Source: Streptomyces sp. NBC_00443
GTDB lineage: Bacteria; Actinomycetota; Actinomycetes; Streptomycetales; Streptomycetaceae
Assembly: GCF_036014175.1 (NCBI RefSeq)
Contig: NZ_CP107917.1
Span: forward strand, 5,580,001 to 5,644,000
DNA: 64,000 bases
Direction of reading: 5' to 3'
Of the stretch, positions 1 to 64,000 are shown one piece after another; position 1 is the stretch's first letter; each line of letters starts with the position of its first letter. The notes under the pieces are model-generated. The model saw only the letters and a program-made list of their open reading frames with translations, was not told the DNA's origin and did not search any database. The position numbers were made by a program, and so were the translations under genes.

Positions 1-1186
1 CGCCAGGGCCGTGGCGCCGCCAGCTCGACGGCCAGGGCGAACTGCAGCGGCACCAGGGTCAGCCCGAGGATCCTGCCGTAGGTGTAGTGGCCGCTGACCC
101 AGCCGTACGCCACGAGCAGGCAGTCGAGGGCGAAGAGCAGCACCAGCGGATCCCGCCACGAGCCGCGCCGCCACCGCAGCCACAGCGCCGGCAGCCCCAG
201 CAGGGCGAGCCAGAACTGCCCGCCGAGCTGCTCGTACAGCCGCTCGTGCATCCAGTCCACGCTGTCGTCCCCAGCCAGCGCGAACACGTCGAAGTAGGGC
301 CAGGACCAGGCGAGCAGCACCGCCGTGCCCGTCATCACCCCCACCCCACGGCCAGGGCGCCCCGCTGCCCCCGAAGCCACCCCCGCTGCCACCCCGCCAC
401 GAACGCCACCGCGCCCAGCGCCGCGGCCACCGCGGTGATCGGATGGATCAGCAGGATCACCCCGTAGAGCACCCCGATCCCCGCGTACCCGGCGAGCCCC
501 GGCAGCCCGCTCGGCCCGACGTACCGGACGAGCCCCTGCTGCCGGTCCTCCCCCTGTTCCTGTTCCTGTCCCTGGCCCCGTGCCCGCGTCCCCGTCAACG
601 CCCAGGCCCAGAAGGTGAGGCCGATGGCGAAGGCCGAGGGGTAGCCGAGGTTCCCCGTCATCGACATCAGGCTCAGATAGCCGCTCCACCAGGCCCGCTC
701 GGTCCCCCAGAGCAGCGTCATCGCCCCCAGTGCGAGCACCGGCGCCCACGGTCTCGGCGTCAGCACCCGCACCAGGCGGCCGATGCCGGTCAGCAGTACG
801 AGCAGGTTCAGCGCGCCGGCCAGCCGCAGCACCTCCCAGCCGCCCAGCCCCGTCAGCCGGGCGAACACGCCCTGCGCGACCGCGTACGGCGAGTAGTACG
901 GGCTGCCCGCGCCCGGCAGGTCGGCCATCGGGTGGCGCGGGTGGAGCAGGTCCGCCTTCAGGCGTTCGACGACCGCCGCGTGCTGGCCCGCGTCGCAGCA
1001 CAGCGGCACGGCCCAGTACGCCAGCAGCATCACCAGGTAGAACAGGAAGCCGTAGACCTGGTACGGCGTCGGCCGCCAACCGCGTCCGCCGCGCAGGGCA
1101 CTCGCGCCACGCACGGTCCTCCGGACGAGGACACCGACAGCGGCGCCCGCGGCTCTGGTCGTGGAGGTTGTGCGGGTTTGAGGCAT
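1..1186 (-). CDS. Polytopic membrane protein, partial, frame-shifted near 343-352
   Basis: The gene reads leftward from ATG 1186 and runs off the left edge. The first frame gives 283 residues with several hydrophobic helices and stops at 335. The next frame continues at once with ATGACGGGC and remains a good membrane protein to base 1. The join lies inside one predicted helix: the last residues before the stop and the first after it make one unbroken hydrophobic stretch if one G is restored to the G4 run at about 347-350. I infer a single protein of more than 390 aa broken by a -1 indel. The TGATG overlap would also allow two coupled ORFs, but a membrane helix split between two proteins is unlikely. 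I do not recognise a specific family; glycosyltransferase-like integral membrane proteins have this look. The low-complexity GQGQEQEQGEDRQQG segment is a cytoplasmic or outer loop. Confidence 0.6.
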
Positions 1187-1277
1187 TTGCCGTATGTTCC
1201 CGGCAAGGTCAATGCCACCACCTCACGTCACCTCATCGAGTGAGCCCACCCGACTGGGAACCCGTCGTGGGAACCCT

Positions 1278-3515
1278 TCAGCGGGCATCCATGAGCGACG
1301 ACCTCGCTGCCGCCGGCGCAGGCACCCGCTCCACCCCGCCCGGATCCGGCATCCGCTCACCCAGCATCACCGTCCGCACGACCCGCTCCGCGGCCAGCCC
1401 GTCGTCGAACTCGCAGAACCGCTCCCGGAACCCCGCGCGCAACCGCGCCGACTCCTCGTCCTGCCACGTCCCGGACGCGAAGAGCCACGCCAACTCCCGG
1501 TACGAGCGGGACACATGGCCCGGCGCGTCGGCCGTGATGTCGAAGTAGGCGCCCCGGCTCGCCGCGTACGCCCCCCAGTCGTCGGCGTGGATCACGATCG
1601 GCCGGTCCAGGTTGGCGTAGTCGAACATCAGGGCGGAGTAGTCGGTGACCAGCACGTCGGCGGCGAGCAGCACGTCCTCGACATGCGGTTCGTCGGTCGC
1701 GTCGATCAGCACGTCCCGCCGGTGCAGATCGGCCAGGCCCATCCCGCGGGCCGTGCCCTTCGCGAGCGACGGATGCAGGCGTACGACGAGGGTGTGGCCC
1801 GTGCCGAGATCCCGGGCGAACCGGGCCAGGTCGATCCGGTCCACGTGGCCGCCGCGGCGGTACTCGCGGCGGGTCGGCGCGTACAGCACGACGGTGTTGC
1901 CGGCGGGCACGCCGAGCCGCGCCCGCACGGACTTGCCTGCCTCGGGGGCCGCGTCGACCAGCACGTCGTTGCGCGGGCTTCCCGTCCTGAGCGACGTGAA
2001 GTGGCACGGGTACGCCCGCTCCCACGCCAGCTCCGAGTGCCGGTTGGCCACCAGGCTGTAGTCCCAGCGGTCGGCGCGCCACAGCATCTTCGGCACGTCG
2101 AAGCCGTGCCGGGCGCCGGGCTTGGTCAGCAGGTCGGCGGCCATGTACTTGAGCGGGGTGCCCTGGTGGGTGTGGAGGTGGACGCTGCCGGGGCGCTTGG
2201 CCAGGGTGCCGGGCCAGTTGACGTTGTTCACCCAGTAGGTGGCCCGCGCCATGACCTCGTGGTAGCGCCGCGAGCCGGGCGTCACGAAGTCGATGCCGGG
2301 CGGCAGTGCGTCCACCGCGTCCTCCTGGATCACCCACACGCCCCTGATGTGCGGGGCGACCTCGCGGGCCTTGGCGTGGATCGCCGCCGGATCACCCAGC
2401 ACCCCGCCATGGGAGAACGCCGAGTAGACCGCCAGGTGCGGATCGAGCGGGAGCTTCGACTGGGCGGCGTACCAGGCGCGCCGGGCCCGGGCCGACGCCG
2501 CGCGCGTCACACGCCGCTTGCCGTGGCCCGCCGCCCTGCGCACATCGCGCAGACCGCGTGCGACGGCGTACGACGGGTAGGACGCCGTCGCCAGCAGCCG
2601 CATCTCCTTGCCGCGCCGGCCGTCGGGCGGTGTGAAGCCCTCGGGGAGGTGGCGGGCGTGGAAGGAGCGGATCTCGCGGTAGAAGTCCGGCCGGTCCGCG
2701 GGCCGCACCCGGTCCTCGCGCGCGAGCACGAACAGCATGTGGTCCAGGGCCCGTTCGAACAGCGGCGGGCGCGCCCACGCCAGGTCCGCGCGCTGTGCGA
2801 GAAACGCGAACAGCCCCTCGTACTGCGAGAAGATGTCGAAGTGCCGCCGCCCCGGCGTCCTGGTGATCGCGCCCTGCCGGCGCTGCCGGTACTCGACCCC
2901 GATCCGCTCCAGACCGGCGATGCGGTCGGCCAGCACCATCGAGCGGTAAGTGACGGGCGCGTCCTCGTACAGACCCGGCGCATAGCGCAGCTCGTGCTTC
3001 AGGAAGAAGTCCCGCCGGTACGCCTTGTTCCAGGCGACCAGGAACAGATGCAGATACTCCGGGTTCTCGCGGACGTTGAAGGTGCCCGTCCCGGCCGCGG
3101 CGAGCAGGTCGGCCGCCGTGCTGCGACCGCCGCGGCCCCACCAGTGGGTGCGGACGTGGTCGAAGACCAGGATGTCCGGCTCCTCGGCCGCCTCCAGGCG
3201 CGCGGCAACGGCCGCCAGCAGGCCCGGGGTGTACTGGTCGTCGCTGTCGAGGAAGAGGACGTAGTCGCCGCTCGCCTGCTCCAGACCGGCGTTGCGGGCC
3301 CGGCCGAGGCCGACGTTCTCCGGCAGGTGCAGCACGCGCACGCGTGCGTCGGCCTCGGCGCAGGCGTCCAGGATGGCCGGGCAGCCGTCGGGGGAGCGGT
3401 CGTCGACGGCGATCACCTCGAAGTCGGTGTACGACTGCCCGAGCACCGAGTCCAGGCACTCCCGCAGGAAGCCCTGCACCTTGAAGACGGGGACGATGAT
3501 GCTGAAGCGGGGCAC
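1278..3515 (-). CDS. Bifunctional GT2 glycosyltransferase / CDP-glycerol glycerophosphotransferase
   Basis: A 745-residue two-domain enzyme of TagF type, predicted to build a teichoic-acid-like wall polymer at the inner face of the membrane. Residues 1 to about 230 are a GT2 fold: MPRFSIIVPVFK start, VDDRSPD at 37-43 and the metal-binding DSDD at 90-93. From about 380 the glycerophosphotransferase domain shows HQGTPLKYM, TGSPRNDV, LYAPTRRE and VTDYSALMFDYANLDRP (about 624 on). The start is GTG 3515 with GAGG ten bases upstream. It lies 9 bp behind the next upstream gene, so the two are one transcript. It is the first-position member of three tandem paralogs here. Family assignment is firm; the actual polymer (glycerol phosphate or another polyol phosphate) cannot be read from sequence. 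Confidence 0.88.
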   Translation of the reverse strand: MPRFSIIVPVFKVQGFLRECLDSVLGQSYTDFEVIAVDDRSPDGCPAILDACAEADARVRVLHLPENVGLGRARNAGLEQASGDYVLFLDSDDQYTPGLLAAVAARLEAAEEPDILVFDHVRTHWWGRGGRSTAADLLAAAGTGTFNVRENPEYLHLFLVAWNKAYRRDFFLKHELRYAPGLYEDAPVTYRSMVLADRIAGLERIGVEYRQRRQGAITRTPGRRHFDIFSQYEGLFAFLAQRADLAWARPPLFERALDHMLFVLAREDRVRPADRPDFYREIRSFHARHLPEGFTPPDGRRGKEMRLLATASYPSYAVARGLRDVRRAAGHGKRRVTRAASARARRAWYAAQSKLPLDPHLAVYSAFSHGGVLGDPAAIHAKAREVAPHIRGVWVIQEDAVDALPPGIDFVTPGSRRYHEVMARATYWVNNVNWPGTLAKRPGSVHLHTHQGTPLKYMAADLLTKPGARHGFDVPKMLWRADRWDYSLVANRHSELAWERAYPCHFTSLRTGSPRNDVLVDAAPEAGKSVRARLGVPAGNTVVLYAPTRREYRRGGHVDRIDLARFARDLGTGHTLVVRLHPSLAKGTARGMGLADLHRRDVLIDATDEPHVEDVLLAADVLVTDYSALMFDYANLDRPIVIHADDWGAYAASRGAYFDITADAPGHVSRSYRELAWLFASGTWQDEESARLRAGFRERFCEFDDGLAAERVVRTVMLGERMPDPGGVERVPAPAAARSSLMDAR

Positions 3516-3524
3516 GTCGGTACC

Positions 3525-5726
3525 TCAGTTCCTTACGAGGGTCGTCGCGGCGGGGGCGGGGATGCGCTCGGCGAGGGGGATCACCGGCTCGATCGCCTCG
3601 GGCGGCTCGCCCAGCAGTACCCGGCGTACCACGCGCTCGGCGGCGCGCCCGTCGTCGAACTGGCAGAACCGCTCCCGGAAGGCGGCGCGCAGGGCCGTGG
3701 CCTCCTCGTCCGCCCACGAGCCGTCGCGCAGGACGGCCGCCAGCTCGCCCGGTGTCCGCGTCACCCGGCCCGGCGGCGCCTCCAGCAGGTCGAAGTAGAC
3801 ACCTCGCAGCTCCCGGTAGACGTCCCAGTCGTCGGCGTACACGACGATCGGCCGGTCCAGGTTGGCGTAGTCGAACATGATCGACGAGTAGTCGGTGATC
3901 AGCGCGTCGGCGGCCAGGCACACGTCCTCGGAGGAGCGGTGCGCGGTGACGTCGATGATCCGGCCGGTGCCGCGCCCGGCGCCCCGGTCGTAGAAGTAGT
4001 GGGCGCGCAGCAGCACGACGTACTCGTCGCCGATCTCCTCGCACAGCGCCTCCAGGTCGAGGCTCGACTCGAAGCCGGTGGCGTGGTCGCGGTGCGTGGG
4101 CGCGTAGAGCAGGGCCTTCTTGCCCTCGGGGATGCCGAGTTCGCGGCGGATGCGGGCCACGTCGGTGGCGGTCGCCGTGTAGTAGGCGTCGTTGCGCGGA
4201 TAGCCGTACTCGAGGGTCTCGTGCGCGCCGGGATAGGCGCTCTCCCACATCTGAGTCGAGTGCGCGTTGGAAGTGAGGTTGTAGTCCCAGCGGTCGACGC
4301 GGGCCAGCAGCTTGGCGAAGCTGCCGGTCGCCGCGGCCACCACGGGGTACGTCGCCTGGTCGGCGCCCATCTTCTTCAGCGGGGTGCCGTGCTGCGTCGA
4401 CAGATGCACGCTGCCCCTGCGCTTGACGACGGCGTCCGCGAAGTTGGCGTTGTTCACCAGGTACTTGGCCCGGGCGAGGACGTCCCAGTACTTGCGGCTG
4501 CCGATGACCGCGTACTCCACGCCCTTCGGCACGGTGTGCGCCTGGTCCGCCTCGACCAGGAACACCGAGCGCAGATGCGGGGCGAGCTCCCGCGCCTTGG
4601 CGTGGATGGCGGCAGGGTTGCAGACGTAGCCGCGGCCCCAGTACGCGCAGTACACGACGAGGTTCCGGTCCAGCCGGCGGCGCAGCTGCCACCGGTACCG
4701 CAGCCGGGTGCGCAGCCCGCGCGGCCGCGGCACCCCCGAAGCCGCCCGAGTCGCCAGCCGGTTCGCGCCGCGCAGCGCCCGGAACGCCGCGTACGCCCCC
4801 CTCGCCAGCAGCCGGTGCTGCACACCGGGGCTCCCGCCCGGCACCTGGAACCCGGCGGGCCGGTACCGCCGGTAGAGCCCGCTCGCCCGCCGGAAGAAGG
4901 CACGGCGCCGGCGCGGCAGCCGTCGCGGATGGGCGGCCGTCTTCAGTACGGCGGCGAAGAGCTGCTCGAACAACGGCCCGAGCCGGGTCTCCGGCAGCCC
5001 CTGCTCGACGGCCCGCGCCAGCACGAGCTCGGCCTGGTCGAGCAGCTCGAAGTGGTGCTCCCCGGGCAGGTTCAGCCGGTTGCCCTGCCGCCGCAGCAGA
5101 TGCCGTACGACGACCTGGCGCAGCACCGCCAAGCGCTCGGCGCCCAGCATGACCAGGCCACCGAAGCCGACATCGGTGAAGTGACCGTCGGGGAAGGGGA
5201 GCTGTAGCGCGGCGAGGAAGGCCCGCCGGTAGGCCGCGCTCCACGCCGGGAGCTGGACGCCCGTCAGCTGCGGAGCCTGCTCGGGGGCGAACACCCCGCC
5301 CGGCGTCCGCGCGAGCACGAGCGCGGCCGGGTTGGTCGGCTCGCCCACCCACCACGGGGTCCGCTCGTGCTCGAAGTACAGGACGTCCACGTCACCGGTC
5401 TCGCTCAGCCGGGCGTCCAGTGCCGCCAGCGCGCCCGGCGCCAGCTCGTCGTCGCCGTCCAGGAACAGCAGCCAGTCGCCGATCGCCGCCCGCAGCCCGG
5501 TGTTGCGCGCCCCGGCCAGACCGGCCGCCGGCGGCGAGTTCACCGGCGCCACCCGGCAGTCCCGCTCGGCGTACCCGGCGGCGACGGCCGCCGCCGGGGA
5601 GCCGGTGGCGTCGCAGACCGGGATCAGCTCGAAGTCGCCGAAGGACTGAGAGAGGACCGAGTCCAGCGCCTGGGACAGTCGGCCCGCGACCCCATGGGAC
5701 GGAACGATGATGCTGAAGCGGGGCAT
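3525..5726 (-). CDS. Bifunctional GT2 glycosyltransferase / CDP-glycerol glycerophosphotransferase, paralog 2
   Basis: A 733-residue paralog of the neighbours with the same two-domain layout. The N-terminal GT2 domain has MPRFSIIVPSHG, but the usual VDD motif is replaced by PVCDATG, so its sugar-nucleotide site may differ; LFLDGDDEL near residue 90 is intact. The C-terminal domain has STQHGTPLKKMGADQ, YGYPRNDAYY, LLYAPTHRD and ITDYSSIMFDYANLDRP, so the glycerophosphotransferase half looks active. ATG 5726 aligns with the MPRFS start of both paralogs. The gene sits 9 bp before the downstream paralog and 178 bp behind the upstream one. A mildly divergent GT2 acceptor motif next to two canonical copies suggests specialisation for a different acceptor, which is inference. 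Confidence 0.86.
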   Translation of the reverse strand: MPRFSIIVPSHGVAGRLSQALDSVLSQSFGDFELIPVCDATGSPAAAVAAGYAERDCRVAPVNSPPAAGLAGARNTGLRAAIGDWLLFLDGDDELAPGALAALDARLSETGDVDVLYFEHERTPWWVGEPTNPAALVLARTPGGVFAPEQAPQLTGVQLPAWSAAYRRAFLAALQLPFPDGHFTDVGFGGLVMLGAERLAVLRQVVVRHLLRRQGNRLNLPGEHHFELLDQAELVLARAVEQGLPETRLGPLFEQLFAAVLKTAAHPRRLPRRRRAFFRRASGLYRRYRPAGFQVPGGSPGVQHRLLARGAYAAFRALRGANRLATRAASGVPRPRGLRTRLRYRWQLRRRLDRNLVVYCAYWGRGYVCNPAAIHAKARELAPHLRSVFLVEADQAHTVPKGVEYAVIGSRKYWDVLARAKYLVNNANFADAVVKRRGSVHLSTQHGTPLKKMGADQATYPVVAAATGSFAKLLARVDRWDYNLTSNAHSTQMWESAYPGAHETLEYGYPRNDAYYTATATDVARIRRELGIPEGKKALLYAPTHRDHATGFESSLDLEALCEEIGDEYVVLLRAHYFYDRGAGRGTGRIIDVTAHRSSEDVCLAADALITDYSSIMFDYANLDRPIVVYADDWDVYRELRGVYFDLLEAPPGRVTRTPGELAAVLRDGSWADEEATALRAAFRERFCQFDDGRAAERVVRRVLLGEPPEAIEPVIPLAERIPAPAATTLVRN

Positions 5727-5904
5727 ACTGCTCTTTCTGTCGATGTTCTGGCGGCCGGGTTCCTCAGCAGGCCGGGGCCGGCCTCAGTCGGCGCGAGTGC
5801 GGCCGGGCCGACCTGCCGGACGCCAGGTGGGCGGCCGGGTCGGCGTGGGCCGTGACGGGCTGGAGGGCATGGGAACTCCTCTTCCGTTTCCGTGAGAACG
5901 GCGT

Positions 5905-8196
5905 TCAGAGGCTCTCGGTGACGGTCCGGCGCCCCGTCGGTTGCGGCACGGTCACGAGCGGGGAGTGCGTGAGCGACGCGGCCGGCGACGGCACGGGATG
6001 GCGCTTGCCGAGCGGCACGACCGGCGGACGGCAGGTCTCGCCCAGCACCACACGGCGTACGACCCGCTCGGCGGCGCGTCCGTCGTCGTGCGGGCAGAAC
6101 CGCTCGCGGAACGCCGACCTCAGCTGCGTGGAGCGCGAGCCCCGCCAGTGGCCGGAGGCGAAGATGTCGATCAGCTCGTCCTCGCCGCGCGCCACCGCGC
6201 CCGGCGGGAAGGAGCGCAGGTCGAAGTAGGTTCCGCGGGACGCCTCGTACGCCTCCCAGTCGTCGGTGTGGATCACGATCGGCCGGTCCAGGTTGGCGTA
6301 GTCGAACATGATCGACGAGTAGTCCGTGACCAGGGCGTCCGAGGCCAGGCACAGCTCCTCGACGCCCGGATGGCCGGTGACGTCGATGACGCGGCCGGCG
6401 GTGGGTGTCAGGGGGCCGCCGTGCCGTGGGTCGGCGCGGGCCAGGACGGCGAAGCGGGGGCCCAGGCGGCGCAGGACGCGATGCAGGTCGAGGGCGGTGC
6501 GCTGGGTGCGCCGGTAGTCGCGGTGGGCGGGGGCGTAGAGGATCACGACCGAGCCGTCGGGAATGCCGAGCCGCTCACGGATCCGGGCCACGTCCGCCGA
6601 AGTCGCCTGCTGGAACACGTCGTTGCGGGGGCTGCCGTATTCGAGGGTGGTGTAGCAGCCCGGGTGCACCCGCTCCCAGGTCAGGGTGGAGTGGCGGTTG
6701 GCGGACACGACGTAGTCCCACCTGTCGACGTCGTCGAGAAGCTCGTCGACGTCCATGCCCTCTGCCACTGCGGGGCGTTCGCTCAGGTCCAGGCCCATGT
6801 GGGCGAGCGGGGTGCCCTGTTGGGTCTGCACGAGGACCTGGCCGGGGCGCTTGACCAGGCGGCGGTCGAAGCCGTCATTGTGGATGAGGTACTTGGAGCG
6901 GGCGAGGGCCGTCCAGTAGGCGGCCGTGCCGGGGCGCAGGCGGCGCGGGCCGGACGGGGCGGTGTCCTGCTGCTCGGCGTCGGCGTCGGCGTCGGGGTCG
7001 GGGTCCGGGTCGGCGATCCAGGCGGTGCGGATGTGCGGGGCGTGCGTGCGAAAGGCCCTCTCCAGGGCGCCCGGGCTGTCGCCGGGGCCGCGGACGCCGT
7101 GGGCCGCGAAGGCGGCACGGTCGGCACGCAGGGGGAGGCACCGCTGGACCCGGTAGTGCAGGCGCAGGGCGCCGCCGCGCAGGCCCTTCAGCAGGCGGGC
7201 GGTGAGCTTGCGGGTGCGGCGCAGCAGGGCCGAGGCCAGCTGCAGGGCGCGCCAGGTGCGGTGCAGGCCGAGGCGGACCAGGCCGTGCCGCAGGCGGTTG
7301 CGCGGGGGGACGGGCACGCCGGGGGAGCGGTAACGGCGGTAGTGAGCACGGGCCTTGCGCAGGAACGCGGCGCGGCTGCGGCGCGGGAGGCGGTCGCGGC
7401 GGGCGAACACCACGACCAGGTGGTCGACCATCCTGCGGAACAACAGCGGGCGCCAGCGCGCCAGTTCGGGGTTCTGGTCGACGTAGGCGAAGACACGGTC
7501 GTACTGCTCGAAGATGTCGAAGTGCCGCGGGCTGACCGTGCCGAGGATCGCGCCCCGGCGGCGCTGCCGGTAGTGCACGCACACCCGGTCCAGGGTCGCG
7601 ACCGACTCCGCCGTCATCAGGACCGGATACGTCCAGGGCGTGTCCTCGTAGTAGCCGGCCGGGAAGGCGAAGCCCTCCTCCTCGACGAACTCCCGCCGGT
7701 ACGCCTTGTTCCAGGCGACCATCAGCAGCCGCAGCAGCCCCGGACGGTCCGCCAGCCGGAACGGCGCCGGTCCCGCCTCGGTGAGCTGGGCGGCGGCCTG
7801 GTTGCGGATCGTCTCGCCCGTCCAGAACGTGCGCGCGTAGTCGTAGACCAGGACGTCCGGCTCACCGGTCTCCTTCAGCCGGTCCGCGATCTCGTGCAGA
7901 GCGTCGGGGGTGAGCGTGTCGTCGCCGTCGAGGAAGACCAGGTAGTCGCCGGTGGCCTCGGCCATACCGGCGTTGCGGGCGGGGCCCAGACCCTGGTTGC
8001 GCGCGAGGTGCACGGGGCGTACGCGCGGATCGCGGGCCGCGAACTCGTCGATGATCGCGCCGCACGCGTCCGGCGAGCAGTCGTCGACGGCGATCAGTTC
8101 GAGATCGGGATACGACTGTGAGAGCACCGATTCCAGGCACTCGTGCAGGTACGCCTGAACCTTGTACGCGGGGACAATGACACTGAACCTGGGCAA
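5905..8196 (-). CDS. Bifunctional GT2 glycosyltransferase / CDP-glycerol glycerophosphotransferase, paralog 3
   Basis: The third paralog, 763 aa if started at TTG 8196, which gives LPRFSVIVPAYK aligned with MPRFS of the other two. A longer TTG start at 8259 is possible but adds an unconserved 21-residue leader. GT2 motifs are VDDCSPD and FLDGDDTL. The glycerophosphotransferase half has QTQQGTPLAHMGLDL, YGSPRNDVF, ILYAPAHRD and VTDYSSIMFDYANLDRP. Between the domains is a variable linker with a DPDPDPDADADAEQQ run, made by a GTCGGC-type simple repeat at about 6975-7015, that the paralogs lack. It is the first gene of the reverse-strand set, so the promoter should lie in 8197-8312. Confidence 0.86.
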   Translation of the reverse strand: MPRFSVIVPAYKVQAYLHECLESVLSQSYPDLELIAVDDCSPDACGAIIDEFAARDPRVRPVHLARNQGLGPARNAGMAEATGDYLVFLDGDDTLTPDALHEIADRLKETGEPDVLVYDYARTFWTGETIRNQAAAQLTEAGPAPFRLADRPGLLRLLMVAWNKAYRREFVEEEGFAFPAGYYEDTPWTYPVLMTAESVATLDRVCVHYRQRRRGAILGTVSPRHFDIFEQYDRVFAYVDQNPELARWRPLLFRRMVDHLVVVFARRDRLPRRSRAAFLRKARAHYRRYRSPGVPVPPRNRLRHGLVRLGLHRTWRALQLASALLRRTRKLTARLLKGLRGGALRLHYRVQRCLPLRADRAAFAAHGVRGPGDSPGALERAFRTHAPHIRTAWIADPDPDPDADADAEQQDTAPSGPRRLRPGTAAYWTALARSKYLIHNDGFDRRLVKRPGQVLVQTQQGTPLAHMGLDLSERPAVAEGMDVDELLDDVDRWDYVVSANRHSTLTWERVHPGCYTTLEYGSPRNDVFQQATSADVARIRERLGIPDGSVVILYAPAHRDYRRTQRTALDLHRVLRRLGPRFAVLARADPRHGGPLTPTAGRVIDVTGHPGVEELCLASDALVTDYSSIMFDYANLDRPIVIHTDDWEAYEASRGTYFDLRSFPPGAVARGEDELIDIFASGHWRGSRSTQLRSAFRERFCPHDDGRAAERVVRRVVLGETCRPPVVPLGKRHPVPSPAASLTHSPLVTVPQPTGRRTVTESL

Positions 8197-8312
8197 GGGA
8201 CATCCACTGGGTCGGCCGGGGCGGTAGGCGGCGACAGCGCCTTGCCCGGCAACGGCCAATGGAGTGACTTGGTTACGCCGCGGTACGGCATACGGGGGAT
8301 CATGAATGAACG

Positions 8313-8346
8313 TGCGGGGGCGGACCGATGACGGTCCGCCCCCGCA
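8313..8346 (-). terminator. Perfect 14-bp hairpin after the sugar ABC operon
   Basis: TGCGGGGGCGGACC (8313-8326) pairs perfectly with 8333-8346 around a GATGAC loop, 18 bp beyond the stop of the last permease gene. There is no clear U tract, as is usual in Streptomyces. It separates the ABC operon from the wall-polymer genes. Confidence 0.75.
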
Positions 8347-8364
8347 AGCGTGTTGCGCTTGCGC

Positions 8365-9279
8365 CTACTTGACCGCGCCCGCCATCACGCCGGACACGAA
8401 CTGCCGCTGGAACGCGAAGAACACGGCCAGTGGGATCACCATGGAGATGAACGCGCCGGGTGCCAGGACGTCGATGTTGTTGCCGAACTGCCGTACCTGC
8501 GTCTGCAGGGCGACTGTGATCGGCTGGCTCCCGGAGTCCGTGAAGATCAGCGCGACCAGCATGTCGTTCCACACCCACAGGAACTGGAAGATGCCGAGCG
8601 CGGCGATCGCCGGACCGCCGAGCGGCATCACGACGCGGAAGAACAGGCGCAGTTCACCGGCGCCGTCCAGCCGGGCCGCCTCCAGCAGCTCCCGCGGGAT
8701 CTCCGCGAAGAAGTTCCGCAGCAGGAACACCGCGAACGGCAGCCCGAAGCCGACGTGGAAGAGGATCACGCCGGTCAGGGAGCCGAAGATGCCGATCTCG
8801 CCGAACAGTTCGGCGATCGGGATCAGCGCCACCTGCACCGGCACGACCAGCAGGCCGACCACGCCCAGGAACCACCAGTCGCGGCCCGGGAACTCCATCC
8901 ACGCGAACGCGTATCCCGCGAGCGAGCCGATCACGACGACCAGGACCGTCGCCGGGACCGTGATCAGCACGGTGTTGAGGATCGAGTCGGTGATGTCGCT
9001 GTTGCTCAGGAGCTTGTCGTAGCTGTCGAAGGTGAGTTGGGAGGGCTTGCTGAAGACCTCCCACCAGCCGCTCGCGGTCATCTCCTCCGGCGGGCGGAGC
9101 GACGACAGCAACAGCCCGATCGTCGGGACCAGCCAGAACAGGCCCACGAGGATCAGAAATACCCGCACCACCCCGCCGCTGACGAACGAGGCAATCCGGC
9201 CGCCGAGCGACTGCTCGGCCTTGACACTCGCGGACGGCGTCGCCGCCCCCTTGCTGAGCCCACCGGCATCCGTACTCAT
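8365..9279 (-). CDS. ABC sugar transporter permease, MalG-like
   Basis: 304 aa inner-membrane permease of the carbohydrate uptake CUT1 type. ATG 9279 overlaps the upstream permease stop by four bases (ATGA). A polar N-terminus of about 30 residues is followed by the first helix (VRVFLILVGLFWLVPTIGLLL), then further helices. The cytoplasmic EAA loop that docks on the ATPase reads EAARLDGAGELRLFFRVVMPL. It works with the MalF-like partner and the lipoprotein just upstream. No ATPase gene is in the operon; Streptomyces importers of this type usually share one multipurpose ATPase (MsiK), which is known for the family and not visible here. Substrate unknown. Confidence 0.9.
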   Translation of the reverse strand: MSTDAGGLSKGAATPSASVKAEQSLGGRIASFVSGGVVRVFLILVGLFWLVPTIGLLLSSLRPPEEMTASGWWEVFSKPSQLTFDSYDKLLSNSDITDSILNTVLITVPATVLVVVIGSLAGYAFAWMEFPGRDWWFLGVVGLLVVPVQVALIPIAELFGEIGIFGSLTGVILFHVGFGLPFAVFLLRNFFAEIPRELLEAARLDGAGELRLFFRVVMPLGGPAIAALGIFQFLWVWNDMLVALIFTDSGSQPITVALQTQVRQFGNNIDVLAPGAFISMVIPLAVFFAFQRQFVSGVMAGAVK

Positions 9280-10622
9280 CGCCGCCCCTCCCGCCTGAGC
9301 CGACGGACGTTGAACCACATCACGGGAATGACCAGGAGCAGCAGGAACACCGCGATCGCGCTCGCGATGCCCGGCTGGTCCTCGGAGAAGCCCTTGCGGT
9401 ACAGCTCCAGTGCCAGGACGTTCGCGTCGTCCTGGGAGGAGCCCGGGGCGATGATGAAGACCAGGTCGAAGATCTTCAGTACGTTGATCATCAGGGTGAC
9501 GGTGACGACCGCGAGTACGGGCGCCAGCAGCGGCACCGTGACGCGGCGGAACACCTGCCACTCGTTGGCGCCGTCGACGCGGGCCGCCTCCAGCAGATCG
9601 CGGGGGATGCCCGCGAGTCCGGCCGCGATCAGCACCATCGCGAAACCGGCCCACATCCAGATGTACGACCCGATGATGGCCGGCGTGACGAGGGACGGGC
9701 CGAGCCAGTCCAGGCCGTTGTACGGCTCCTTGAAGTTGTCCGGCGGGAGCCGCAGCTGAGCCCCCTCGGCGGCGGCCGGCAGCGTGAACGTGCCGTCGTC
9801 GGCGGCCTTCGCGCTGGCCACGACCTTGCCGTCCTTGACGGCCTCGATCTTCATCCCGGCATAGCCCAGCTCGGCCGCGTCGACCCCGCCGAGGGTGCCG
9901 ACACCCTTGCCGCGTGTGAAGTCCTGCCAGGTGGTGCCGGTGATCCCGGCCGGATCGGCCTTCGCCTGGACGGCCGCCTCGGAGCCGTCCGGCATCTGGT
10001 CGGGCACGACCCCCACCAGGGGCAGGCTGACCGGGGTGCCCGCGCTGACGGTGGCCTTGGTGATGAAGCCGCCACCCGGTGCCGCTTCGAGCGGCGACTC
10101 CCGCCCCGGGTGGGCCTTCGGGAACGCCGACGCCTGCGCGAAGGTGTCGTGCACGCCCACCCACACCGCGTTCGCGACGCCCTTGTCCGGATCCTGGTCG
10201 TACACGAGCCGGAAGATGATGCCCGCCGCCAGCATCGAGATCGCCATCGGCATGAAGACGACCAGCTTGAACGCCGTGCCCCAGCGCACCCGTTCGGTCA
10301 GCACCGCGAAGATCAGACCGAGCGCGGTGGCGACCGTCGGGGCGAACACCACCCAGATCACGTTGTTCTTGAGGGCCGTACGGATGCCGTCGTCCGTGAA
10401 CAGCGCCTCGTAGTTGTCGAATCCGGCGAAGCCGCCGCCGGACTGGTCGTAGAAGCTGCGCACGACCGAGTACCCGATCGGGTAGACCACGAGCGCGCCG
10501 AGCAGCACGAGGGCGGGCAGCAGGAAGAGCACCACCACGGACCTGCGCGTGCCGGTCACGCTCTTGCGCGACTTGGGTGCGGCAGGGGGCGCAGTGCCTC
10601 CTGCCGCTTCCGTCGACGCCAT
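9276..10622 (-). CDS. ABC sugar transporter permease, MalF-like with a large external loop
   Basis: 448 aa, start ATG 10622, only 4 bp behind the binding-protein stop. Six or more hydrophobic helices; the EAA loop is EAARVDGANEWQVFRRVTVPL. Between two helices lies a hydrophilic insert of about 140 residues (QDPDKGVANAVWVG through FKEPYNGLDWLG) rich in Gly, Asp and Thr. This is the MalF P2-like external loop expected to contact the binding protein. Translationally coupled to the MalG-like gene by ATGA. The longer-than-usual loop fits actinobacterial CUT1 permeases. Confidence 0.88.
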   Translation of the reverse strand: MASTEAAGGTAPPAAPKSRKSVTGTRRSVVVLFLLPALVLLGALVVYPIGYSVVRSFYDQSGGGFAGFDNYEALFTDDGIRTALKNNVIWVVFAPTVATALGLIFAVLTERVRWGTAFKLVVFMPMAISMLAAGIIFRLVYDQDPDKGVANAVWVGVHDTFAQASAFPKAHPGRESPLEAAPGGGFITKATVSAGTPVSLPLVGVVPDQMPDGSEAAVQAKADPAGITGTTWQDFTRGKGVGTLGGVDAAELGYAGMKIEAVKDGKVVASAKAADDGTFTLPAAAEGAQLRLPPDNFKEPYNGLDWLGPSLVTPAIIGSYIWMWAGFAMVLIAAGLAGIPRDLLEAARVDGANEWQVFRRVTVPLLAPVLAVVTVTLMINVLKIFDLVFIIAPGSSQDDANVLALELYRKGFSEDQPGIASAIAVFLLLLVIPVMWFNVRRLRREGRR

Positions 10623-10626
10623 GGCG

Positions 10627-12009
10627 TCAGTTTCCGAAGGCCGCGGCCGCGTCGGCTTCCAGCTTCTGCTGCGCGCCCGCGACGTCCGACGGGTTCTTCA
10701 GGAAGTCCTGGAGAGCCTTCCACTCACCCTTGCCGGGTGTGCCGCCGAAGGCCTGCGGGGCCTGGTCGGACATGTCGAAGCGGAAGTCGTCGCCCGAGTC
10801 GATCAGGGCCTTGGCGATCTTCTGCTGCACCTCGTTCGGGTACGCCGAGTTCTCCACGTTCTTGTTCGGCGAGAGGTAGCCGCCCAGCTTCGCCTGGATG
10901 GTCGCCGCGTCCGGGGAGGCCAGGAAAGTGGCCAGGGCCTGCGCGGCCTCGGAGTCCTGCAGGATGACGGCCGCGTCGCCACCGGAGACGACGGGTGCGG
11001 TGTCACCCACGGTCGGGAACGGGAACACCTTGGCGTCCGTGCCGACCTTCGCCTTGGCCTGCGTGATGTTGACCTGCGCGAAGTCGCCCTCGTAGACCAT
11101 GGCGGCCTTCGGCTGGTCGCCGCCGGTGTAGACCTGCGTGACGGAGGCCGGGAAGTCGGTCTGCAGCGCTCCGTCCGCGCCGCCCGCCACATAGTCCTTC
11201 TTGCCCCACACCTGGGCGAGCGTGGTGAGCGCGTCCTTCACGGACGGGTCGGTCCACTTGATCTGGTGACTGGCCAGCTGGTCGTACTTCTCCGGGCCCG
11301 CCTGCGAGAGGTAGATGTTCTCGAACCAGTCGGTGAGGGTCCAGCCCTCCGCACCGCCGACCGAGAACGGCGTGACGCCGGAGTCGTAGACGGTCTGCGC
11401 GGTGGTGAGCAGCTCGTCCCACGTCTTGGGCTCGGTGGCCCCCGCGTTCTCGAAGACCTGGGCGTTGTACCAGATCAGGGACTTGTTGGCGGCCTTGTAG
11501 TAGACGCCGTACTGCTTGTTGTCGACCTTGCCGATGTCCTGCCAGCCCTGCGAGTAGTTCTCCTGGAGCTCCTTGATCGCCTCGGCGCCCAGCGGCTTGG
11601 CCCACTTCTTGTCGACGGCCTGCTTGATGGCGCCGGGCTGCGGCAGCATCGCGATGTCCGGCGGCTGGCCGCCCGCGACCTTCGAGCCGAGGAAGTTGAT
11701 GATCGGGTCCTGGGCGGGCACGAAGGTGACCTTGGCGCCGGTGCGCTTCTCGAACTCCGCGAGGACCTTCTTGAAGTTCTCCTGCTCGGCACCGGTCCAC
11801 ACGGCGGCGACCTCGAGGGACTCGCCGTCCAGCTTGGGAAGGGTGACGGTGTCGGCGGTCTCCTGGCCGGATCCGCCCTGTTCGTTGCCACTGTCGTTGT
11901 CGTCGCCCCCGCATGCGGTGAGCGAGAGTGCGAGGGCGCCCGCGCATACGGCCGCCGCGGCCCTGACGGCCCTGCTTGTCCGGTTCCTGCTGCTCGTGCT
12001 GGTGCGCAT
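10627..12009 (-). CDS. ABC sugar transporter substrate-binding lipoprotein
   Basis: 460 aa. A signal peptide starts with MRTSTSSRNRTSRAVR, then a hydrophobic core and the lipobox LSLTAC with lipidated Cys33, followed by an acidic GGDDNDSGNEQGG tether. The body is an SBP_bac_1-like sugar-binding fold (KVTFVPAQDPIINFLGSK, GGQPPDIAMLPQPG, NKSLIWYNAQVFENAG). First gene of a three-gene uptake operon. I chose ATG 12009 over the upstream in-frame start at 12111 because it directly begins the signal peptide. A 12-bp palindrome 25 bp upstream is a likely sugar-repressor operator. The ligand cannot be called. Confidence 0.9.
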   Translation of the reverse strand: MRTSTSSRNRTSRAVRAAAAVCAGALALSLTACGGDDNDSGNEQGGSGQETADTVTLPKLDGESLEVAAVWTGAEQENFKKVLAEFEKRTGAKVTFVPAQDPIINFLGSKVAGGQPPDIAMLPQPGAIKQAVDKKWAKPLGAEAIKELQENYSQGWQDIGKVDNKQYGVYYKAANKSLIWYNAQVFENAGATEPKTWDELLTTAQTVYDSGVTPFSVGGAEGWTLTDWFENIYLSQAGPEKYDQLASHQIKWTDPSVKDALTTLAQVWGKKDYVAGGADGALQTDFPASVTQVYTGGDQPKAAMVYEGDFAQVNITQAKAKVGTDAKVFPFPTVGDTAPVVSGGDAAVILQDSEAAQALATFLASPDAATIQAKLGGYLSPNKNVENSAYPNEVQQKIAKALIDSGDDFRFDMSDQAPQAFGGTPGKGEWKALQDFLKNPSDVAGAQQKLEADAAAAFGN

Positions 12010-12033
12010 CACTGCCCCGTTCTTCGTGCCTCG

Positions 12034-12045
12034 TCGAACGTTCGA
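12034..12045. promoter_or_regulatory. Palindrome TCGAACGTTCGA, candidate operator of the ABC operon
   Basis: A perfect 12-bp palindrome placed 25-36 bp upstream of the binding-protein start, where a repressor would block the promoter or early transcript. Sugar importers of this kind are usually controlled by LacI or ROK proteins; no such gene is adjacent, so the regulator would act in trans. Confidence 0.45.
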
Positions 12046-12161
12046 GCGCTGTCCCGTGCGATCTGGTCTACGCCTTGGGTTTGAGGGCGGCAAGACCGCG
12101 TCCGCTGTCAAGTGGGAGATCGTGACCGGCTCGTGACCAGGGGCCCTGCGCTGGGGTGAAC

Positions 12162-12236
12162 GTCCCTGGGGGCTGCCGCCCCCAGACCCCCGCTATCGGC
12201 CTGAACGGCCTCGTCCTCAAACGCCGGACGGGCTGG
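12162..12236. repeat. Intergenic element with nested short hairpins, dispersed-repeat type
   Basis: The stretch holds CTGGGGG...CCCCCAG around a CTGCCG core, then GGCC...GGCC, then CGTCC...GGACG. This string (GGCTGCCGCCCCCAG to CAAACGCCGGACGGGCTG) is one I recall as a common dispersed intergenic element of Streptomyces chromosomes. It sits between the ABC operon and the tail of the FtsK-like gene and could act as its terminator. Only one copy is in this window. Confidence 0.55.
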
Positions 12237-12252
12237 ATTGCGCCGACCGGCG

Positions 12253-15200
12253 TTACAGGAGTGAGGGCACCTCGGTCGCCGCGACCTCCCGTGCCGCCCT
12301 CTCCACCGCACTGGCCAGCAACGCCAGGTCCGTAGGTCCGTTCCCCAGCTCGCGGACCGGGCGCCGGGCCGGCGGATCGCCCATGCGGTGCCACTCCAGC
12401 GGCACGACGGTGGGCCGCAGCGTCGCCGTCCGCGGGATACGTCCCGTGACCCGCCCGCCCTGGAACGGCACCGCTCTTCCGTCCGCCCAGGTCAGCCGGC
12501 CCCGCCCCGGTGCCGGTTCGTCCGGGCCCGCCGTCACCGCGTCCAGCGTCACCCGCAGCGTCGCCAGTCGCGCCGGCTCCGACTCCGCCGTACGGCCACC
12601 GATGGCCGCCGCGGCCACCAGATGCACGCCGAGCCGCTCGCCCTCGCGGGCCACCGCCTCCAGCGCGCGTATCACCGAGCCGGCCGCCGGCCTGCCCGGC
12701 GATCCCAGTGCGGGCGAGACCAGCGCGTCCAGGTCGTCCACGACCACCACGAGCCGGGGCAGCGGCGGCACGGCCTGGGCCTGCCGACGGGCCGCCCCCG
12801 GCCGCAGCCGGATCGTGGAACTGGTCGGCGCGTCCAGATCCCCCGTGAGATCAGCGGCACCCGCCCCCGCCGCGCGCTGTGCCACCATCCGGCCCGACAG
12901 CTCACGCCCGGTGTGCCACTCGGCGAAGTCGGACCGCCCGAGCAGCTCCGCGCGCCGCTTCAGCTCGGCGCTGAGCGACTGGGCGAACTCCCTCATGCGG
13001 ACGGGGTCGTTGGCGGTCAGGTGGGTGGTCACATGCGGTATGTCCGTGCACGCCCGCAGCCCCTCGCCGTGCCCGCCGCCCCCGCCGGCGCTGTCCCGGC
13101 CGTCGATCAGCACGACGCCCAGCCGGTCCGGCCGCTCGGCCGCGGCGAGCGAAGCGACGACGGCCCGCAGCAATTCCGTACGCCCGCTGCCGGGCGGCCC
13201 CTCGATCAGCAGGTGCGGTCCGTCGGCGCCGAGGTCCGCGCCGACCGGCCCGCGCGGCCCGGCCCCGAGCACGGCACACGCCCGCCCACCGAGGGCCCGA
13301 GGGTCGTCGGCCGCGTCGGCCCACCGCGCCATCAGCGACGCCGGGGTGGCCCGGGCCAGCCCCAACTCGTCGAGCAGCCGGGCCGCCTGAGGCAAGGGCA
13401 CGGACACGCGCGCGTGCCCCTCCCCGACGGTCCCCTCCGTCCGCAACGGCGCCAGGGCCCGTGCGAACCGCTCCGCCCAGGCGAGGGAGACGGCGTCCAC
13501 CGCGGCGACGGTGCCGTGCCCGATGGGGCCGTGCGGGGTGGCTGCGGGGGGAGCGGCACCGGGTGCGGCGGCACCGGGCCCGGCCGGGCTGTCGCCGGCC
13601 GTGCCGTGCCCGCCCGGGGCGCTGCCGGCCGTGCCGTGAGCTGCGGCGGTCTCGCGTCCGACGGCGCCCTGCTCGGACGACCCGCCCCGTGCCACCCGCA
13701 TCAGCCGCAGCGCCGTCGCCACGTCCCCGCTGAGCAGCCCGACCGCCCCGCACTCCCGGAACACCGGCGCCACCGTGCACGCCGCCTCGTAGGTCTCCGT
13801 CACCGGCGACGCGGGCGACGCCGAGGCCGTCTCGGCGAGGCACACGACGTGGATCCCGGCCCGCGGCCCCTCCAACGCCAGCCGCGCCACCGCGTCGCGC
13901 ACATCGGCGCCCCCGGGATCGCCGTCCACGACGACCACGGTGTACGGCCCGGGGAACCCGTCCGTCCCGTCACCGGGCACGTCGTCCTGGGCCCACGAGG
14001 GCCGCCGAACGGCAGGCTGCGCCGGCACCTGCCCGTCCGGCACGGCCGCGGCGCCCGCGCCCCGCGGCTGCGCCGTCAGGTCCTCCAGCCGCCGCAGCAG
14101 CTCCTCGGTACGGGCCGTCGCCTGTTCGCGGTCGTAGGCCAGCAGCAGGCGGCAGTCCTGGCCGTGTCCGGGGCGGACATGCGGGAGCCAGCCCAGCCAC
14201 GCCCACTCGGCGGTGCGCTCCTCCAGCGGGCGGGAGCGGTCCGCGCTGAGCAGGACCACCTCCAGGGCGTCGGGCGAGTGCAGCGCGGCGAGTTGGGCGA
14301 GCACCGCGCGGGCCAGTCCGGCGAGCCGCTCGCGTGGACCGGCCAGGCCCAGCGCGCCGACCTCCCGCAGATCGGTGGTCACCGGCACCGCGGGCAGCAG
14401 TCCCGAGGCGTCGGGCGCCGCACGGTCGGCCGTGCCGAGCCGCACCGTGAGGGCCTCCGGGTGCCCCGGTGAGCGCTCCCACAGCCGGGGCCCGGGCCCC
14501 AGCGCGGTCAGCAGCAGGGACGCCGGATCCGGCCAGGCCTCCGGCAATTGGGACCGGCTCGTCGGCGCGGGGAGCCCGGTCGCCTCGGCCGGCTCGTCGA
14601 CGTCGTACGTCCCGTGCCGGACCGCATCCTCCTCGCCGCGCCCGCCGGCCAGCCGCCGCGCCCACGCCGTGAGACCGCCGCGCCTGCGCACGCCCGGCGG
14701 GACGTCGGTGCCCCGCAGCGGGGTGCCCCTGCGGGTGCTGCCGGCCGCTGTGCCGTCGGTGAGCCCGGTCCCGGCGGCCGTGGACGCACCAGGGAACAAG
14801 TCCCCGGCGTCTTCCTCGCCTTGCCGCCCGTCGAGCGCGCCGACCCCGAAGCCCGCGCCGTGCGTCTCGCCGCCGCGCGGCCCCGGGAGCGGCGGATGCG
14901 CCCCTGCGTGCCGCTCGATGCGCGGTGCCCCGCCCTGGAGGGGCACGACGGGCGGCTCGCCGGTGCCGTGTTCCTGAGCGGTCGGCCGCGCTCCCGAGGA
15001 GGCGTCCGCGCCGCTTCCGTCCGCCACGCGTGCGTGCGGCACTGCAGCGTCACCCCGCCCGGGTGCCGCCGGGCCGTCGGCCTCGCGGCCGCCCCCGGCA
15101 GGGACACGGGTGTGCCCCTCCCCGTCCGGCTCCGTCCGCACCCGCGCCCCCGGGCCGCCGGCCGGAGTCAGCCGCAGGGCCGATTCGCCGATCCGCAGCA

Positions 15201-15747
15201 GGGCGCCCGGTACGAAGCGCACCGGACGGGTGGTCAGCCGGGTGCCGTCCAGCGTCGTGCCGTTGGTGGAGCCGAGGTCGGCGACCGAGACGCGGCCGTC
15301 GGCGGCGACCGTGACCGCGCAGTGCAGCCGGGAGACGTCCGGGTCGTCGAGTGGTACGTCGGCCTCGGCGGAGCGGCCGATGCGGATCTCGCCGCCGTGC
15401 AGAAGGTGGACCCCGCCCGCGTCCGGGCCCGCCACGACATGCAACTGCGTCGGGGCGTCGTCCAGCTCGGGGTGGGGCTCGGGCGCCGCGGGGGCGCCGA
15501 TCGAGAGTACGGCGCCGTCTATCAGAGGGGGCTCGCCGAGGGTGCTGCGCCGGTCGTCGAGGCGCTCCGCGCCCGCGTACAGCACGATCGGGCCGTCGCT
15601 CCCGGACACCGCCGAGGCGAGTGCCGAGGCCACCGTGGCCAGGGCCGTGCCCGCTGGTGCCGTGACCAGCACGTCGCAGCTCGCGGCGCGGCCACGCGCC
15701 GGGGCAGGCGGGGCCAGCGGGTCTACGACGGTCAGCCGGATCTGCAT
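12253..15747 (-). CDS. FHA-domain protein with FtsK/SpoIIIE-type ATPase domain
   Basis: 1164 aa. Residues 1-85 form a ubiquitin-like/FtsK N-terminal module (MQIRLTVVDP). Residues 105-190 are an FHA phosphothreonine reader with IRIGRSAEAD, VSRLHCAV and DLGSTNGT. A long Gly/Ala/Pro-rich disordered linker follows, then ATPase segments. Walker A is GPPGSGRTELL at about residue 845 and Walker B is LVVVVDDLDAL. There is no membrane helix, so it is not a DNA-pumping FtsK; it resembles the FtsK-like ATPases tied to type VII secretion or signalling. I took ATG 15747 because homologous proteins start with MQIRL; an extra 32 residues from ATG 15843 are possible. It is divergent from two Ser/Thr kinase genes, natural partners for an FHA protein. 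Confidence 0.82.
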   Translation of the reverse strand: MQIRLTVVDPLAPPAPARGRAASCDVLVTAPAGTALATVASALASAVSGSDGPIVLYAGAERLDDRRSTLGEPPLIDGAVLSIGAPAAPEPHPELDDAPTQLHVVAGPDAGGVHLLHGGEIRIGRSAEADVPLDDPDVSRLHCAVTVAADGRVSVADLGSTNGTTLDGTRLTTRPVRFVPGALLRIGESALRLTPAGGPGARVRTEPDGEGHTRVPAGGGREADGPAAPGRGDAAVPHARVADGSGADASSGARPTAQEHGTGEPPVVPLQGGAPRIERHAGAHPPLPGPRGGETHGAGFGVGALDGRQGEEDAGDLFPGASTAAGTGLTDGTAAGSTRRGTPLRGTDVPPGVRRRGGLTAWARRLAGGRGEEDAVRHGTYDVDEPAEATGLPAPTSRSQLPEAWPDPASLLLTALGPGPRLWERSPGHPEALTVRLGTADRAAPDASGLLPAVPVTTDLREVGALGLAGPRERLAGLARAVLAQLAALHSPDALEVVLLSADRSRPLEERTAEWAWLGWLPHVRPGHGQDCRLLLAYDREQATARTEELLRRLEDLTAQPRGAGAAAVPDGQVPAQPAVRRPSWAQDDVPGDGTDGFPGPYTVVVVDGDPGGADVRDAVARLALEGPRAGIHVVCLAETASASPASPVTETYEAACTVAPVFRECGAVGLLSGDVATALRLMRVARGGSSEQGAVGRETAAAHGTAGSAPGGHGTAGDSPAGPGAAAPGAAPPAATPHGPIGHGTVAAVDAVSLAWAERFARALAPLRTEGTVGEGHARVSVPLPQAARLLDELGLARATPASLMARWADAADDPRALGGRACAVLGAGPRGPVGADLGADGPHLLIEGPPGSGRTELLRAVVASLAAAERPDRLGVVLIDGRDSAGGGGGHGEGLRACTDIPHVTTHLTANDPVRMREFAQSLSAELKRRAELLGRSDFAEWHTGRELSGRMVAQRAAGAGAADLTGDLDAPTSSTIRLRPGAARRQAQAVPPLPRLVVVVDDLDALVSPALGSPGRPAAGSVIRALEAVAREGERLGVHLVAAAAIGGRTAESEPARLATLRVTLDAVTAGPDEPAPGRGRLTWADGRAVPFQGGRVTGRIPRTATLRPTVVPLEWHRMGDPPARRPVRELGNGPTDLALLASAVERAAREVAATEVPSLL

Positions 15748-16117
15748 CGGCGTCAGCGGTCCCTTCTGCGCTGGCGCGGACCAGGGCCCTCCAAGACGGC
15801 CCTCCCCACCCCACACGAGCACATCGGCCAGTACTGCACGCATCCTTGCACCTGCCACTGACAACGCGCCTCCCGCCCGAAGACAAGTGATCTTGATTGG
15901 TCGGCTCTGCCCGCAAAAGTGCCTGACAGATGACCTACCGACGACCGCTTGAGATCGGTCACGTCCGCTTGCGGCAACCACGAGACAGAGCCGAGCGTCT
16001 TTCCTTCGAACATGTACGGGAAGCCGTACGTAAGACGCACAGAAAGAGGACCGGCCGGTGCCCCGGGGCACGGCACTACAGTGGGTCGGAACGTAGGCAA
16101 GCAGCAGGGAGCGCGAC
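15748..16117. promoter_or_regulatory. Divergent promoter region between FHA-ATPase and pkaA
   Basis: 370 bp with no convincing gene. It must carry both promoters. The only structure I see is GTACGG-GAAG-CCGTAC at about 16014-16029, a perfect 6-bp inverted repeat. AGGGAG at 16107-16112 is the ribosome site for the kinase GTG start. Confidence 0.5.
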
Positions 16118-17809
16118 GTGCGGCCGGTAGGCAGCAAGTACTTCCTCGAGGAGCCGCTGGGTCGCGGCGCCACGGGGACCGTCTGGCGGGCCCGCCAGCG
16201 GGAGACCGCGGGCGCCGAGGCCGCGGTGCAGGGGCAGCCCGGCGAGACCGTCGCGATCAAGGTCCTCAAGGAGGAGCTCGCGAGCGACGCGGACATCGTC
16301 ATGCGGTTCCTGCGGGAGCGGTCCGTCCTGCTCCGGCTGACCCACCCGAACATCGTCCGGGTCCGTGACCTGGTCGTCGAGGGTGAGCTGCTGGCGCTCG
16401 TCATGGACCTCATCGACGGCCCCGACCTGCACCGCTACCTGCGCGAGAACGGCCCCTTCAGCCCGGTCGCCGCGTCCCTGCTCACCGCGCAGATCGCCGA
16501 CGCGCTGGCCTGCAGCCACGCCGACGGCGTCGTCCACCGCGACCTCAAGCCCGCCAACGTCCTGCTCCAGCAGAACGGCGGCCAGATGCACCCGATGCTG
16601 ACCGACTTCGGCATCGCCCGCCTCGCCGACTCCCCGGGCCTGACCCGCACCCACGAGTTCGTCGGCACCCCCGCGTACATCGCGCCCGAGTCCGCCGAGG
16701 GCCGTCCGCAGACGTCCGCCGTCGACATCTACGGCGCCGGAATCCTCCTCTACGAGCTGCTCACCGGGCGTCCGCCGTTCGGCGGCGGCTCCGCCCTGGA
16801 GGTCCTGCACCAGCACCTGAGCGCCGAGCCGCGCCGCCCGTCCACGGTCCCCGACCCGCTGTGGACCGTCATAGAACGCTGTCTGCGCAAGAACCCCGAC
16901 GAACGGCCCAGCGCCGAGAACCTCGCCCGCGGCCTGCGCGTCGTCGCCGAGGGCATCGGCGTGCACGCGAACTCCGCGCAGATCGCCGCGGCCGAGGGCG
17001 TCGCCGCGCTGCTCGCGCCCGACCCCGCGCCGGCGGCCGTGCCGGGCTCGGCCGACCCCACCCAGGTGCTGCAGCACGGCGCGCCCCCGGGGGCGTACGA
17101 CCCGAACGGCGCGACCAGCGTCATGCCGCACACCGGCGCCCCCGGCCAGGCGGGCGCCGCGGACCCCACGGCCGTACTGCCGAACACGGGCGGCCCCGGT
17201 GGACGGGGCGCCGCCGACCCGACGGCCGTCATGCCGCCGGTGCCGCCGGGACAGCCCGGTCAGCCCGGTCCGGAGGACCCGCACCCCTGGCAGAACCAGC
17301 TGCGTGCCGCCCGGGACCGCAACGAGCAGACGCAGGTCCAGTACCTCGACCCCAGCCAGGACCCGCTGCGCAGGCGCCCCCAGCGCCAGGCCGCCCGCCC
17401 GCAGCAGCAGCCCCAGCAGCCCCAGCAGCAGCGCCCGCCGCAGGGCTACGGCCATCCCCAGCAGCACCAGCCGCAGCAGTACGCCCCGCAGCGTCAGCCG
17501 CAGCAGCAGCCCCAGCGGTACGCCCCGCCGCCCACGCCGGAGCCGCAGCGGCCCCAGCGCGAGCCGCGTCAGCCGCGTCAGCGCAGTGCCAACCCGATGC
17601 GGATCCCCGGCCTGGGCTGCCTCAAGGGCTGCCTGTTCACGATCGTCATCCTGTTCGTGGCGGGCTGGCTGGTCTGGGAGCTGAGCCCGTTGCAGGAGTG
17701 GATCGGCACGGGCAAGGGCTACTGGGACCAGCTCGGCGACTGGTTCAGCACCGTGAGCGGGTGGATCGGGGACCTTAGCGGCTCGGGTGGCGGCTCGGGC
17801 ACGAGCTGA
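16118..17809 (+). CDS. pkaA: Membrane-anchored Ser/Thr protein kinase, PkaA type
   Basis: 563 aa Hanks-type kinase. Catalytic domain residues 1-275: glycine loop GRGATGTVW at 16-23, Lys48 (VAIKVLK), catalytic HRDLKPAN at 140-147 (Asp142), DFGIAR, and GTPAYIAPE in the activation segment. A long Pro/Gln-rich segment ([10 protein letters not shown] runs) follows, then one membrane helix near 505-523 and a Gly/Ser tail. Start GTG 16118 with AGGGAG upstream. Length, Pro/Gln tail and the tandem second kinase match S. coelicolor PkaA as I remember it. Repeated ADPTAV motifs after the catalytic domain offer Thr sites for autophosphorylation and FHA binding. The divergent FHA-ATPase is a plausible substrate or reader. 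Confidence 0.85.
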
Positions 17810-17944
17810 CCCGGGGGCCGACGGGGTACGGCGTCGGCTGGTTTGGTTATTTGTCGACACCTGGCGGGTGATTTCCGCCTCGGCGGTGAAGGTTGGCTCT
17901 TCGGACGCGTAGCTTTAGCGACACACGCGTCTGTAGGAGCAGCC

Positions 17945-19185
17945 TTGGCACGGAAGATCGGCAGCCGGTACACCGCCAACCAGATCCTGGGGCGGGGCAG
18001 CGCCGGCACGGTGTGGCTGGGCGAGGGGCCCGAGGGGCCCGTCGCCATCAAGCTGCTGCGCGAGGACCTCGCGTCCGACCAGGAACTCGTCGGACGCTTC
18101 GTGCAGGAGCGCACGGCTCTGCTCGGCCTGGAGCATCCGAACGTGGTCTCCGTACGCGACCTCGTGGTCGACGGAAACGACCTCGCGCTCGTCATGGACC
18201 TGGTCCGGGGCACGGACCTGCGCACCCGGCTCGACCGCGAGCGGCGACTCGCGCCCGAGGCGGCCGTGGCGATCGTCGCGGACGTCGCCGACGGGCTGGC
18301 GGCGGCGCATGCGGGCGGGGTCGTGCACCGGGACGTCAAGCCCGAGAACGTCCTGCTGGACATGCAGGGGCCGCTGGGACCCGGGGGCGCCCATCCCGCC
18401 CTCCTGACGGACTTCGGCGTGGCGAAGCTCATCGACTCACCGCGCCGCACCCGCGCCACGAAGATCATCGGGACGCCGGACTACCTGGCGCCGGAGATCG
18501 TGGAAGGGCTGCCCCCGCGGGCCGCGGTCGACATCTACGCACTGGCGACCGTCCTGTACGAGCTTCTCGCGGGCTTCACCCCCTTCGGCGGCGGCCACCC
18601 GGGCGCGGTGCTCCGCCGTCATGTCACGGAGAGCGTGGCGCCGCTGCCCGGCATCCCCGACGAGCTCTGGCAACTGCTCGTGCAGTGCCTGGCGAAGGCA
18701 CCGGCCTCGCGGCTGCGGGCGTCGGAGCTCGGGGCGCGGCTGCGGGAGCTGCTGCCGTGGGTGGCCGGGATGCCGCCGCTGGATGTGGACGAGCCGGACG
18801 CGGAGCCTGCGGAGGACGAGGCTCCGGTCGCCGAGGAGGCGGCGCCGGCGGGAGAGCGGGTGCGGCGGCGGGGAGCGGTCCCGTTGGTGCCGGGCGCGAA
18901 GCCGGCGGACTCCAACCGGGACACGCATACGTCGATGAGGGTGCCGGGGCCCGACGAGCTGGCCGGGGGTGCGCGGGGTACGGCACGGGTGCCCCGGGCA
19001 GCGGGTGCCCCCGCCCGGGCTCCGCCCGTCATCGTGCCGTGACGCGTCGGCGCCGGGTGGCGGTGGGGGCGGCCGCGGTGGCGCTGGTGGCGGCGGCGGG
19101 GGTGGGCGCATGGCTGGCGACCTCGGAGGACGACGCCGGGGCGACACCCCAGGACACGAACAACACGGCTCCGGCGACCCCGTAG
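17945..19185 (+). CDS. pkaB: Ser/Thr protein kinase, PkaB type, membrane-anchor tail frame-shifted
   Basis: TTG 17945 is preceded by GGAG at 5 nt spacing and gives a kinase domain with GRGSAGTVW, VAIKLL (Lys36), HRDVKPEN (Asp130), DFGVAK and GTPDYLAPE. The frame stops at 19042 after 365 residues with no membrane helix. The -1 frame, open to 19185, supplies RRRRVAVGAAAVALVAAAGVG and a short acidic tail, the expected C-terminal anchor. Restoring one C in the C5 run at about 19007-19012 joins ...RAAGAP to RPGSARHR..., giving about 413 aa, close to the 417 aa I recall for PkaB. Either the sequence lost a base or this strain makes a soluble kinase. Tandem with pkaA, 135 bp apart. Confidence 0.78.
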
Positions 19186-19254
19186 CTTCGTCGCCCCAGC
19201 CCCCGGCCCGGTCACCCGGCATGGCCCGCTTGGCGGAGCCGTTACGCTGGAGGC

Positions 19255-20358
19255 GTGGCAGTCGTCGATGTATCCGAAGAGCTCAAGTCCCTCTCCTCGA
19301 CCATGGAGTCGATCGAGGCCGTTCTGGACCTCGACAAGCTGAGGGCAGACATCGCCGTGCTCGAGGAGCAGGCGGCCGCGCCGTCCCTGTGGGACAACCC
19401 GGACGAGGCGCAGAAGATCACCAGCAAGCTGTCCCACCTCCAGGCCGAGGTGCGGAAGGCCGAAGCCCTGCGTGGCCGGATCGACGATCTCGCCGTGCTG
19501 TTCGAGATGGCCGAGGAGGAGGACGACCCGGACACCCGTGCCGAGGCCGAGTCCGAGCTCGCCGCCGTCCGCAAGGCGCTGGACGAGATGGAGGTGCGGA
19601 CGCTCCTCAGCGGCGAGTACGACTCCCGGGAGGCGCTCGTCAACATCCGTGCCGAGGCGGGCGGCGTCGACGCCGCCGACTTCGCCGAGAAGCTGCAGCG
19701 GATGTACCTGCGCTGGGCGGAGCAGAAGGGCTACAAGACCGAGATCTACGAGACGTCGTACGCCGAAGAGGCCGGCATCAAGTCGACCACGTTCGCCGTG
19801 CAGGTGCCGTACGCCTACGGCACGCTCTCGGTCGAGCAGGGCACCCACCGGCTCGTGCGGATCTCGCCCTTCGACAACCAGGGGCGCCGCCAGACCTCCT
19901 TCGCGGGCGTCGAGATCCTTCCCGTGGTCGAGCAGACCGACCACATCGAGATCGACGAGTCCGAGCTGCGGGTGGACGTGTACCGGTCGTCCGGTCCCGG
20001 CGGTCAGGGTGTCAACACCACCGACTCCGCGGTGCGGCTCACCCACCTCCCCACCGGCATCGTCGTCTCCTGCCAGAACGAGCGGTCGCAGATCCAGAAC
20101 AAGGCGACCGCCATGAACGTTCTCCAGGCGAAGCTGCTGGAGCGGCAGCGCCAGGAGGAGCGGGCCAGGATGGACGCCCTGAAGGACGGCGGCAGCTCCT
20201 GGGGCAACCAGATGCGGTCGTACGTGCTGCACCCGTACCAGATGGTCAAGGACCTGCGCACCGAGTTCGAAGTCGGCAACCCCGAGGCCGTGTTCAACGG
20301 TGAGATCGACGGGTTCCTGGAAGCCGGGATTCGCTGGCGCAAGCAGCAGGAGAAGTAA
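19255..20358 (+). CDS. prfB: Peptide chain release factor 2
   Basis: 367 aa, the cytoplasmic factor that reads UGA and UAA and hydrolyses the finished peptide from tRNA. Anticodon-like SPF at 204-206 is the RF2 signature, and the catalytic GGQ is at 249-251 in SGPGGQGVN. Full family length. GTG 19255 starts a sequence beginning [13 protein letters not shown], as in other streptomycetes. The frame is continuous: there is no in-frame UGA and no programmed +1 frameshift of the E. coli type. A strong hairpin follows the stop, so it ends its transcript. Confidence 0.97.
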
Positions 20359-20368
20359 CTTTGTCGAC

Positions 20369-20405
20369 AAGGCAACTGCCGCCATCCCGGCGGCAGTTGC
20401 CTTTT
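20369..20405 (+). terminator. Rho-independent terminator of prfB
   Basis: A perfect 15-bp stem, AAGGCAACTGCCGCC (20369-20383) with 20389-20403, has an ATCCC loop and ends in TTTT. It begins 10 bp after the prfB stop. Confidence 0.92.
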
Positions 20406-20496
20406 CTGTGCCTGCATGTCTGGGTTTTACATCACACTCACAGACTCCAACCCCTGGCATAGCCCCCGTATTTGGACATGGCGCACGCAAACGGCC

Positions 20497-20525
20497 TTGA
20501 CGTGTCTTTGAAAAATGGGAAGGGT
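20497..20525 (+). promoter_or_regulatory. Possible promoter of the LAETG surface protein
   Basis: TTGACG at 20497-20502 is a good -35. A weak -10 (AAGGGT/AGGGTA) follows after 17-18 bp. It lies about 130 bp before the coding start in a 294-bp gap that otherwise shows nothing beyond the prfB terminator. Confidence 0.3.
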
Positions 20526-20652
20526 AAAGCGCGGCATGCGTATCTCTGGGGCGCATGTGAACCGGGGGATTCGAGTTAAGCGACGTCCTCCGTCGATCAC
20601 GGCCCCCGAGCGCCGCCTCACTGACGATTCAGCTACTGGGGGTAGCAACCAC

Positions 20653-21264
20653 ATGACGAAGAAGACGCGGATCCGTATCGCGCGCCTCGCGGCCGGTGCC
20701 GTGATCGCGGCCGGTGCCTCGCTGACCGCTGCGGGTGCGGCTTCGGCCGCGCCGTCGGAGGACTGCCTGCTCGGCATTTGCATCGGTGGAGAGGACGACC
20801 CGACCGACCCGGCGCCCACCGACCCGCCGACCGAGGACCCGATTCCGACGGACCTCCCGACCGACCCGATCCCGACCGAGGACCCGATCCCGACCGAGGA
20901 CCCGACCGTCGAGCCGACCGAGCCGGAGGAGCCCACCGAGGACCCGACCACCGAGCCGACCGACCCGGGCAACGGGAACGGCAACGGCAATGGGAACGGC
21001 AACGGCGGCGGCAACGACAACACCAACCCCGACGGTGGCACGTCCCCCCAGGAAGAGGGTTCCTCCTCCCTGACGGAGACCAACACCGACAGCACGGGCA
21101 CCGGCGCCAACACGTCCGCCCAGGGCAACGGTGAGGAGCTCGCCGAGACCGGTGCCGCTGAGACCACGTTCCTGCTGGTCGGCGCCGCCACGATGATCGC
21201 CGGTGGTATCGGCTTCCGCATTCTGCCGCGCCTCGTGGGCGGCCGTGGTGGTGCGGCTGCCTGA
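20653..21264 (+). CDS. Cell-wall-anchored protein with PTxDP repeats and LAETG sorting signal
   Basis: 203 aa. A Sec signal (MTKKTRIRIAR, hydrophobic core, cleavage after ASA at about 32) is followed by a short CLLGIC segment with two Cys. A Pro/Thr/Asp/Glu repeat region (PTDPP, PTEDP units, about residues 45-105) and a GNGNGN run come next. The C-terminus has LAETG, a hydrophobic helix and a basic RLVGGRGG end. LAXTG is the motif cut by class E sortases in Streptomyces (known for long chaplins). The product should be covalently attached to peptidoglycan with the repeat region as a stalk. I do not recognise a folded functional domain. Start ATG 20653 after GGGGGTAG. A strong terminator follows. 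Confidence 0.85.
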   Translation: MTKKTRIRIARLAAGAVIAAGASLTAAGAASAAPSEDCLLGICIGGEDDPTDPAPTDPPTEDPIPTDLPTDPIPTEDPIPTEDPTVEPTEPEEPTEDPTTEPTDPGNGNGNGNGNGNGGGNDNTNPDGGTSPQEEGSSSLTETNTDSTGTGANTSAQGNGEELAETGAAETTFLLVGAATMIAGGIGFRILPRLVGGRGGAAA

Positions 21265-21306
21265 CGGTAGCCGGTCGTCCACGCTGCGTGATTCACGCCG
21301 TACGGC

Positions 21307-21343
21307 CGAGGGGCCCGGAGCGCATTTCGCTCCGGGCCCCTCG
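21307..21343. terminator. Bidirectional terminator between convergent genes
   Basis: A perfect 16-bp stem CGAGGGGCCCGGAGCG (21307-21322) with 21328-21343, loop CATTT, lies between the sortase substrate (+) and the small zinc-ribbon gene (-). Confidence 0.85.
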
Positions 21344-21380
21344 CCATGTCCGCACGTCAGTACACGGTGCGGGCGTCACC

Positions 21381-21572
21381 CTATGCCGTCTGGTGCGCCA
21401 GCAGTGCCACAGCCGCGATCAGCACCGCCAGCAGGGCGATCAGCGTCATGGGGTTCAGACCCGCGAACGGGTTCTCCTGCTGCAGCCGCTCACGGTTCGC
21501 CCGGCACACGGGGCAACGGCCCTCACTCACGGGCGCGGCACAGTTCGCGCACACCAGCCGGTCGTACGTCAT
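21381..21572 (-). CDS. Small zinc-ribbon membrane protein
   Basis: 63 aa from ATG 21572, preceded by AGGAGGG at ideal spacing. It has CANC...CPVC, a four-Cys zinc ribbon at residues 8-24, a short polar helix, and one C-terminal membrane helix (LIALLAVLIAAVALLA). It is divergent from ftsE; a small ORF at this place fits the conserved streptomycete neighbourhood. Function unknown. The ribosome site is strong and the motif pattern clear, so I regard it as real in spite of its size. Confidence 0.8.
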   Translation of the reverse strand: MTYDRLVCANCAAPVSEGRCPVCRANRERLQQENPFAGLNPMTLIALLAVLIAAVALLAHQTA

Positions 21573-21806
21573 GCGCCACCCTCCTAGCCAGTTCCCTCCG
21601 GGGGGTTCAACGGGTTCCGCCCCGAGAACGTTCCCCCCTCCACAATGCCAGGTTCCCCGGGAAAGGGCGCGGGCGCTCCCGGAGGGGTGGTTGCCAACCC
21701 GGCACAAATTGCACAAGCCTCGCGCAACCCCTCCCGGTGCCTGCGCCCCCGCCCCCGGTTCGCGTATGGTCACGCTCATCTACCCCCGGCGACCCATGGT
21801 GCATCC

Positions 21807-22496
21807 GTGATCCGACTCGACAACGTCTCCAAGGTCTACCCCAAGCAGACCCGCCCCGCACTCAGGGATGTGTCCCTGGAAGTGGAGAAGGGCGAGTTCG
21901 TGTTCCTCGTCGGGTCCTCCGGCTCCGGAAAGTCCACCTTCCTGCGGCTGATCCTCCGCGAGGAGCGGTGCACTCACGGGCAGGTGCACGTCCTTGGCAA
22001 GGACCTCGCGCGCCTGTCCAACTGGAAGGTGCCGCAGATGCGCCGCCAGCTGGGGACCGTGTTCCAGGACTTCCGGCTGCTGCCGAACAAGACGGTCGCC
22101 GAGAACGTGGCCTTCGCGCAGGAGGTCATCGGCAAGTCCCGCGGCGAGATCCGCAAGTCCGTGCCGCAGGTGCTCGACCTCGTCGGGCTGGGCGGCAAGG
22201 AGGACCGGATGCCCGGTGAGCTCTCCGGTGGTGAGCAGCAGCGGGTGGCGATCGCCCGGGCCTTCGTCAACCGGCCCAAGCTGCTGATCGCCGACGAGCC
22301 CACCGGCAACCTGGACCCGCAGACCTCCGTCGGCATCATGAAGCTGCTCGACCGGATCAACCGGACGGGCACCACCGTGGTGATGGCGACGCACGACCAG
22401 AACATCGTGGACCAGATGCGCAAGCGCGTCATCGAGCTGGAGCAGGGCCGCCTCGTCCGCGACCAGGCACGCGGCGTCTACGGCTACCAGCACTGA
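21807..22496 (+). CDS. ftsE: Cell-division ABC ATPase FtsE
   Basis: 229 aa. Walker [10 protein letters not shown] at 36-44, Q-loop in VFQDFRLL, signature LSGGEQQRV, Walker B LLIADEP and switch His in ATHDQN. GTG 21807 begins [13 protein letters not shown], the standard FtsE start. With FtsX just downstream it forms the membrane complex that couples ATP hydrolysis to activation of peptidoglycan hydrolases. The Shine-Dalgarno is weak. An ATG 13 bp before the start opens a five-codon reading frame whose TGA overlaps the GTG start. Confidence 0.95.
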
Positions 22497-22532
22497 CCGC
22501 GACCGTCCACGGAAAGGCCTGAAGAAGACGCC

Positions 22533-23450
22533 ATGCGCGCCCAGTTCGTACTCTCCGAGATCGGTGTCGGTCTCCGCCGCAATCTGACGATGACCTTCGC
22601 CGTCATCGTCTCCGTCGCCCTGTCGCTCGCCCTGTTCGGCGGGTCGCTCCTGATGAGCGACCAGGTCAGCACCATGAAGGGCTACTGGTACGACAAGGTC
22701 AACGTCTCGGTGTTCCTCTGCAACAAGAGCGACGCCGAGTCCGACCCCAACTGCGCCAAGGGCGCGGTGACCGACGACCAGAAGAAGGAGATCCTCGCCG
22801 ACCTGGACAAGATGACGGTCGTCGAGAAGGTCGTCTACGAGTCGCAGGACCAGGCGTACAAGCACTACAAGGAGCAGTTCGGCGACTCCCCGCTGGCGGC
22901 CTCGCTCACGCCGGACCAGATGCAGGAGTCGTACCGGATCAAGCTGAAGGACCCGGAGAAGTACCAGGTCATCGCGACCGCCTTCGACGGGCGCGACGGT
23001 GTGCAGTCGGTGCAGGACCAGAAGGGCATTCTGGACAACCTCTTCGGGCTGCTGAACGGCATGAACTGGGCCGCCCGGGCCGTGATGGCGCTGATGCTCG
23101 TGGTCGCGCTCATGCTGATCGTCAACACCGTGCGGGTGTCCGCGTTCAGCCGGCGGCGTGAGACGGGCATCATGCGGCTGGTGGGCGCCTCCGGCTTCTA
23201 CATCCAGGCGCCGTTCATCATGGAGGCCGCGGTCGCCGGGCTCATCGGCGGGTCGGTCGCCTGTGCCTTCCTGGTGATGGCGCGGTACTTCATCATCGAC
23301 CACGGTCTGGCCCTGTCGGAGAAGCTGACGCTGATCAACTTCATCGGCTGGGACGCGGTGTTGACGAAGCTGCCGCTCATCCTCGCGACGAGCCTGCTGA
23401 TGCCCGCGTTGGCAGCGTTCTTCGCGTTGCGCAAGTATCTGAAGGTGTGA
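22533..23450 (+). CDS. ftsX: Cell-division ABC membrane subunit FtsX
   Basis: 305 aa, the length usual in actinobacteria. One helix near residues 20-43 is followed by an extracellular domain of about 125 residues that includes a Cys pair (FLCNKSDAESDPNC). Three more helices lie in the C-terminal half (AVMALMLVVALMLIVNTVRV, the IMEAAVAGLIGG region, ILATSLLMPALAAF). ATG 22533 with GGAAAGG upstream, 36 bp after ftsE. Recruits cell-wall hydrolases through the outside loop. A hairpin follows. Confidence 0.95.
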   Translation: MRAQFVLSEIGVGLRRNLTMTFAVIVSVALSLALFGGSLLMSDQVSTMKGYWYDKVNVSVFLCNKSDAESDPNCAKGAVTDDQKKEILADLDKMTVVEKVVYESQDQAYKHYKEQFGDSPLAASLTPDQMQESYRIKLKDPEKYQVIATAFDGRDGVQSVQDQKGILDNLFGLLNGMNWAARAVMALMLVVALMLIVNTVRVSAFSRRRETGIMRLVGASGFYIQAPFIMEAAVAGLIGGSVACAFLVMARYFIIDHGLALSEKLTLINFIGWDAVLTKLPLILATSLLMPALAAFFALRKYLKV

Positions 23451-23460
23451 CCAACGCCAA

Positions 23461-23494
23461 GGGGGCCGTCCGGTCAACGGACCGTACGGCCCCT
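23461..23494 (+). terminator. Hairpin after ftsX
   Basis: GGGGCCGT pairs with ACGGCCCC, one mismatch, then four more pairs, over 23462-23493, 11 bp after the stop. Likely ends the ftsEX transcript. Confidence 0.65.
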
Positions 23495-23517
23495 CGCGTT
23501 GTCCTAGACTCACCGGC

Positions 23518-24683
23518 ATGTCAGGTCGTGACCTGTTCTGTCAGCCCCGCCGCTTCGGCCGCGGGGCCGCCCTGACATTGGTCTTCGCGAGTGTGCTCGT
23601 CGCCGGTGCCGCGACCGGCTCGCTGCCCGGCCCTGACCGGAAAACCCCGCCGACGCCGCCGGTTCGGCCGCTCCGGCGGGCCGGCACGTGGATGTCGCCG
23701 AGGCGGCCGCCGAGGCCATGGCCGCGGGCAAGTCCCCCATGGAGGCCGCCGAGCGCGCGGTCAGCCGCAGCGGGGACCGCTGGGGCGCCGTCTACTCCCA
23801 GGGCGAGTACGAGGAGTTCGAGGAGGCCCTCGACGGCGAGTACACCGGCGTCGGGCTGTGGGCGCGCCGCGAGCGTGACGGCCGTATCGAGGTGACCAGG
23901 GTGCGGGCGGGGTCGCCCGCCGCCGTCGCCGGGATCCGCGCGGGCGACCTGGTGCGCAGCATCGACGGCAAGAAGGTCGACGGGCGTCCGGTCACCGAGG
24001 TCGTCTCCTTACTGCGGGGCGACGCGACCGACGCGGACGCGGGTACGGCGGTGGAGGTGGGGCTGGAGCGCGGCACGTACGCGTGGGACCTCACGCTGCG
24101 CCGGGCCCGGCTGTCCACCGACTCGGTCACCGTGCGACAACTCGCCGACGGCGTCACCGTCATCAAGATCGCCTCCTTCACCAAGGGCTCCGGGGACGCG
24201 GTCCGCGAGGCCGTACGACACGCCCCGGCCGCCACCGGCGTCGTCCTCGACCTGCGGGGCAACTCCGGCGGCCTGGTCACCGAGGCCGTCACCGCCGCCT
24301 CCGCCTTCCTCGACGGCGGCCTCACCGCCACCTACGACGTCGACGGCGACCAGCGCGCCCTGCACGCCGAACCCGGCGGCGACACCGCCAGACCCCTGGT
24401 CGCGCTCGTCGACGGCGGCACGATGAGCGCGGCCGAGCTGCTCACCGGTGCTCTGCAGGACCGCGGCCGCGCGGTCGTCGTGGGCACCCGCACCTTCGGC
24501 AAGGGCTCGGTCCAGATGCCGAGCCGCCTCCCCGACGGCTCCGTCGCCGAGCTGACCGTCGGGCACTACCGCACCCCTTCCGGGCGGACTGTCGACGGCC
24601 GCGGCATCACCCCCGACCTGGAGGCCGACCGACAGGTCCTGGAGCGGGCCCAGACGGTCCTCAGCGGCCTCGGCGACTCGTAA
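23518..24683 (+). CDS. S41-family PDZ protease (CtpA/Tsp type), signal peptide frame-shifted
   Basis: The body from 23688 on is a C-terminal-processing protease. [22 protein letters not shown]. Catalytic Ser in [10 protein letters not shown]; catalytic Lys in TFGKGSVQ. The body frame has no secretion signal, yet the +1-offset frame starting ATG 23518 gives [16 protein letters not shown] and a hydrophobic core, a proper signal. Restoring one C in the GACCGG at about 23637-23642 joins them through [25 protein letters not shown] therefore annotate one exported protein of about 388 aa. An internal start (for example 23688) would leave a cytoplasmic protease, which is unlikely. Sits between ftsX and smpB as expected. 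Confidence 0.82.
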
Positions 24684-24730
24684 ATCGGCTTTCCGCGCAC
24701 CCCCTCCGTAGTGCGAAAATGGACGGCACT

Positions 24731-25291
24731 ATGAGCAAGGGAATGTACGTACCCAAGGAGTCCCAGCCCAAGCAGGGCGGCGGGGCGGCGGCCGGCAAGA
24801 CCCGAGACGGCGAGAAGGGCGGCAAGCGCAAGATCGTCGCCCAGAACAAGAAGGCCCGGCACGACTACGCGATCATCGACACCTTCGAGGCCGGCCTGGT
24901 CCTCATGGGCACCGAGGTCAAGTCGCTGCGTGAGGGCCGGACCTCGCTGACCGACGGCTTCGTCCAGATCGACCAGGGTGAGGCGTGGCTGCACAACGCC
25001 CACATCCCGGAGTATCACCAGGGCAGCTGGACCAACCACTCCGCGCGCCGCAAGCGCAAGCTGCTGCTGCACCGCGAGGAGATCGACAAGCTGGAGGCGA
25101 AGTCCCAGGAGACGGGTCACACGATCGTGCCCCTCGCCCTGTACTTCAAGGACGGTCGCGCGAAGGCCGAGATCGCTCTGGCGCGAGGCAAGAAGGAGTA
25201 CGACAAGCGCCAGACGCTGCGGGAGAAGCAGGACCGGCGGGAGTCGGACCGGGCGATCGCGGCGGCGAAGCGGCGGCAGCGCGCCCAGTAG
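24731..25291 (+). CDS. smpB: tmRNA-binding protein SmpB
   Basis: 186 aa from ATG 24731; an alternative ATG at 24743 gives MYVPKE, the more common family start. Conserved core: [40 protein letters not shown]. The C-terminal basic tail [18 protein letters not shown] enters the empty mRNA channel. A Gly/Ala/Lys linker of about 25 residues after the start is longer than in E. coli. Works with the ssrA RNA encoded 160 bp downstream to free stalled ribosomes. The stop codon lies inside the first of three 16-bp tandem repeats. Confidence 0.96.
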
Positions 25292-25331
25292 CGGGCCGCC
25301 CCAGTAGCAGGCAGCCCCAGTAGCAGGCTGC
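25284..25331 (+). repeat. Three 16-bp tandem repeats across the smpB stop codon
   Basis: CCCAGTAGCGGGCCGC, CCCAGTAGCAGGCAGC and CCCAGTAGCAGGCTGC follow each other without gaps. The first carries the smpB stop (CAG TAG), and the unit was then copied into the spacer before ssrA. Confidence 0.85.
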
Positions 25332-25449
25332 AAGGAATACGCTGGCATGGTCGTGCGTTGGTCACGTACGATGGCACTGCACCTCACAGAGGGTGCGCGC
25401 CCCTCTCCGGTCGCCGGAGGTTTGCCGGAGGGGATTGAAAAAACAACAT

Positions 25450-25833
25450 GGGGATGATCGGTTTCGACAGCGGCTGTTCAAGCAGGGGAAGCGTGTCGAG
25501 GAAGCGGCAATGATCTCGTAAACCATATGTCGCAACCAATAATCGCCAATTCCAAGAGCGATTCCCGCGCCTTCGCCCTCGCTGCCTAATAAGCAGTGAG
25601 TGAAGGCCCTAACGGGTGTCAGCCCGGGGGTGTTCCCGACCCGGACCCTGGCATAATCTAGGGGACTAAACCATCGAACCCGGTCACGGGGTTCGATGGG
25701 AAACCAAACAGTGACTGGGCCCGTCGGCGACTTGTTCGCGTGATCGCCGGGGCCGAGAAAATCGCAGCGAACTGCACACGGAGAAGCCCTGCTTCTGCAC
25801 CGTTGGACGCGGGTTCGATTCCCGCCATCTCCA
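25450..25833 (+). ncRNA. ssrA: Transfer-messenger RNA
   Basis: 5' GGGGATG pairs with 3' CATCTCC to form the acceptor stem. The third pair is G-U, the alanine identity element, and A25833 is the discriminator. The T arm is GGGTTCGATTCCC. The tag frame starts near GCC 25545 and reads ANSKSDSRAFALAA followed by TAA TAA. The ALAA end is the Clp-type degradation signal. CCA is not encoded. Pseudoknot segments lie between the tag and the 3' end. Next to smpB, its protein partner. Confidence 0.95.
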
Positions 25834-25872
25834 CGATCGGGAGGTTTCCGAACCTCCCTAACCCATGTGGGC

Positions 25873-25906
25873 AAAGGCCCCGCCGCCTTCGGGCAGCGGG
25901 GCCTTT
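25873..25906 (+). terminator. Terminator of ssrA with UUCG loop
   Basis: AAAGGCCCCGC pairs with GCGGGGCCTTT, and an inner stem closes a C(TTCG)G tetraloop. It starts 40 bp after the tmRNA 3' end. Confidence 0.85.
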
Positions 25907-26024
25907 GTCATGCCGGGACGGTCACGCCGTGCTCTGCGGGGCCGGAGTGATCTGTGACACCCCTGTGACCGGAGGTGTGGGTTCCGCCACAGACCGTGGG
26001 TGCGGTCCCTGGTGAGCTGGGCGG

Positions 26025-27034
26025 ATGCCTACCGCCTCGCGCACCGTCCCCGCTGCCCTCGCCGGTGTTCTGCTGCTGGCCGCGTGCGGTTCCCAGAGTG
26101 CATCCCAGGGCGATGACGCGACGAGGGCTCGCGGCGCCGGGGCCCCGGTCGGCGCCGTGTCGCTGTGCCCGTCGGACTTCGTGCAGTACGGCAGCCCGCC
26201 GCCGTCCGTCGAACCGGCCGTCACACCCTCGGGTACGCCGACGCCGCTGCCCCTGCCCTCCTCGGTCGACGGTCCGGGCGAGGACGGGGTCGAGGTGACC
26301 GGCCTGTACGCCTGGGGGCAGGACAGCGGCTGTGACGCCGACTTCTCCGCCGAGTTCGAGGTCACCAACCGGGGTACGCAGGCGGCCACTTACACGGTGA
26401 CCATCGGGTTCCTGTCGGCGTCCGGAGGCGCCGTCGACAACGTCGAGCAGACCGTCGCGTCGGTCGAGCCGGGACGGACCGTCAAGGCGGCCGTCGCCAT
26501 GACGGGGCCCGCCCCGGGCGCCCCCGAGGTGACGGGCGCGGAAGTGATCAAGGTACGCAGCGTTCCCGTCGTCGAAGGGTCGTCCGCCTCGGGGCCGTGC
26601 CCGGCGTCCGGCGTGCACGTCTACGCCGACCGGGGAGACGCCGCCATGGGGCTGCGCGTCGTCGGACTGCATCTCGTCAACTGCGGCACCGGACCTACGA
26701 GCTCCATGGCTACCCGCAGCTCGAACTCCTCGACGCGGACCACGACATCGTCGACGGCGTGCGGATCCTCCAGGGCACCGATCAGATCAGCACCGGCACC
26801 GGTGGGACCGGTCGGCCGCAACCCGTGGTGCTGCGGCCGGGTGAGGCCGCCCGGTCGACCCTGGCCTGGCGCAACACCACCGAGGCGGGCGTCGGCGACC
26901 CGGTCAACGCGCCGTACGTCCGGGTGCGGGCCAAGCAGGGCGCCGACCCCGTGACGGTGATGCCGGAACTGGACCTCGGGACGACCGGCAAGCTCGGCGT
27001 AGGGCCGTGGAAGAAGGACGAGACGTACCGGTGA
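26025..27034 (+). CDS. Lipoprotein with DUF4232-like domain, frame-shifted near 26692
   Basis: ATG 26025 opens a lipoprotein signal (TVPAALAGVLLLAACGS; lipid Cys at 21). A Pro-rich linker is followed by a region with N-R-G-T type beta-sandwich features. At about 26690 the frame is lost. The -1 frame continues the expected DUF4232-like ending, YELHGYPQLELLD through EDETYR-like residues, to TGA 27034. Adding one C to GGACCTACG restores NCGTGPYELHGYPQ. I annotate one surface protein of about 336 aa. The stop overlaps the next gene's GTG by four bases, which supports 27034 as the true end. Function of DUF4232 is unknown. Confidence 0.68.
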
Positions 27035-27603
27035 CCGGCCCTCTCGCCGTCCTGGCGGGTGCCCTGGCGCTGGGCCTGCTCGTCCATCCGCGCATCGCGC
27101 ACGGCGTCAAGGTTCTCGTCCTCACCGCGCCTCCGGTGGCGGGAGTGGCCTGGCTCCTGGACGAGGTGTTCGGGCGGCTCGGCGTCGCTCTCACCGTCGT
27201 CGCCGTGTACGTCGTCGTGCTGGTCGCGCTGAACGGACTCATCGGCCATCCCCGCCTCCCGGCCTGGGCGAGGGCGGCGGCGTTCGTCACGATTCCGGTC
27301 GCGGCGGCGGCCTGGCTGCTGGTCGTCACGGCGGACGACACGGCCAAGGACCCCGGCGAGGACCCGTGCTCCATGCGCTACGGCGGCGTCGGCGTCTCCA
27401 AGGCGTTTCCCCCGCAGGCGTACTGCCTCTACGAGGACGGCGGGACGCACAACCTCGCGGCGGGCGCCCAGTTCGTGTTCTGGGTCTGCTTCTTCAGCAG
27501 CCTGCTGCTGCTCGCGGCCGGGCTGTGGGAGGTCGCGCGTGATCCGGGCAGGCTCGTGCGGCAGTTCCGTACGGACCCTCGCCCTCTCGATGAACCACCA
27601 TGA
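27031..27603 (+). CDS. Small polytopic membrane protein
   Basis: 190 aa from GTG 27031, which overlaps the lipoprotein stop (GTGA). About five hydrophobic helices (LAVLAGALALGLLVHP; LVLTAPPVAGVAWLL; VALTVVAVYVVVLVAL; FVTIPVAAAAWLLVVT; FVFWVCFFSSLLLLAAGLW). An external loop between the last two has two Cys (DPCSMRYGG...YCLYEDGG) that may pair. Coupled to the lipoprotein, so the two probably form a complex. I do not recognise a family. Confidence 0.72.
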   Translation: MTGPLAVLAGALALGLLVHPRIAHGVKVLVLTAPPVAGVAWLLDEVFGRLGVALTVVAVYVVVLVALNGLIGHPRLPAWARAAAFVTIPVAAAAWLLVVTADDTAKDPGEDPCSMRYGGVGVSKAFPPQAYCLYEDGGTHNLAAGAQFVFWVCFFSSLLLLAAGLWEVARDPGRLVRQFRTDPRPLDEPP

Positions 27604-27659
27604 ACCACCATGCGTGAGACGTCCGTTGTGGTGTCCCACTCCATATCGACGGGTCGTTC

Positions 27660-28664
27660 ATGCTTCTACGGTCCCTCCGCATGACACAGACCAGAGCCGC
27701 AAGCCGTCGAATCGCCGTCTGCGCGAGCCTTCTCGCCGCCCTGATCGCCGCTTTCCTCACCCCGGGCCGGGCCGAGGCCGCCTCCCTCCAGGAGGTCACC
27801 GGGTTCGGCTCCAATCCCGGTGCGCTGCGCATGTTCCGGTACGTCCCCGACGGGCTGCCCGCCGGCCGGCCCGTGGTCGTCGCACTGCACGGCTGCACGC
27901 AGAACGCCTCCGGATACGGCACCGGCAGCGGATGGCTCCAGCTCGCCGACCGCTGGGGCTTCTCCGTCGTGCTGCCGCAGCAGCAGAGCACCAACAACGC
28001 CTCGTCCTGCTTCAACTGGTTCCAGAGCGGCGACATCGCGCGCGGCCAGGGCGAGGCCGCGTCCGTCGCCCAGATGGTCGACCGGCAGCTCGCCGACACC
28101 TCCGCGGACGCGTCGCGGGTGTATGCCACCGGGCTGTCCGCCGGGGGCGGGATGACCGCGGTGATGATGGCGGCGTACCCGGAGAAGTTCGCGGCGGGCG
28201 GGATCGTCGCCGGGCTGCCGTACGGGTGTGCGCAGGCGGCCGGGTCGCCGTATGTGTGCATGTACGTCGGGGCGACGCAGACCCCGAAGCAGTGGGGGGA
28301 CCGGGTGCGGGCCGCCCGGCCGGGGTACGCCGGGCCCTGGCCTACCCTCGTCGCCTTCCAGGGCACGGCCGACTACACCGTGAAGCCCGTCAACATGGCC
28401 GACCTGGTGAAGCAGTGGACCGATGTGCACGGGAGCGATCAGGCCGCCGACGTGAGTGACACCGTGGCCGGGTATCCGCATCAGGTCTTCCGGGACGCGG
28501 GCGGGCGTGCGGTCGTGGAGACGTACAGCGTCACCGGGATGGGGCACGGGCAGCCCGTCGATCCGGGGAGCGGGAGCGAGCAGTGCGGGAGCGCCGGGGC
28601 GTATGTCCTCGACGTGAACCTGTGTGCCGCGTATCGGATGGGGCGGGCCTGGGGACTGGGGTGA
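27660..28664 (+). CDS. Secreted PHB-depolymerase-type esterase (CE1-like)
   Basis: 334 aa from ATG 27660, or 327 from ATG 27681. Signal peptide ends near GRAEA. The alpha/beta-hydrolase core shows the oxyanion HGCTQ, nucleophile elbow GLSAGGG and catalytic His in MGHGQPVDPG near the C-terminus. Several Cys suggest disulfides in the exported enzyme. This family includes extracellular poly(3-hydroxybutyrate) depolymerases and feruloyl or acetylxylan esterases; there is no separate substrate- or carbohydrate-binding domain, so I cannot pick one. Monocistronic. Confidence 0.85.
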   Translation: MLLRSLRMTQTRAASRRIAVCASLLAALIAAFLTPGRAEAASLQEVTGFGSNPGALRMFRYVPDGLPAGRPVVVALHGCTQNASGYGTGSGWLQLADRWGFSVVLPQQQSTNNASSCFNWFQSGDIARGQGEAASVAQMVDRQLADTSADASRVYATGLSAGGGMTAVMMAAYPEKFAAGGIVAGLPYGCAQAAGSPYVCMYVGATQTPKQWGDRVRAARPGYAGPWPTLVAFQGTADYTVKPVNMADLVKQWTDVHGSDQAADVSDTVAGYPHQVFRDAGGRAVVETYSVTGMGHGQPVDPGSGSEQCGSAGAYVLDVNLCAAYRMGRAWGLG

Positions 28665-28714
28665 GCCGAGGGCGCTCTGTCGCCGCGGGCGGTTGTCCGG
28701 GATGCTGCTGAAGC

Positions 28715-30307
28715 ATGAGCGGACCCGTGAGAACTTCCGGGAGATGCGTCAACTCCCCTAGAAGACTGTGGATATGGCCCGTCGCCGCGGCGCTCGTCGC
28801 CGCCGTCCTGGGGCCCGGCGCGCAGGCCGGTGCGGACTCGGACCGCACCGGCCTGCCGGAGGCCGTCGACACCATCCTGGGCGACGCGCGGATGGAGGGC
28901 GGCGTGGCGAGCGTCGTGGTGGCGGACGCCGGTACCGGTGAGCTCCTCTACCGGCATCTGCCCGCCACCCGGCTGATGCCCGCCTCCAACACCAAGCTCG
29001 CCACCTCGGCCGCGGCCATGGAGATCCTCGGGCCGCAGTACCGGTTCACCACCGACGTGCTGACCACCGGGCGCCGGCACGGCTCCGTGCTGCGGGGCGA
29101 CCTGTATCTGCGCGGCACCGGGGACCCGACCCTGCTCGCCGGCGACTACGACCGGCTCGCCGCGCGTCTCGCCGCGTCGGGGATCACACGCGTGGACGGG
29201 CGGCTGATCGCCGACGACACCCGGTTCGACAGCGTGCGGCTCGGGCGGTCCTGGGCCGCCGACGACGAGTCGTCGTACTACTCGGCCCAGATCAGCGCGC
29301 TGAGCGTGGCGCCGGACACCGACTACGACACCGGGACCGTGATCGTCACGGTCGCGCCGGGGGATCAGGCCGGTGCCGAACCGGTCGTCACCGTCACGCC
29401 CGGCACCGACTACGTCGACATCGACGTGCGGGCCACGACGGTCGCCGCCGGCGGCGCGAACGACCTCACCGTCGAGCGCGAGCACGGCACGAACACCGTC
29501 GTCGTCAGCGGTACGACACCCGTCGGCGGCGCCGGTGCCAAGGAGTGGGTCAGCGTGTGGGGGCCCACCGGGCATGCCGCCGCGGTCTTCCGGGACGCGC
29601 TCGCCGAGCGTGGCGTCAAGGTCGTGGGGCCGACCCGCCTGGGACGCCGGACTCCCGCGGGAGCGACGGAGTTGGCCTCGCACGACTCCATGGCTCTGAA
29701 GGACCTGCTCATCCCGTTCATGAAGCTCTCCAACAACATGCACGCCGAGATCCTCACCAAGGCCATGGGCCACGAGGTCTCGCGGCAGGGGAGCTGGGGC
29801 GCCGGGCTGGACGCGATCAGCGGCTACCTCAAGGGCGTCGGCGTCGACGCCGTGAAGGTGCGGCAGGTCGACGGCTCGGGGCTCTCGCGGATGGACAACT
29901 TCGCCGCCGGGCAGCTCGTCGAGCTGCTCCTCGCCGTGCGTGCAGAGCCCTGGTACGCCGACTGGCACCGTTCGCTGCCGGTCGCCTGCGACCCCGACCG
30001 CTTCGTCGGCGGCACGCTGCGCTCACGGATGTGCGGGACACCGGCCGCGCTCAACGCCCGTGCCAAGACGGGGTCGTTGACGGGGGCGTCGGCGCTTTCC
30101 GGGTACGTCACCGACTCCGGCGGGCGTGAACTCGTCTACGGCATCGTCCTCAACAACTATCTGGCCTCGTCCGTGAAGCCGTTGGAGGACGCCATCGTGG
30201 TGACGCTGGCCCGGTCGTCCGCGGAGGCGGCCGGGCCGGCGTCGATCCGCGGGGGCGGGACGAACACGGACGTCGAGTGTGCTTGGCGCAAGCCCGACCT
30301 GTGCTGA
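28715..30307 (+). CDS. dacB: D-alanyl-D-alanine carboxypeptidase/endopeptidase, PBP4 (DacB) family
   Basis: 530 aa, peptidase S13. Membrane or signal segment at about 19-40, then the active-site tetrad SNTK at 91-94, second motif SNN in MKLSNNMHAE, and KTG in ARAKTGSLTG. A large insert between the first two motifs is typical of PBP4. It trims or cleaves peptidoglycan cross-links outside the membrane. GTG/ATG choices upstream are few; ATG 28715 gives a plausible short basic leader. Transcribed alone, ending in the hairpin before the convergent NmrA gene. Confidence 0.92.
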   Translation: MSGPVRTSGRCVNSPRRLWIWPVAAALVAAVLGPGAQAGADSDRTGLPEAVDTILGDARMEGGVASVVVADAGTGELLYRHLPATRLMPASNTKLATSAAAMEILGPQYRFTTDVLTTGRRHGSVLRGDLYLRGTGDPTLLAGDYDRLAARLAASGITRVDGRLIADDTRFDSVRLGRSWAADDESSYYSAQISALSVAPDTDYDTGTVIVTVAPGDQAGAEPVVTVTPGTDYVDIDVRATTVAAGGANDLTVEREHGTNTVVVSGTTPVGGAGAKEWVSVWGPTGHAAAVFRDALAERGVKVVGPTRLGRRTPAGATELASHDSMALKDLLIPFMKLSNNMHAEILTKAMGHEVSRQGSWGAGLDAISGYLKGVGVDAVKVRQVDGSGLSRMDNFAAGQLVELLLAVRAEPWYADWHRSLPVACDPDRFVGGTLRSRMCGTPAALNARAKTGSLTGASALSGYVTDSGGRELVYGIVLNNYLASSVKPLEDAIVVTLARSSAEAAGPASIRGGGTNTDVECAWRKPDLC

Positions 30308-30318
30308 GGCCGAATGGC

Positions 30319-30359
30319 CCGCCCCGGACCCGTACGGGGGAATTCCGGATCCGGGGCGG
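30319..30359. terminator. Hairpin between convergent dacB and NmrA genes
   Basis: CCGCCCCGGA (30319-30328) pairs with TCCGGGGCGG (30350-30359) around a long loop. It probably serves both directions. Confidence 0.6.
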
Positions 30360-30409
30360 TGCTGAGGGGGCCGCGGCGGCGCGTTACTCCGCGGCGCCGG
30401 GCGTCGGCG

Positions 30410-31255
30410 TCACTTGAAGGCGTGGACGTTGCGCCGGGCCCAGCCCGCGAAGGAGCCGGCCGGGCGGCCGAGGATCTTCTCCGTGTCGGAGCTGACCCGC
30501 TGCTCGGCGGGGAGGGGCTCGCCGAGGATGTCGAGCGTGCCGTCGATCACCGGCTCGGGCATGAACTGCGCCATGTGCTCGCGCGCCTGCTCACGGGTCA
30601 GCTCCACGAAGCCGACCTGCTCACCGATCGCCTCGGCCAGCGCCGCCGCCTGCTCGCGCGGGGTGACGGCGGCCGGGCCGGTCAGCTCGTACGTCCGGCC
30701 GCCGTGGCCCTCCTCGCGCAGGACCACGGCGGCGACCTCGGAGATGTCCGCCGGGTCCACGACCGGCAGCGCCACGTCGGCGAACGGGGCGATCACCGCG
30801 CGCTGCGTGCGGACGGGCTCGATCCAGGCGTAGGCGTTGGAGGCGAAGCCGCCCGGGCGAAGGATCGTCCAGTCCAGGCCCGAGGAGCGCACGGCCTCCT
30901 CGAACTCCCGCAGCCGGCCGTGCGAGAGGGCGTCCGGGCGGGTGCCGTTGATCTGCGAGGAGAGCAGCACCACGCGCCGCACGCCGGCCTCCCTGGCCGC
31001 CGCCAGCACGTCGACGGCGGGCGCGCCGCCGCCGAGCAGCTCACCGGCGAGCAGGATGAACAGCGCCTCGGCGCCGTCCAGGGCGGGGCCCAGGGTGGCG
31101 GGATCGGCGAGGTCGGCGCGGACATGCCGCGCTCCCTCCGGAAGGTCGTAGGAGAGGGGATTGCGGGAAACGGCCGTCACCTTCTCGCCGGCGGCGGCGA
31201 GGGTCTCGACGAGCGGGCGGCCGACGTTTCCGGAGGCTCCGGTGACAACGAACAT
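30410..31255 (-). CDS. NmrA-like NAD(P)-binding oxidoreductase
   Basis: 281 aa, atypical short-chain fold. N-terminal dinucleotide motif TGASGNVG, then LSSQING and LRPGGFASN. No YxxxK catalytic pair is evident, as in NmrA or QOR2-type NAD(P)H:quinone oxidoreductases, which use NAD(P)H to reduce quinones or sense redox state. ATG 31255 with GGGAG upstream. Its promoter holds a 40-bp element that is 37/40 identical to the one at the HxlR regulator 9 kb away, so it likely belongs to that regulon and may detoxify quinone products of the cluster. Confidence 0.85.
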   Translation of the reverse strand: MFVVTGASGNVGRPLVETLAAAGEKVTAVSRNPLSYDLPEGARHVRADLADPATLGPALDGAEALFILLAGELLGGGAPAVDVLAAAREAGVRRVVLLSSQINGTRPDALSHGRLREFEEAVRSSGLDWTILRPGGFASNAYAWIEPVRTQRAVIAPFADVALPVVDPADISEVAAVVLREEGHGGRTYELTGPAAVTPREQAAALAEAIGEQVGFVELTREQAREHMAQFMPEPVIDGTLDILGEPLPAEQRVSSDTEKILGRPAGSFAGWARRNVHAFK

Positions 31256-31319
31256 GAGAACTCCCAAAGGTGTGTGAAGAGGGTGGAGTTGGGGCGGATC
31301 CACGCGATGTCTGCGACGT

Positions 31320-31359
31320 TAGCATCCTCCGTATAGTAGGTACCTAGAGGAAAGTGACT
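31320..31359. promoter_or_regulatory. HxlR-type operator, copy A (TAGGTACCTA)
   Basis: TAGCATCCT, six variable bases, then AGTAGGTACCTAGAGGAAAG and TGACT. The perfect palindrome TAGGTACCTA is at 31337-31346. 37 of 40 bases match the element at 40221-40260. It lies 65 bp upstream of the NmrA start and touches the end of the WYL gene. Confidence 0.8.
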
Positions 31360-32323
31360 ATGTGGCTGCCGCATCCTGGAGCACCCCGTAGCGCGCCATC
31401 AGGTCGCGGCCCAGGCGGGCCAGGTGTTCGCGTGCCTGGGGCGGGCCCACCACCTCGACCCGGGCCCCCAGGCCCGCCAGCTGCGCGGCCAGCACCTCCA
31501 CCGACGGCCCGGCGGCCTCGATCTCCCGTCTGCCGTCCTCGAGTAACCGGCCGATGCTCAGCCGCCCGCCGAGCAGCCGCTGGAGCACGGGCAGGGCGTC
31601 CTGATCGGCCCGCGCCGACACGGTCGCGGCGAGGAGGCGGTCCTCCAGCCGGGTGACCAACGTCCGCCAGGCGGCCGTCAGATCGAAGTCGGCGGGGCGG
31701 CGGACCGGCTCCTCGGTCGGCTCCGCCGAGGTCACCCGGCCCAGCCGGAAGGAACGCAGCCCCTCCGACGTGCCGGCCACCAAGTACCAGTGGCCCGCCT
31801 TGAGGACCAGCCCGAGCGGGTCCACGGTCCGCTCGTGCGGTACGCCGCCGGGGCGGGCGTAGCCGAGCCGGACCCGTACGCCGTCCAGCACCGCCCGCTC
31901 CAGGGCCGTATGGTGCGGGCCGCTCGCCATCACGGCCGTGCGCGACCAGTCCTGGTCGTCGACGATCCGCGCCCGGGACGCCGCCTCGGCATGCGGCCGC
32001 AGCGGCTCCGGCACCGCCCGCAGCAACTTCCTGAGCGCCGAGCGCAGTTCGGGGGAGGCCGCCGAAGAGCCCGCGGCCAGGAACAGCGCCTGTACCTCCG
32101 GCGAGGTGAGCCCGGTCAGATCCGTGCGCGCTCCGCCGACCAGCCGCCATCCGCCGCCCCGGCCGCGCTGCGCGTACACGGGGACGCCGGAGGCGATCAG
32201 GGCCTCCAGGTCGCGCCGCGCGGTACGTTCGGAGATCTCCAGCTCGGCGGCGAGTTGCGCGGCGGTCACCCTGCCGCGCGCCTGGAGGAAGAGCAGAGCC
32301 GCCACCAGTCGGTCAGCTCGCAT
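31358..32323 (-). CDS. WYL-domain transcriptional regulator
   Basis: 321 aa. N-terminal DeoR-like helix-turn-helix (RVTAAQLAAELEISERTARRDLEALIASGVPVY) at about 18-52. The WYL domain carries VDPLGLVLKAGHWYLVAG near 170-187 and a C-terminal WCX extension. Such proteins bind an effector, often a nucleic acid or small molecule, through the WYL fold. ATG 32323. It is divergent from the mycothiol-isomerase-like gene by 64 bp and is its most likely target. Confidence 0.88.
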   Translation of the reverse strand: MRADRLVAALLFLQARGRVTAAQLAAELEISERTARRDLEALIASGVPVYAQRGRGGGWRLVGGARTDLTGLTSPEVQALFLAAGSSAASPELRSALRKLLRAVPEPLRPHAEAASRARIVDDQDWSRTAVMASGPHHTALERAVLDGVRVRLGYARPGGVPHERTVDPLGLVLKAGHWYLVAGTSEGLRSFRLGRVTSAEPTEEPVRRPADFDLTAAWRTLVTRLEDRLLAATVSARADQDALPVLQRLLGGRLSIGRLLEDGRREIEAAGPSVEVLAAQLAGLGARVEVVGPPQAREHLARLGRDLMARYGVLQDAAAT

Positions 32324-32387
32324 CAGTGATCAGCCTTTCCTGGAAAGTGGCCGGAGGGTGGCCTGTTTGGCCGGAAGACTCGATGCC

Positions 32388-32968
32388 ATGACGAACTCCA
32401 TGAGCGACCCCCGCAACGGACTGCTGAAGGCCGTCGACCTGGCCGGTGACGTGCTCGCCTCGGTGCGGCCCGAGGACCACGACCGCACCACGCCGTGTCC
32501 GGACTACTCGGTGCGCCAACTGTCCAATCACCTTGTCTCCGTGCTCCGCCGGGTTGCCGTGATCGGCGCCGGCGGACAGTTCTTCAGCGTTCCGCACTTC
32601 GCCGAGGACGTCGCCGACGGCGCCTGGGCCGAGGCCTGGGCCGTCGGGACGAAGGAGCTGCGGTCCGTCTGGACGGACCCGGCGGTTCTGGGCCGGGAGA
32701 TCGGGCTGCCCTGGGGCCCGTACCCGGCGCCGCCGCCGCGGTCATCTACACCAACGAGTTCGTGCTGCACACCTGGGACCTCGCCAAGGCGACCGGCCAG
32801 AACCCCGCCTGGGACGACGACGTCCTGGCCGCACCGCTCGCCGCCATGCAGCGCGCCGTGCCCCGCGAACCGCGCGGCGGCCAGGTGCCGTTCGGCCCCG
32901 TCGTGGTCGTCCCCGAGGACGCCCCCGCCATCGACCGCCTGGTCGGCTGGTACGGCCGTAGGCCCTGA
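32388..32968 (+). CDS. TIGR03086-like (mycothiol-dependent isomerase fold) protein, frame-shifted
   Basis: ATG 32388 starts a DinB/MDMPI four-helix protein: LLKAVDLAGDVLASVRPEDHDRTTPCPDYSVRQLSNHL, with the metal-type His of that motif. Near 32727 the frame is lost. The -1 frame resumes VIYTNEFVLHTWDLAKATGQ, which contains the second conserved His, and ends RLVGWYGRRP at 32968. Restoring one G (CCCGGCG to CCCGGGCG) gives GPYPGAAAAVIYTNE and one protein of about 193 aa. Without repair the reading frame runs on as junk to 33041. Substrate unknown. Confidence 0.72.
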
Positions 32969-32994
32969 GCCCGTACAGCACGTCCCCCGCGAGG

Positions 32995-33024
32995 CCGCCG
33001 GACCCCGTTGTCCGGCGGCTTTTC
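32995..33024 (+). terminator. Terminator with U tract
   Basis: CCGCCGGAC pairs with GTCCGGCGG (loop CCCGTT), followed by CTTTTCG. It separates this gene from the convergent flavin oxidase. Confidence 0.8.
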
Positions 33025-33044
33025 GTGGTGTCGGGACGTGACCG

Positions 33045-34562
33045 TCAGGCACCTATGGACTGCGGGAAGCGGAAGAACCGGTACGGGTCGTACTTGGACT
33101 TGATCCGGGTCAGCCGGGAGTAGTTCTCCGCGTAGTACGACGCCTTCCAGTCCTTCAGTGACGGGTCCATCCAGTTCTGGTAGGTCTCGCCGTTCGACAG
33201 CGGGTCGATCGTCGCGAAGCCCTTGTCGGCCCAGGCGTTCGCGACCGCCTTGGCCTCTTCGGTCACCTGGGCCGGGTCGTTGATCAGCACCCGGTAGTTG
33301 ACCGAGAAGAGCGAGTCGCGGTGCACATACGCCGTGGCGGTGCGTGCGACGTCGTTCGCGGCGCCCCCGAAGAAGTGGAAGTCCAGGTAACGCGCCTGCC
33401 CAGCCCTGCGGTTCGCGTCGAACGCCGTCATCACGTCCGCCCAGCCGCTCGCCGGGTACGGCTCGCTGCCCAGCCGTGTGCGCTCCAGGCCGTACGCCGG
33501 GCGGGACAGCGTGCCCTGCGAGGTCTTCTCGGAGCGCTGGCACTGGGCCTCGGTGAGGGTGGCGCAGCCGAATATCATCATCATGAGCTGCTGGTACGTC
33601 ATGACGCCGTCCTGCCGCTGCGCGGGAGCGCCCGTCAGGGCGGTCAACCGGGCCGCCTCACCGGCGAGTTCTGTCGGGGTCCCGCGGGAGGCGAGGAAGA
33701 CGTTGGCCTGCGGCACCGAGCCCGGCGCCGCGTCGGGCTGTACGACGTAGGCACCGCCGCCGACGGTGTGCGGGGCGTCCACCAGCCACCGGGCGACGCC
33801 GTCGAGGACGTCGGCCATCCGGTCGTAGGGGAAGATCAGGTTGCTGATGGCCATCTGGTCGCCGCTGTGCGGGGTGACCGTGAAGCGGGTGACGATGCCG
33901 AAGTTGCCGCCACCGCCGCCGCGGATCGCCCAGAACAGGTCCGGGTACTGCTTCGCCGAGGTGGTCACCACGCGGCCGTCGGCGAGCACCACCTGGGCGG
34001 CGGTCACCGCATCGCTCGCCATGCCCGTCGGCCGGGTCAGGAAGCCGAAGCCGCCGCCCTGCAGGAAGCCGCCGGCGCACACGGTCGGGCAGCCGCCCTC
34101 GCTGACCACGAGGTGGTGCGGGGCCAGCGCGTTGAGGATGTTGACGTTCTGCGCGCCCGGGCCGATCTCCACCGACGAGGGGCTCTTCACCGTCACGGCG
34201 TTGAGCCTCGACACGTCGATGACCATGCCCGGCGTCGTGGACCAGCCGCCGTAGTTGTGGCCGCCGCTGCGCACCGCCGTACGGACGCCGTTGTCCTGGG
34301 CGAAGCGCACGCAGACCGAGGCGTCCGCCGCGCTCGCGCAGTAGGCCACCGCCTGCGGGTTGACGGTGTCGAACTGGCCCAGCTCCAGCTGCCGGGCGAC
34401 GGAGTAGTAGGGGTCGGTGGGCAGCACGAGCCGGCCCGAGAGCCTGGCCGCGAGTTGGTTCCACGGTGTCCCCGAGCCCTCGGCGGCGACGGGGATGGCG
34501 GGCACGAGGGCGATGCCGGCTGCGGCCGAGCCGGCGCCGAGCAGGGTTCTACGACTGATCAC
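33045..34562 (-). CDS. Tat-exported berberine-bridge-enzyme-like FAD oxidase
   Basis: 505 aa from GTG 34562. A twin-arginine signal SRRTLLGAG at 3-11 points to folded export. The FAD-binding PCMH domain has RSGGHNYGG, whose His102 is the 8-alpha-histidyl FAD link, and GGCPTVCAGGFLQGGG, whose Cys158 is the 6-S-cysteinyl link, so the FAD should be bicovalently held. The BBE C-terminal signature is YYAENYSRLTRIKSKYDP. Related enzymes (AknOx, GilR) finish aromatic polyketides by late oxidation, sometimes outside the cell. Marks the left end of the polyketide cluster or lies just outside it. Substrate not readable. Confidence 0.88.
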   Translation of the reverse strand: MISRRTLLGAGSAAAGIALVPAIPVAAEGSGTPWNQLAARLSGRLVLPTDPYYSVARQLELGQFDTVNPQAVAYCASAADASVCVRFAQDNGVRTAVRSGGHNYGGWSTTPGMVIDVSRLNAVTVKSPSSVEIGPGAQNVNILNALAPHHLVVSEGGCPTVCAGGFLQGGGFGFLTRPTGMASDAVTAAQVVLADGRVVTTSAKQYPDLFWAIRGGGGGNFGIVTRFTVTPHSGDQMAISNLIFPYDRMADVLDGVARWLVDAPHTVGGGAYVVQPDAAPGSVPQANVFLASRGTPTELAGEAARLTALTGAPAQRQDGVMTYQQLMMMIFGCATLTEAQCQRSEKTSQGTLSRPAYGLERTRLGSEPYPASGWADVMTAFDANRRAGQARYLDFHFFGGAANDVARTATAYVHRDSLFSVNYRVLINDPAQVTEEAKAVANAWADKGFATIDPLSNGETYQNWMDPSLKDWKASYYAENYSRLTRIKSKYDPYRFFRFPQSIGA

Positions 34563-34708
34563 ACGGTGTCCCAGTGTCGATGCGGGTGTGGTGGAAGGAG
34601 GTTCGGTGAGGGTTCGGGGGCCAGGGGCTGGGGCCGGGGGCCCGCACCGGGCGGCGCGTGGGGGTGGCACCCCGCCCTGTGCGGGCCGGTCTCGGGGTGC
34701 GGCTGCGG

Positions 34709-36412
34709 TCAGGAGACCTTCTTGCCGCGGACGGCGGACTTGGCGACGCCCTTGAGCATCGCGCGGCCGAGGTCGCGCATCTCCTTGGGGCCGTTGGTGC
34801 TCGCCCACCACATGAACTTGATCATCGTGGGGGTGGTGGCCCGGTAGAAGCGGTGGTCCTCGCCGTCCTTCCAGCCGAAGGGCGTGTTGACCGACTCGCA
34901 GTCGTTGATGGCCTGGAAGACGATGTCGGCCGCCTTGTCACCGTCGATCTCGCCGGCCTCGTAGCTCAGGCACGTCTCGTTGGTGACGTCGAGCAGGTGC
35001 TTGAAGGCGTGGCTGTCCGGCCACCACAGGCCCGGGTAGGGCGAGTTCTCCATCTCGCGGAAGTGCCGGTCGTCGCCGTCCAGGGTGAACTCCTGGCGGG
35101 CCTGGATCTGCCGCATGGTGGCGGGCGTGGTGAAGCAGGCCCAGACCCGGAACACCGCGTTCCAGAGCCGGAAGTGGGAGAACGCGATGTAGGAGCTGTT
35201 GACGATCATGTCGTTGTACGTGAGCAGCCCCTGCTCCAGACGCTCGACGTACTCGAAGCGCTTGGCCGAGAAGTCGTCGTCGCGCAGCGCATCCAGGACG
35301 CGGTAGCACAGGGCGTCCACCACCTCGAAGGTGTTGGACAGACCGCGCGAGTAGAGCGGGTCGACGAAGCCGGCCGCGTGCGACATCAGGCACCAGCGGT
35401 CGCCGACCGTCTGCTTCGACGAGTACTGGATCCGGTCCGGCGTCGAGATCCACTCCCGCACCCGCCGCGCGCCGTCGAACTGGCGCTTCACCGCCGGGTA
35501 CATGTCGAGGTAGTGGTTGAACTCCTCGTCCGGCGTCTTGTCCTTGGGCTGCGGGTACAGCCGCTCGTCGAAGGTCAGGCCGACGCTGCACATCGGGTTG
35601 CGCGAGTCCTTGTGGTTGTCGAACGGGATGATCCAGAACCAGCCGCGTTCGATCAGGTGGTGCAGGGTGCCGCCGTGGAACGGGGACTCGGCCGGCGGGC
35701 GCAGCGCCTCGGGGTAGTTGCACACGTCGTCGTAGGGCTTGACGCCGACGTAGTGCGTGAACATCGAGCGCGCGTGGTGCTTGACCCGGGAGGGCTTCTC
35801 GCGCAGGTCGAACTTCTGGGCGAGCGGCGAACGGAAACCGCTGGCGTCGATGAGGTACTTCGCGCGGAAGACCTCGCCGCTCTGGCCGGTGACGGTGACG
35901 CCGTCGTCGTCGAAGTCCAGGTCGGTGGCGCGCCAGTTCTGCCGCAGGGTGCAGCCGTACTTGGCGGCGACGTTGAAGTAGTAGGTGTCGGTGTCCTGGC
36001 GGAACATGTGCGACGCCTCGGTCAGCATCTTCGGGATGACGAACATCGTCGCCTCGCGCGGGTCCGGCTCCCGGTCCGGGACGTGCCGTACGAATCCGAA
36101 GCTCTGCTTCCTGCCGTGGTGGGCGCCGATGTACTTGGTGACCGCCTTGATGTCGAGCAGGTGCTTGATCTCGGGGACGTCGTAGCGCACGGCGAGGATG
36201 TGCAGCCACTCCACGAGCTGCGGGTTCTGCGACTCACCGACCGCGAACCGCGGGTGCTGCCCGGCGTCGACGAGCACCACCTTCGCGCCCTGCCGGGCCA
36301 GGATCGCGCCGGTGATCGAGCCGCCGATCCCGGCGCCCAGGATGATGACGTCGCACTCGGTCCACTCGCCGGCCTTCGGTGTGGGCATCTGTGTCTCGGC
36401 CTTGCCGGTCAA
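34709..36412 (-). CDS. Flavin-dependent halogenase
   Basis: 567 aa from TTG 36412, preceded by AGAGGAG at 7 nt; ATG 36388 is the alternative. FAD-binding GAGIGG at 26-31, AVGES at 57-61, and the halogenase hallmark WxWxIP as WFWIIP at 258-263. Length is as for phenol-acting polyketide halogenases (CtcP type) rather than small plain monooxygenases. It should use FADH2, O2 and chloride to make HOCl in a tunnel and chlorinate an electron-rich ring of the polyketide. FADH2 can come from the flavin reductase at 40.7 kb. Monomer-acting or carrier-bound substrate cannot be decided. Confidence 0.88.
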   Translation of the reverse strand: MTGKAETQMPTPKAGEWTECDVIILGAGIGGSITGAILARQGAKVVLVDAGQHPRFAVGESQNPQLVEWLHILAVRYDVPEIKHLLDIKAVTKYIGAHHGRKQSFGFVRHVPDREPDPREATMFVIPKMLTEASHMFRQDTDTYYFNVAAKYGCTLRQNWRATDLDFDDDGVTVTGQSGEVFRAKYLIDASGFRSPLAQKFDLREKPSRVKHHARSMFTHYVGVKPYDDVCNYPEALRPPAESPFHGGTLHHLIERGWFWIIPFDNHKDSRNPMCSVGLTFDERLYPQPKDKTPDEEFNHYLDMYPAVKRQFDGARRVREWISTPDRIQYSSKQTVGDRWCLMSHAAGFVDPLYSRGLSNTFEVVDALCYRVLDALRDDDFSAKRFEYVERLEQGLLTYNDMIVNSSYIAFSHFRLWNAVFRVWACFTTPATMRQIQARQEFTLDGDDRHFREMENSPYPGLWWPDSHAFKHLLDVTNETCLSYEAGEIDGDKAADIVFQAINDCESVNTPFGWKDGEDHRFYRATTPTMIKFMWWASTNGPKEMRDLGRAMLKGVAKSAVRGKKVS

Positions 36413-36545
36413 CTCGGAACTCCTCTTCTGACGTACGTTCGGGGCAGCGCCCCAAGGGGCGCGGGCCTGTATCGACATGCGGCTCCGCCGCGTGGGCGTG
36501 ACCAGCCACGACGGAGCCGCAGACAGCGAACGACCCATCGCGGCC

Positions 36546-38015
36546 TCAAGCGGAGCGCGGGCCGCCGAACCAGCGCTGCAGGGCCTCCGTCAAACCGGCG
36601 GAGCCGTCCGTTCCGACCCACGCGATGTAGCCGTCGGGACGCACCAGCAGGTCGGCGGCCGGGGCGGCCGGGTCGGGCCGGGAGGCGGCGACGACGTCCA
36701 CGCGGCCGGCCCAGCCGGCGGCGGCCTCGGTGAGGGTGTCGCCGCCGCGCAGGTTCAGCAGGAGCGGGCGCCCGCGGGTGAGCAGTTCGTACGTGCTGCT
36801 CTTCTCGTCGCCGACCAGCAGCTCCTGGTCGGGCAGCCGGTGGCCGAGCAGCGGGTGGCCGCCCTCGCCCATGTCGTAGCCGATGTCCAGGCCGGTGACC
36901 AGGCCGACCAGGTGGCGGCGGACCGCCTCGATGCCGACCAGCTCGCCGAAGAGCCGGCGCAGCGGCTCCATCTCGGGGCCGCCGAGGTACAGGGAGCGCT
37001 GCACGAGGGTGTTGGCGATGATGCGGGCGCCGACCGGGTGGCGCTCGGTGTGGTAGGTGTCCAGCAGACCCTCGGGGGCGTGCCCGTTGAGCTCGGCCGC
37101 CAGCTTCCAGCCGAGGTTCACCACGTCGCCGACGCCGGCACTGATGCCCTGGGCGCCGATGGGCAGGTGGATGTGGGCGGCGTCACCCGCGAGGAAGACC
37201 CGGCCCTTGCGGTACTCGGCGGCCTGCCGGCTGCCGTCGGTGAAGTAGCTGGTCCACAGCGGCTTGTGACCGGTGATGTCCTCGCCGGTGACACGCTGGA
37301 AGGCGGCGGCGACCTCGGGGAAGGTGGGCGCCTCCTGGGTCGGGCGGACACCGGCGCCGCGCTCGAAGACGACGACGCGGGTGGCCTGCGGGCCGAGCGG
37401 GAGCACCACGACCATGCCGGACTCGCCGACCTCGCCGGTCGGACGGATGCGCAGCTCGTTGGTGGCGACGTCGGCCATCAGCATCTCGATGGTGGCGCTG
37501 GTGCCGGGGAAGTCGATGCCGGCCAGCTTGCGCACGGTGGAGCGGGCTCCGTCACAGCCGACCAGGTAGGCCGCGCGCAGTGTCTCGACGCCGTCGGCGG
37601 TGCCGACCTCGACGACGACACCCTGATCGTCCTGGGTCATGCCGACGACCTCGTGCCCGCGGCGGATCTCGGCGCCGAGCCCGGTCGCCCACTCCAGCAG
37701 AATGGCCTCGGTCCGCGACTGCGGAACACCACGGACGCCGAAATTGCCGCCCTCGACGATGCGATAGTCAATGGGCAGTCCACCGAAATGCCCGAAGGGT
37801 ATCGTCTCGAGTTGACCGAATTTCTCGAGAAGTCCGCGCTGACCGAACTCCTCGATGGTGCGGGCGGAAAACCCGAGCGCCCGGGACTGCTGCATGGGCT
37901 CCGCGAGGCGGTCGAGTACGACCACCGACCGTCCGGCCAGGCGGAGTTCACCGGCGAGCATGAGTCCGGAGGGTCCGGCCCCGGCGACAATCACGTCGGC
38001 ATGAAAATTATCCAT
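36546..38015 (-). CDS. Aromatic polyketide FAD monooxygenase (PgaE/JadH class), third copy
   Basis: 489 aa, class A flavoprotein hydroxylase. GAGPSGLMLAGELRL at 12-26 binds ADP of FAD, DG motif CDGARSTVRKLAG, and GDAAH in the C-terminal FAD site. The C-terminal thioredoxin-like tail ends LTEALQRWFG. Start ATG 38015 with GGGAGAGGAAAC. It is a close paralog of the 58303 enzyme (same GHFGG, RGVPQS and DTYHTERHPVGARI-like segments), so it is expected to oxygenate the angucyclinone skeleton. Its promoter carries YCTGAC repeats. It reads into the halogenase region after 133 bp. Confidence 0.92.
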   Translation of the reverse strand: MDNFHADVIVAGAGPSGLMLAGELRLAGRSVVVLDRLAEPMQQSRALGFSARTIEEFGQRGLLEKFGQLETIPFGHFGGLPIDYRIVEGGNFGVRGVPQSRTEAILLEWATGLGAEIRRGHEVVGMTQDDQGVVVEVGTADGVETLRAAYLVGCDGARSTVRKLAGIDFPGTSATIEMLMADVATNELRIRPTGEVGESGMVVVLPLGPQATRVVVFERGAGVRPTQEAPTFPEVAAAFQRVTGEDITGHKPLWTSYFTDGSRQAAEYRKGRVFLAGDAAHIHLPIGAQGISAGVGDVVNLGWKLAAELNGHAPEGLLDTYHTERHPVGARIIANTLVQRSLYLGGPEMEPLRRLFGELVGIEAVRRHLVGLVTGLDIGYDMGEGGHPLLGHRLPDQELLVGDEKSSTYELLTRGRPLLLNLRGGDTLTEAAAGWAGRVDVVAASRPDPAAPAADLLVRPDGYIAWVGTDGSAGLTEALQRWFGGPRSA

Positions 38016-38081
38016 GTTTCCTCTCCCAGTGGATTTTTCTCCAGTATTCCGGGGGAGTTGGGGAAGCTGAATGGCCGCAAG

Positions 38082-38128
38082 TACAGGTCTCTGACAAGTT
38101 TCGTCAGAGATTCTGCAGCTGCGTCAGG
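38082..38128 (-). promoter_or_regulatory. YCTGACR repeat operator before the third monooxygenase
   Basis: On the minus strand: CCTGACG, 20 bp later TCTGACG, then 21 bp later CCTGTAC. The first 27 bases match the 43.1-kb operator at 23 positions. On the plus strand 38090-38108 is also TCTGAC-N7-GTCAGA. It lies 70-110 bp before ATG 38015. Confidence 0.7.
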
Positions 38129-38142
38129 CGGTGGAAATACGC

Positions 38143-38173
38143 GAGGGCGCCGGAAGGAACTTCCGACGCCCTC
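38143..38173 (-). terminator. Terminator of the PPOX gene
   Basis: GAGGGCGCCGGAAG (38143-38156) pairs with 38160-38173 with one G-T pair; loop GAA. It lies 19 bp past the PPOX stop. Confidence 0.75.
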
Positions 38174-38191
38174 GGCCGGTTCGGACCCGGC

Positions 38192-38587
38192 TCAGAGCAG
38201 GCCCAGCACCCGGTCGACCTGGATCTCGATCACGACCAGGCCCGGCGGCTCCGGCGGCGGTGTCCAGTACCGCTTGGCGTACCGCCGTATGCCCTCCTGG
38301 ACCCGTGACGGGTCGTCGTGGACGGTGGCGGTGCCCTCCAGGGTGATCCAGCGGGGTCCCACCGTCTGGCAGAGGGAGGCCCGGGCGGCGGGCCCTGCCA
38401 GTACGTTCCTGGCCTTGCGCCGTGTCACCGCGGTCATGACCCGCGCCAGGCCCGCCTCCCCGTCCCAGGTGAACCGCACGGGCGTCACATGGGGCGAGCC
38501 GTCGGGGCGCAGCGTGGTGAAGGTGCACAGATGGTTGTCGGCGAGGAAGTCCTCGGCCGCGGGGGACAACCGTGGTGACGTCGGCAT
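38192..38587 (-). CDS. PPOX-class split-barrel flavin/F420 protein
   Basis: 131 aa, pyridoxamine-phosphate-oxidase-like barrel: AAEDFLADNHLCTFTTLRPDGSPHVTPVRFTWDG start, then RKARNVLAG and the late WITLEGTATVHDD strand. This size and pattern are typical of F420-dependent PPOX reductases, although FMN or haem members exist. It could reduce a quinone or an enone during tailoring. It lies 33 bp downstream of the MFS gene on the same strand, so it is probably cotranscribed with the pump. The role is inference. Confidence 0.8.
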   Translation of the reverse strand: MPTSPRLSPAAEDFLADNHLCTFTTLRPDGSPHVTPVRFTWDGEAGLARVMTAVTRRKARNVLAGPAARASLCQTVGPRWITLEGTATVHDDPSRVQEGIRRYAKRYWTPPPEPPGLVVIEIQVDRVLGLL

Positions 38588-38620
38588 GGCGGCTTTCCGA
38601 TCTATCGCGGGTTTCCGATC

Positions 38621-40111
38621 TCAGGCTTTGGCGGGAGCGTCGGCCGGCTGCTCCGATGCCCTGGTGAAGGGCAGCAGGAGCAGCGTGAGGAGCAGGCCGG
38701 CCACGGCGAAGCAGGCGCCCGCGAGGAACGCGTCGTGGAAGACCTCGGTGCGCGCCTGGGTCACCCGCGCGGGCACCCCGTCCGCCCACTCGGTCAGCTG
38801 CTCGACCTGGCGGAAGGCGTAGGTGGCGGCCACGGCGAGGCCGAGGGCGCCGCCGACCTCCTGCGCGGTGTTGATGAGCCCCGCGGACAGACCGGACTCG
38901 TCCTCCTGGGTGCCGGTGAACGCGGCGACCTGCACCGGCACGAAGGACAGGCCGAGACCGAGGCCGGAGATCAGGAAGGCGGGCAGCAGGTCCACGGCGT
39001 AGGAGGCGTCGGACGGGGCCCGCCACAGCAGGAACATGCCCACGCTGGTCAGCGTCAGGCCGACCATCAGCACCGGCTTGGCGGCGACCTTGGTCACCAG
39101 CTGGGAGGCGATACCGGCGCCGACCGCGACGATCACGGCGAGCGGGACGTAGGCCAGACCGGTCTTCAGGGCCGACCAGTTGAGGACCTGCTGCATGAAC
39201 AGGCTGGCGAAGAAGAACAGCGTGACGCAGGTGCCGAGCAGCAGGACGGCGACGACGTTGGAGGCCCGCAGCGACTTGCGCTTGAAGACGCCGAGCGGGA
39301 TCAGCGGCGCCTCGGCGCGGCGCTCGATCAGCAGGAACGTGATGAGCAGGACCGCGGAGAGGGCGAAGCCGCCGTAGACGCGGGCCATCGGGACGTCCGA
39401 GTCGTCGATCGTCTGGCCGAGGCTGAAGATCAGCAGCACGAGACCGGCGGTCAGCGTCACGGCACCGGCGACGTCGAAGGAGCTACGGCGTTCCGCGGCG
39501 CGGCTCTCGGCGACGATCTTCGGGGCGATCAGCGCGCAGACCAGGCCGATCGGCACGTTGATGAAGAAGATCCAGCGCCAGCCCGGACCGTCGGTGAGCA
39601 GACCGCCCAGGGTGACACCGGCGACGGCGGCGATACCGCTGAGCGCGCCCCAGGCACCGAGCGCCTTGTTGCGCTCGGCGCCCTCCGCGAAGTTGTTGGC
39701 GAGCAGGGACAGCGCGGCGGTCGCGATGAACGCGGCGCCGAGGCCCTGGGCGCCGCGCGCCACGATCAGCATGGCCGCGCTCTGCCCGAACCCGGCGAGC
39801 AGGGAGGACAGGGCGAAGAGGATCAGGCCGGTCTGCAGCATCCGGCGACGGCCGAAGGCGTCGGCCAGCCGGCCGGTCAGCAGCAGGAAGCCGCCGAGCA
39901 GCATGCCGTAGGTGGTGACGATGTACTGCAGGGACGTCTGGGAGATGTGCAGTTCGTCTTCGATGGTCGGCAGGGCCACGTTGACGATGGACACATCGAG
40001 GAAGGTCATGAAGCCGGCCAGGCAGAGGAACGCCAGGATGAGTCCCGGGCGGTGCGGCGGGGCCGATTCGTCGGTGTGGCGGGGAAGGCGCAGCGACTCT
40101 TGGGTCGACAT
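38621..40111 (-). CDS. MFS drug exporter, 14-helix (DHA2/EmrB) family
   Basis: 496 aa with about 14 helices. Motif A variant (GRLADAFGRRRML) follows helix 2, motif C region is ALGAWGALSGIAAVAGVTLGG, and LDVSIVNVALPTIE in helix 1 is a DHA2 hallmark. ATG 40111 with AGGAG at 4 nt. It is divergent from the HxlR repressor gene across a shared operator, the standard arrangement for a product-inducible efflux pump. Likely exports the cluster product and gives self-resistance. Confidence 0.9.
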   Translation of the reverse strand: MSTQESLRLPRHTDESAPPHRPGLILAFLCLAGFMTFLDVSIVNVALPTIEDELHISQTSLQYIVTTYGMLLGGFLLLTGRLADAFGRRRMLQTGLILFALSSLLAGFGQSAAMLIVARGAQGLGAAFIATAALSLLANNFAEGAERNKALGAWGALSGIAAVAGVTLGGLLTDGPGWRWIFFINVPIGLVCALIAPKIVAESRAAERRSSFDVAGAVTLTAGLVLLIFSLGQTIDDSDVPMARVYGGFALSAVLLITFLLIERRAEAPLIPLGVFKRKSLRASNVVAVLLLGTCVTLFFFASLFMQQVLNWSALKTGLAYVPLAVIVAVGAGIASQLVTKVAAKPVLMVGLTLTSVGMFLLWRAPSDASYAVDLLPAFLISGLGLGLSFVPVQVAAFTGTQEDESGLSAGLINTAQEVGGALGLAVAATYAFRQVEQLTEWADGVPARVTQARTEVFHDAFLAGACFAVAGLLLTLLLLPFTRASEQPADAPAKA

Positions 40112-40220
40112 GTCGCTCCTAGTGGAGGTGACGGAAGGGGTTCCGTAGGGACGGACATCCGGAGGGAAAGGACATGGCGCGAGGCCGGGAGCGGGAGCCG
40201 CTCACCGTCTTCCGGGAAGC

Positions 40221-40260
40221 TAGCATCCTGGGTAAAGTAGGTACCTAGAGGAAAGTGACT
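40221..40260. promoter_or_regulatory. HxlR-type operator, copy B (TAGGTACCTA)
   Basis: TAGCATCCT, then AGTAGGTACCTAGAGGAAAG and TGACT, with palindrome TAGGTACCTA at 40238-40247. It is in the 165-bp divergent gap between the MFS pump and the HxlR gene, 17 bp before the regulator's start. 37/40 identical to 31320-31359. Confidence 0.82.
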
Positions 40261-40276
40261 TCCTGGGAGGGTCCGA

Positions 40277-40696
40277 ATGGGCAGCACTGGCGCCATGGGC
40301 AGCACCACCACGCGTGGCGGACAGGTCGACTCGGAGCTGGCGTGCCCGGTCTCCCCGGTGGTCGACATCGTCTTCAGCCGCTGGACGACACCGATCCTGT
40401 GGACGCTGCACGAGTTCGGCCGGCAGCGTTTCGTCGAGCTCCAGCGCAACATCCGCACCATCACGCCGAAGGTCCTCACCCAGCGGCTGCGTCAGATGGA
40501 GCGTGACGGCCTGGTCGTGCGGACGTACTACCCCGAGGTGCCGCCCCGGGTCGAGTACGAGATCAGCGAGCTGGGCCGCAGCCTGGCGCCGATCTTCGCC
40601 CACCTCGCCGAGTGGTCCACGGAGAACCTCAAGAAGGTGGAGCGGGCCAGGCGGGAGTTCGACACGGCAGCCGAACCGACGTCCGTACCGCGCTGA
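40277..40696 (+). CDS. HxlR-family winged-helix regulator
   Basis: 139 aa, start ATG 40277 with GGAGGG. HxlR core: CPVSPVVDIVFSRWTTPILWTLHEFG, then ITPKVLTQRLRQMERDGLVVRTYYPEVPPRVEYEIS. The single Cys just before the first helix (ELACPVS) is at the place of the redox-sensing Cys of YodB/QorR-type quinone sensors. It should bind TAGGTACCTA as a dimer and be released by a quinone or the polyketide, inducing both the MFS pump and the distant NmrA oxidoreductase. Confidence 0.9.
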   Translation: MGSTGAMGSTTTRGGQVDSELACPVSPVVDIVFSRWTTPILWTLHEFGRQRFVELQRNIRTITPKVLTQRLRQMERDGLVVRTYYPEVPPRVEYEISELGRSLAPIFAHLAEWSTENLKKVERARREFDTAAEPTSVPR

Positions 40697-40733
40697 CCTG
40701 CGCCCAGGGCTGCGGCTGACTCCGGGCCGGCTG

Positions 40734-41285
40734 CTAACCCCGGGCCGGCGCAGGGACATCGGTGTCGAGGACGCGCATCGCGCCCTTGTAGAAGACCAGC
40801 GGGTCGGCCTCCTCGGTCGACGTGCCCAGGGCGGTGACCTCGCCGAGCACGATGGCGTGGTCGCCGCCGTCGTACTCGTCGGCGAGACGGCACTGCAGGA
40901 AGGCCAGCGCCTCGGTGAGGACCGGCAGTCCGCTCGTGGAGCGGTGGTGCGGGACCTCCGCCAGCCGCGCCGACTCGCGGCCCGCGAACTTCCAGGCGAG
41001 GCCTTCCTGACTGCGCGTCAGGAAGTTGACCACGAAGCCGCCGGACTTCTGCAGGGCGGGGCGCAGCCGCGACTGCTTGTGCAGGCAGAACAGCACCAGC
41101 GGCGGCTCCAGTGAGACGGACGTGAAGGAGTTCACCGTGGTGGCGGCGCCGTCCTCGGGGCCTCCGGTGGTGATGACGGTGACGCCGGTGGCGAAGTTGC
41201 CGCACACCGTGCGCAACGCGCGGCCGTCGACCGGCGGTTGCGGCAGATGTCGGCCGTGCTGGGACAACGGCTGGACGGGTATCAC
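40734..41285 (-). CDS. NAD(P)H:flavin reductase (HpaC/JadY-like)
   Basis: 183 aa, two-component flavin reductase domain: CGNFATGVTVITTGG, ATTVNSFTSVSLEPPLVLFCL, SGGFVVNFL and HAIVLGEVTAL. GTG 41285, 12 bp behind the antiporter stop, so it ends a three-gene operon (SnoaL-like, antiporter, reductase). It hands free FMNH2 or FADH2 to partner oxygenases. Candidates here are the halogenase and the divergent ABM oxygenase. In jadomycin, JadY serves JadG in this way (known). Confidence 0.9.
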   Translation of the reverse strand: MIPVQPLSQHGRHLPQPPVDGRALRTVCGNFATGVTVITTGGPEDGAATTVNSFTSVSLEPPLVLFCLHKQSRLRPALQKSGGFVVNFLTRSQEGLAWKFAGRESARLAEVPHHRSTSGLPVLTEALAFLQCRLADEYDGGDHAIVLGEVTALGTSTEEADPLVFYKGAMRVLDTDVPAPARG

Positions 41286-41297
41286 TGAGCCCCCTCG

Positions 41298-42608
41298 TCA
41301 GGTGCGCGGCGCGGTCGCGTCCGCGACGGGTGTACGTGCCTTCTGGGTCACTCCGGCCGTGAGGTGCTCGCGCCGGGACAGCAGCGGTGCCGCCATCGCC
41401 GTCGTCACGAGGGCCATGATCACCAGCATGGTGAACATCCGGCCGTCGAGCACTCCGAGGCTCACGGCGGCGTTGAGGATGATGAGTTCGGTCAGGCCAC
41501 GGGTGTTCATCAGCACGCCCAGGTCCTTGGACTCACGCCAGGACAGGCCGGCCAGCCGGGCCGGGATGATCGCGCCGAGCAGTTTGCCCGTGCAGGCCAC
41601 GGCGATGACCAGGGCCAGTGACAGAGAGTCGGTCGCGGTCAGGGAGCCGAGGTCGACGCCGAGGCCGGTGACGATGAAGAACACCGGCAGCAGCACGACG
41701 CTGACGTCGTCCAGCGGCCGGCGCAGGTTCGCCGCGAGCACCCTCCTGGGCTCGCGCGGCATGACGAAACCGAACAGGAACGCGCCGAAGATCTGGTGGA
41801 TGCCGATCCACGAGGTCAGCCACGACGAGGCGAACACGCCCGCGCACAGCACCGCGAGCAGCGCGCTCCAGCGCTCCATGGCGGCCCACCGCCACACCAG
41901 CCGGGCCACCAGCGGCCGTACCACCATGATCATCAACGCCACATAGACCACGCTCAGCGTCCCGATCCGGGCCAGGTCCGCATAGTCACCGTCCGAGCTG
42001 ACCAGCGCCGACACATACGCCAGCAGACACCAGGCGAGGATGTCGTCGATCGCGGCGCTGGCCAGTGACAGGGCGCCGACCCGGGTGTCCATCAGTTTGT
42101 TCTCGGTGAGGATCCGTGCCAGTACGGGGAACGCCGTCACGGACATCGCGGTGCCCATGAAGGTGGCGAACGCGAGGAAGGAGATGTGCTTGCCGGCCAC
42201 GGTGTCGTGGTGCGGATACAGCACGACCGCCGCGGCGACGCCCAGCCCGAAGGCCAGCACGATCGACGACACCGAGACGCCGGCCGCCAGCCGCGCGTGC
42301 GGCCGTATCAGCCGCTTCTCGAACTCCCAGCCGACCACGAACATGAACAGGACCAGGCCGACCTGGGAGACCGCCGAAAGCAACGGCCGTACGTCGTCCG
42401 GGAACAGACGGTCCGTCAGGTTCCCGGGAAATAGGCCGAGCAGACTCGGGCCGAGCACGATGCCGGCGGTGATCTCGCCGATCACCTTCGGCTGGCCCAG
42501 CTTCCGCGCGAGTGCCCCGAGTGCGGCGCCGACCAGCAGGATCACACCGATGCCGAGCAGCATGGTCGCGACCTGTTGCTCCTGGGTCCCGGCCGCCAGC
42601 ACGGTCAC
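41298..42608 (-). CDS. Cation/proton antiporter, CPA2 (KefB/NapA) family
   Basis: 436 aa, about 12 helices. GTG 42608 overlaps the SnoaL-like stop by four bases. Conserved core: GEITAGIVLGPSLLG, SAAIDDILAWCLLA carrying the ion-binding Asp pair of the family, and NTRGLTELIILN. Such antiporters recur in angucycline and other aromatic polyketide clusters and may aid export or pH balance; their role there is not settled. Coupled translation with a presumed biosynthetic gene argues that it belongs to the pathway. Confidence 0.9.
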   Translation of the reverse strand: MTVLAAGTQEQQVATMLLGIGVILLVGAALGALARKLGQPKVIGEITAGIVLGPSLLGLFPGNLTDRLFPDDVRPLLSAVSQVGLVLFMFVVGWEFEKRLIRPHARLAAGVSVSSIVLAFGLGVAAAVVLYPHHDTVAGKHISFLAFATFMGTAMSVTAFPVLARILTENKLMDTRVGALSLASAAIDDILAWCLLAYVSALVSSDGDYADLARIGTLSVVYVALMIMVVRPLVARLVWRWAAMERWSALLAVLCAGVFASSWLTSWIGIHQIFGAFLFGFVMPREPRRVLAANLRRPLDDVSVVLLPVFFIVTGLGVDLGSLTATDSLSLALVIAVACTGKLLGAIIPARLAGLSWRESKDLGVLMNTRGLTELIILNAAVSLGVLDGRMFTMLVIMALVTTAMAAPLLSRREHLTAGVTQKARTPVADATAPRT

Positions 42609-43048
42609 CGGGCGTCCCTCGGCCGGGGCGGGCTGCCGGTCGACCAGACCAGCTGGAACGACAGCTCCGTCAGACGCCAGCCGTCCTCGGCGTGCCGGGC
42701 CGCACCGTGGACGAGGGTGCCGGAGACGAACAGCGGATCGCCGGGCGCATCCGGATGGTGTACGTGGGTCGAGACCAGGTTGGCGCGCAGCACCGCCCGC
42801 TTCTCGCCCGTGAGGTCCACCACCGCCGGGGAGTTGAGATGCTGGGTGCGCGCGAACGCGTCGAGTGCCTGCCGGTGCCAGGCGGCGAGCCCCTCGATGC
42901 CCTCGTGCCGGGCCATCGGGAACTCGACGCGGGCGTCGTCGCTGAACAGCGCGCGGGCCCAAGCGTCGTCGAGTTTGTCCTCGTCGAGGCCCAACAGATA
43001 TCGGTCCAGCAAGGCGCTGATTTCGGCTGCTGACGTGACGGAATTCAT
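42605..43048 (-). CDS. SnoaL-like / NTF2-fold protein
   Basis: 147 aa from ATG 43048, in frame to TGA at 42605. NTF2-like cone fold: ISALLDRYLLGLDEDKLDDAWARALFSDDARVEFP, then LHGAARHAEDGWRLTELSFQLVW-like ending. Members include SnoaL-type cyclases, hydroxylase helpers and JadX-like proteins of unclear role. It is divergent from the ABM oxygenase over a 246-bp promoter region with four direct repeats, and overlaps the antiporter gene. Cyclase or helper function undecided. Confidence 0.82.
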   Translation of the reverse strand: MNSVTSAAEISALLDRYLLGLDEDKLDDAWARALFSDDARVEFPMARHEGIEGLAAWHRQALDAFARTQHLNSPAVVDLTGEKRAVLRANLVSTHVHHPDAPGDPLFVSGTLVHGAARHAEDGWRLTELSFQLVWSTGSPPRPRDAR

Positions 43049-43100
43049 TACCCGAGCATCGCGCGATGGCCAATGGGCGCCCAAGGGCACTTGTCGAAGA

Positions 43101-43167
43101 CCTGACGTAGCTGCGGAAGATCTGACGCTGACGGAAAAGACCTGACAATCCGCGCGGAGTCCTGAAC
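43101..43167 (+). promoter_or_regulatory. Four YCTGAC direct repeats at exact 20-bp period
   Basis: CCTGACG at 43101, TCTGACG at 43121, CCTGACA at 43141 and CCTGAAC at 43161. An extra GCTGACG is at 43127. They lie between the divergent SnoaL operon and ABM gene and point to the ABM gene. Equal to two helical turns, the pattern is what a head-to-tail OmpR-type dimer pair would bind. Confidence 0.78.
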
Positions 43168-43294
43168 AGAGCCCTCTTCAGCAGGAGTTGATGACTTGTC
43201 ATGCTGGTCGGGAAGCACGTTCCACTGAGCCGGAAATTCGAGTTCTGCTTCTTTCGTCAACCTTTCATCACCCGATCTACCGGAAGAGAAGAGA

Positions 43295-43987
43295 ATGCCG
43301 AAGATCGCAGCCGATGGTAACAACCTGACCGTCCTCAACCTGTTCTCGACCGACTCCGCCGAGAAGCAGGACAGCCTGCTCGCCGCGATGCGCGAGATCG
43401 TCGACGCCGCCGCCTACGACGGCTGGATCTCCAGCACCGTGCACAGCGGGCAGACCAAGTTCGGCACCGCCAACTTCATCCAGTGGCGCTCCACCGAGGA
43501 CCTGGAGGCCCGGTACGCCGGCGAGGAGTTCAAGCACCGCACCCTGCCGCTCTTCGGTGAGATCACCACCGCGATCCGGCTCCTGCAGAACGAGGCGGTC
43601 TTCACCCAGTCGAAGCCGGGTGCCGGGGACACCGAGATCGGGCCGGAGCGCGAGGACTACACGGTCATCGACCTGTACGGCGTCGCCGAGAAGCACCAGG
43701 ACGACCTGGTCGACACGCTCGGTGCTGCCCAGGACTGGCTGCAGAAGGTCCCGGGGTACCGCAGCCACACGGTGCTGCGCGGTCTGCGGGGCCGTGGCAT
43801 CGAGGGCAAGTGGGTCGTCGTCTACGCGCAGTGGGACAGCAAGGAGGCCTACGACGCCTTCCGTGAGCAGCCCGCGGCGCAGCGGTCGGCGGAGCGGCAG
43901 AAGATCGACGCCAAGCTGGACGCGCTGGCTATTTGGCGGGACTCCAACACCTACCGCGTGGTGCACACCCGGTCGGCGGGCGAGTGA
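43295..43987 (+). CDS. Two-domain ABM-type oxygenase (possible JadG/AlpJ-like ring-B oxygenase)
   Basis: 230 aa made of two antibiotic-biosynthesis-monooxygenase (dimeric alpha-beta barrel) units, about 8-105 and 118-225. Both show the ABM pattern: a strand (LTVLNLFSTDSAEKQDSLLAAM; YTVIDLYGVAEKHQDDLVDTL), then a substrate-pocket helix and GTANFIQWRS or KWVVVYAQWDS strands. Single-domain relatives are cofactor-free anthrone oxygenases. Two-domain enzymes of this length in angucycline clusters (JadG, GilOII, AlpJ) use reduced flavin to open ring B. The divergent operon encodes a flavin reductase, which fits that reading, but I cannot align them here. ATG 43295 with GAAGAGAAGAGA upstream. Confidence 0.75.
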   Translation: MPKIAADGNNLTVLNLFSTDSAEKQDSLLAAMREIVDAAAYDGWISSTVHSGQTKFGTANFIQWRSTEDLEARYAGEEFKHRTLPLFGEITTAIRLLQNEAVFTQSKPGAGDTEIGPEREDYTVIDLYGVAEKHQDDLVDTLGAAQDWLQKVPGYRSHTVLRGLRGRGIEGKWVVVYAQWDSKEAYDAFREQPAAQRSAERQKIDAKLDALAIWRDSNTYRVVHTRSAGE

Positions 43988-44051
43988 CGGTCCGGGCCGT
44001 CGACCGGGAGGTGCCTGGCGCCGCCCGGACGCGGCCCGGGGTGGAGTGCAC

Positions 44052-44726
44052 ATGCGCGTACTCGTGATCGATCCGGATGACGGGACCGCCGAGCCTCTGG
44101 TCTGCCGCCTGGTGCGCAACGGCCATCAGGTCCGGCGGGCCCGCACCGGGCGGGCGGCCCTCCAGGCGTGGGAGCAGGCCGAAGTCGTTCTGCTCGACCT
44201 GGAGTTGCCCGACCTCGACGGTCTTCAGGTGTGCGCCGAGATCCGGGCCCGGGGCACCACCCCGCTGATCGCCTTCACCAGCCGGGACACCGAGCTGGAC
44301 CGGGTGCTCAGTCTGCGCTCGGGTGCGGACGACTGTCTGGTGAAGCCGTACGGGTTCCGGGAGCTGATCGCCCGGATGAACGCGGTGACCCGGCGCGTCG
44401 CCACCGGCGGGGGTCCGGCCGGCGTGTCCTGCGGGGCCCTGCGGCTGGACCCCGGGACGCGTGAGGCATGGGTGGGGGAGCAGTCCCTGGAGCTGACCCG
44501 CAAGGAGTTCGACATCCTGCTGCTGCTGGCCTCGGCACCGGAGACGGTGCTCTCGCGCCGGGACCTGATCGCCGGGGTCTGGGCGGACGAGTGGGCCATC
44601 TCCACCCGCACGGTCGACACCCACGTCAGCGCCCTGCGCGCCAAGCTGGGCGAGGGCTGGATCACCACGGTCCGGGGTGTCGGCTACCGCCTGGAGGAAA
44701 CGTCACCCTCCGCCCCGCTTCGGTGA
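44052..44726 (+). CDS. OmpR-family response regulator, JadR1-like (regulator 1)
   Basis: 224 aa. Receiver 1-115 with VLLDLELPDLDG (phospho-acceptor Asp) and the switch Lys in CLVKPYG. Winged-helix DNA-binding domain 130-215 with LTRKEFDILLLLASAPETVLSR and TRTVDTHVSALRAKLGE. The acidic pocket reads IDPDDG instead of the usual DD or ED at that exact place, so phosphorylation may not control it. No histidine kinase is adjacent. Close paralog of the 48481 regulator. In jadomycin and related clusters such atypical regulators switch on the core operon and may bind end products (known for JadR1). Confidence 0.88.
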   Translation: MRVLVIDPDDGTAEPLVCRLVRNGHQVRRARTGRAALQAWEQAEVVLLDLELPDLDGLQVCAEIRARGTTPLIAFTSRDTELDRVLSLRSGADDCLVKPYGFRELIARMNAVTRRVATGGGPAGVSCGALRLDPGTREAWVGEQSLELTRKEFDILLLLASAPETVLSRRDLIAGVWADEWAISTRTVDTHVSALRAKLGEGWITTVRGVGYRLEETSPSAPLR

Positions 44727-44767
44727 TGTGCGGTGCCGGTTTTCCGGGGCCCGTCGCGGACCGCCGG

Positions 44768-45583
44768 TCAGGCGGCGCTGCCCTCCCCCTCCGGGGCAGC
44801 GCTCCCTTCCCGTACCGGGGCGGGGGCGGTGTCGGGCTCCCAGCCCGGGCCGGCCTCCGGCGCGGAGCCGTCGTCGGCCGCGGTGTCGTACTCCTCGTCG
44901 GCCGGTGCGTCCTCCCCCTCCAGTGCCGCATCGCGCGATGCGAGCAGGGACACGGCTCGGTCGGGGGTCAGTTCCAGCGTCGGGAGGATCTGCGGCATCG
45001 CGACGGTCGGCAGGAGGTGGCGGAACATGGAGATCACCCGGCGGGTCAAGTCCTTGCGCTGGCACAGCACCTGGGACGTCCACTGGATGCCGGTGAAGGA
45101 CCCGGACAGCAACTCCGCCGTCTCCGCCGGATCCACGTGCGGCAGCAACTCGCCGCGGTCGCGCGCCTCGACGAGCAGTCCGGTGAGCCGGTCCGCCCAG
45201 GACTGGAACGGCCTGCCGTGAAAGGGATTGCCGCTCTCGGAGCTCTCGGCACTCTCGCTCCACTGGTCCATGGCGAGTCCCACGCTGGCCCGGGTCAGCG
45301 GGTCGTGCTGCAGCTGGTGCGCGAACAACAGGCCCTGGTCGGCGAGTTCCTGCAGCTTCGTGCGCTGCGGAGGCAACGGGCCGAGCTCCAGCTGCGCCGC
45401 TATCACCCCGAGGGCAAGGTCCTCCTTGGAGGTGAAGTGGAAGTACAGCGCCCCCTTGGTGACACCGGCCCGCGCGATGATCTCCGTGATGGTGGCGGTG
45501 CTGTAGCCCCGCTCGTCGAACACCTCGGCCGCCGCCAGCAGGATCGACTTCCGGGTCTGGATGGCTCTTGCTTGACGTGCCAT
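44768..45583 (-). CDS. TetR regulator, gamma-butyrolactone receptor type
   Basis: 271 aa. N-terminal helix-turn-helix is ArpA/ScbR-like: RAIQTRKSILLAAAEVFDERGY, TITEIIARAGVTKGALYFHF, TSKEDLA. Central ligand domain contains WTSQVLCQRKDLTRRV. After about residue 220 there is an acidic Glu/Asp/Ala/Pro tail of about 50 residues that classic receptors lack. ATG 45583 (MARQARA). Divergent from the AfsA-type gene, the usual receptor-synthase pairing. Expected to repress target promoters until a butyrolactone binds. YCTGAC repeats sit 20 bp before its start. Confidence 0.9.
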   Translation of the reverse strand: MARQARAIQTRKSILLAAAEVFDERGYSTATITEIIARAGVTKGALYFHFTSKEDLALGVIAAQLELGPLPPQRTKLQELADQGLLFAHQLQHDPLTRASVGLAMDQWSESAESSESGNPFHGRPFQSWADRLTGLLVEARDRGELLPHVDPAETAELLSGSFTGIQWTSQVLCQRKDLTRRVISMFRHLLPTVAMPQILPTLELTPDRAVSLLASRDAALEGEDAPADEEYDTAADDGSAPEAGPGWEPDTAPAPVREGSAAPEGEGSAA

Positions 45584-45602
45584 GCGTCCGTGCCTGTTTC
45601 TA

Positions 45603-45620
45603 TGTCAGAGCTTGGTCAGG
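45603..45620 (-). promoter_or_regulatory. YCTGACR repeats at 11-bp period before the receptor gene
   Basis: On the minus strand CCTGACC, four bases, TCTGACA, reading toward ATG 45583. The location in the short divergent gap puts it over the receptor promoter. Confidence 0.62.
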
Positions 45621-45702
45621 TTCCCCCGCAAAGAGAACCGGACTGCCAGTCTTTTGTCGAGAGGGGAACGATCCCCTCATTTATCGACTCAGGGGGCAAT
45701 CC

Positions 45703-46797
45703 ATGCCTGATGGCGCGATATCTGTAGTCGACCGATTTGTTGAGTCTCGTACGGGTCTGGACCCGGTGCAAGAGCGCCCCGAACCCGCTGACGGGGACAG
45801 CACGGCCCGCCACACCGGTCCGCTCGCCGGGCAGGCCGCACCGATCCACTCGGAAGAGCCCAGCGCACCGCCCGCATACCGGACCGACTCCCCGGTTCTG
45901 ATTCCCGACGGCCGGGCCACCGCCGAGCTGTGCCATCGCCCGGACCCCGAGGACCGGTTCCCCGTCGAGTGGCTGCGCCTGACCGAGCACCGGTTCCTCG
46001 TCTCGGTGAACTGGCCCTCCGCACACCGCTTCTTCGCCCCGTTGCCCGGCGGGCGTCAGGATCCGCTGCTCGTCGCCGAGACCACCCGGCAGGCGACGAT
46101 GATGCTGGCCCACGCCGAGTTCGGAGTGCCGATCGGCGACCAGTTCCTGATGCGGGAGCTCGGATACCGGGTCGAGACACCGGAGTTCACCGTGGCGGGC
46201 GCCTCGGGCGCGATCGACGTCGTGGTCGAGTGCACCGATGTCCAGCTACGCGCCGGGCGACTCGTCGGCATGCGGGTCGACCTGCGCTTCCAGCGCCACG
46301 GCCGGCTGCTCGCCACCAGCATGGGCATCCTGGGCTGCACCTCGTCCCGCGTCTACCGCCGACTGCGCGGCGAGCGGATGGCCGCCACGGGTCGCGCACT
46401 CCCGCCGCTGCCCGCCGTGGCGCCCCGCGAGACCGGCCGCGGCGACCACAAGGACGTCGTCCTCGCCCCTTCCCGGCATCGCCCCGGCTGGCGGCTCCGC
46501 CTGGACACCACGCGCCCCACACTCTTCGCCCGCCCCAACGACCACGTTCCCGGCATGGTGCTGCTCGAAGCCGCCCGCCAGGCCGCCAACGTCCTGACGC
46601 CCGGGCACGATTTCCACCCCGCCTCGATGCGGATCGCCTTCCACAAGTACTGCGAACTGACCGAGCCCTGCTGGATCCTGGCCCGCCCCGACCGGGCCGC
46701 GGAGCAGGGCACCGTGATGCATGTGCAGGGCCTCCAGCAGGACGAACCCGTCTTCACCGTGACCCTGGGCGACGGCGCGACGAGGGACGGCGGCTGA
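45703..46797 (+). CDS. AfsA-type gamma-butyrolactone biosynthesis protein
   Basis: 364 aa from ATG 45703, with AGGGGGC at good spacing. A divergent N-terminal stretch of about 65 residues precedes two AfsA hot-dog repeats: first HRFLVSVNWPSAHRFF with AETTRQATMMLAH, second RPTLFARPNDHVPGMVLLEAARQAANVL. AfsA joins dihydroxyacetone phosphate to a beta-ketoacyl-ACP, the committed step to A-factor-like signals. GAGGGG-AACGAT-CCCCTC at 45661-45678 is an inverted repeat just upstream. Together with the two receptor-like TetR genes this makes a cluster-dedicated signalling circuit. No separate reductase gene for the lactone is seen in the window. Confidence 0.9.
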   Translation: MPDGAISVVDRFVESRTGLDPVQERPEPADGDSTARHTGPLAGQAAPIHSEEPSAPPAYRTDSPVLIPDGRATAELCHRPDPEDRFPVEWLRLTEHRFLVSVNWPSAHRFFAPLPGGRQDPLLVAETTRQATMMLAHAEFGVPIGDQFLMRELGYRVETPEFTVAGASGAIDVVVECTDVQLRAGRLVGMRVDLRFQRHGRLLATSMGILGCTSSRVYRRLRGERMAATGRALPPLPAVAPRETGRGDHKDVVLAPSRHRPGWRLRLDTTRPTLFARPNDHVPGMVLLEAARQAANVLTPGHDFHPASMRIAFHKYCELTEPCWILARPDRAAEQGTVMHVQGLQQDEPVFTVTLGDGATRDGG

Positions 46798-46824
46798 GCC
46801 GGCACGCCCTGGCGGCGGTGCTGG

Positions 46825-47103
46825 GGGTTCCGGCGGATTTCGCGGGTCGTCCTGTGCGTCCTGGGTGGCGGGCATGCGTTCGCGTTGGCCTGTGTCGTGG
46901 GGGCCTACGGCCGTGGCCGGTGCGGGTGGTGTTGTCGGCGGCTCCTGTGCGGTGGCTGGGTTTCGGCGAGTTCGCCGGTCGTCCGGTCCCGTCCTGGGTG
47001 GCGGGCATGCGTTCGCTTTGGCGTGTGTGGTGGGGGGCGTACGGCCGCGGCCCGTTTGCGTACTGCCGCCGGCAACTCCCGTGCGGTGGCCGGGTTCCGG
47101 CGG
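46825..47103 (+). repeat. Degenerate tandem repeat, unit about 133 bp
   Basis: GGGTTCCGGCGG recurs at 46825, 46958 (as GGGTTTCGGCGA) and 47092, periods 133 and 134. Within each unit CTGGGTGGCGGGCATGCGTT recurs (46861 and 46997 regions). It fills most of the 406-bp gap between the AfsA gene and the next TetR gene. Several frames stay open through it in both directions, but none has a good ribosome site, and I see no gene. Confidence 0.7.
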
Positions 47104-47203
47104 TCCGTCGCTGACGGCACCGCCAGGATGCGAAGGCGCGGGCACCCCAACTCACCGCCGCTCCGACGGCCGGTCGCGGACCCGGCACCGGGCCCGCGTC
47201 ACC

Positions 47204-47926
47204 TCACCCCGTGGTCGCAGCCTCCGCGTCGACCTCTTCCTCCGTGGCGTAGGGCAGGTAACGCGACACGGCAACCGCGTGGTCGACCACGTCCGGTGTG
47301 CCGCCGGGGTTCAGCGCGCCGAGCAGGCTCGGCGCGGCGAGCCCCGGCAGGAAGCCCTGCCAGAACCCCGTGAAGGCCAGCCGGGTCCGGTCGCCCTCGC
47401 CCCCCTTTATCAGTACTCCTATACCGGTCGTGGCGGCGACGATCGCACAGGTCAGCGCCGGCAGCTGGACCTGAGCGGCGACCCCGCCCTCCTGGCGCGC
47501 GCGGTCCAGCAGGCGCTGCACGCAGGCGTGCCACGCGTGGATGAACTGCTCCCGCCCCTTGCGGGACCGGTCGTTGTCCAGCCGCAGCCCGGCCCGCGAC
47601 ACCACGTCCCAGGACAGCAACTGGCTCAGTGTGTGCGAGATGTCGGTGAGGGCCTGCAGCGGCTCGGAGTTCTTCTCGTACGCGAGGCGCGCGGCGCGCC
47701 ACAGGATGCCGCGCGCCTCGCTCACGACCGCTTGGGCCAGGTCCTCCTTGTTCGCGAAGTGGAAGTGCAGCGCGCCCGTGCTCATGTTGGCCCGCGCGCT
47801 GATGTCGGAGAGCCTGGCCGAGGCATAGTCCTCGCGGTCGAAGACCTCCGCCGCCGACTTCAGCATGAGCCGGCGGGTGCGGATCGCCCTCTCCTGTTGT
47901 AGTCCCACCTGCCTGAATCCTTTCAT
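47204..47926 (-). CDS. TetR regulator, (pseudo) gamma-butyrolactone receptor type, second copy
   Basis: 240 aa from ATG 47926; GTG 47908 would give GLQQERAIRTRR, closer to the family start, with AAAGGA upstream. HTH: RAIRTRRLMLKSAAEVFDREDY, LSDISARANMSTGALHFHF, ANKEDLA. It has STGALHFHF where true receptors have TKGALYFHF, which fits the JadR2-like pseudo-receptors that bind antibiotics rather than butyrolactones. Its start overlaps closely with an ARE-like site (47940-47957), so it probably represses itself. Confidence 0.88.
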   Translation of the reverse strand: MKGFRQVGLQQERAIRTRRLMLKSAAEVFDREDYASARLSDISARANMSTGALHFHFANKEDLAQAVVSEARGILWRAARLAYEKNSEPLQALTDISHTLSQLLSWDVVSRAGLRLDNDRSRKGREQFIHAWHACVQRLLDRARQEGGVAAQVQLPALTCAIVAATTGIGVLIKGGEGDRTRLAFTGFWQGFLPGLAAPSLLGALNPGGTPDVVDHAVAVSRYLPYATEEEVDAEAATTG

Positions 47927-47937
47927 CCCGCCGTCCC

Positions 47938-47960
47938 GGAAACGGACTTGAAGGTTTGTT
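47938..47960. promoter_or_regulatory. ARE-like operator AAACG-N8-GGTTT at the second TetR gene
   Basis: AAACG GACTTGAA GGTTT then GTT, at 47940-47957. Same half-site spacing as the site at 48407. 14 bp before ATG 47926. Confidence 0.6.
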
Positions 47961-48401
47961 CATGGGGTGCGGGTGTCCGAGTGACGGGAGCGTCGGTCCG
48001 GCTGCGGCTCTCGTTTCTATCGACACACCGTCAGTACTGCCCAGAAGATCACACTTTCCCACCTCATGACCAGGGCGAGGGAGAAGTGGAAGCAGGGAAT
48101 CAGCCGACCGAGAACATCCTGGACGGTCTACCACCGCCTCCGGGGATGTGCAATGCGTCGGGGCGAGGCCGCCCTCGGTAGTCGATCTACGGGTGAGAGG
48201 CCCGGTTGTTGAGACCCGGAACAAACCGCAGTCGCCGTCAGTGATTAATTTCGCGTGACCAAGGGGCGAGTTTTGACCAGTTTCAAGATTCAGAATCACG
48301 ATCTCGGTTACGTTTCGCGGCGGAATTGATCATTCATGTCCTGGCAACTCCGGCAAAAGTGGCATCAGTTGTCACGTACGGTGAGTTTACCGAGTTTTTT
48401 T
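47961..48401. other. Gene-free leader between divergent regulators
   Basis: About 440 bp with locally lower GC, especially 48236-48401. No start with a ribosome site and codon pattern of this genome is found. A short frame around 48087 ends after about 30 codons and is not supported. The gap must hold the promoter of the second TetR gene. Confidence 0.5.
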
Positions 48402-48431
48402 TTGACAAACCGAGAGGTAGGTTTTTAGGCT
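48402..48431 (+). promoter_or_regulatory. Promoter of regulator 2 overlapped by an ARE-like operator
   Basis: A consensus -35 TTGACA (48402-48407), 17-18 bp spacer, -10 TTAGGC or TAGGCT (48425-48431). The spacer is AAACC GAGAGGTA GGTTT (48407-48424), a perfect 5-bp inverted repeat extended as ACAAACC...GGTTTTT. Butyrolactone receptors bind such sites between -35 and -10. It follows a T9 tract. Confidence 0.72.
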
Positions 48432-48480
48432 CGACAAGCCAAGGCGCTCGAGCGGGAACTACATGTTCAGGGGGAGAGCA

Positions 48481-49212
48481 GTGAGCCAACGCGCAACGAG
48501 CAGCACTCTGGAGTATCGAAAGCCCATCACCTCGCAGATCCGGAAGCCGTCGACGAACTGGCGGGTCCTGGTGGTCGAGAACAACACCGGCGACATGGAG
48601 GCCCTCGCCGCCGGACTGCGGCGGCACGGCCACCACGTCGAGGGGGTCGGCACGGGCAACGCGGCTCTGCAGGCCTACCAGGTGTCGGACATCGTTCTGC
48701 TGGACCTCGAACTACCCGACCTGGACGGTCTGGAGGTGTGCCGCTCCATCCGTTCCCTGAGCGACGTCCCGCTCATAGCGGTCACGGGGTGGGGGACGGA
48801 ACTGGACCGTGTCCTCGGTCTCCAGGCCGGCGCGGACGACTACCTCGTCAAGCCCTACGGCTTCCGGGAACTGATGGCCCGGATGGACGCCGTCATGCGT
48901 CGCTCGCGTCCGCACGTGCAGATCGAGCAGGTCGTCTCGCGTGGGCCGTTGTGCATCGACGCCGCCTCGCGCGAGGTGAGTCTGCACGGTCAGGTCGTGG
49001 AGGTCACCCGCAAGGAGTTCGATCTGCTCTATCTGCTCGCCTCTCATCCGGAGACGGTGATCTCGCGCAAGCGCATCATGCAGCAGGTCTGGGGCGGGTC
49101 CTGGTCCCGTCGCACCGTGGACACCCATGTCAGCAGTCTCCGCGGCAAGTTGGGGGGTAGCGACTGGATCGTCACCGTTCGCGGAGTGGGGTTCCGCTTC
49201 GGTACTGGCTGA
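48481..49212 (+). CDS. Atypical OmpR-family response regulator, JadR1-like (regulator 2)
   Basis: 243 aa from GTG 48481, with GGGGGAGA at 5 nt. A 27-residue polar leader precedes the receiver, which has VVENNTGD where a phosphorylated receiver needs two acids, although the acceptor region LLDLELPDLDG and LVKPYG are kept. DNA-binding domain: VTRKEFDLLYLLASHPETVISR, RRTVDTHVSSLRGKLGG. The lost acidic pair is the mark of JadR1-class atypical regulators, which respond to ligands not phosphate. It stands directly before the core operon, like jadR1 before jadJ, and is its probable activator. A terminator follows. Confidence 0.9.
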   Translation: MSQRATSSTLEYRKPITSQIRKPSTNWRVLVVENNTGDMEALAAGLRRHGHHVEGVGTGNAALQAYQVSDIVLLDLELPDLDGLEVCRSIRSLSDVPLIAVTGWGTELDRVLGLQAGADDYLVKPYGFRELMARMDAVMRRSRPHVQIEQVVSRGPLCIDAASREVSLHGQVVEVTRKEFDLLYLLASHPETVISRKRIMQQVWGGSWSRRTVDTHVSSLRGKLGGSDWIVTVRGVGFRFGTG

Positions 49213-49255
49213 TCTCGCACCCGGCGCGATGTCACCACATCGCCGCCGACTTCGA

Positions 49256-49290
49256 AAAGGGCGGGCTCCTGACGGGGGAGCCCGCCCTTT
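49256..49290 (+). terminator. Strong terminator after regulator 2
   Basis: AAAGGGCGGGCTCC (49256-49269) pairs with 49277-49290 over 14 bp, ending in TTT. It insulates the regulator from the core operon. Confidence 0.88.
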
Positions 49291-49355
49291 CGCATGCCGT
49301 TGCCCTTTTGTGGGCCGGTCAACTGTTCTGCCGCCGTGAGTGGTTCGACGGGGCT

Positions 49356-49384
49356 TCTGACAATTCCCTGACACTTGCCTGGCG
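49356..49384 (+). promoter_or_regulatory. Three direct repeats at 11-bp period before the core operon
   Basis: TCTGACA (49356), CCTGACA (49367) and CCTGGCG (49378) have exact 11-bp spacing, in the 353-bp gap before the acyl-CoA carboxylase gene. The pattern is that of tandem OmpR-type or SARP sites. Nothing else but the terminator is evident in this gap. Confidence 0.75.
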
Positions 49385-49565
49385 CTGCGCCAACAAAGCC
49401 GTATCCCAGCTGAGGATCTGGTCCGAAGGCTTAATGGGCGGCTGTTGAAAGCGCCGAGGTCACGCACCGAGTATGGACAGGTATTCGGCGCCCGCCTGGG
49501 AGTGGAATTACCCCGGCCGCGCTTGATCATCCCAGAATTCCTGCCGATTGAGGAGGGGGCCAGTC

Positions 49566-51338
49566 GTGCGCAAGGTGCTCATCGCCAACCGTGGCGAAAT
49601 CGCTGTCCGCGTGGCCCGGGCCTGCCGGGACGCCGGGATCGCGAGCGTGGCCGTCTACGCGGATCCGGACCGTGACGCTCTGCATGTCCGCGCCGCGGAT
49701 GAGGCGTTCGCCCTGGGCGGTGACACCCCGGCAAGCAGCTATCTGGACATCGGCAAGGTCCTGAACGCGGCCCGCGAGTCGGGCGCGGACGCCATCCACC
49801 CCGGGTACGGCTTCCTGTCGGAGAACGCCGACTTCGCCCAGGCCGTCCTGGACGCCGGCCTGATCTGGATCGGCCCGCCCCCGCAGGCCATCCGCGACCT
49901 CGGTGACAAGGTCGCCGCCCGGCACATCGCCCAGCGTGCCGGCGCCCCGCTCGTCGCCGGCACACCCGACCCGGTCTCCGGCGCCGACGAAGTCGTCGCG
50001 TTCGCCGAACAGCACGGCCTGCCGATCGCGATCAAGGCCGCCTTCGGCGGCGGCGGACGCGGCCTGAAAGTCGCCCGCACCCTCGAAGAGGTCCCCGAGC
50101 TCTACGACTCCGCAGTCCGTGAAGCGGTCGCGGCGTTCGGGCGCGGCGAGTGCTTCGTCGAGCGTTACCTCGACAAGCCCCGCCACGTCGAGACCCAGTG
50201 CCTGGCCGACAGCCACGGCAACGTCGTCGTGGTCTCCACGCGTGACTGCTCGCTGCAGCGCCGCCACCAGAAACTGGTCGAGGAGGCCCCCGCCCCGTTC
50301 CTGTCCGAGGCGCAGACCGCCCAGCTGTACTCCGCGTCCAAGGCCATCCTCAAGGAGGCCGGCTACATCGGCGCCGGCACGGTCGAGTTCCTCGTCGGCA
50401 TGGACGGCACGATCTCCTTCCTCGAGGTCAACACCCGCCTCCAGGTCGAGCACCCGGTCACCGAGGAAGTCACCGGCATCGACCTCGTGCGCGAGATGTT
50501 CCGCATCGCCGACGGCGAGGAACTCGGCTACGACGACCCGCAGCTGCGCGGCCACTCCTTCGAGTTCCGCATCAACGGCGAGGACCCCGGCCGGGGCTTC
50601 CTCCCGGCACCGGGCACGGTCACCACGTTCGCCCCGCCCACCGGCCCCGGCGTCCGCCTGGACGCCGGCGTCGAGTCCGGCAGCGTGATCGGCCCCGCCT
50701 GGGACTCCCTGCTCGCCAAGCTGATCGTCACCGGCGCCACCCGCCAGCAGGCTTTGCAGCGCGCCGCCCGCGCGCTGGCCGAGTTCCACGTCGAGGGCAT
50801 GGCCACCGCGATCCCGTTCCACCGCGCGGTCGTCAAGGACCCCGCCTTCGCCCCGGAACTGACCGGCTCCAGCGACCCCTTCACCGTCCACACCCGCTGG
50901 ATCGAGACCGAGTTCGCCAACGACATCAAGCCCTTCGCCGCCCCCGCCGAGTCCGAGAAGGGGAACGAGCCGGATCGTGACACCGTCGTCGTCGAGGTCG
51001 GCGGACGGCGTCTGGAGGTCTCCCTTCCGTCCTCGCTCGGCATGAGCCTGGCCCGCACCGGCCTCGCCGCCGGAGCCAAGCCGAAACGGCGGACGGCGCG
51101 CAGCTCGGGACCTGCCGTCTCCGGCGACACCCTCGCCTCGCCGATGCAGGGCACTGTCGTGAAGGTCGCGATCGAGGAAGGCCAGGAGGTCAAGGAAGGC
51201 GACCTCATCGTCGTACTCGAAGCGATGAAGATGGAACAGCCCCTCACAGCGCACAAGTCCGGCACCGTCAAGGATCTGTCGGCCGCGGTCGGCGCCTCCC
51301 TCACCTCCGGTGCGGCCATCTGCGAGATCAAGGACTGA
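49566..51338 (+). CDS. Acyl-CoA carboxylase alpha chain (biotin carboxylase plus biotin carrier)
   Basis: 590 aa from GTG 49566 after GAGGAGG. Biotin carboxylase domain 1-450: [26 protein letters not shown]-grasp [12 protein letters not shown], and [14 protein letters not shown]. The C-terminal carrier has the biotin site EAMKMEQP with Lys555. With the beta chain at 63.1 kb it makes malonyl-CoA, the only extender for this polyketide. A cluster copy lifts precursor supply, as JadJ does in jadomycin. No epsilon-subunit-like gene is recognised. First gene of the core operon. Confidence 0.95.
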
Positions 51339-51364
51339 GAAGGTCCCAGGGAGGTGTGACCCCG

Positions 51365-51499
51365 ATGTACTCCGAGACACGTTCCGAGCCGTACGACGGG
51401 CACGACGGGCCCGCGCCCCAGTCGCCCGCCTGGCGTCTTGCCGGCGAGGACGACGAGAACGACAGCGACCATCCGCATATCTGCCGGGGCATCGACTGA
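51365..51499 (+). CDS. Small acidic ORF of 44 aa between carboxylase and cyclase genes
   Basis: ATG 51365 (or GTG 51356 for 47 aa), with GGGAGG at 51349-51354, 26 bp after the carboxylase stop. The product starts MYSETRSEPYDGHDG, has a Pro/Trp centre, a GEDDENDSD acid run and ends ICRGID. It is very acidic with a single Cys near the end. It is not an AccE epsilon subunit by any motif I know, and not a helix-rich ACP. The ribosome site and operon position argue that it is translated. Function unknown. Confidence 0.55.
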   Translation: MYSETRSEPYDGHDGPAPQSPAWRLAGEDDENDSDHPHICRGID

Positions 51500-51567
51500 C
51501 GGAAATCGATTTCCCTTTCAGCGTTCCGTGCCCCCTTTCCCACGCACTATTTCCAAGGAGAGAGCTC

Positions 51568-51897
51568 ATGCACAGCACCTTGATCGTGGCTCGGATGGAA
51601 CCGGGCTCCGCGGTCGATGTCGCCAAGTTGTTCGGCGCGTTCGACGAGACCGAGATGCCCCATCTGATGGGGACGCGACGCCGCCAGCTCTTCCACTACC
51701 GGGGTCTCTATTTCCACTTGCAGGACTTCGACGCGGACAACGGTGGCGAGCTGATCGAGAAGGCCAAGTCCGACGAGCGTTTCGTGCGGATCAGTGAGGA
51801 CCTGAAGCCCTGCATAGCGGCGTACGACCCGGCCACCTGGCGTTCCCCGGCCGACGCGATGGCGACGCGCTTCTACAACTGGGAGGCGTCCCGATGA
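51568..51897 (+). CDS. TcmI-family polyketide cyclase
   Basis: 109 aa, a dimeric alpha-beta-barrel cyclase: [34 protein letters not shown], then [17 protein letters not shown] and a C-terminal [18 protein letters not shown] 51568 with AAGGAGAGAG. The stop overlaps the KS-alpha start (ATGA). In angucycline pathways this enzyme (JadI type) closes the last rings to give the bent benz[a]anthracene. Position directly before KS-alpha is the angucycline layout. Confidence 0.93.
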
Positions 51898-53180
51898 GCG
51901 GCCGTCGGGACAGCCCCGCGCGGGTCGTCATCACCGGTATCGAGGTCCTGGCGCCCGGCGGCGTAGGCAAGGACAGCTTCTGGAACATGCTCAGCGAGGG
52001 CCGTACCGCGACGCGGGGGATCACCTTCTTCGACCCGAGCCCGTTCCGTTCGCAGGTCGCCGCGGAGATGGACTTCGACCCGGACCGGCACGGGCTCACG
52101 CCGCAGGAGGTCCGCCGGATGGACCGGGCCGCCCAGTTCGCGGTGGTCGCGGCGCGCGGCGCGGTCGCCGACAGCGGGATCGACCTCGCCGCCCACGAAC
52201 CGCACCGGGTGGGCGTCACCATCGGCAGCGCGGTCGGCGCCACAATGGGGCTGGACGAGGAGTACCGGATCGTCAGTGACGGCGGCCGGCTGCACCTGGT
52301 CGACCACGAGTACGCCGTACCGCACCTCTACAACTACTTCGTCCCGAGCTCCTTCTCGGCCGAGGTCGCCTGGACCGTCGGCGCGGAGGGCCCCAACACC
52401 GTGGTGTCCACCGGCTGCACCTCCGGCATCGACTCGGTCGGCTACGCCGTCGAGCTGATCCGTGAGGGCTCGGCCGATGTGATGATCGCCGGTTCGTCCG
52501 ACGCGCCGATCTCGCCGATCACCATGGCCTGCTTCGACGCCATCAAGGCGACGACCCCGCGCCGGGAGGACCCCGAGCAGGCCTCGCGGCCGTTCGACGG
52601 CACCCGCAACGGGTTCGTGCTCGGCGAGGGCTGCGCGGTGTTCGTCCTGGAGGAGCTGGAGAGCGCGCGGCGGCGCGGGGCACACATCTACGCCGAGATC
52701 GCCGGCTACGCCACCCGCAGCAACGCGTACCACATGACCGGTCTGCGGCCGGACGGCGCCGAGATGGCCGAGGCGATCACGGTGGCGCTGGACGAGGCCC
52801 GCATGAACGTGGACCGGATCGACTACATCAACGCCCACGGCTCCGGCACCAAGCAGAACGACCGGCACGAGACGGCCGCCTTCAAGAAGAGCCTCGGTGA
52901 GCACGCCTACCGCACTCCCGTGAGCTCCATCAAGTCGATGGTGGGGCACTCCCTCGGCGCGATCGGCTCGATCGAGATCGCCGCGTCCGCGCTGGCCATG
53001 GAGCACCACGTGGTGCCGCCCACGGCGAACCTGCACACCCCCGACCCGGAGTGCGACCTCGACTACGTGCCGCTGACCGCCCGCGAGCAGCTGACCGACG
53101 CGGTGCTGTCGGTGGGCAGCGGGTTCGGCGGTTTCCAGAGCGCGATGGTGCTCGCCCGTCCCGAGAGGAGCATGGCATGA
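51894..53180 (+). CDS. Ketosynthase alpha (minimal type II PKS)
   Basis: 428 aa. Catalytic Cys175 in [10 protein letters not shown], with the two His of the triad in [13 protein letters not shown] and [10 protein letters not shown]. Condenses malonyl-ACP units; forms the heterodimer with the chain-length factor. Overlaps the cyclase before it and the CLF after it by ATGA each, giving near equal synthesis of both subunits. An intact full-length angucycline-type KS (probable decaketide chain, inference from context). Confidence 0.98.
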
Positions 53181-54388
53181 ACGCGGTCGTGGTGACGGGC
53201 CTCGGTGTCACGGCCCCCAACGGCCTGGGAGTTCAGGACTACTGGGCGGCGACGCTCGCCGGCAAGAGCGGCATCGGGCGGATCACCCGCTTCGACCCGT
53301 CGGGCTACCCGGCGCGGCTGGCCGGTGAGATACCCGGCTTCGCGGCCGAGGAGCACCTGCCGAGCCGGCTGCTGCCGCAGACCGACCGGATGACCCGGCT
53401 GGCACTGGTCGCCGCCGACTGGGCGCTCGCGGACGCCGGGATACGGCCGCAGGACCTGCCCGGGTTCGACATGGGGGTGGTCACGGCGAGCTCGTCGGGC
53501 GGCTTCGAGTTCGGCCAGGGCGAGCTGCAGGCGCTGTGGAGCCGGGGCAGCCAGTATGTCAGCGCGTACCAGTCGTTCGCCTGGTTCTACGCCGTCAACA
53601 GCGGCCAGATCTCCATCCGGCACGGGATGAAGGGCCCGAGCAGCGTGGTCGTCAGCGACCAGGCCGGCGGGCTGGACGCGGTGGCGCAGGCACGCCGCCA
53701 GATCCGCAAGGGCACGGCGATCGTGGTCTCCGGCGCCGTGGACGCCTCCATCTGCCCGTGGGGCTGGGTCGCCCAGCTCGCCGCGCAGCGCCTGACCACG
53801 CGCGACGAGCCGAGCCAGGCGTATCTGCCCTTCGACGGGGCGGCCGACGGGTATGTGCCGGGCGAGGGCGGTGCGCTGCTCGTCATGGAGTCCGAGGAGT
53901 CGGCGCGTTCGCGCGGTGCGCGGATCTACGGCGAGATCGCCGGGTACGCCGCGACGTTCGACCCCGCGCCGGGCACCGGACGTCCACCGTCCCTGCGCCG
54001 CGCGATCGAACTCGCCCTGGACGACGCGGGGTTGAACGCCGACCAGGTGGACGTGGTCTTCGCCGACGCGGCGGCCGACCCCGAGCTCGACCGCATCGAG
54101 GCCGAGGCGATCACGGAGGTCTTCGGCCCCCGGTCCGTCCCGGTCACCGCCCCCAAGACGATGACGGGCCGCCTCTACTCGGGCGCGGCCCCCCTGGACC
54201 TGGCCACCGCGTTCCTGGCGATCCGGGACGGAGTGATCCCGCCGACGGTGAACGTCACCCCGTCCGGCGACTACGCCTTCGACCTGGTGGTCGACCGGCC
54301 GCGCGAGGCCGCCCTGCGGACGGCCCTGGTGCTGGCCCGCGGTCACGGCGGCTTCAACTCGGCGGCGGTCGTACGGGCGATCGCCTGA
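53177..54388 (+). CDS. Chain-length factor / ketosynthase beta
   Basis: 403 aa from ATG 53177. The KS Cys is replaced by Gln162 in [11 protein letters not shown], the hallmark of a CLF that decarboxylates malonyl-ACP and sets chain length. The ATGA overlap with KS-alpha is universal in minimal type II PKS. Followed after 44 bp by the ACP. Confidence 0.98.
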
Positions 54389-54431
54389 CCACCGCACCAC
54401 GAAGAACGAACCGACCCGAGAGGAACCCCAC

Positions 54432-54707
54432 GTGGAACCCCAGCAGTTCACCCTCGACGACCTCAAGCGCATCCTGATCGAGGGCGCCGGCGCCGAGGAA
54501 AGTGTCGATCTTGACGGCAACATCCTCGACGAGGACTTCGAGCACCTCGGCTACGAGTCGCTGGCGCTGCTCGAGACCGGCGGCCGGATCGAGCGGGAGT
54601 ACGGCATCGTCCTGGACGACGACGTCCTGTCGGAGAGCAACACGCCGCGCGCCCTGATCGACGCGGTCAACGCCCAGCTGGGCGGCGGAACCCAGGCCGC
54701 CGCCTGA
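54432..54707 (+). CDS. Acyl carrier protein of the type II PKS
   Basis: 91 aa from GTG 54432 after GAGAGGAA. Helix II carries the phosphopantetheine serine as LGYESLALLE (Ser43; usual motif GxDSL, here with E for D). It holds the growing poly-beta-ketone and is activated by the PPTase encoded at 62.3 kb. Typical acidic character and size. Confidence 0.97.
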   Translation: MEPQQFTLDDLKRILIEGAGAEESVDLDGNILDEDFEHLGYESLALLETGGRIEREYGIVLDDDVLSESNTPRALIDAVNAQLGGGTQAAA

Positions 54708-54845
54708 CGTCTCGTCGTACCCGACATTTCATGATCTCGCCGCCGTCGGCGCATCCAGCATGTCACCCGGCGGCGGCGCACACCCCCCACGCACAGTCCT
54801 CACACACAGTCCTCGTAGTGCTCCACCCAAGGGAGTTGGAAAAGC

Positions 54846-55634
54846 ATGCCGCAGCACCAGACGCAGCGCGTCGCGCTGATCACGGGAGCCACCAGTGGCA
54901 TAGGCCTGGCCGCGGCCCGGCAACTGGGCGCCGCCGGGCACCGCGTGTTCATCGGGGCGCGTGACGCCGACAACGTGGCCGCGACGGTCAAGCAGCTCCA
55001 GGAGGAGGGCTTGGAGGCGGACGGCGCCGCCGTGGACGTCCGTTCGGCGGACGCTGTCCAGGCCTTCGTGCAGGCGGCCGTCGACCGCTTCGGCGCCGTC
55101 GATGTCCTCGTCAACAACGCCGGCCGCAGCGGTGGCGGAGTGACCGCCGACATCGCGGACGAGCTGTGGGAGGACGTCATCGACACCAACCTCAACAGCG
55201 TCTTCCGGATGACCCGCGAGGTGCTCAACACCGGTGGCATGCGCGGCCGCAGCTGGGGCCGGGTCATCAACATCGCGTCCACCGCCGGCAAGCAGGGCGT
55301 CGTCCTCGGCGCCCCCTACTCCGCCTCCAAGCACGGAGTCGTCGGCTTCACCAAGGCCCTCGGCAACGAACTCGCCCCGACCGGCATCACCGTCAACGCT
55401 GTGTGCCCGGGCTACGTCGAGACCCCCATGGCCCAGCGCGTCCGCCAGGGCTACGCCGCCGCCTACGACACCACCGAGGACGCGATCCTCGAGAAGTTCC
55501 AGGCCAAGATCCCGCTCGGCCGCTACTCCACGCCGCAGGAGGTCGCCGGGATGGTCGGCTACCTCGCCTCCGACACCGCCGCCTCCGTCACCGCTCAGGC
55601 GATCAACGTCTGTGGCGGCCTGGGCAACTTCTGA
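54846..55634 (+). CDS. Polyketide C-9 ketoreductase (ActIII/JadE class)
   Basis: 262 aa short-chain dehydrogenase. NADPH motif TGATSGIG at 12-19, NNAGRSGGG, catalytic YSASKHG, and VCPGYVETPMAQRV. It reduces one ketone of the nascent chain and so directs the first ring closure. ATG 54846 after AGGGAG, 138 bp after the ACP; that gap shows no gene. High similarity expected to angucycline ketoreductases. Confidence 0.96.
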   Translation: MPQHQTQRVALITGATSGIGLAAARQLGAAGHRVFIGARDADNVAATVKQLQEEGLEADGAAVDVRSADAVQAFVQAAVDRFGAVDVLVNNAGRSGGGVTADIADELWEDVIDTNLNSVFRMTREVLNTGGMRGRSWGRVINIASTAGKQGVVLGAPYSASKHGVVGFTKALGNELAPTGITVNAVCPGYVETPMAQRVRQGYAAAYDTTEDAILEKFQAKIPLGRYSTPQEVAGMVGYLASDTAASVTAQAINVCGGLGNF

Positions 55635-55738
55635 CCCCCGGCCGGCTCCCGACGCCGGCTCCTGACGCCCGCTCCAGACGCCGACGCCGGCGCCGACACC
55701 CGCATGCCGGACCAACACAGGAAGATGAGGACGAGGAC

Positions 55739-56689
55739 GTGACCACGACGGAAGAAACAACCCGCGAGGTGGCGCACGAGATCACCGTCTCGGCCCCCGC
55801 CGACGCCGTCTACCGGCTGATCGCGGAGGTGGAGAACTGGCCCCGGATCTTCCCGCCCACCATCTACGTGGACCACCTGGAGAAGGGCGAGCGCGAGGAG
55901 CGCATCCGCATCTGGGCCACCGCCAACGGCGCCGCCAAGAGCTGGACCTCGCGCCGCACCCTGGACCCCGAGAACCGCCGGATCACCTTCCGCCAGGAGG
56001 TCTCCGCGCCCCCGGTCGCCGCGATGGGCGGCGCCTGGGTGATCGAGGAACTGCCGGGCGGCGACTCACTGGTACGCCTGCTGCACGACTACCGCGCCGT
56101 CGACGACGACCCCGACGGCCTGGCCTGGATCGACGAGGCCGTCGACCGCAACTCCCGCTCGGAGCTGGCCGCGCTGAAGGAGAACGTCGAGCGGGCCCAC
56201 GCCACCCGCGAGCTGACCTTCTCCTTCGAGGACACGGTGCTCATCGAGGGCGCCGCCAAGGACGTCTACGACTTCATCAACGAGGCCCACCTCTGGGTGG
56301 ACCGGCTCCCGCACGTGGCCCGCGTCGGCTTCGAGGAGCCCACCCCCGGCCTCCAGGTGCTGGAGATGGACACCAGGGCCAAGGACGGCTCGACGCACAC
56401 CACCAAGTCGTACCGGGTGACCTTCCCGCACCGCTCGATCGCCTACAAGCAGGTCACCCTGCCGGCCCTGATGACGCTGCACACGGGCCTGTGGACGTTC
56501 GAGGAGTACCCGCGCGGGGTCGCCGCCACCTCGCAGCACACGGTCGTGCTCAACCCGGACAACATCGAGCGGATCCTCGGCCCCGACGCGACCGTCGAGG
56601 ACGCCCGCGAGTACGTCCAGGGCGCGCTGAGCACCAACAGCCGCGCCACGCTGGGACACGCCAGGGACCACGCGGAGAAGAGCCGCTGA
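55739..56689 (+). CDS. Didomain aromatase/cyclase
   Basis: 316 aa from GTG 55739. Two START/Bet-v1 like helix-grip domains: 1-155 (HEITVSAPADAVYRLIAEVENWPRIFPPT) and 160-316 (LTFSFEDTVLIEGAAKDVYDFINEAHLW). Two-domain forms act on C9-reduced chains and make the first aromatic ring, as in actinorhodin and angucyclines. Ends 2 bp before the next gene start. Confidence 0.95.
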   Translation: MTTTEETTREVAHEITVSAPADAVYRLIAEVENWPRIFPPTIYVDHLEKGEREERIRIWATANGAAKSWTSRRTLDPENRRITFRQEVSAPPVAAMGGAWVIEELPGGDSLVRLLHDYRAVDDDPDGLAWIDEAVDRNSRSELAALKENVERAHATRELTFSFEDTVLIEGAAKDVYDFINEAHLWVDRLPHVARVGFEEPTPGLQVLEMDTRAKDGSTHTTKSYRVTFPHRSIAYKQVTLPALMTLHTGLWTFEEYPRGVAATSQHTVVLNPDNIERILGPDATVEDAREYVQGALSTNSRATLGHARDHAEKSR

Positions 56690-56691
56690 CC

Positions 56692-58221
56692 ATGGCCGAC
56701 GACACCTCCCAGGCCATGGCGGACCACACCTCCCGGGCCACGGGCGACGACCCCTCCCCGGCCACCCGGGTCATCGTGGTCGGCGCGGGCCCCGTCGGCC
56801 TCTTCCTCGCCGGCGAGCTCCGCCTCGGCGGCGCCGACGTGGTCGTACTGGAACGGCTGCGCACTCCCACCACGGAGTCCCGGGCCTCCACACTGCACGC
56901 CCGCACGGCGGAACTCTTCGACTGCCGTGGGCTCCTGGACGCGCTCGGCGACCCGCCGCGGGAGCCGCGCGGCCACTTCGGCGGCGTACCGATGGACCTG
57001 TCCATGCCCGGCCCGTACTCGGGTCAGTGGAAGGTGCCCCAGACCAGGACCGAGGAACTGCTCCAGGACTGGGCCGGCGCCCTCGGCGCCGACGTCCGGC
57101 GTGGCTGGGAGGTGCGCGAACTCGTCCAGGAGGACGGGTACGTGGAGGTCACGGCCGACACCCCGGACGGCGTACGGCGGCTGCGGGCGGCGTACGCCGT
57201 CGCCTGTGACGGCGAGGACAGCACCGTACGGCGGCTGACCGGGGCGGCCTTCCCCGGTACACCCGCGGGACGGGAACTGCTGCGCGCGGACATCGCCGGG
57301 ATCGACATCGCGAACCGGCGTTTCGAGCGCCGGGAGCACGGGCTGGCCATCGCGGCCCGGATGCCCGGCGGCGTCACGCGGGTGATGGTGCACGCCTTCG
57401 GCCGCCCGGCCCGGCAGCGGACGGGACCGCCGGACTTCGCGGAGGTCGTGGACGTATGGCGAGGCGTCACCGGCGAGGACCTGAGCGGCGGACGCCCGGT
57501 GTGGCTCAACGCCTTCGGCGACGCCAACCAGCAGCTGGAGCGGTACCGCCACGGGCGGGTGCTGTTCGCCGGGGATGCCGCCCACCGTCAGATGCCGAGC
57601 GGCGGCCAGGCGCTCAACCTCGGCCTCCAGGACGCGGCCAACCTGGGCTGGAAGCTGGCGGCGGTGGCCTGCGGCCGGGTCCCGGCGGGGCTGCTCGACA
57701 CCTACCACGACGAACGGCACGAGGTCGGGCGCCGGGTGCTCGCCAACATCCGGGCCCAGGCGCTGCTGTTGCTCGGCGGGCCGGAGGTGGAACCGGCGCG
57801 CACCCTGCTCGGCGAGCTCATCGCCGCGGGACCCACGCGGGACCACCTCGCGGCGATGATCACCGGGCTCGACATCCGCTACCCGATGGGCGGCGGCACC
57901 CACCCCCTGCTCGGCGCCCGGCTCCCGCTCGGCACGCTGGCGACGCCGGACGGCCCGGTCGGCGTCGCCGAGTCCCTGCGCGACGGACGCGGACTGCTGC
58001 TGGTCGCCGACTCCGCCCGGGCCGAACTGCGCTGGCTCGGCAAGGTCTGGTCCGACCGTGTCACTCCGGTGGCGGTACGACCGGACTCGGCGGAGCCGCT
58101 GCACGGTGCCGACGGGCTGCTGATCCGCCCCGACGGCCATGTCGCCTGGGCGGGGGAGGACCCGTGGGCGGCGTCGGCGGCGATCCGCCACTGGTTCGGA
58201 CGGCCCGATCCCGGGCTGTGA
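56692..58221 (+). CDS. Aromatic polyketide FAD monooxygenase 1 (JadF/PgaE class)
   Basis: 509 aa from ATG 56692. After a 26-residue Thr/Ser-rich leader the FAD site is VIVVGAGPVGLFLAGELRL, DG motif CDGEDSTVRRLTG, GDAAHRQMPSGGQALNLGLQDA, and the tail AAIRHWFG. In angucycline routes two such enzymes hydroxylate C-12 and C-12b and help dehydration. This copy has RASTLHART where the other two have RxLGFxAR and lacks their GVPQSQTE segment (it has KVPQTRTE), so it is the more distant paralog. Confidence 0.95.
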   Translation: MADDTSQAMADHTSRATGDDPSPATRVIVVGAGPVGLFLAGELRLGGADVVVLERLRTPTTESRASTLHARTAELFDCRGLLDALGDPPREPRGHFGGVPMDLSMPGPYSGQWKVPQTRTEELLQDWAGALGADVRRGWEVRELVQEDGYVEVTADTPDGVRRLRAAYAVACDGEDSTVRRLTGAAFPGTPAGRELLRADIAGIDIANRRFERREHGLAIAARMPGGVTRVMVHAFGRPARQRTGPPDFAEVVDVWRGVTGEDLSGGRPVWLNAFGDANQQLERYRHGRVLFAGDAAHRQMPSGGQALNLGLQDAANLGWKLAAVACGRVPAGLLDTYHDERHEVGRRVLANIRAQALLLLGGPEVEPARTLLGELIAAGPTRDHLAAMITGLDIRYPMGGGTHPLLGARLPLGTLATPDGPVGVAESLRDGRGLLLVADSARAELRWLGKVWSDRVTPVAVRPDSAEPLHGADGLLIRPDGHVAWAGEDPWAASAAIRHWFGRPDPGL

Positions 58222-58302
58222 CCGGACGACGCGACACCGGACACCACGGTCTTGGCAATTCGGATGAAATCATCTCAATTCAGGTTCAGAGAGGGAAGCG
58301 CT

Positions 58303-59982
58303 GTGGACACGGATGTGACGGACGTGATCGTCGTCGGCGCGGGGCCGACCGGCCTCATGCTGGCCGGGGAACTGCGGCTGGGCGGCGCCCGGGTCGTCGT
58401 CGTGGAGAAGCTGGCACGGCCGACCGGGCAGTCCCGGGGGCTGGGGTTCACGGCCCGCGCGATGGAGGTGTTCGACCAGCGCGGGCTGCTGCCGCGGTTC
58501 GGCGCACTGGAGAAGAGCCCGATGGGGCACTTCGGCGGCGTGCAGTTCGACTACACCGTCCTGGAGGACGCCCACTTCGGCGCGCGGGGCGTCCCGCAGT
58601 CGCAGACGGAGGCCGTCCTGGAGGAATGGGCGGGCGAACTGGGCGCGGACATAAGGCGCGGCTGGGAACTGGCCAAGCTGGCCGAGGACGGCGACGGCGT
58701 CGAGATCGTGGCGGTCACGCCCGAGGGCGAGCAGCGGGTGCGCGGGGCGTACCTGGTGGGCTGCGACGGCGGGCAGAGCGTCGTGCGCAAGGCGGCCGGG
58801 TTCGACTTCCCCGGGCTCGCGGCCACCCGCCGGATGTACCTGGCCGACGTCACCGGCTGCGAGATCCGGCCCCGCTTCCTGGGGGAGCGGCTGGACAACG
58901 GCATGGTGATGGCCGCGCCGCTGGCGCCGGGCGTCGACCGGATCATCGTGTGCGAGGACGGCACACCGGCCGGGGACCGCCCGGAGGAGGTGGAGTTCGA
59001 CGAGGTCGCGGCCGCCTGGGAGCGCATCACCGGCGAGTCGCTGGCCGGTGGCGGCGCCGACTGGGTCAGCTCCTTCACGGACGCCACCCGCCAGGTCTCC
59101 GCCTACCGCAGGGGCCGGGTGCTGCTCGCCGGGGACGCCGCGCACGTCCATCTCCCGGCCGGGGGACAGGGGCTCAGCACGGGCGTGCAGGACGCGGTCA
59201 ACCTCGGCTGGAAGCTGGCCGCGGTGATCCGCGGGGAGCTGCCGGACGCCTTCCTCGACAGCTACCACGACGAACGGCACCCCGTCGGCGCCCGGCTGCT
59301 GATGAACACCCGAGCGCAGGGCATGATCTTCCTCGGCGGCGCCGAGGCCGACCCGGTGCGCAAGGTGTTCGGCGAGCTGATGGAGCTGGAGGACGTCCGC
59401 CGCCGACTGGCCGGTGTCGTCAGCCACCTCGACATCACCTACGACCTCGGCCCCGGCACCCACCCCCTCGTCGGCCGCCGCCTGCCCCCGCGCCCCCTCC
59501 GCCTGTCCGACGGCACCCCGACCACCACGACGGCCCTGCTGCACCCGGCCCGCGGCGTCCTGCTCGACCTGACCGACGACGCCACCGTTCGCGAGGCCGC
59601 GGCCACCTGGGCCGACCGGGTCACCGTCGTCACGGCCGGCCCCGAACACCTCGGCGTCTTCGCCGGCGCGACGGCCCTGCTGGTCCGCCCCGACGGCCAT
59701 GTGGCCTGGGCGGCCGTCGGCGAGGCCGCCGAAGCCTCCACACGACGCCCACCGGCCACCGTCGGAGGCCCCGCCTCCGGCTCCGTGACCGCCGACGGCC
59801 GTGTCTCCGGCCCCGTGGCCGCGGACACCCCTGCCTCCGGTCCCGTCCCCGGCACCCCCCGGGGCGCCGACGCCGAGGCCACGACCTCCGAGGCCGACTG
59901 GCCGTTCGCCGACGACCCGACCGGCATCGAGGCCCTCGTCATCGCCCTGCACCAATGGTTCGGCACCCCGGAGGTGGCGTAG
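58303..59982 (+). CDS. Aromatic polyketide FAD monooxygenase 2 (JadH/PgaE class) with C-terminal insert
   Basis: 559 aa from GTG 58303, GAGGGAA upstream; an ATG at 58252 is less likely. FAD motif VIVVGAGPTGLMLAGELRL, CDGGQSVVRKAAG, GDAAHVHLPAGGQGLSTGVQDA. Sisters pass straight from LLVRPDGHVAWA to the final WFG helix. Here about 65 low-complexity residues intervene, made of ASGSVTADGRVSGPV-like units, before LVIALHQWFG. The insert is coded in normal high-GC DNA and looks like local repeat growth. Close paralog of the 36.5-kb enzyme. Confidence 0.94.
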   Translation: MDTDVTDVIVVGAGPTGLMLAGELRLGGARVVVVEKLARPTGQSRGLGFTARAMEVFDQRGLLPRFGALEKSPMGHFGGVQFDYTVLEDAHFGARGVPQSQTEAVLEEWAGELGADIRRGWELAKLAEDGDGVEIVAVTPEGEQRVRGAYLVGCDGGQSVVRKAAGFDFPGLAATRRMYLADVTGCEIRPRFLGERLDNGMVMAAPLAPGVDRIIVCEDGTPAGDRPEEVEFDEVAAAWERITGESLAGGGADWVSSFTDATRQVSAYRRGRVLLAGDAAHVHLPAGGQGLSTGVQDAVNLGWKLAAVIRGELPDAFLDSYHDERHPVGARLLMNTRAQGMIFLGGAEADPVRKVFGELMELEDVRRRLAGVVSHLDITYDLGPGTHPLVGRRLPPRPLRLSDGTPTTTTALLHPARGVLLDLTDDATVREAAATWADRVTVVTAGPEHLGVFAGATALLVRPDGHVAWAAVGEAAEASTRRPPATVGGPASGSVTADGRVSGPVAADTPASGPVPGTPRGADAEATTSEADWPFADDPTGIEALVIALHQWFGTPEVA

Positions 59983-59986
59983 CACG

Positions 59987-60880
59987 ATGGTCACGTCCCT
60001 GTCGGTCGGCCCGCGCGTGCGGCGGATCACGCTCGATGCCGCCGGGCACACCCTGTCGGCCCTGCTGAGCGCACCGCAGAGCACGCCGCCGCGTGCCACC
60101 GTGGTCGCGCTGCACGGGGCCGGGATGAGCGCGGGGTACTTCGACGGCGGGGCCCAACCGGACGCCTCCCTCTGCGCGTTGGGAGCGCATCTGGGGTACG
60201 CGGTCCTCGCCGTCGACCGGCCCGGCTACGGCGACTCCGCCGCCGGGCTCCCCGAAGGCCTGGACCTCGCCGGGCAGGCCCGCGTCCTGCGTGCCGCGCT
60301 CGACCACTTCGACGCCGAGTACGACATCGGCATCGGTACGTTCCTGCTCGCGCACTCCTTCGGCGGCAAACTCGCCCTCACCCTGGCCGCCGAAACCCCG
60401 CCCGCCGAGCTGCTGGGCCTGGACATCTCCGGCTGCGGGCACCGCTACGCCCCGCGCTCCGCGGAACTGCTCACCGGCCCCGACCGGGCCCGCTGGAAGC
60501 ACAACTGGGGCCGGCTCGGCCTCTATCCGCCCGCCACGTTCAAACGCAGCGCCGCCTTCGTGAAGCCCATCCCGGAGCTGGAGCTGCGGGCCGCCTCCGA
60601 CTGGCCGGACGTCTTCGACGCGCTCGCCCCGCGCGTGCGCGTCCCCGTACGCATGACCTTCGCCGAGCACGAACTGTGGTGGCGGCACGACGCCGACGCT
60701 CTCGACGACCTGCGGGCGAGGCTGAGCGCCGCGCCGCGCGTGGTCGTCGACCGGCAGCCGGACGCCGGGCACAACATCAGCCTGGGCCTGACGGCCCGCG
60801 CCTACCACCTGCGCGCGCTCGCCTTCTTTGAGGAGTGCCTGTACTTCGAGGACGGCCTGCCGGAGCGGGACGGTCCATGA
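59987..60880 (+). CDS. Alpha/beta hydrolase of the cluster
   Basis: 297 aa from ATG 59987. Oxyanion HGAGMS, nucleophile elbow AHSFGG, an acidic residue in FAEHELWW and the His in PDAGHNISLG. It lies 4 bp after the monooxygenase and overlaps the MFS start. Position matches jadK in my memory of jadomycin. Might open a lactone, remove an acyl chain or act as an editing hydrolase; not decided. Confidence 0.88.
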   Translation: MVTSLSVGPRVRRITLDAAGHTLSALLSAPQSTPPRATVVALHGAGMSAGYFDGGAQPDASLCALGAHLGYAVLAVDRPGYGDSAAGLPEGLDLAGQARVLRAALDHFDAEYDIGIGTFLLAHSFGGKLALTLAAETPPAELLGLDISGCGHRYAPRSAELLTGPDRARWKHNWGRLGLYPPATFKRSAAFVKPIPELELRAASDWPDVFDALAPRVRVPVRMTFAEHELWWRHDADALDDLRARLSAAPRVVVDRQPDAGHNISLGLTARAYHLRALAFFEECLYFEDGLPERDGP

Positions 60881-62277
60881 CCCCGGCCAGGACACCACGC
60901 AATCCTCGACGCACAGCACTGCGCAAGTCCCGACGACCGCCCCGCCGACTGCTCGCCACCAGCCTGCGCTCCCTGACCGTACGCAACTTCCGTCTCTTCG
61001 CCGGCGGTCAGATCGCGTCCGCCACCGGCACCTGGATGATGGTCGTCGCCCAGGACTGGCTCGTCCTCGAACTGACCGGCGACTCCGGGACGGCACTCGC
61101 CACGGTCACCGCGCTCCAGTTCACGCCGATGCTGCTGCTGACGCTCTACGGCGGCCGTATCGCCGACCGGTACGACAAGCGCGCCCTGCTGACCGGGGCC
61201 AACATCGTCTCCGGTGTGCTCGCGCTGCTGCTCGGCCTGCTGGTCAGCGGCGGCGCGGCCGAGCTGTGGCACGTCTACGTCTTCGCACTCGCCCTCGGCG
61301 TCGCGAACGCCGTGGAGGTCCCGGCCCGGCTGTCCTTCATCGCCGAACTGGTCGGACCCGACCTGGTGCCCAACGCGTCCGCGCTCAGCGGCGCCTACTT
61401 CAACATCGCGCGGGTGCTGGGCCCGTCGCTGGCCGGGCTGCTGATCGAGGCGGCCGGCACCGGCACCGTGATGCTCCTCAACGCGGCGAGTTACGCGGCG
61501 ACCGTGGCCGGGCTGCGCGCCATGCGGCCCGGGGAACTGCACCGCGGGCCCCGCCCGGCCGCGGGCCCGGCCCGGGTCACCGAAGGGCTGGCCCATCTGC
61601 GGTCCCGGCCCGATCTGGTGGCGACGCTGGCCCTGCTCGCGGCGGTGTCGCTGTTCGGCCTGAACCTCCAGCTGACCCTGCCGCTCATGGCCCGCACCGT
61701 CTTCCACACCGACGCCGCCGCCTTCGGCCTGCTCACCGCGGCGCTCGCCGCCGGATCGCTGCTGGCCGCCTTCACCGGCACCCTGCGCCGCGGCCGCCCC
61801 CGGGCCCGCCTGGTCATCGGCTGGGCCTGCGCCTTCGGCGCCCTCGCGGCGGCCACCGGATGGGCGCCGAACCTGGCGACGGCGCTGGTCCTGCTGGTAC
61901 CGACCGGCTTCGCCTCCCTGTACTTCGCGCAGGCCGCCAACCACCGCGTCCAGCTGGGCAGCGACCCCGCCTACCGGGGCCGCGTCATGGCCCTCTACAC
62001 CCTGATCCTCCAGGGCAGCGCCCCGCTGGGCGCCCTGTTCGTCGGCGCCGTCACCTCGCACCTCGGCACCCGTTCCGCGCTGTGGGCCGGCGGCCTGCTC
62101 TCCCTGACGGCCGCCCTCGTCGCGGCGGTGGCCGACCGCAGCGACACACGAGCCGCGGCCACCACCCCGGCCGACCGGCTCCAGCAACACCCGCACCCCC
62201 ACCCGGCGGACCCCAAAACCGACCGCACAACCGAACCCACAACCGAACCCACGCCCGGCACCGGGAGCCGCCCATGA
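60877..62277 (+). CDS. MFS exporter, enterobactin-exporter-like family
   Basis: 466 aa, about 12 helices; ATG 60877 overlaps the hydrolase stop. Basic N-terminus, then NFRLFAGGQIASATGTWMMVVAQDWLVLELTG, GGRIADRYDKRALL (motif A) and late RGRVMALYTLILQGSAPLGALF. The last about 40 residues are polar, His/Pro/Thr-rich. The second exporter of the cluster; its place equals jadL. Cytoplasmic-membrane export of the product is the natural reading. Confidence 0.92.
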   Translation: MTPARTPRNPRRTALRKSRRPPRRLLATSLRSLTVRNFRLFAGGQIASATGTWMMVVAQDWLVLELTGDSGTALATVTALQFTPMLLLTLYGGRIADRYDKRALLTGANIVSGVLALLLGLLVSGGAAELWHVYVFALALGVANAVEVPARLSFIAELVGPDLVPNASALSGAYFNIARVLGPSLAGLLIEAAGTGTVMLLNAASYAATVAGLRAMRPGELHRGPRPAAGPARVTEGLAHLRSRPDLVATLALLAAVSLFGLNLQLTLPLMARTVFHTDAAAFGLLTAALAAGSLLAAFTGTLRRGRPRARLVIGWACAFGALAAATGWAPNLATALVLLVPTGFASLYFAQAANHRVQLGSDPAYRGRVMALYTLILQGSAPLGALFVGAVTSHLGTRSALWAGGLLSLTAALVAAVADRSDTRAAATTPADRLQQHPHPHPADPKTDRTTEPTTEPTPGTGSRP

Positions 62278-63140
62278 ACCTCCCCCACATACCGAACGTC
62301 CCCCGCGGCACCCGGGAGTTGGGCCCGTCGGACCTGCACGTCTGGCTGCTGCCGCCCCCCACCTCACCGCGCGACCTACCGGTCGGCGAACTCGACGAGC
62401 ACGAGCGGCGCCGCGCCGCCGCCTACCGCAGGCAGAGCGACCGGCAGACGTACGTCGCCGCCCACGTGGGCCTGCGCCGGGTCCTGTCGGTCTACACCGG
62501 CGTCGCACCGCGGTGCCTGCCCCTCGGCCGGGAGTGGTGCGAGGAGTGCGGGGAACGGCACGGCCGGCCGGTCCTGGTCGATCTGCCGGGCGCCCCCGAG
62601 TTCTCGCTCTCGCACAGCCACGGCCTGGCGCTGGTCGCGGTGGCCCGCACCCGGGTCGGCGTCGACGTCCAGGCCCTGCCGTCGCCGGAGACCGTCGACG
62701 CCTGTCTGCCCCTGCTGCACCCGGCCGAGCGGCAGGAGATCACCCGGCTCCCCGCCGACCGGCGCCGGACGGCCTTCGCGCGGCTGTGGGCCCGCAAGGA
62801 GGCGTATCTGAAGGGCCTCGGCACCGGGCTCGCCCGCGCGGCCGACCTCGACTACCTCGGCGAGGCCGCCGAGTCCTGGCGCCCGACCGGCTGGACGGTG
62901 CGCAACATGCCCCTGTGCGACGGCCATGTCGGCGCCGCGGCGCTGGCGGGCGGCAAGGACTGGCGGGCCGCTCTGCACCCGGTGCCCGCCGAGTGGCTCC
63001 ACACCCGGGACGCCGACCTGCGGATCTCCGCCGTCCAACCGGCCCTGCGCACGGTGCTGCGCGCCCACGACCCGTCCGCCGTCCGGACGCACGCCCTCAT
63101 CGACACCAGGAACAGGAAGGAAAGGGCCCAGGCATCATGA
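62274..63140 (+). CDS. 4'-phosphopantetheinyl transferase, Sfp type
   Basis: 288 aa from ATG 62274, ATGA overlap with the exporter. Magnesium and CoA site VGVDVQAL, catalytic WARKEAYLKGLGTGL, and FSLSHSHGLALVAV. It transfers phosphopantetheine from CoA to Ser43 of the ACP. A CEECGERHGRP segment is the Cys-rich substrate loop common in Sfp types. JadM is the equivalent. Its presence makes the minimal PKS self-sufficient. Confidence 0.95.
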   Translation: MNLPHIPNVPRGTRELGPSDLHVWLLPPPTSPRDLPVGELDEHERRRAAAYRRQSDRQTYVAAHVGLRRVLSVYTGVAPRCLPLGREWCEECGERHGRPVLVDLPGAPEFSLSHSHGLALVAVARTRVGVDVQALPSPETVDACLPLLHPAERQEITRLPADRRRTAFARLWARKEAYLKGLGTGLARAADLDYLGEAAESWRPTGWTVRNMPLCDGHVGAAALAGGKDWRAALHPVPAEWLHTRDADLRISAVQPALRTVLRAHDPSAVRTHALIDTRNRKERAQAS

Positions 63141-64000
63141 CCGTAACCGTCACCGACCCCCGAGCTCCCGAAGCTCCCGTGCTCGACACCACCCCGGACA
63201 CCATCGAGGCGGACCGGCTCACCGAACTGCGGACCATCAAGGAACGCGCCCGCAACGGCCCGGACCCCAAGGCCACCGACCGCCAGCACGCCAAGGGCAA
63301 GCTCACCGCCCGCGAACGCATCGAACTCCTCCTCGACCCCGGCTCGTTCACCGAGGTCGAGGCCCTGCGCCGGCACCGGGCCCAGGGCTTCGGCCTGGAG
63401 ACGAAGCGGCCGTACACCGACGGCGTCGTCACCGGCTGGGGCACGGTGGAGGGCCGTACGGTCTTTGTCTACGCCCATGACTTCCGCATCTTCGGCGGCG
63501 CCCTCGGCGAGGCCCACGCCCAGAAGATCCACAAGCTGATGGACATGGCCATCGCGGCGGGCGCGCCCCTGGTCTCCCTCAACGACGGCGCGGGAGCCCG
63601 CATCCAGGAAGGCGTCTCCGCCCTCGCCGGCTACGGCGGCATCTTCCAGCGCAACACCAAGGCGTCCGGCGTCATCCCGCAGATCAGCGTGATGCTCGGC
63701 CCGTGCGCGGGCGGCGCGGCCTACTCACCCGCCCTGACCGACTTCGTCTTCGCCGTACGCGACATCTCCCAGATGTTCATCACCGGCCCGGACGTGGTGA
63801 AGGCGGTGACGGGCGAGGAGATCACCCAGAACGGACTGGGCGGCGCCGACGTGCACGGCGGCATCTCCGGCGTCGCCCACTTCGTCTACGACGACGAGCG
63901 CACCTGCCTCGAAGAGGTCCGCTACCTCCTGTCCCTGCTCCCCTCCAACAACCGCGAACTGCCGCCCGCCCACCCCACCGACGACCCCGCGGACCGCCCC
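63137..64000 (+). CDS. Acyl-CoA carboxylase carboxyltransferase beta chain, 3' end beyond window
   Basis: The first 288 residues are present; the family is about 530, so roughly half is missing to the right. ATG 63137 overlaps the PPTase stop. N-terminal ARERIELLLDPGSFTEVEALRRHR, RIFGGALGEAHAQKIHKLMDMA, LNDGAGARIQEGV and oxyanion-forming GPCAGGAAYSPAL. Transfers CO2 from biotin to acetyl-CoA. Partner of the 49.6-kb alpha chain, so the two subunits bracket the core PKS, as jadJ and jadN do. Confidence 0.95.
   Translation, partial: MTVTVTDPRAPEAPVLDTTPDTIEADRLTELRTIKERARNGPDPKATDRQHAKGKLTARERIELLLDPGSFTEVEALRRHRAQGFGLETKRPYTDGVVTGWGTVEGRTVFVYAHDFRIFGGALGEAHAQKIHKLMDMAIAAGAPLVSLNDGAGARIQEGVSALAGYGGIFQRNTKASGVIPQISVMLGPCAGGAAYSPALTDFVFAVRDISQMFITGPDVVKAVTGEEITQNGLGGADVHGGISGVAHFVYDDERTCLEEVRYLLSLLPSNNRELPPAHPTDDPADRP

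Follow-up and report, generated by a model that had tools for sequence, protein, structure and literature searches.

PhoB and OmpR of E. coli bind DNA as head-to-tail winged-helix dimers on half-sites 10–11 bp apart, the sites for OmpR recur at intervals of about 20 bp, and both regulators are controlled by phosphorylation, which an acidic pair and Asp, Thr and Lys residues serve. Regulators of the JadR1 type are reported to be indispensable for activating several angucycline clusters (PMC8910723); JadR1 is reported to turn on jadJ-V of the jadomycin cluster in S. venezuelae directly (PMC9303295), and jadJp is silent without JadR1, for which a protected region near cmlI is also reported (PMC4875748). 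For Aur1P of the auricin cluster, a regulator of the same type, the footprint is described as containing TCCCTTG repeats 24 bp apart (PMC8306873). SARP operators (ActII-ORF4, DnrI, PapR2) are described as direct heptamers on an 11-bp pitch with 4-bp spacers near the -35. A CTGAC-type operator for JadR1-type regulators was not found among the open papers searched; such an operator may already be in print, because subscription papers, including the JadR1 footprint paper, lay outside the scope of that search.

The window analysed here is a 64,000-nucleotide stretch of the Streptomyces sp. NBC_00443 genome that contains an angucycline-type cluster. A sequence-only reading had proposed that YCTGACR direct repeats before four cluster promoters form a regulon motif read by two OmpR-type regulators encoded in the cluster. 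This explanation proved the best supported, by conservation, by a fixed distance to promoter-like hexamers and by enrichment near the regulator family in other genomes. Since the repeats stand before several cluster genes and are kept in related clusters, we consider it most likely that they are docking sites, namely operators at which the cluster's two atypical response regulators, of JadR1 type and OmpR fold, bind. As reported for JadR1 and jadJ, one of these regulators adjoins a carboxylase/PKS operon; differences from that system are a second regulator of the same type and the 20-bp ladders upstream of two further genes.

Repeat sites and their candidate readers

Repeats with the claimed spacing are present at 38.1, 43.1, 45.6 and 49.36 kb. 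All four sites lie between called genes, point toward the gene claimed for each, and are kept in close relatives. The first precedes MO3, the third FAD monooxygenase (36546..38015, minus; an aromatic-ring hydroxylase with Pfam FAD_binding_3 and Rng_hyd_C), and comprises, on the minus strand, CCTGACG (38128–38122), TCTGACG (38108–38102) and CCTGTAC (38087–38081) at heptamer steps of 20 and 21 bp, with a weak CTTGTC (38098–38093) that makes the core-to-core steps 20, 10 and 11. Before the ABM-domain oxygenase gene (43295..43987, plus; Pfam ABM), a plus-strand ladder (43089..43167) begins with a weak ACTTGTC at 43089 and continues with CCTGACG (43101), TCTGACG (43121), CCTGACA (43141) and CCTGAAC (43161) at steps of 20, 20 and 20. 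The receptor-gene site is a minus-strand pair, CCTGACC (45620–45614) and TCTGACA (45609–45603), at a step of 11. The ladder before the carboxylase/PKS operon (49356..49384, plus) has TCTGACA (49356), CCTGACA (49367) and CCTGGCG (49378) at steps of 11 and 11; the operon's first gene, the presumed target, encodes a biotin carboxylase (49548..51338, plus; Pfam Biotin_carb and CPSase_L_D2).

Direct comparison confirmed that the 38.1 and 43.1 kb copies share 23 of 27 bases. The YCTGACR consensus fits 8 of the 12 units; CCTGTAC, CCTGAAC, CCTGACC and CCTGGCG deviate from its strict form, and the core is YTGAC. The 43.1 kb site would be overlapped if the Na/H-exchanger ORF began at its alternative, longer start (43202). 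In relatives that stretch carries indels, and the start is kept at about 43046.

Receiver and winged-helix domains (Pfam Response_reg and Trans_reg_C) were found in both candidate readers, ARR1 (48463..49212, plus) and ARR2 (44055..44693, plus), as the sequence-only reading had held. ARR2 is 56% identical to ARR1. The acidic pair is E-N in ARR1 and D-P in ARR2, versus E-D in RegX3, with Asp, Thr and Lys retained; both proteins are predicted to have lost residues needed for phosphorylation. The JadR1-type label was assigned from the domains, the lost acidic residue and the gene order rather than from JadR1's own sequence. A presumed recognition helix, RTVDTHVSxLRxKL, is common to ARR1 and ARR2, and six of its positions are identical in 63/63 aligned regulators of both types. 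Between ARR1 and the carboxylase ladder lies a perfect inverted repeat of 14 bp (49256..49290, plus), possibly the ARR1 terminator.

Distances kept in related clusters

The repeats recur before the ABM, MO3 and carboxylase genes in relatives, in the comparison of homologous clusters that had been suggested as a check. MO3 has a putative core promoter on the minus strand, TTCAGC (38071–38066) and AATACT (38048–38043) with a 17-bp spacer. In all 18 aligned MO3 promoters the last-rung core stands 38 bp before the -10-like hexamer and TTGTC (or TTTTC) stands 11 bp before the last rung, and the strong rung is 21 bp from the last rung in 10 of them and 20 bp in 8. The predicted ABM core promoter (43177..43205, plus; TTCAGC at 43177, 17-bp spacer, CATGCT at 43200) is in the same register as that of MO3. 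Among the 18 loci listed, a set without L075–L081, the last rung lies 38 bp upstream of the hexamer in 7 loci and 39 bp upstream in 8; these distances cover all of the 18 but L065, L066 and L073 and use hexamer forms picked by eye from the alignment.

The ABM ladder has steps of 20, 20 and 20 in 7 of 24 aligned named loci and of 20, 20 and 21 in 2 more, and the 20-bp steps are still present where the ABM protein is 67% identical (L074). Four of the named loci (L058, L060, L061 and L072) add no extra evidence, because they are the same records as G001, G216, G061 and G370 of the relatives comparison.

For the carboxylase ladder, a matrix from the window sites was applied to held-out regions of distant clusters. 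Three rungs at 11 bp were found in the interval from the ARR1-type gene to the carboxylase gene in 5/7 regions with 0/300 shuffles as good (3/5 regions after removal of near-duplicates), and two held-out regions, L044 and L057, were not outstanding (12/300 and 9/300 shuffles as good). The loci with such a ladder upstream of the carboxylase gene include L045, L046, L047, L051 and L055; in L045 and L047 the rungs are degenerate (CCGAC, CTGAA, CGGAC).

Genome G015, whose gene order we take to be that of the jadomycin cluster, has TTGAC-11-CTGAC-11-CTGGC before its carboxylase gene, a second likeness to JadR1/jadJ. Three of its 51 genome-wide YTGAC-11-YTGAC pairs fall in a 1.3 kb interval that surrounds the ARR1-type gene (P 8e-8, the interval being defined by the hits). 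No support emerged for a JadR1 target outside the cluster at the chloramphenicol locus: of five AurF-type loci in G015, any of which may be cmlI, none of the four checked carries a ladder.

The receptor-gene site is placed differently. TetR_A (44768..45583, minus; Pfam TetR_N) is a TetR-family receptor-like regulator that would be a gamma-butyrolactone receptor judging from the adjoining AfsA-type gene. The pair stands 20–37 bp upstream of its start codon, which does not match the placement, presumably activating, seen at MO3 and ABM. It is unchanged in the window and 6 relatives and lost in L072 (8 rows aligned). Because the site is so close to the start codon, ordinary activation appears unlikely, and its placement makes repression the more likely outcome.

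Spacing statistics

Taken by itself, the heptamer YCTGACR is no commoner in the window than expected, with 37 copies versus a mean of 42.9. When pairs were counted in the window with a matrix built from its own repeat sites, every spacing from 8 to 45 bp gave at most 2 except 20 bp, which gave 5. One of these five, at 23545 on the minus strand, lies outside the four-site set and was left aside as it points toward a gene end; an 11-bp pair at 31682, minus strand, was left aside as it lies inside a gene.

The genome scan suggested earlier as a possible refutation instead favoured the cluster for the wider spacing. YCTGACR pairs at 20–21 bp number 7 in 9.45 Mb, 3 of them in the window, and pairs at exactly 20 bp number 4, again 3 in the window (binomial P 1.2e-6, or 1.4e-4 for 2/3 with overlapping pairs merged). 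The four out-of-window pairs at 20–21 bp are inside called genes (three) or at a gene 3' end between convergent genes (one). The 11-bp spacing is concentrated in the window but not exclusive to the cluster: 2 of 7 YCTGAC pairs are in the window (binomial P 9e-4) and 5 are elsewhere, three of which precede called genes.

The half-site unit and its distribution in the genus

Alignment of 83 strong units, which are homologous and so not independent, has T 10 bp upstream of the core in 57 and G 9 bp upstream in 49; accordingly, a weak YTGYC accompanies the strong CTGAC at -11. The one- and two-turn spacing noted earlier fits an OmpR-type reading, but the 20-bp step is not a bare two-turn interval, because strong units have a weak half-site 11 bp upstream. 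Judged from these alignments, the 20-bp site class reduces to the 11-bp class.

Across 49 regulator neighbourhoods, with genes called by a crude codon-composition rule, we found 23 intergenic YTGAC pairs at 11 bp versus a mean of 2.65 over 23 other spacings; the 40 control stretches contained 4. Such pairs occur in 21/49 ARR-type neighbourhoods (none was found in the other 28), 4/40 control stretches and 4/39 SARP neighbourhoods; these sets remained after 24 of 73 regulator loci and 1 of 40 SARP loci had been dropped as near-duplicates. Per non-genic base the contrast between regulator and SARP neighbourhoods is weaker (P 0.06). Near other ARR-type regulators, intergenic YTGAC pairs at 20 bp show no enrichment (4 versus 7 in control stretches). 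In the raw spacing count near the regulators, 36 bp stands out as another peak with 25 pairs, part of which also shows up with the reversed word (11).

Relatives of the ARR-type regulators occur in 137/392 genomes of the genus, and three-rung 11-bp ladders in 308/392, often elsewhere than near these regulators. In G000–G019 the three-rung scan gave 61 matches versus 10 for the reversed word. Some of these ladders are 11-bp minisatellites, as at 5.296 Mb in the window's own genome, after an MFS-like gene. The three-rung ladder was therefore rejected as a cluster-only marker, being widespread and partly minisatellite.

Alternative explanations

The strongest competitor to operators of ARR1 and ARR2 is a SARP-type activator encoded elsewhere, whose OmpR-like winged helix would read heptamers on the 11-bp pitch. 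The PapR2 consensus GTCAGSS (PMC7040171) is the reverse complement of SSCTGAC, so that its word lies on the opposite strand. A SARP site would be expected to have its heptamers at a pitch of 11 bp, some 8 bp upstream of the -10; the pitch is found at 49.36 and 45.6 kb, and at MO3 and ABM the last-rung core lies 38–39 bp before the -10-like hexamer. The cluster contains no SARP, the nearest BTAD match being about 336 kb from the window, and the 11-bp pair is scarcer in SARP than in ARR neighbourhoods, with the P value of 0.06 per non-genic base noted above. We regard a SARP reader as improbable. Still less probable is that the MO3 element serves a dimeric repressor such as a TetR or HxlR protein of the cluster, which has two TetR genes and one HxlR gene. 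The element does contain an inverted repeat, TCTCTGAC-N7-GTCAGAGA (38088–38110), with perfect 8-bp arms, but the arm spacing varies by one base across the 18 promoters, and five of them (L060, L064, L070, L071 and L074) have a changed right arm, while all 18 preserve the 11-bp step from TTGTC or TTTTC to the last rung. At the remaining three sites no CTGAC/GTCAG-armed pair was found. An origin by chance, or as neutral sequence common to relatives by descent only, would accord with the unenriched heptamer and with the 11-bp pairs found elsewhere; it is very hard to reconcile with a spacing kept despite diverging spacers, on both strands and before unrelated downstream genes, and we give it almost no weight.

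A division of labour, with ARR1 reading the 11-bp carboxylase ladder and ARR2 the 20-bp ladders of ABM and MO3, would refine the two-regulator reading rather than exclude it, and we hold it tentatively, at somewhat below even chances. ARR2 comes after ABM in each of the nine named loci whose ladder has steps of 20, 20 and 20–21, and the five loci L045, L046, L047, L051 and L055 have the carboxylase ladder with no ABM match in the 17 kb stretches searched. Against such a division, ARR1 and ARR2 share the presumed recognition helix and both site classes contain the 11-bp unit; moreover, L068 and L069 have four rungs before ABM, at 22, 19 and 21, with no ARR2 match in the stretches examined, of which that of L068 ends soon after ABM.

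Proposed mechanism and relation to known systems

We propose that the ARR regulators bind as dimers to a unit of two half-sites, YTGNC-N6-YTGAC, arranged head to tail at a distance of 11 bp. Before MO3 and ABM, weak-strong pairs would repeat every 20 bp, with the last heptamer ending 9 nt before the -35-like hexamer, and the resulting stack of dimers could recruit RNA polymerase. Three 11-bp rungs would play the same role before the carboxylase gene, and at the receptor gene a single pair at the expected core promoter would more probably repress. Binding by ARR1 or ARR2, the sign of regulation and the transcript starts are all put forward here as predictions. The arrangement resembles that of PhoB and OmpR in its head-to-tail half-sites on 10–11 bp and in the repeats about every 20 bp of OmpR, and differs from it in the word and in the phosphorylation control of those regulators.

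It is slightly better than an even bet that one operator grammar serves JadR1-type regulators genus-wide, YTGAC-N6-YTGAC on an 11-bp pitch toward the gene, set by the near-invariant helix, with 20-bp weak-strong stacking as a tuning in some clusters. If so, sequence would predict the targets of these regulators wherever their relatives occur, and two paralogues within one cluster would compete for identical sites. Whether ARR1 and ARR2 share sites becomes directly testable, and a rule of word and spacing would allow the prediction of target promoters and the activation of silent clusters. The outcome is an operator rule, open to testing, for antibiotic switches of a widespread class, not a novel kind of system.

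Aur1P, compared here by its description rather than by the auricin promoter sequence, is likewise reported as an atypical response regulator with footprinted repeats, and differs in its word and 24-bp spacing. Among the loci searched, TCCCTTG at 23–25 bp occurs in one place, L140, with loose matches in L018 and L019. In these last two, CCCTTG coincides with the third rung of the ladder.

Spacing of the repeats in the window and genome

The window (G000:C1:5580001-5644000 of the 9.45 Mb host genome) holds a type II polyketide cluster encoding a biotin carboxylase, KS, CLF, ACP, an SDR (KR-like) and several FAD oxygenases, together with an ABM-domain oxygenase whose closest named relatives are from Streptomyces, two TetR regulators, an AfsA-type gene, an HxlR gene and two OmpR-type regulators. 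On direct sequence check, the four repeat sites and their spacings stand where the sequence-only reading had placed them: at 38.1 kb before the third FAD monooxygenase gene (MO3, 36546–38015, minus strand), 43.1 kb before the ABM gene (43295–43987), 45.6 kb before a TetR-family, receptor-like gene (the receptor gene; 44768–45583, minus strand) and 49.36 kb before the carboxylase gene (49548–51338). Its consensus YCTGACR is slightly too strict, in that 4 of 12 units deviate while the remainder fit. The unusual feature of the repeats is their spacing, not the frequency of the word, which is not enriched in the window (37 seen, 42.9 expected). Scored with a matrix built from the window's own repeat sites, only 20 bp among spacings of 8–45 bp exceeded two pairs, with five, one of them (23545) outside the described set; both 11-bp pairs belong to described sites.

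The genome holds seven YCTGACR pairs at 20–21 bp, three in the window, and the four others lie inside called genes (three) or at a gene end (one). The objection that such repeats might be as frequent outside the cluster is withstood well by the 20-bp class, with three of the four exact 20-bp pairs in the window (binomial P = 1.2e-6, or 1.4e-4 once overlapping pairs are merged), and weakly by the 11-bp class, with two of seven YCTGAC pairs in the window and five elsewhere (P = 9e-4). Three of these five precede called genes. These three pairs, L223, L224 and L225, stand upstream of genes encoding matches to NicO, to a thermolysin-type propeptide motif and to a small multidrug-resistance (SMR) pump, which are possible targets outside the cluster.

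Conservation and a proposed shared grammar

Comparison of homologous clusters, a check proposed in the sequence-only reading, found the ABM, MO3, receptor and carboxylase sites conserved among close relatives. The regulator ARR1 (48463–49212) has matches in 137 of 392 genomes of the genus at E 1e-60 or better; the four genomes besides the window's own in which it is 88–98% identical all keep TCTGAC-N5-YCTGACA past ARR1. An ABM-protein scan gave 24 named loci, four being the same records as genomes G001, G216, G061 and G370. Upstream of ABM, the ladder of repeat units (rungs, core YTGAC) has steps of 20, 20, 20 in seven (L058–L063, L074), 20, 20, 21 in two (L071, L072) and 22, 19, 21 in two (L068, L069), is partial or degenerate in six (L064–L067, L070, L073), and is absent from seven (L075–L081), where ABM identity is 53–63% and the stretch examined showed neither an ARR1 nor an ARR2 match. 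L074 keeps its steps despite 67% ABM identity and diverged spacers. Of the eight rows aligned at the receptor gene, the window's and those of six relatives carry the pair unchanged; L072 has lost it.

When 83 strong units from 14 loci (promoters of ABM and MO3) are aligned, an additional half-site, a weak one, shows up 11 bp before the strong unit, with Y at −11 (64/83), T at −10 (57/83), G at −9 (49/83) and C at −7 (53/83); the units are homologous and not independent. In DNA so rich in G+C it is T at −10 that is informative, at 1.05 bits against 0.20 for G at −9. All 18 MO3 promoters (window and 17 loci) have TTGTC or TTTTC 11 bp upstream of the last rung, which follows a strong rung by 21 bp in ten and 20 bp in eight. 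Given the half-site, the 20-bp class can be read as 11-bp weak–strong pairs that recur at 20-bp intervals; strong rungs set side by side would make up the 11-bp class.

In all 18 MO3 promoters the core of the last rung begins 38 bp upstream of AATACT or GATACT; a hexamer that starts with TT (TTCAGC or another) lies 23 bp ahead of that element, leaving a 17-bp spacer. The window's ABM promoter has the same register, with TTCAGC at 43177 and the last rung 38 bp upstream of CATGCT (43200), and at both genes 9 nt separate the last heptamer from TTCAGC. Among 18 ABM loci listed, omitting the seven ladder-less ones and with hexamer forms picked by eye, this distance is 38 bp in seven, 39 bp in eight and without a value in three. 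We infer that the hexamers are −35 and −10 elements. Within the MO3 ladder, 38088–38110 forms a perfect inverted repeat, TCTCTGAC-N7-GTCAGAGA, whose right arm and arm spacing differ among relatives. A 14-bp perfect hairpin precedes the carboxylase ladder and may terminate ARR1 transcription.

Candidate regulators and ladders in other genomes

The two OmpR-type regulators that the sequence-only reading had noted, ARR1 and ARR2 (44055–44693), are present in the cluster. They are 56% identical, each is short of an acidic residue in its phosphorylation pocket (ARR1, E-N; ARR2, D-P; RegX3, E-D), and six positions of the presumed recognition helix are invariant in 63 of 63 aligned regulators. The closest match to a SARP (BTAD) gene lies about 336 kb from the window. 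JadR1 is reported to activate jadJ-V directly (PMC9303295); jadJp is described as silent upon jadR1 deletion, and jadomycins as inhibiting JadR1 binding to it (PMC4875748). The conserved repeats form a real set of putative operators, most likely those of the cluster's two regulators, taken to be of the JadR1 type, and the rule they follow is possibly general for the family.

With the window-site matrix run between ARR1-type and carboxylase genes, a three-rung 11-bp ladder beat all 300 shuffles in L045, L046, L047, L051 and L055, the rungs being degenerate in L045 and L047; L044 and L057 had no standout ladder (12 and 9 of 300 shuffles as good). Removal of the near-duplicates L047 and L051 leaves a ladder in three of five independent held-out regions. 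Past their ladders, L045, L046, L047 and L051 (before the carboxylase gene) and L018/L019 carry another block, CTGAC-N6-CTGAA.

The 49 non-redundant ARR-type neighbourhoods (from 73) contain 23 intergenic 11-bp YTGAC pairs, spread over 21 loci, where the 23 other spacings between 7 and 30 bp average 2.65; 28 neighbourhoods have none. Forty control stretches hold four pairs (in 4) and 39 SARP neighbourhoods seven (in 4), giving by-locus P values of 0.0007 and 0.0008; counted per base of non-genic DNA, the contrast with controls has P = 1e-4 and that with SARP only 0.06. With genes included, the raw count has a further peak at 36 bp (25), shared in part by the reversed word (11). G015, whose gene order we take to be that of the jadomycin cluster, has 51 YTGAC-11-YTGAC pairs genome-wide (reversed word, 12), three within 1.3 kb around its ARR1-type gene. 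In the jadomycin-like cluster of L046, two more 11-bp TTGAC pairs (about 9949 and 10063, minus strand) lie between TetR_B-type and ARR1-type genes, the first placed inside a gene by a crude gene caller; they would be in keeping with reported JadR1 autoregulation (PMC9303295).

Look-alikes and proposed mechanism

The three-rung ladder is widespread in the genus, being present in 308 of the 392 genomes, in part as minisatellites. One such 11-bp minisatellite, L113 (G000:C1:5295996-5296066; CTGACAGCGCA/CTGACACCGCA units), directly follows an MFS-like gene and mimics the ladder in scans. A distinct ladder, built of TTGACCA units in 11-bp steps with TTGGC at its end, lies at G000:C1:2022043-2022069 and recurs in G211, G333, G255 and G243; it possibly belongs to a separate regulon. 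No ladder matching the JadR1-protected region reported upstream of cmlJ (PMC4875748) was found in the four AurF-type loci checked, of five in G015. The Aur1P footprint is described with a word other than the CTGAC type (PMC8306873); a CCCTTG coincides with the third rung of the L018/L019 ladder.

We propose that ARR dimers would occupy each 11-bp pair head to tail. At MO3 and ABM the dimer stack would end directly above the −35-like hexamer, in position for polymerase contact. The receptor-gene pair sits 20–37 bp upstream of the start codon; this single pair, at the expected core-promoter position, would block the promoter, or could instead act on the divergent AfsA-type gene. Between these two genes, 45641–45651 is a perfect palindrome, GACTGGCAGTC, likely a TetR operator; six close relatives keep it with no more than a single change at its centre.
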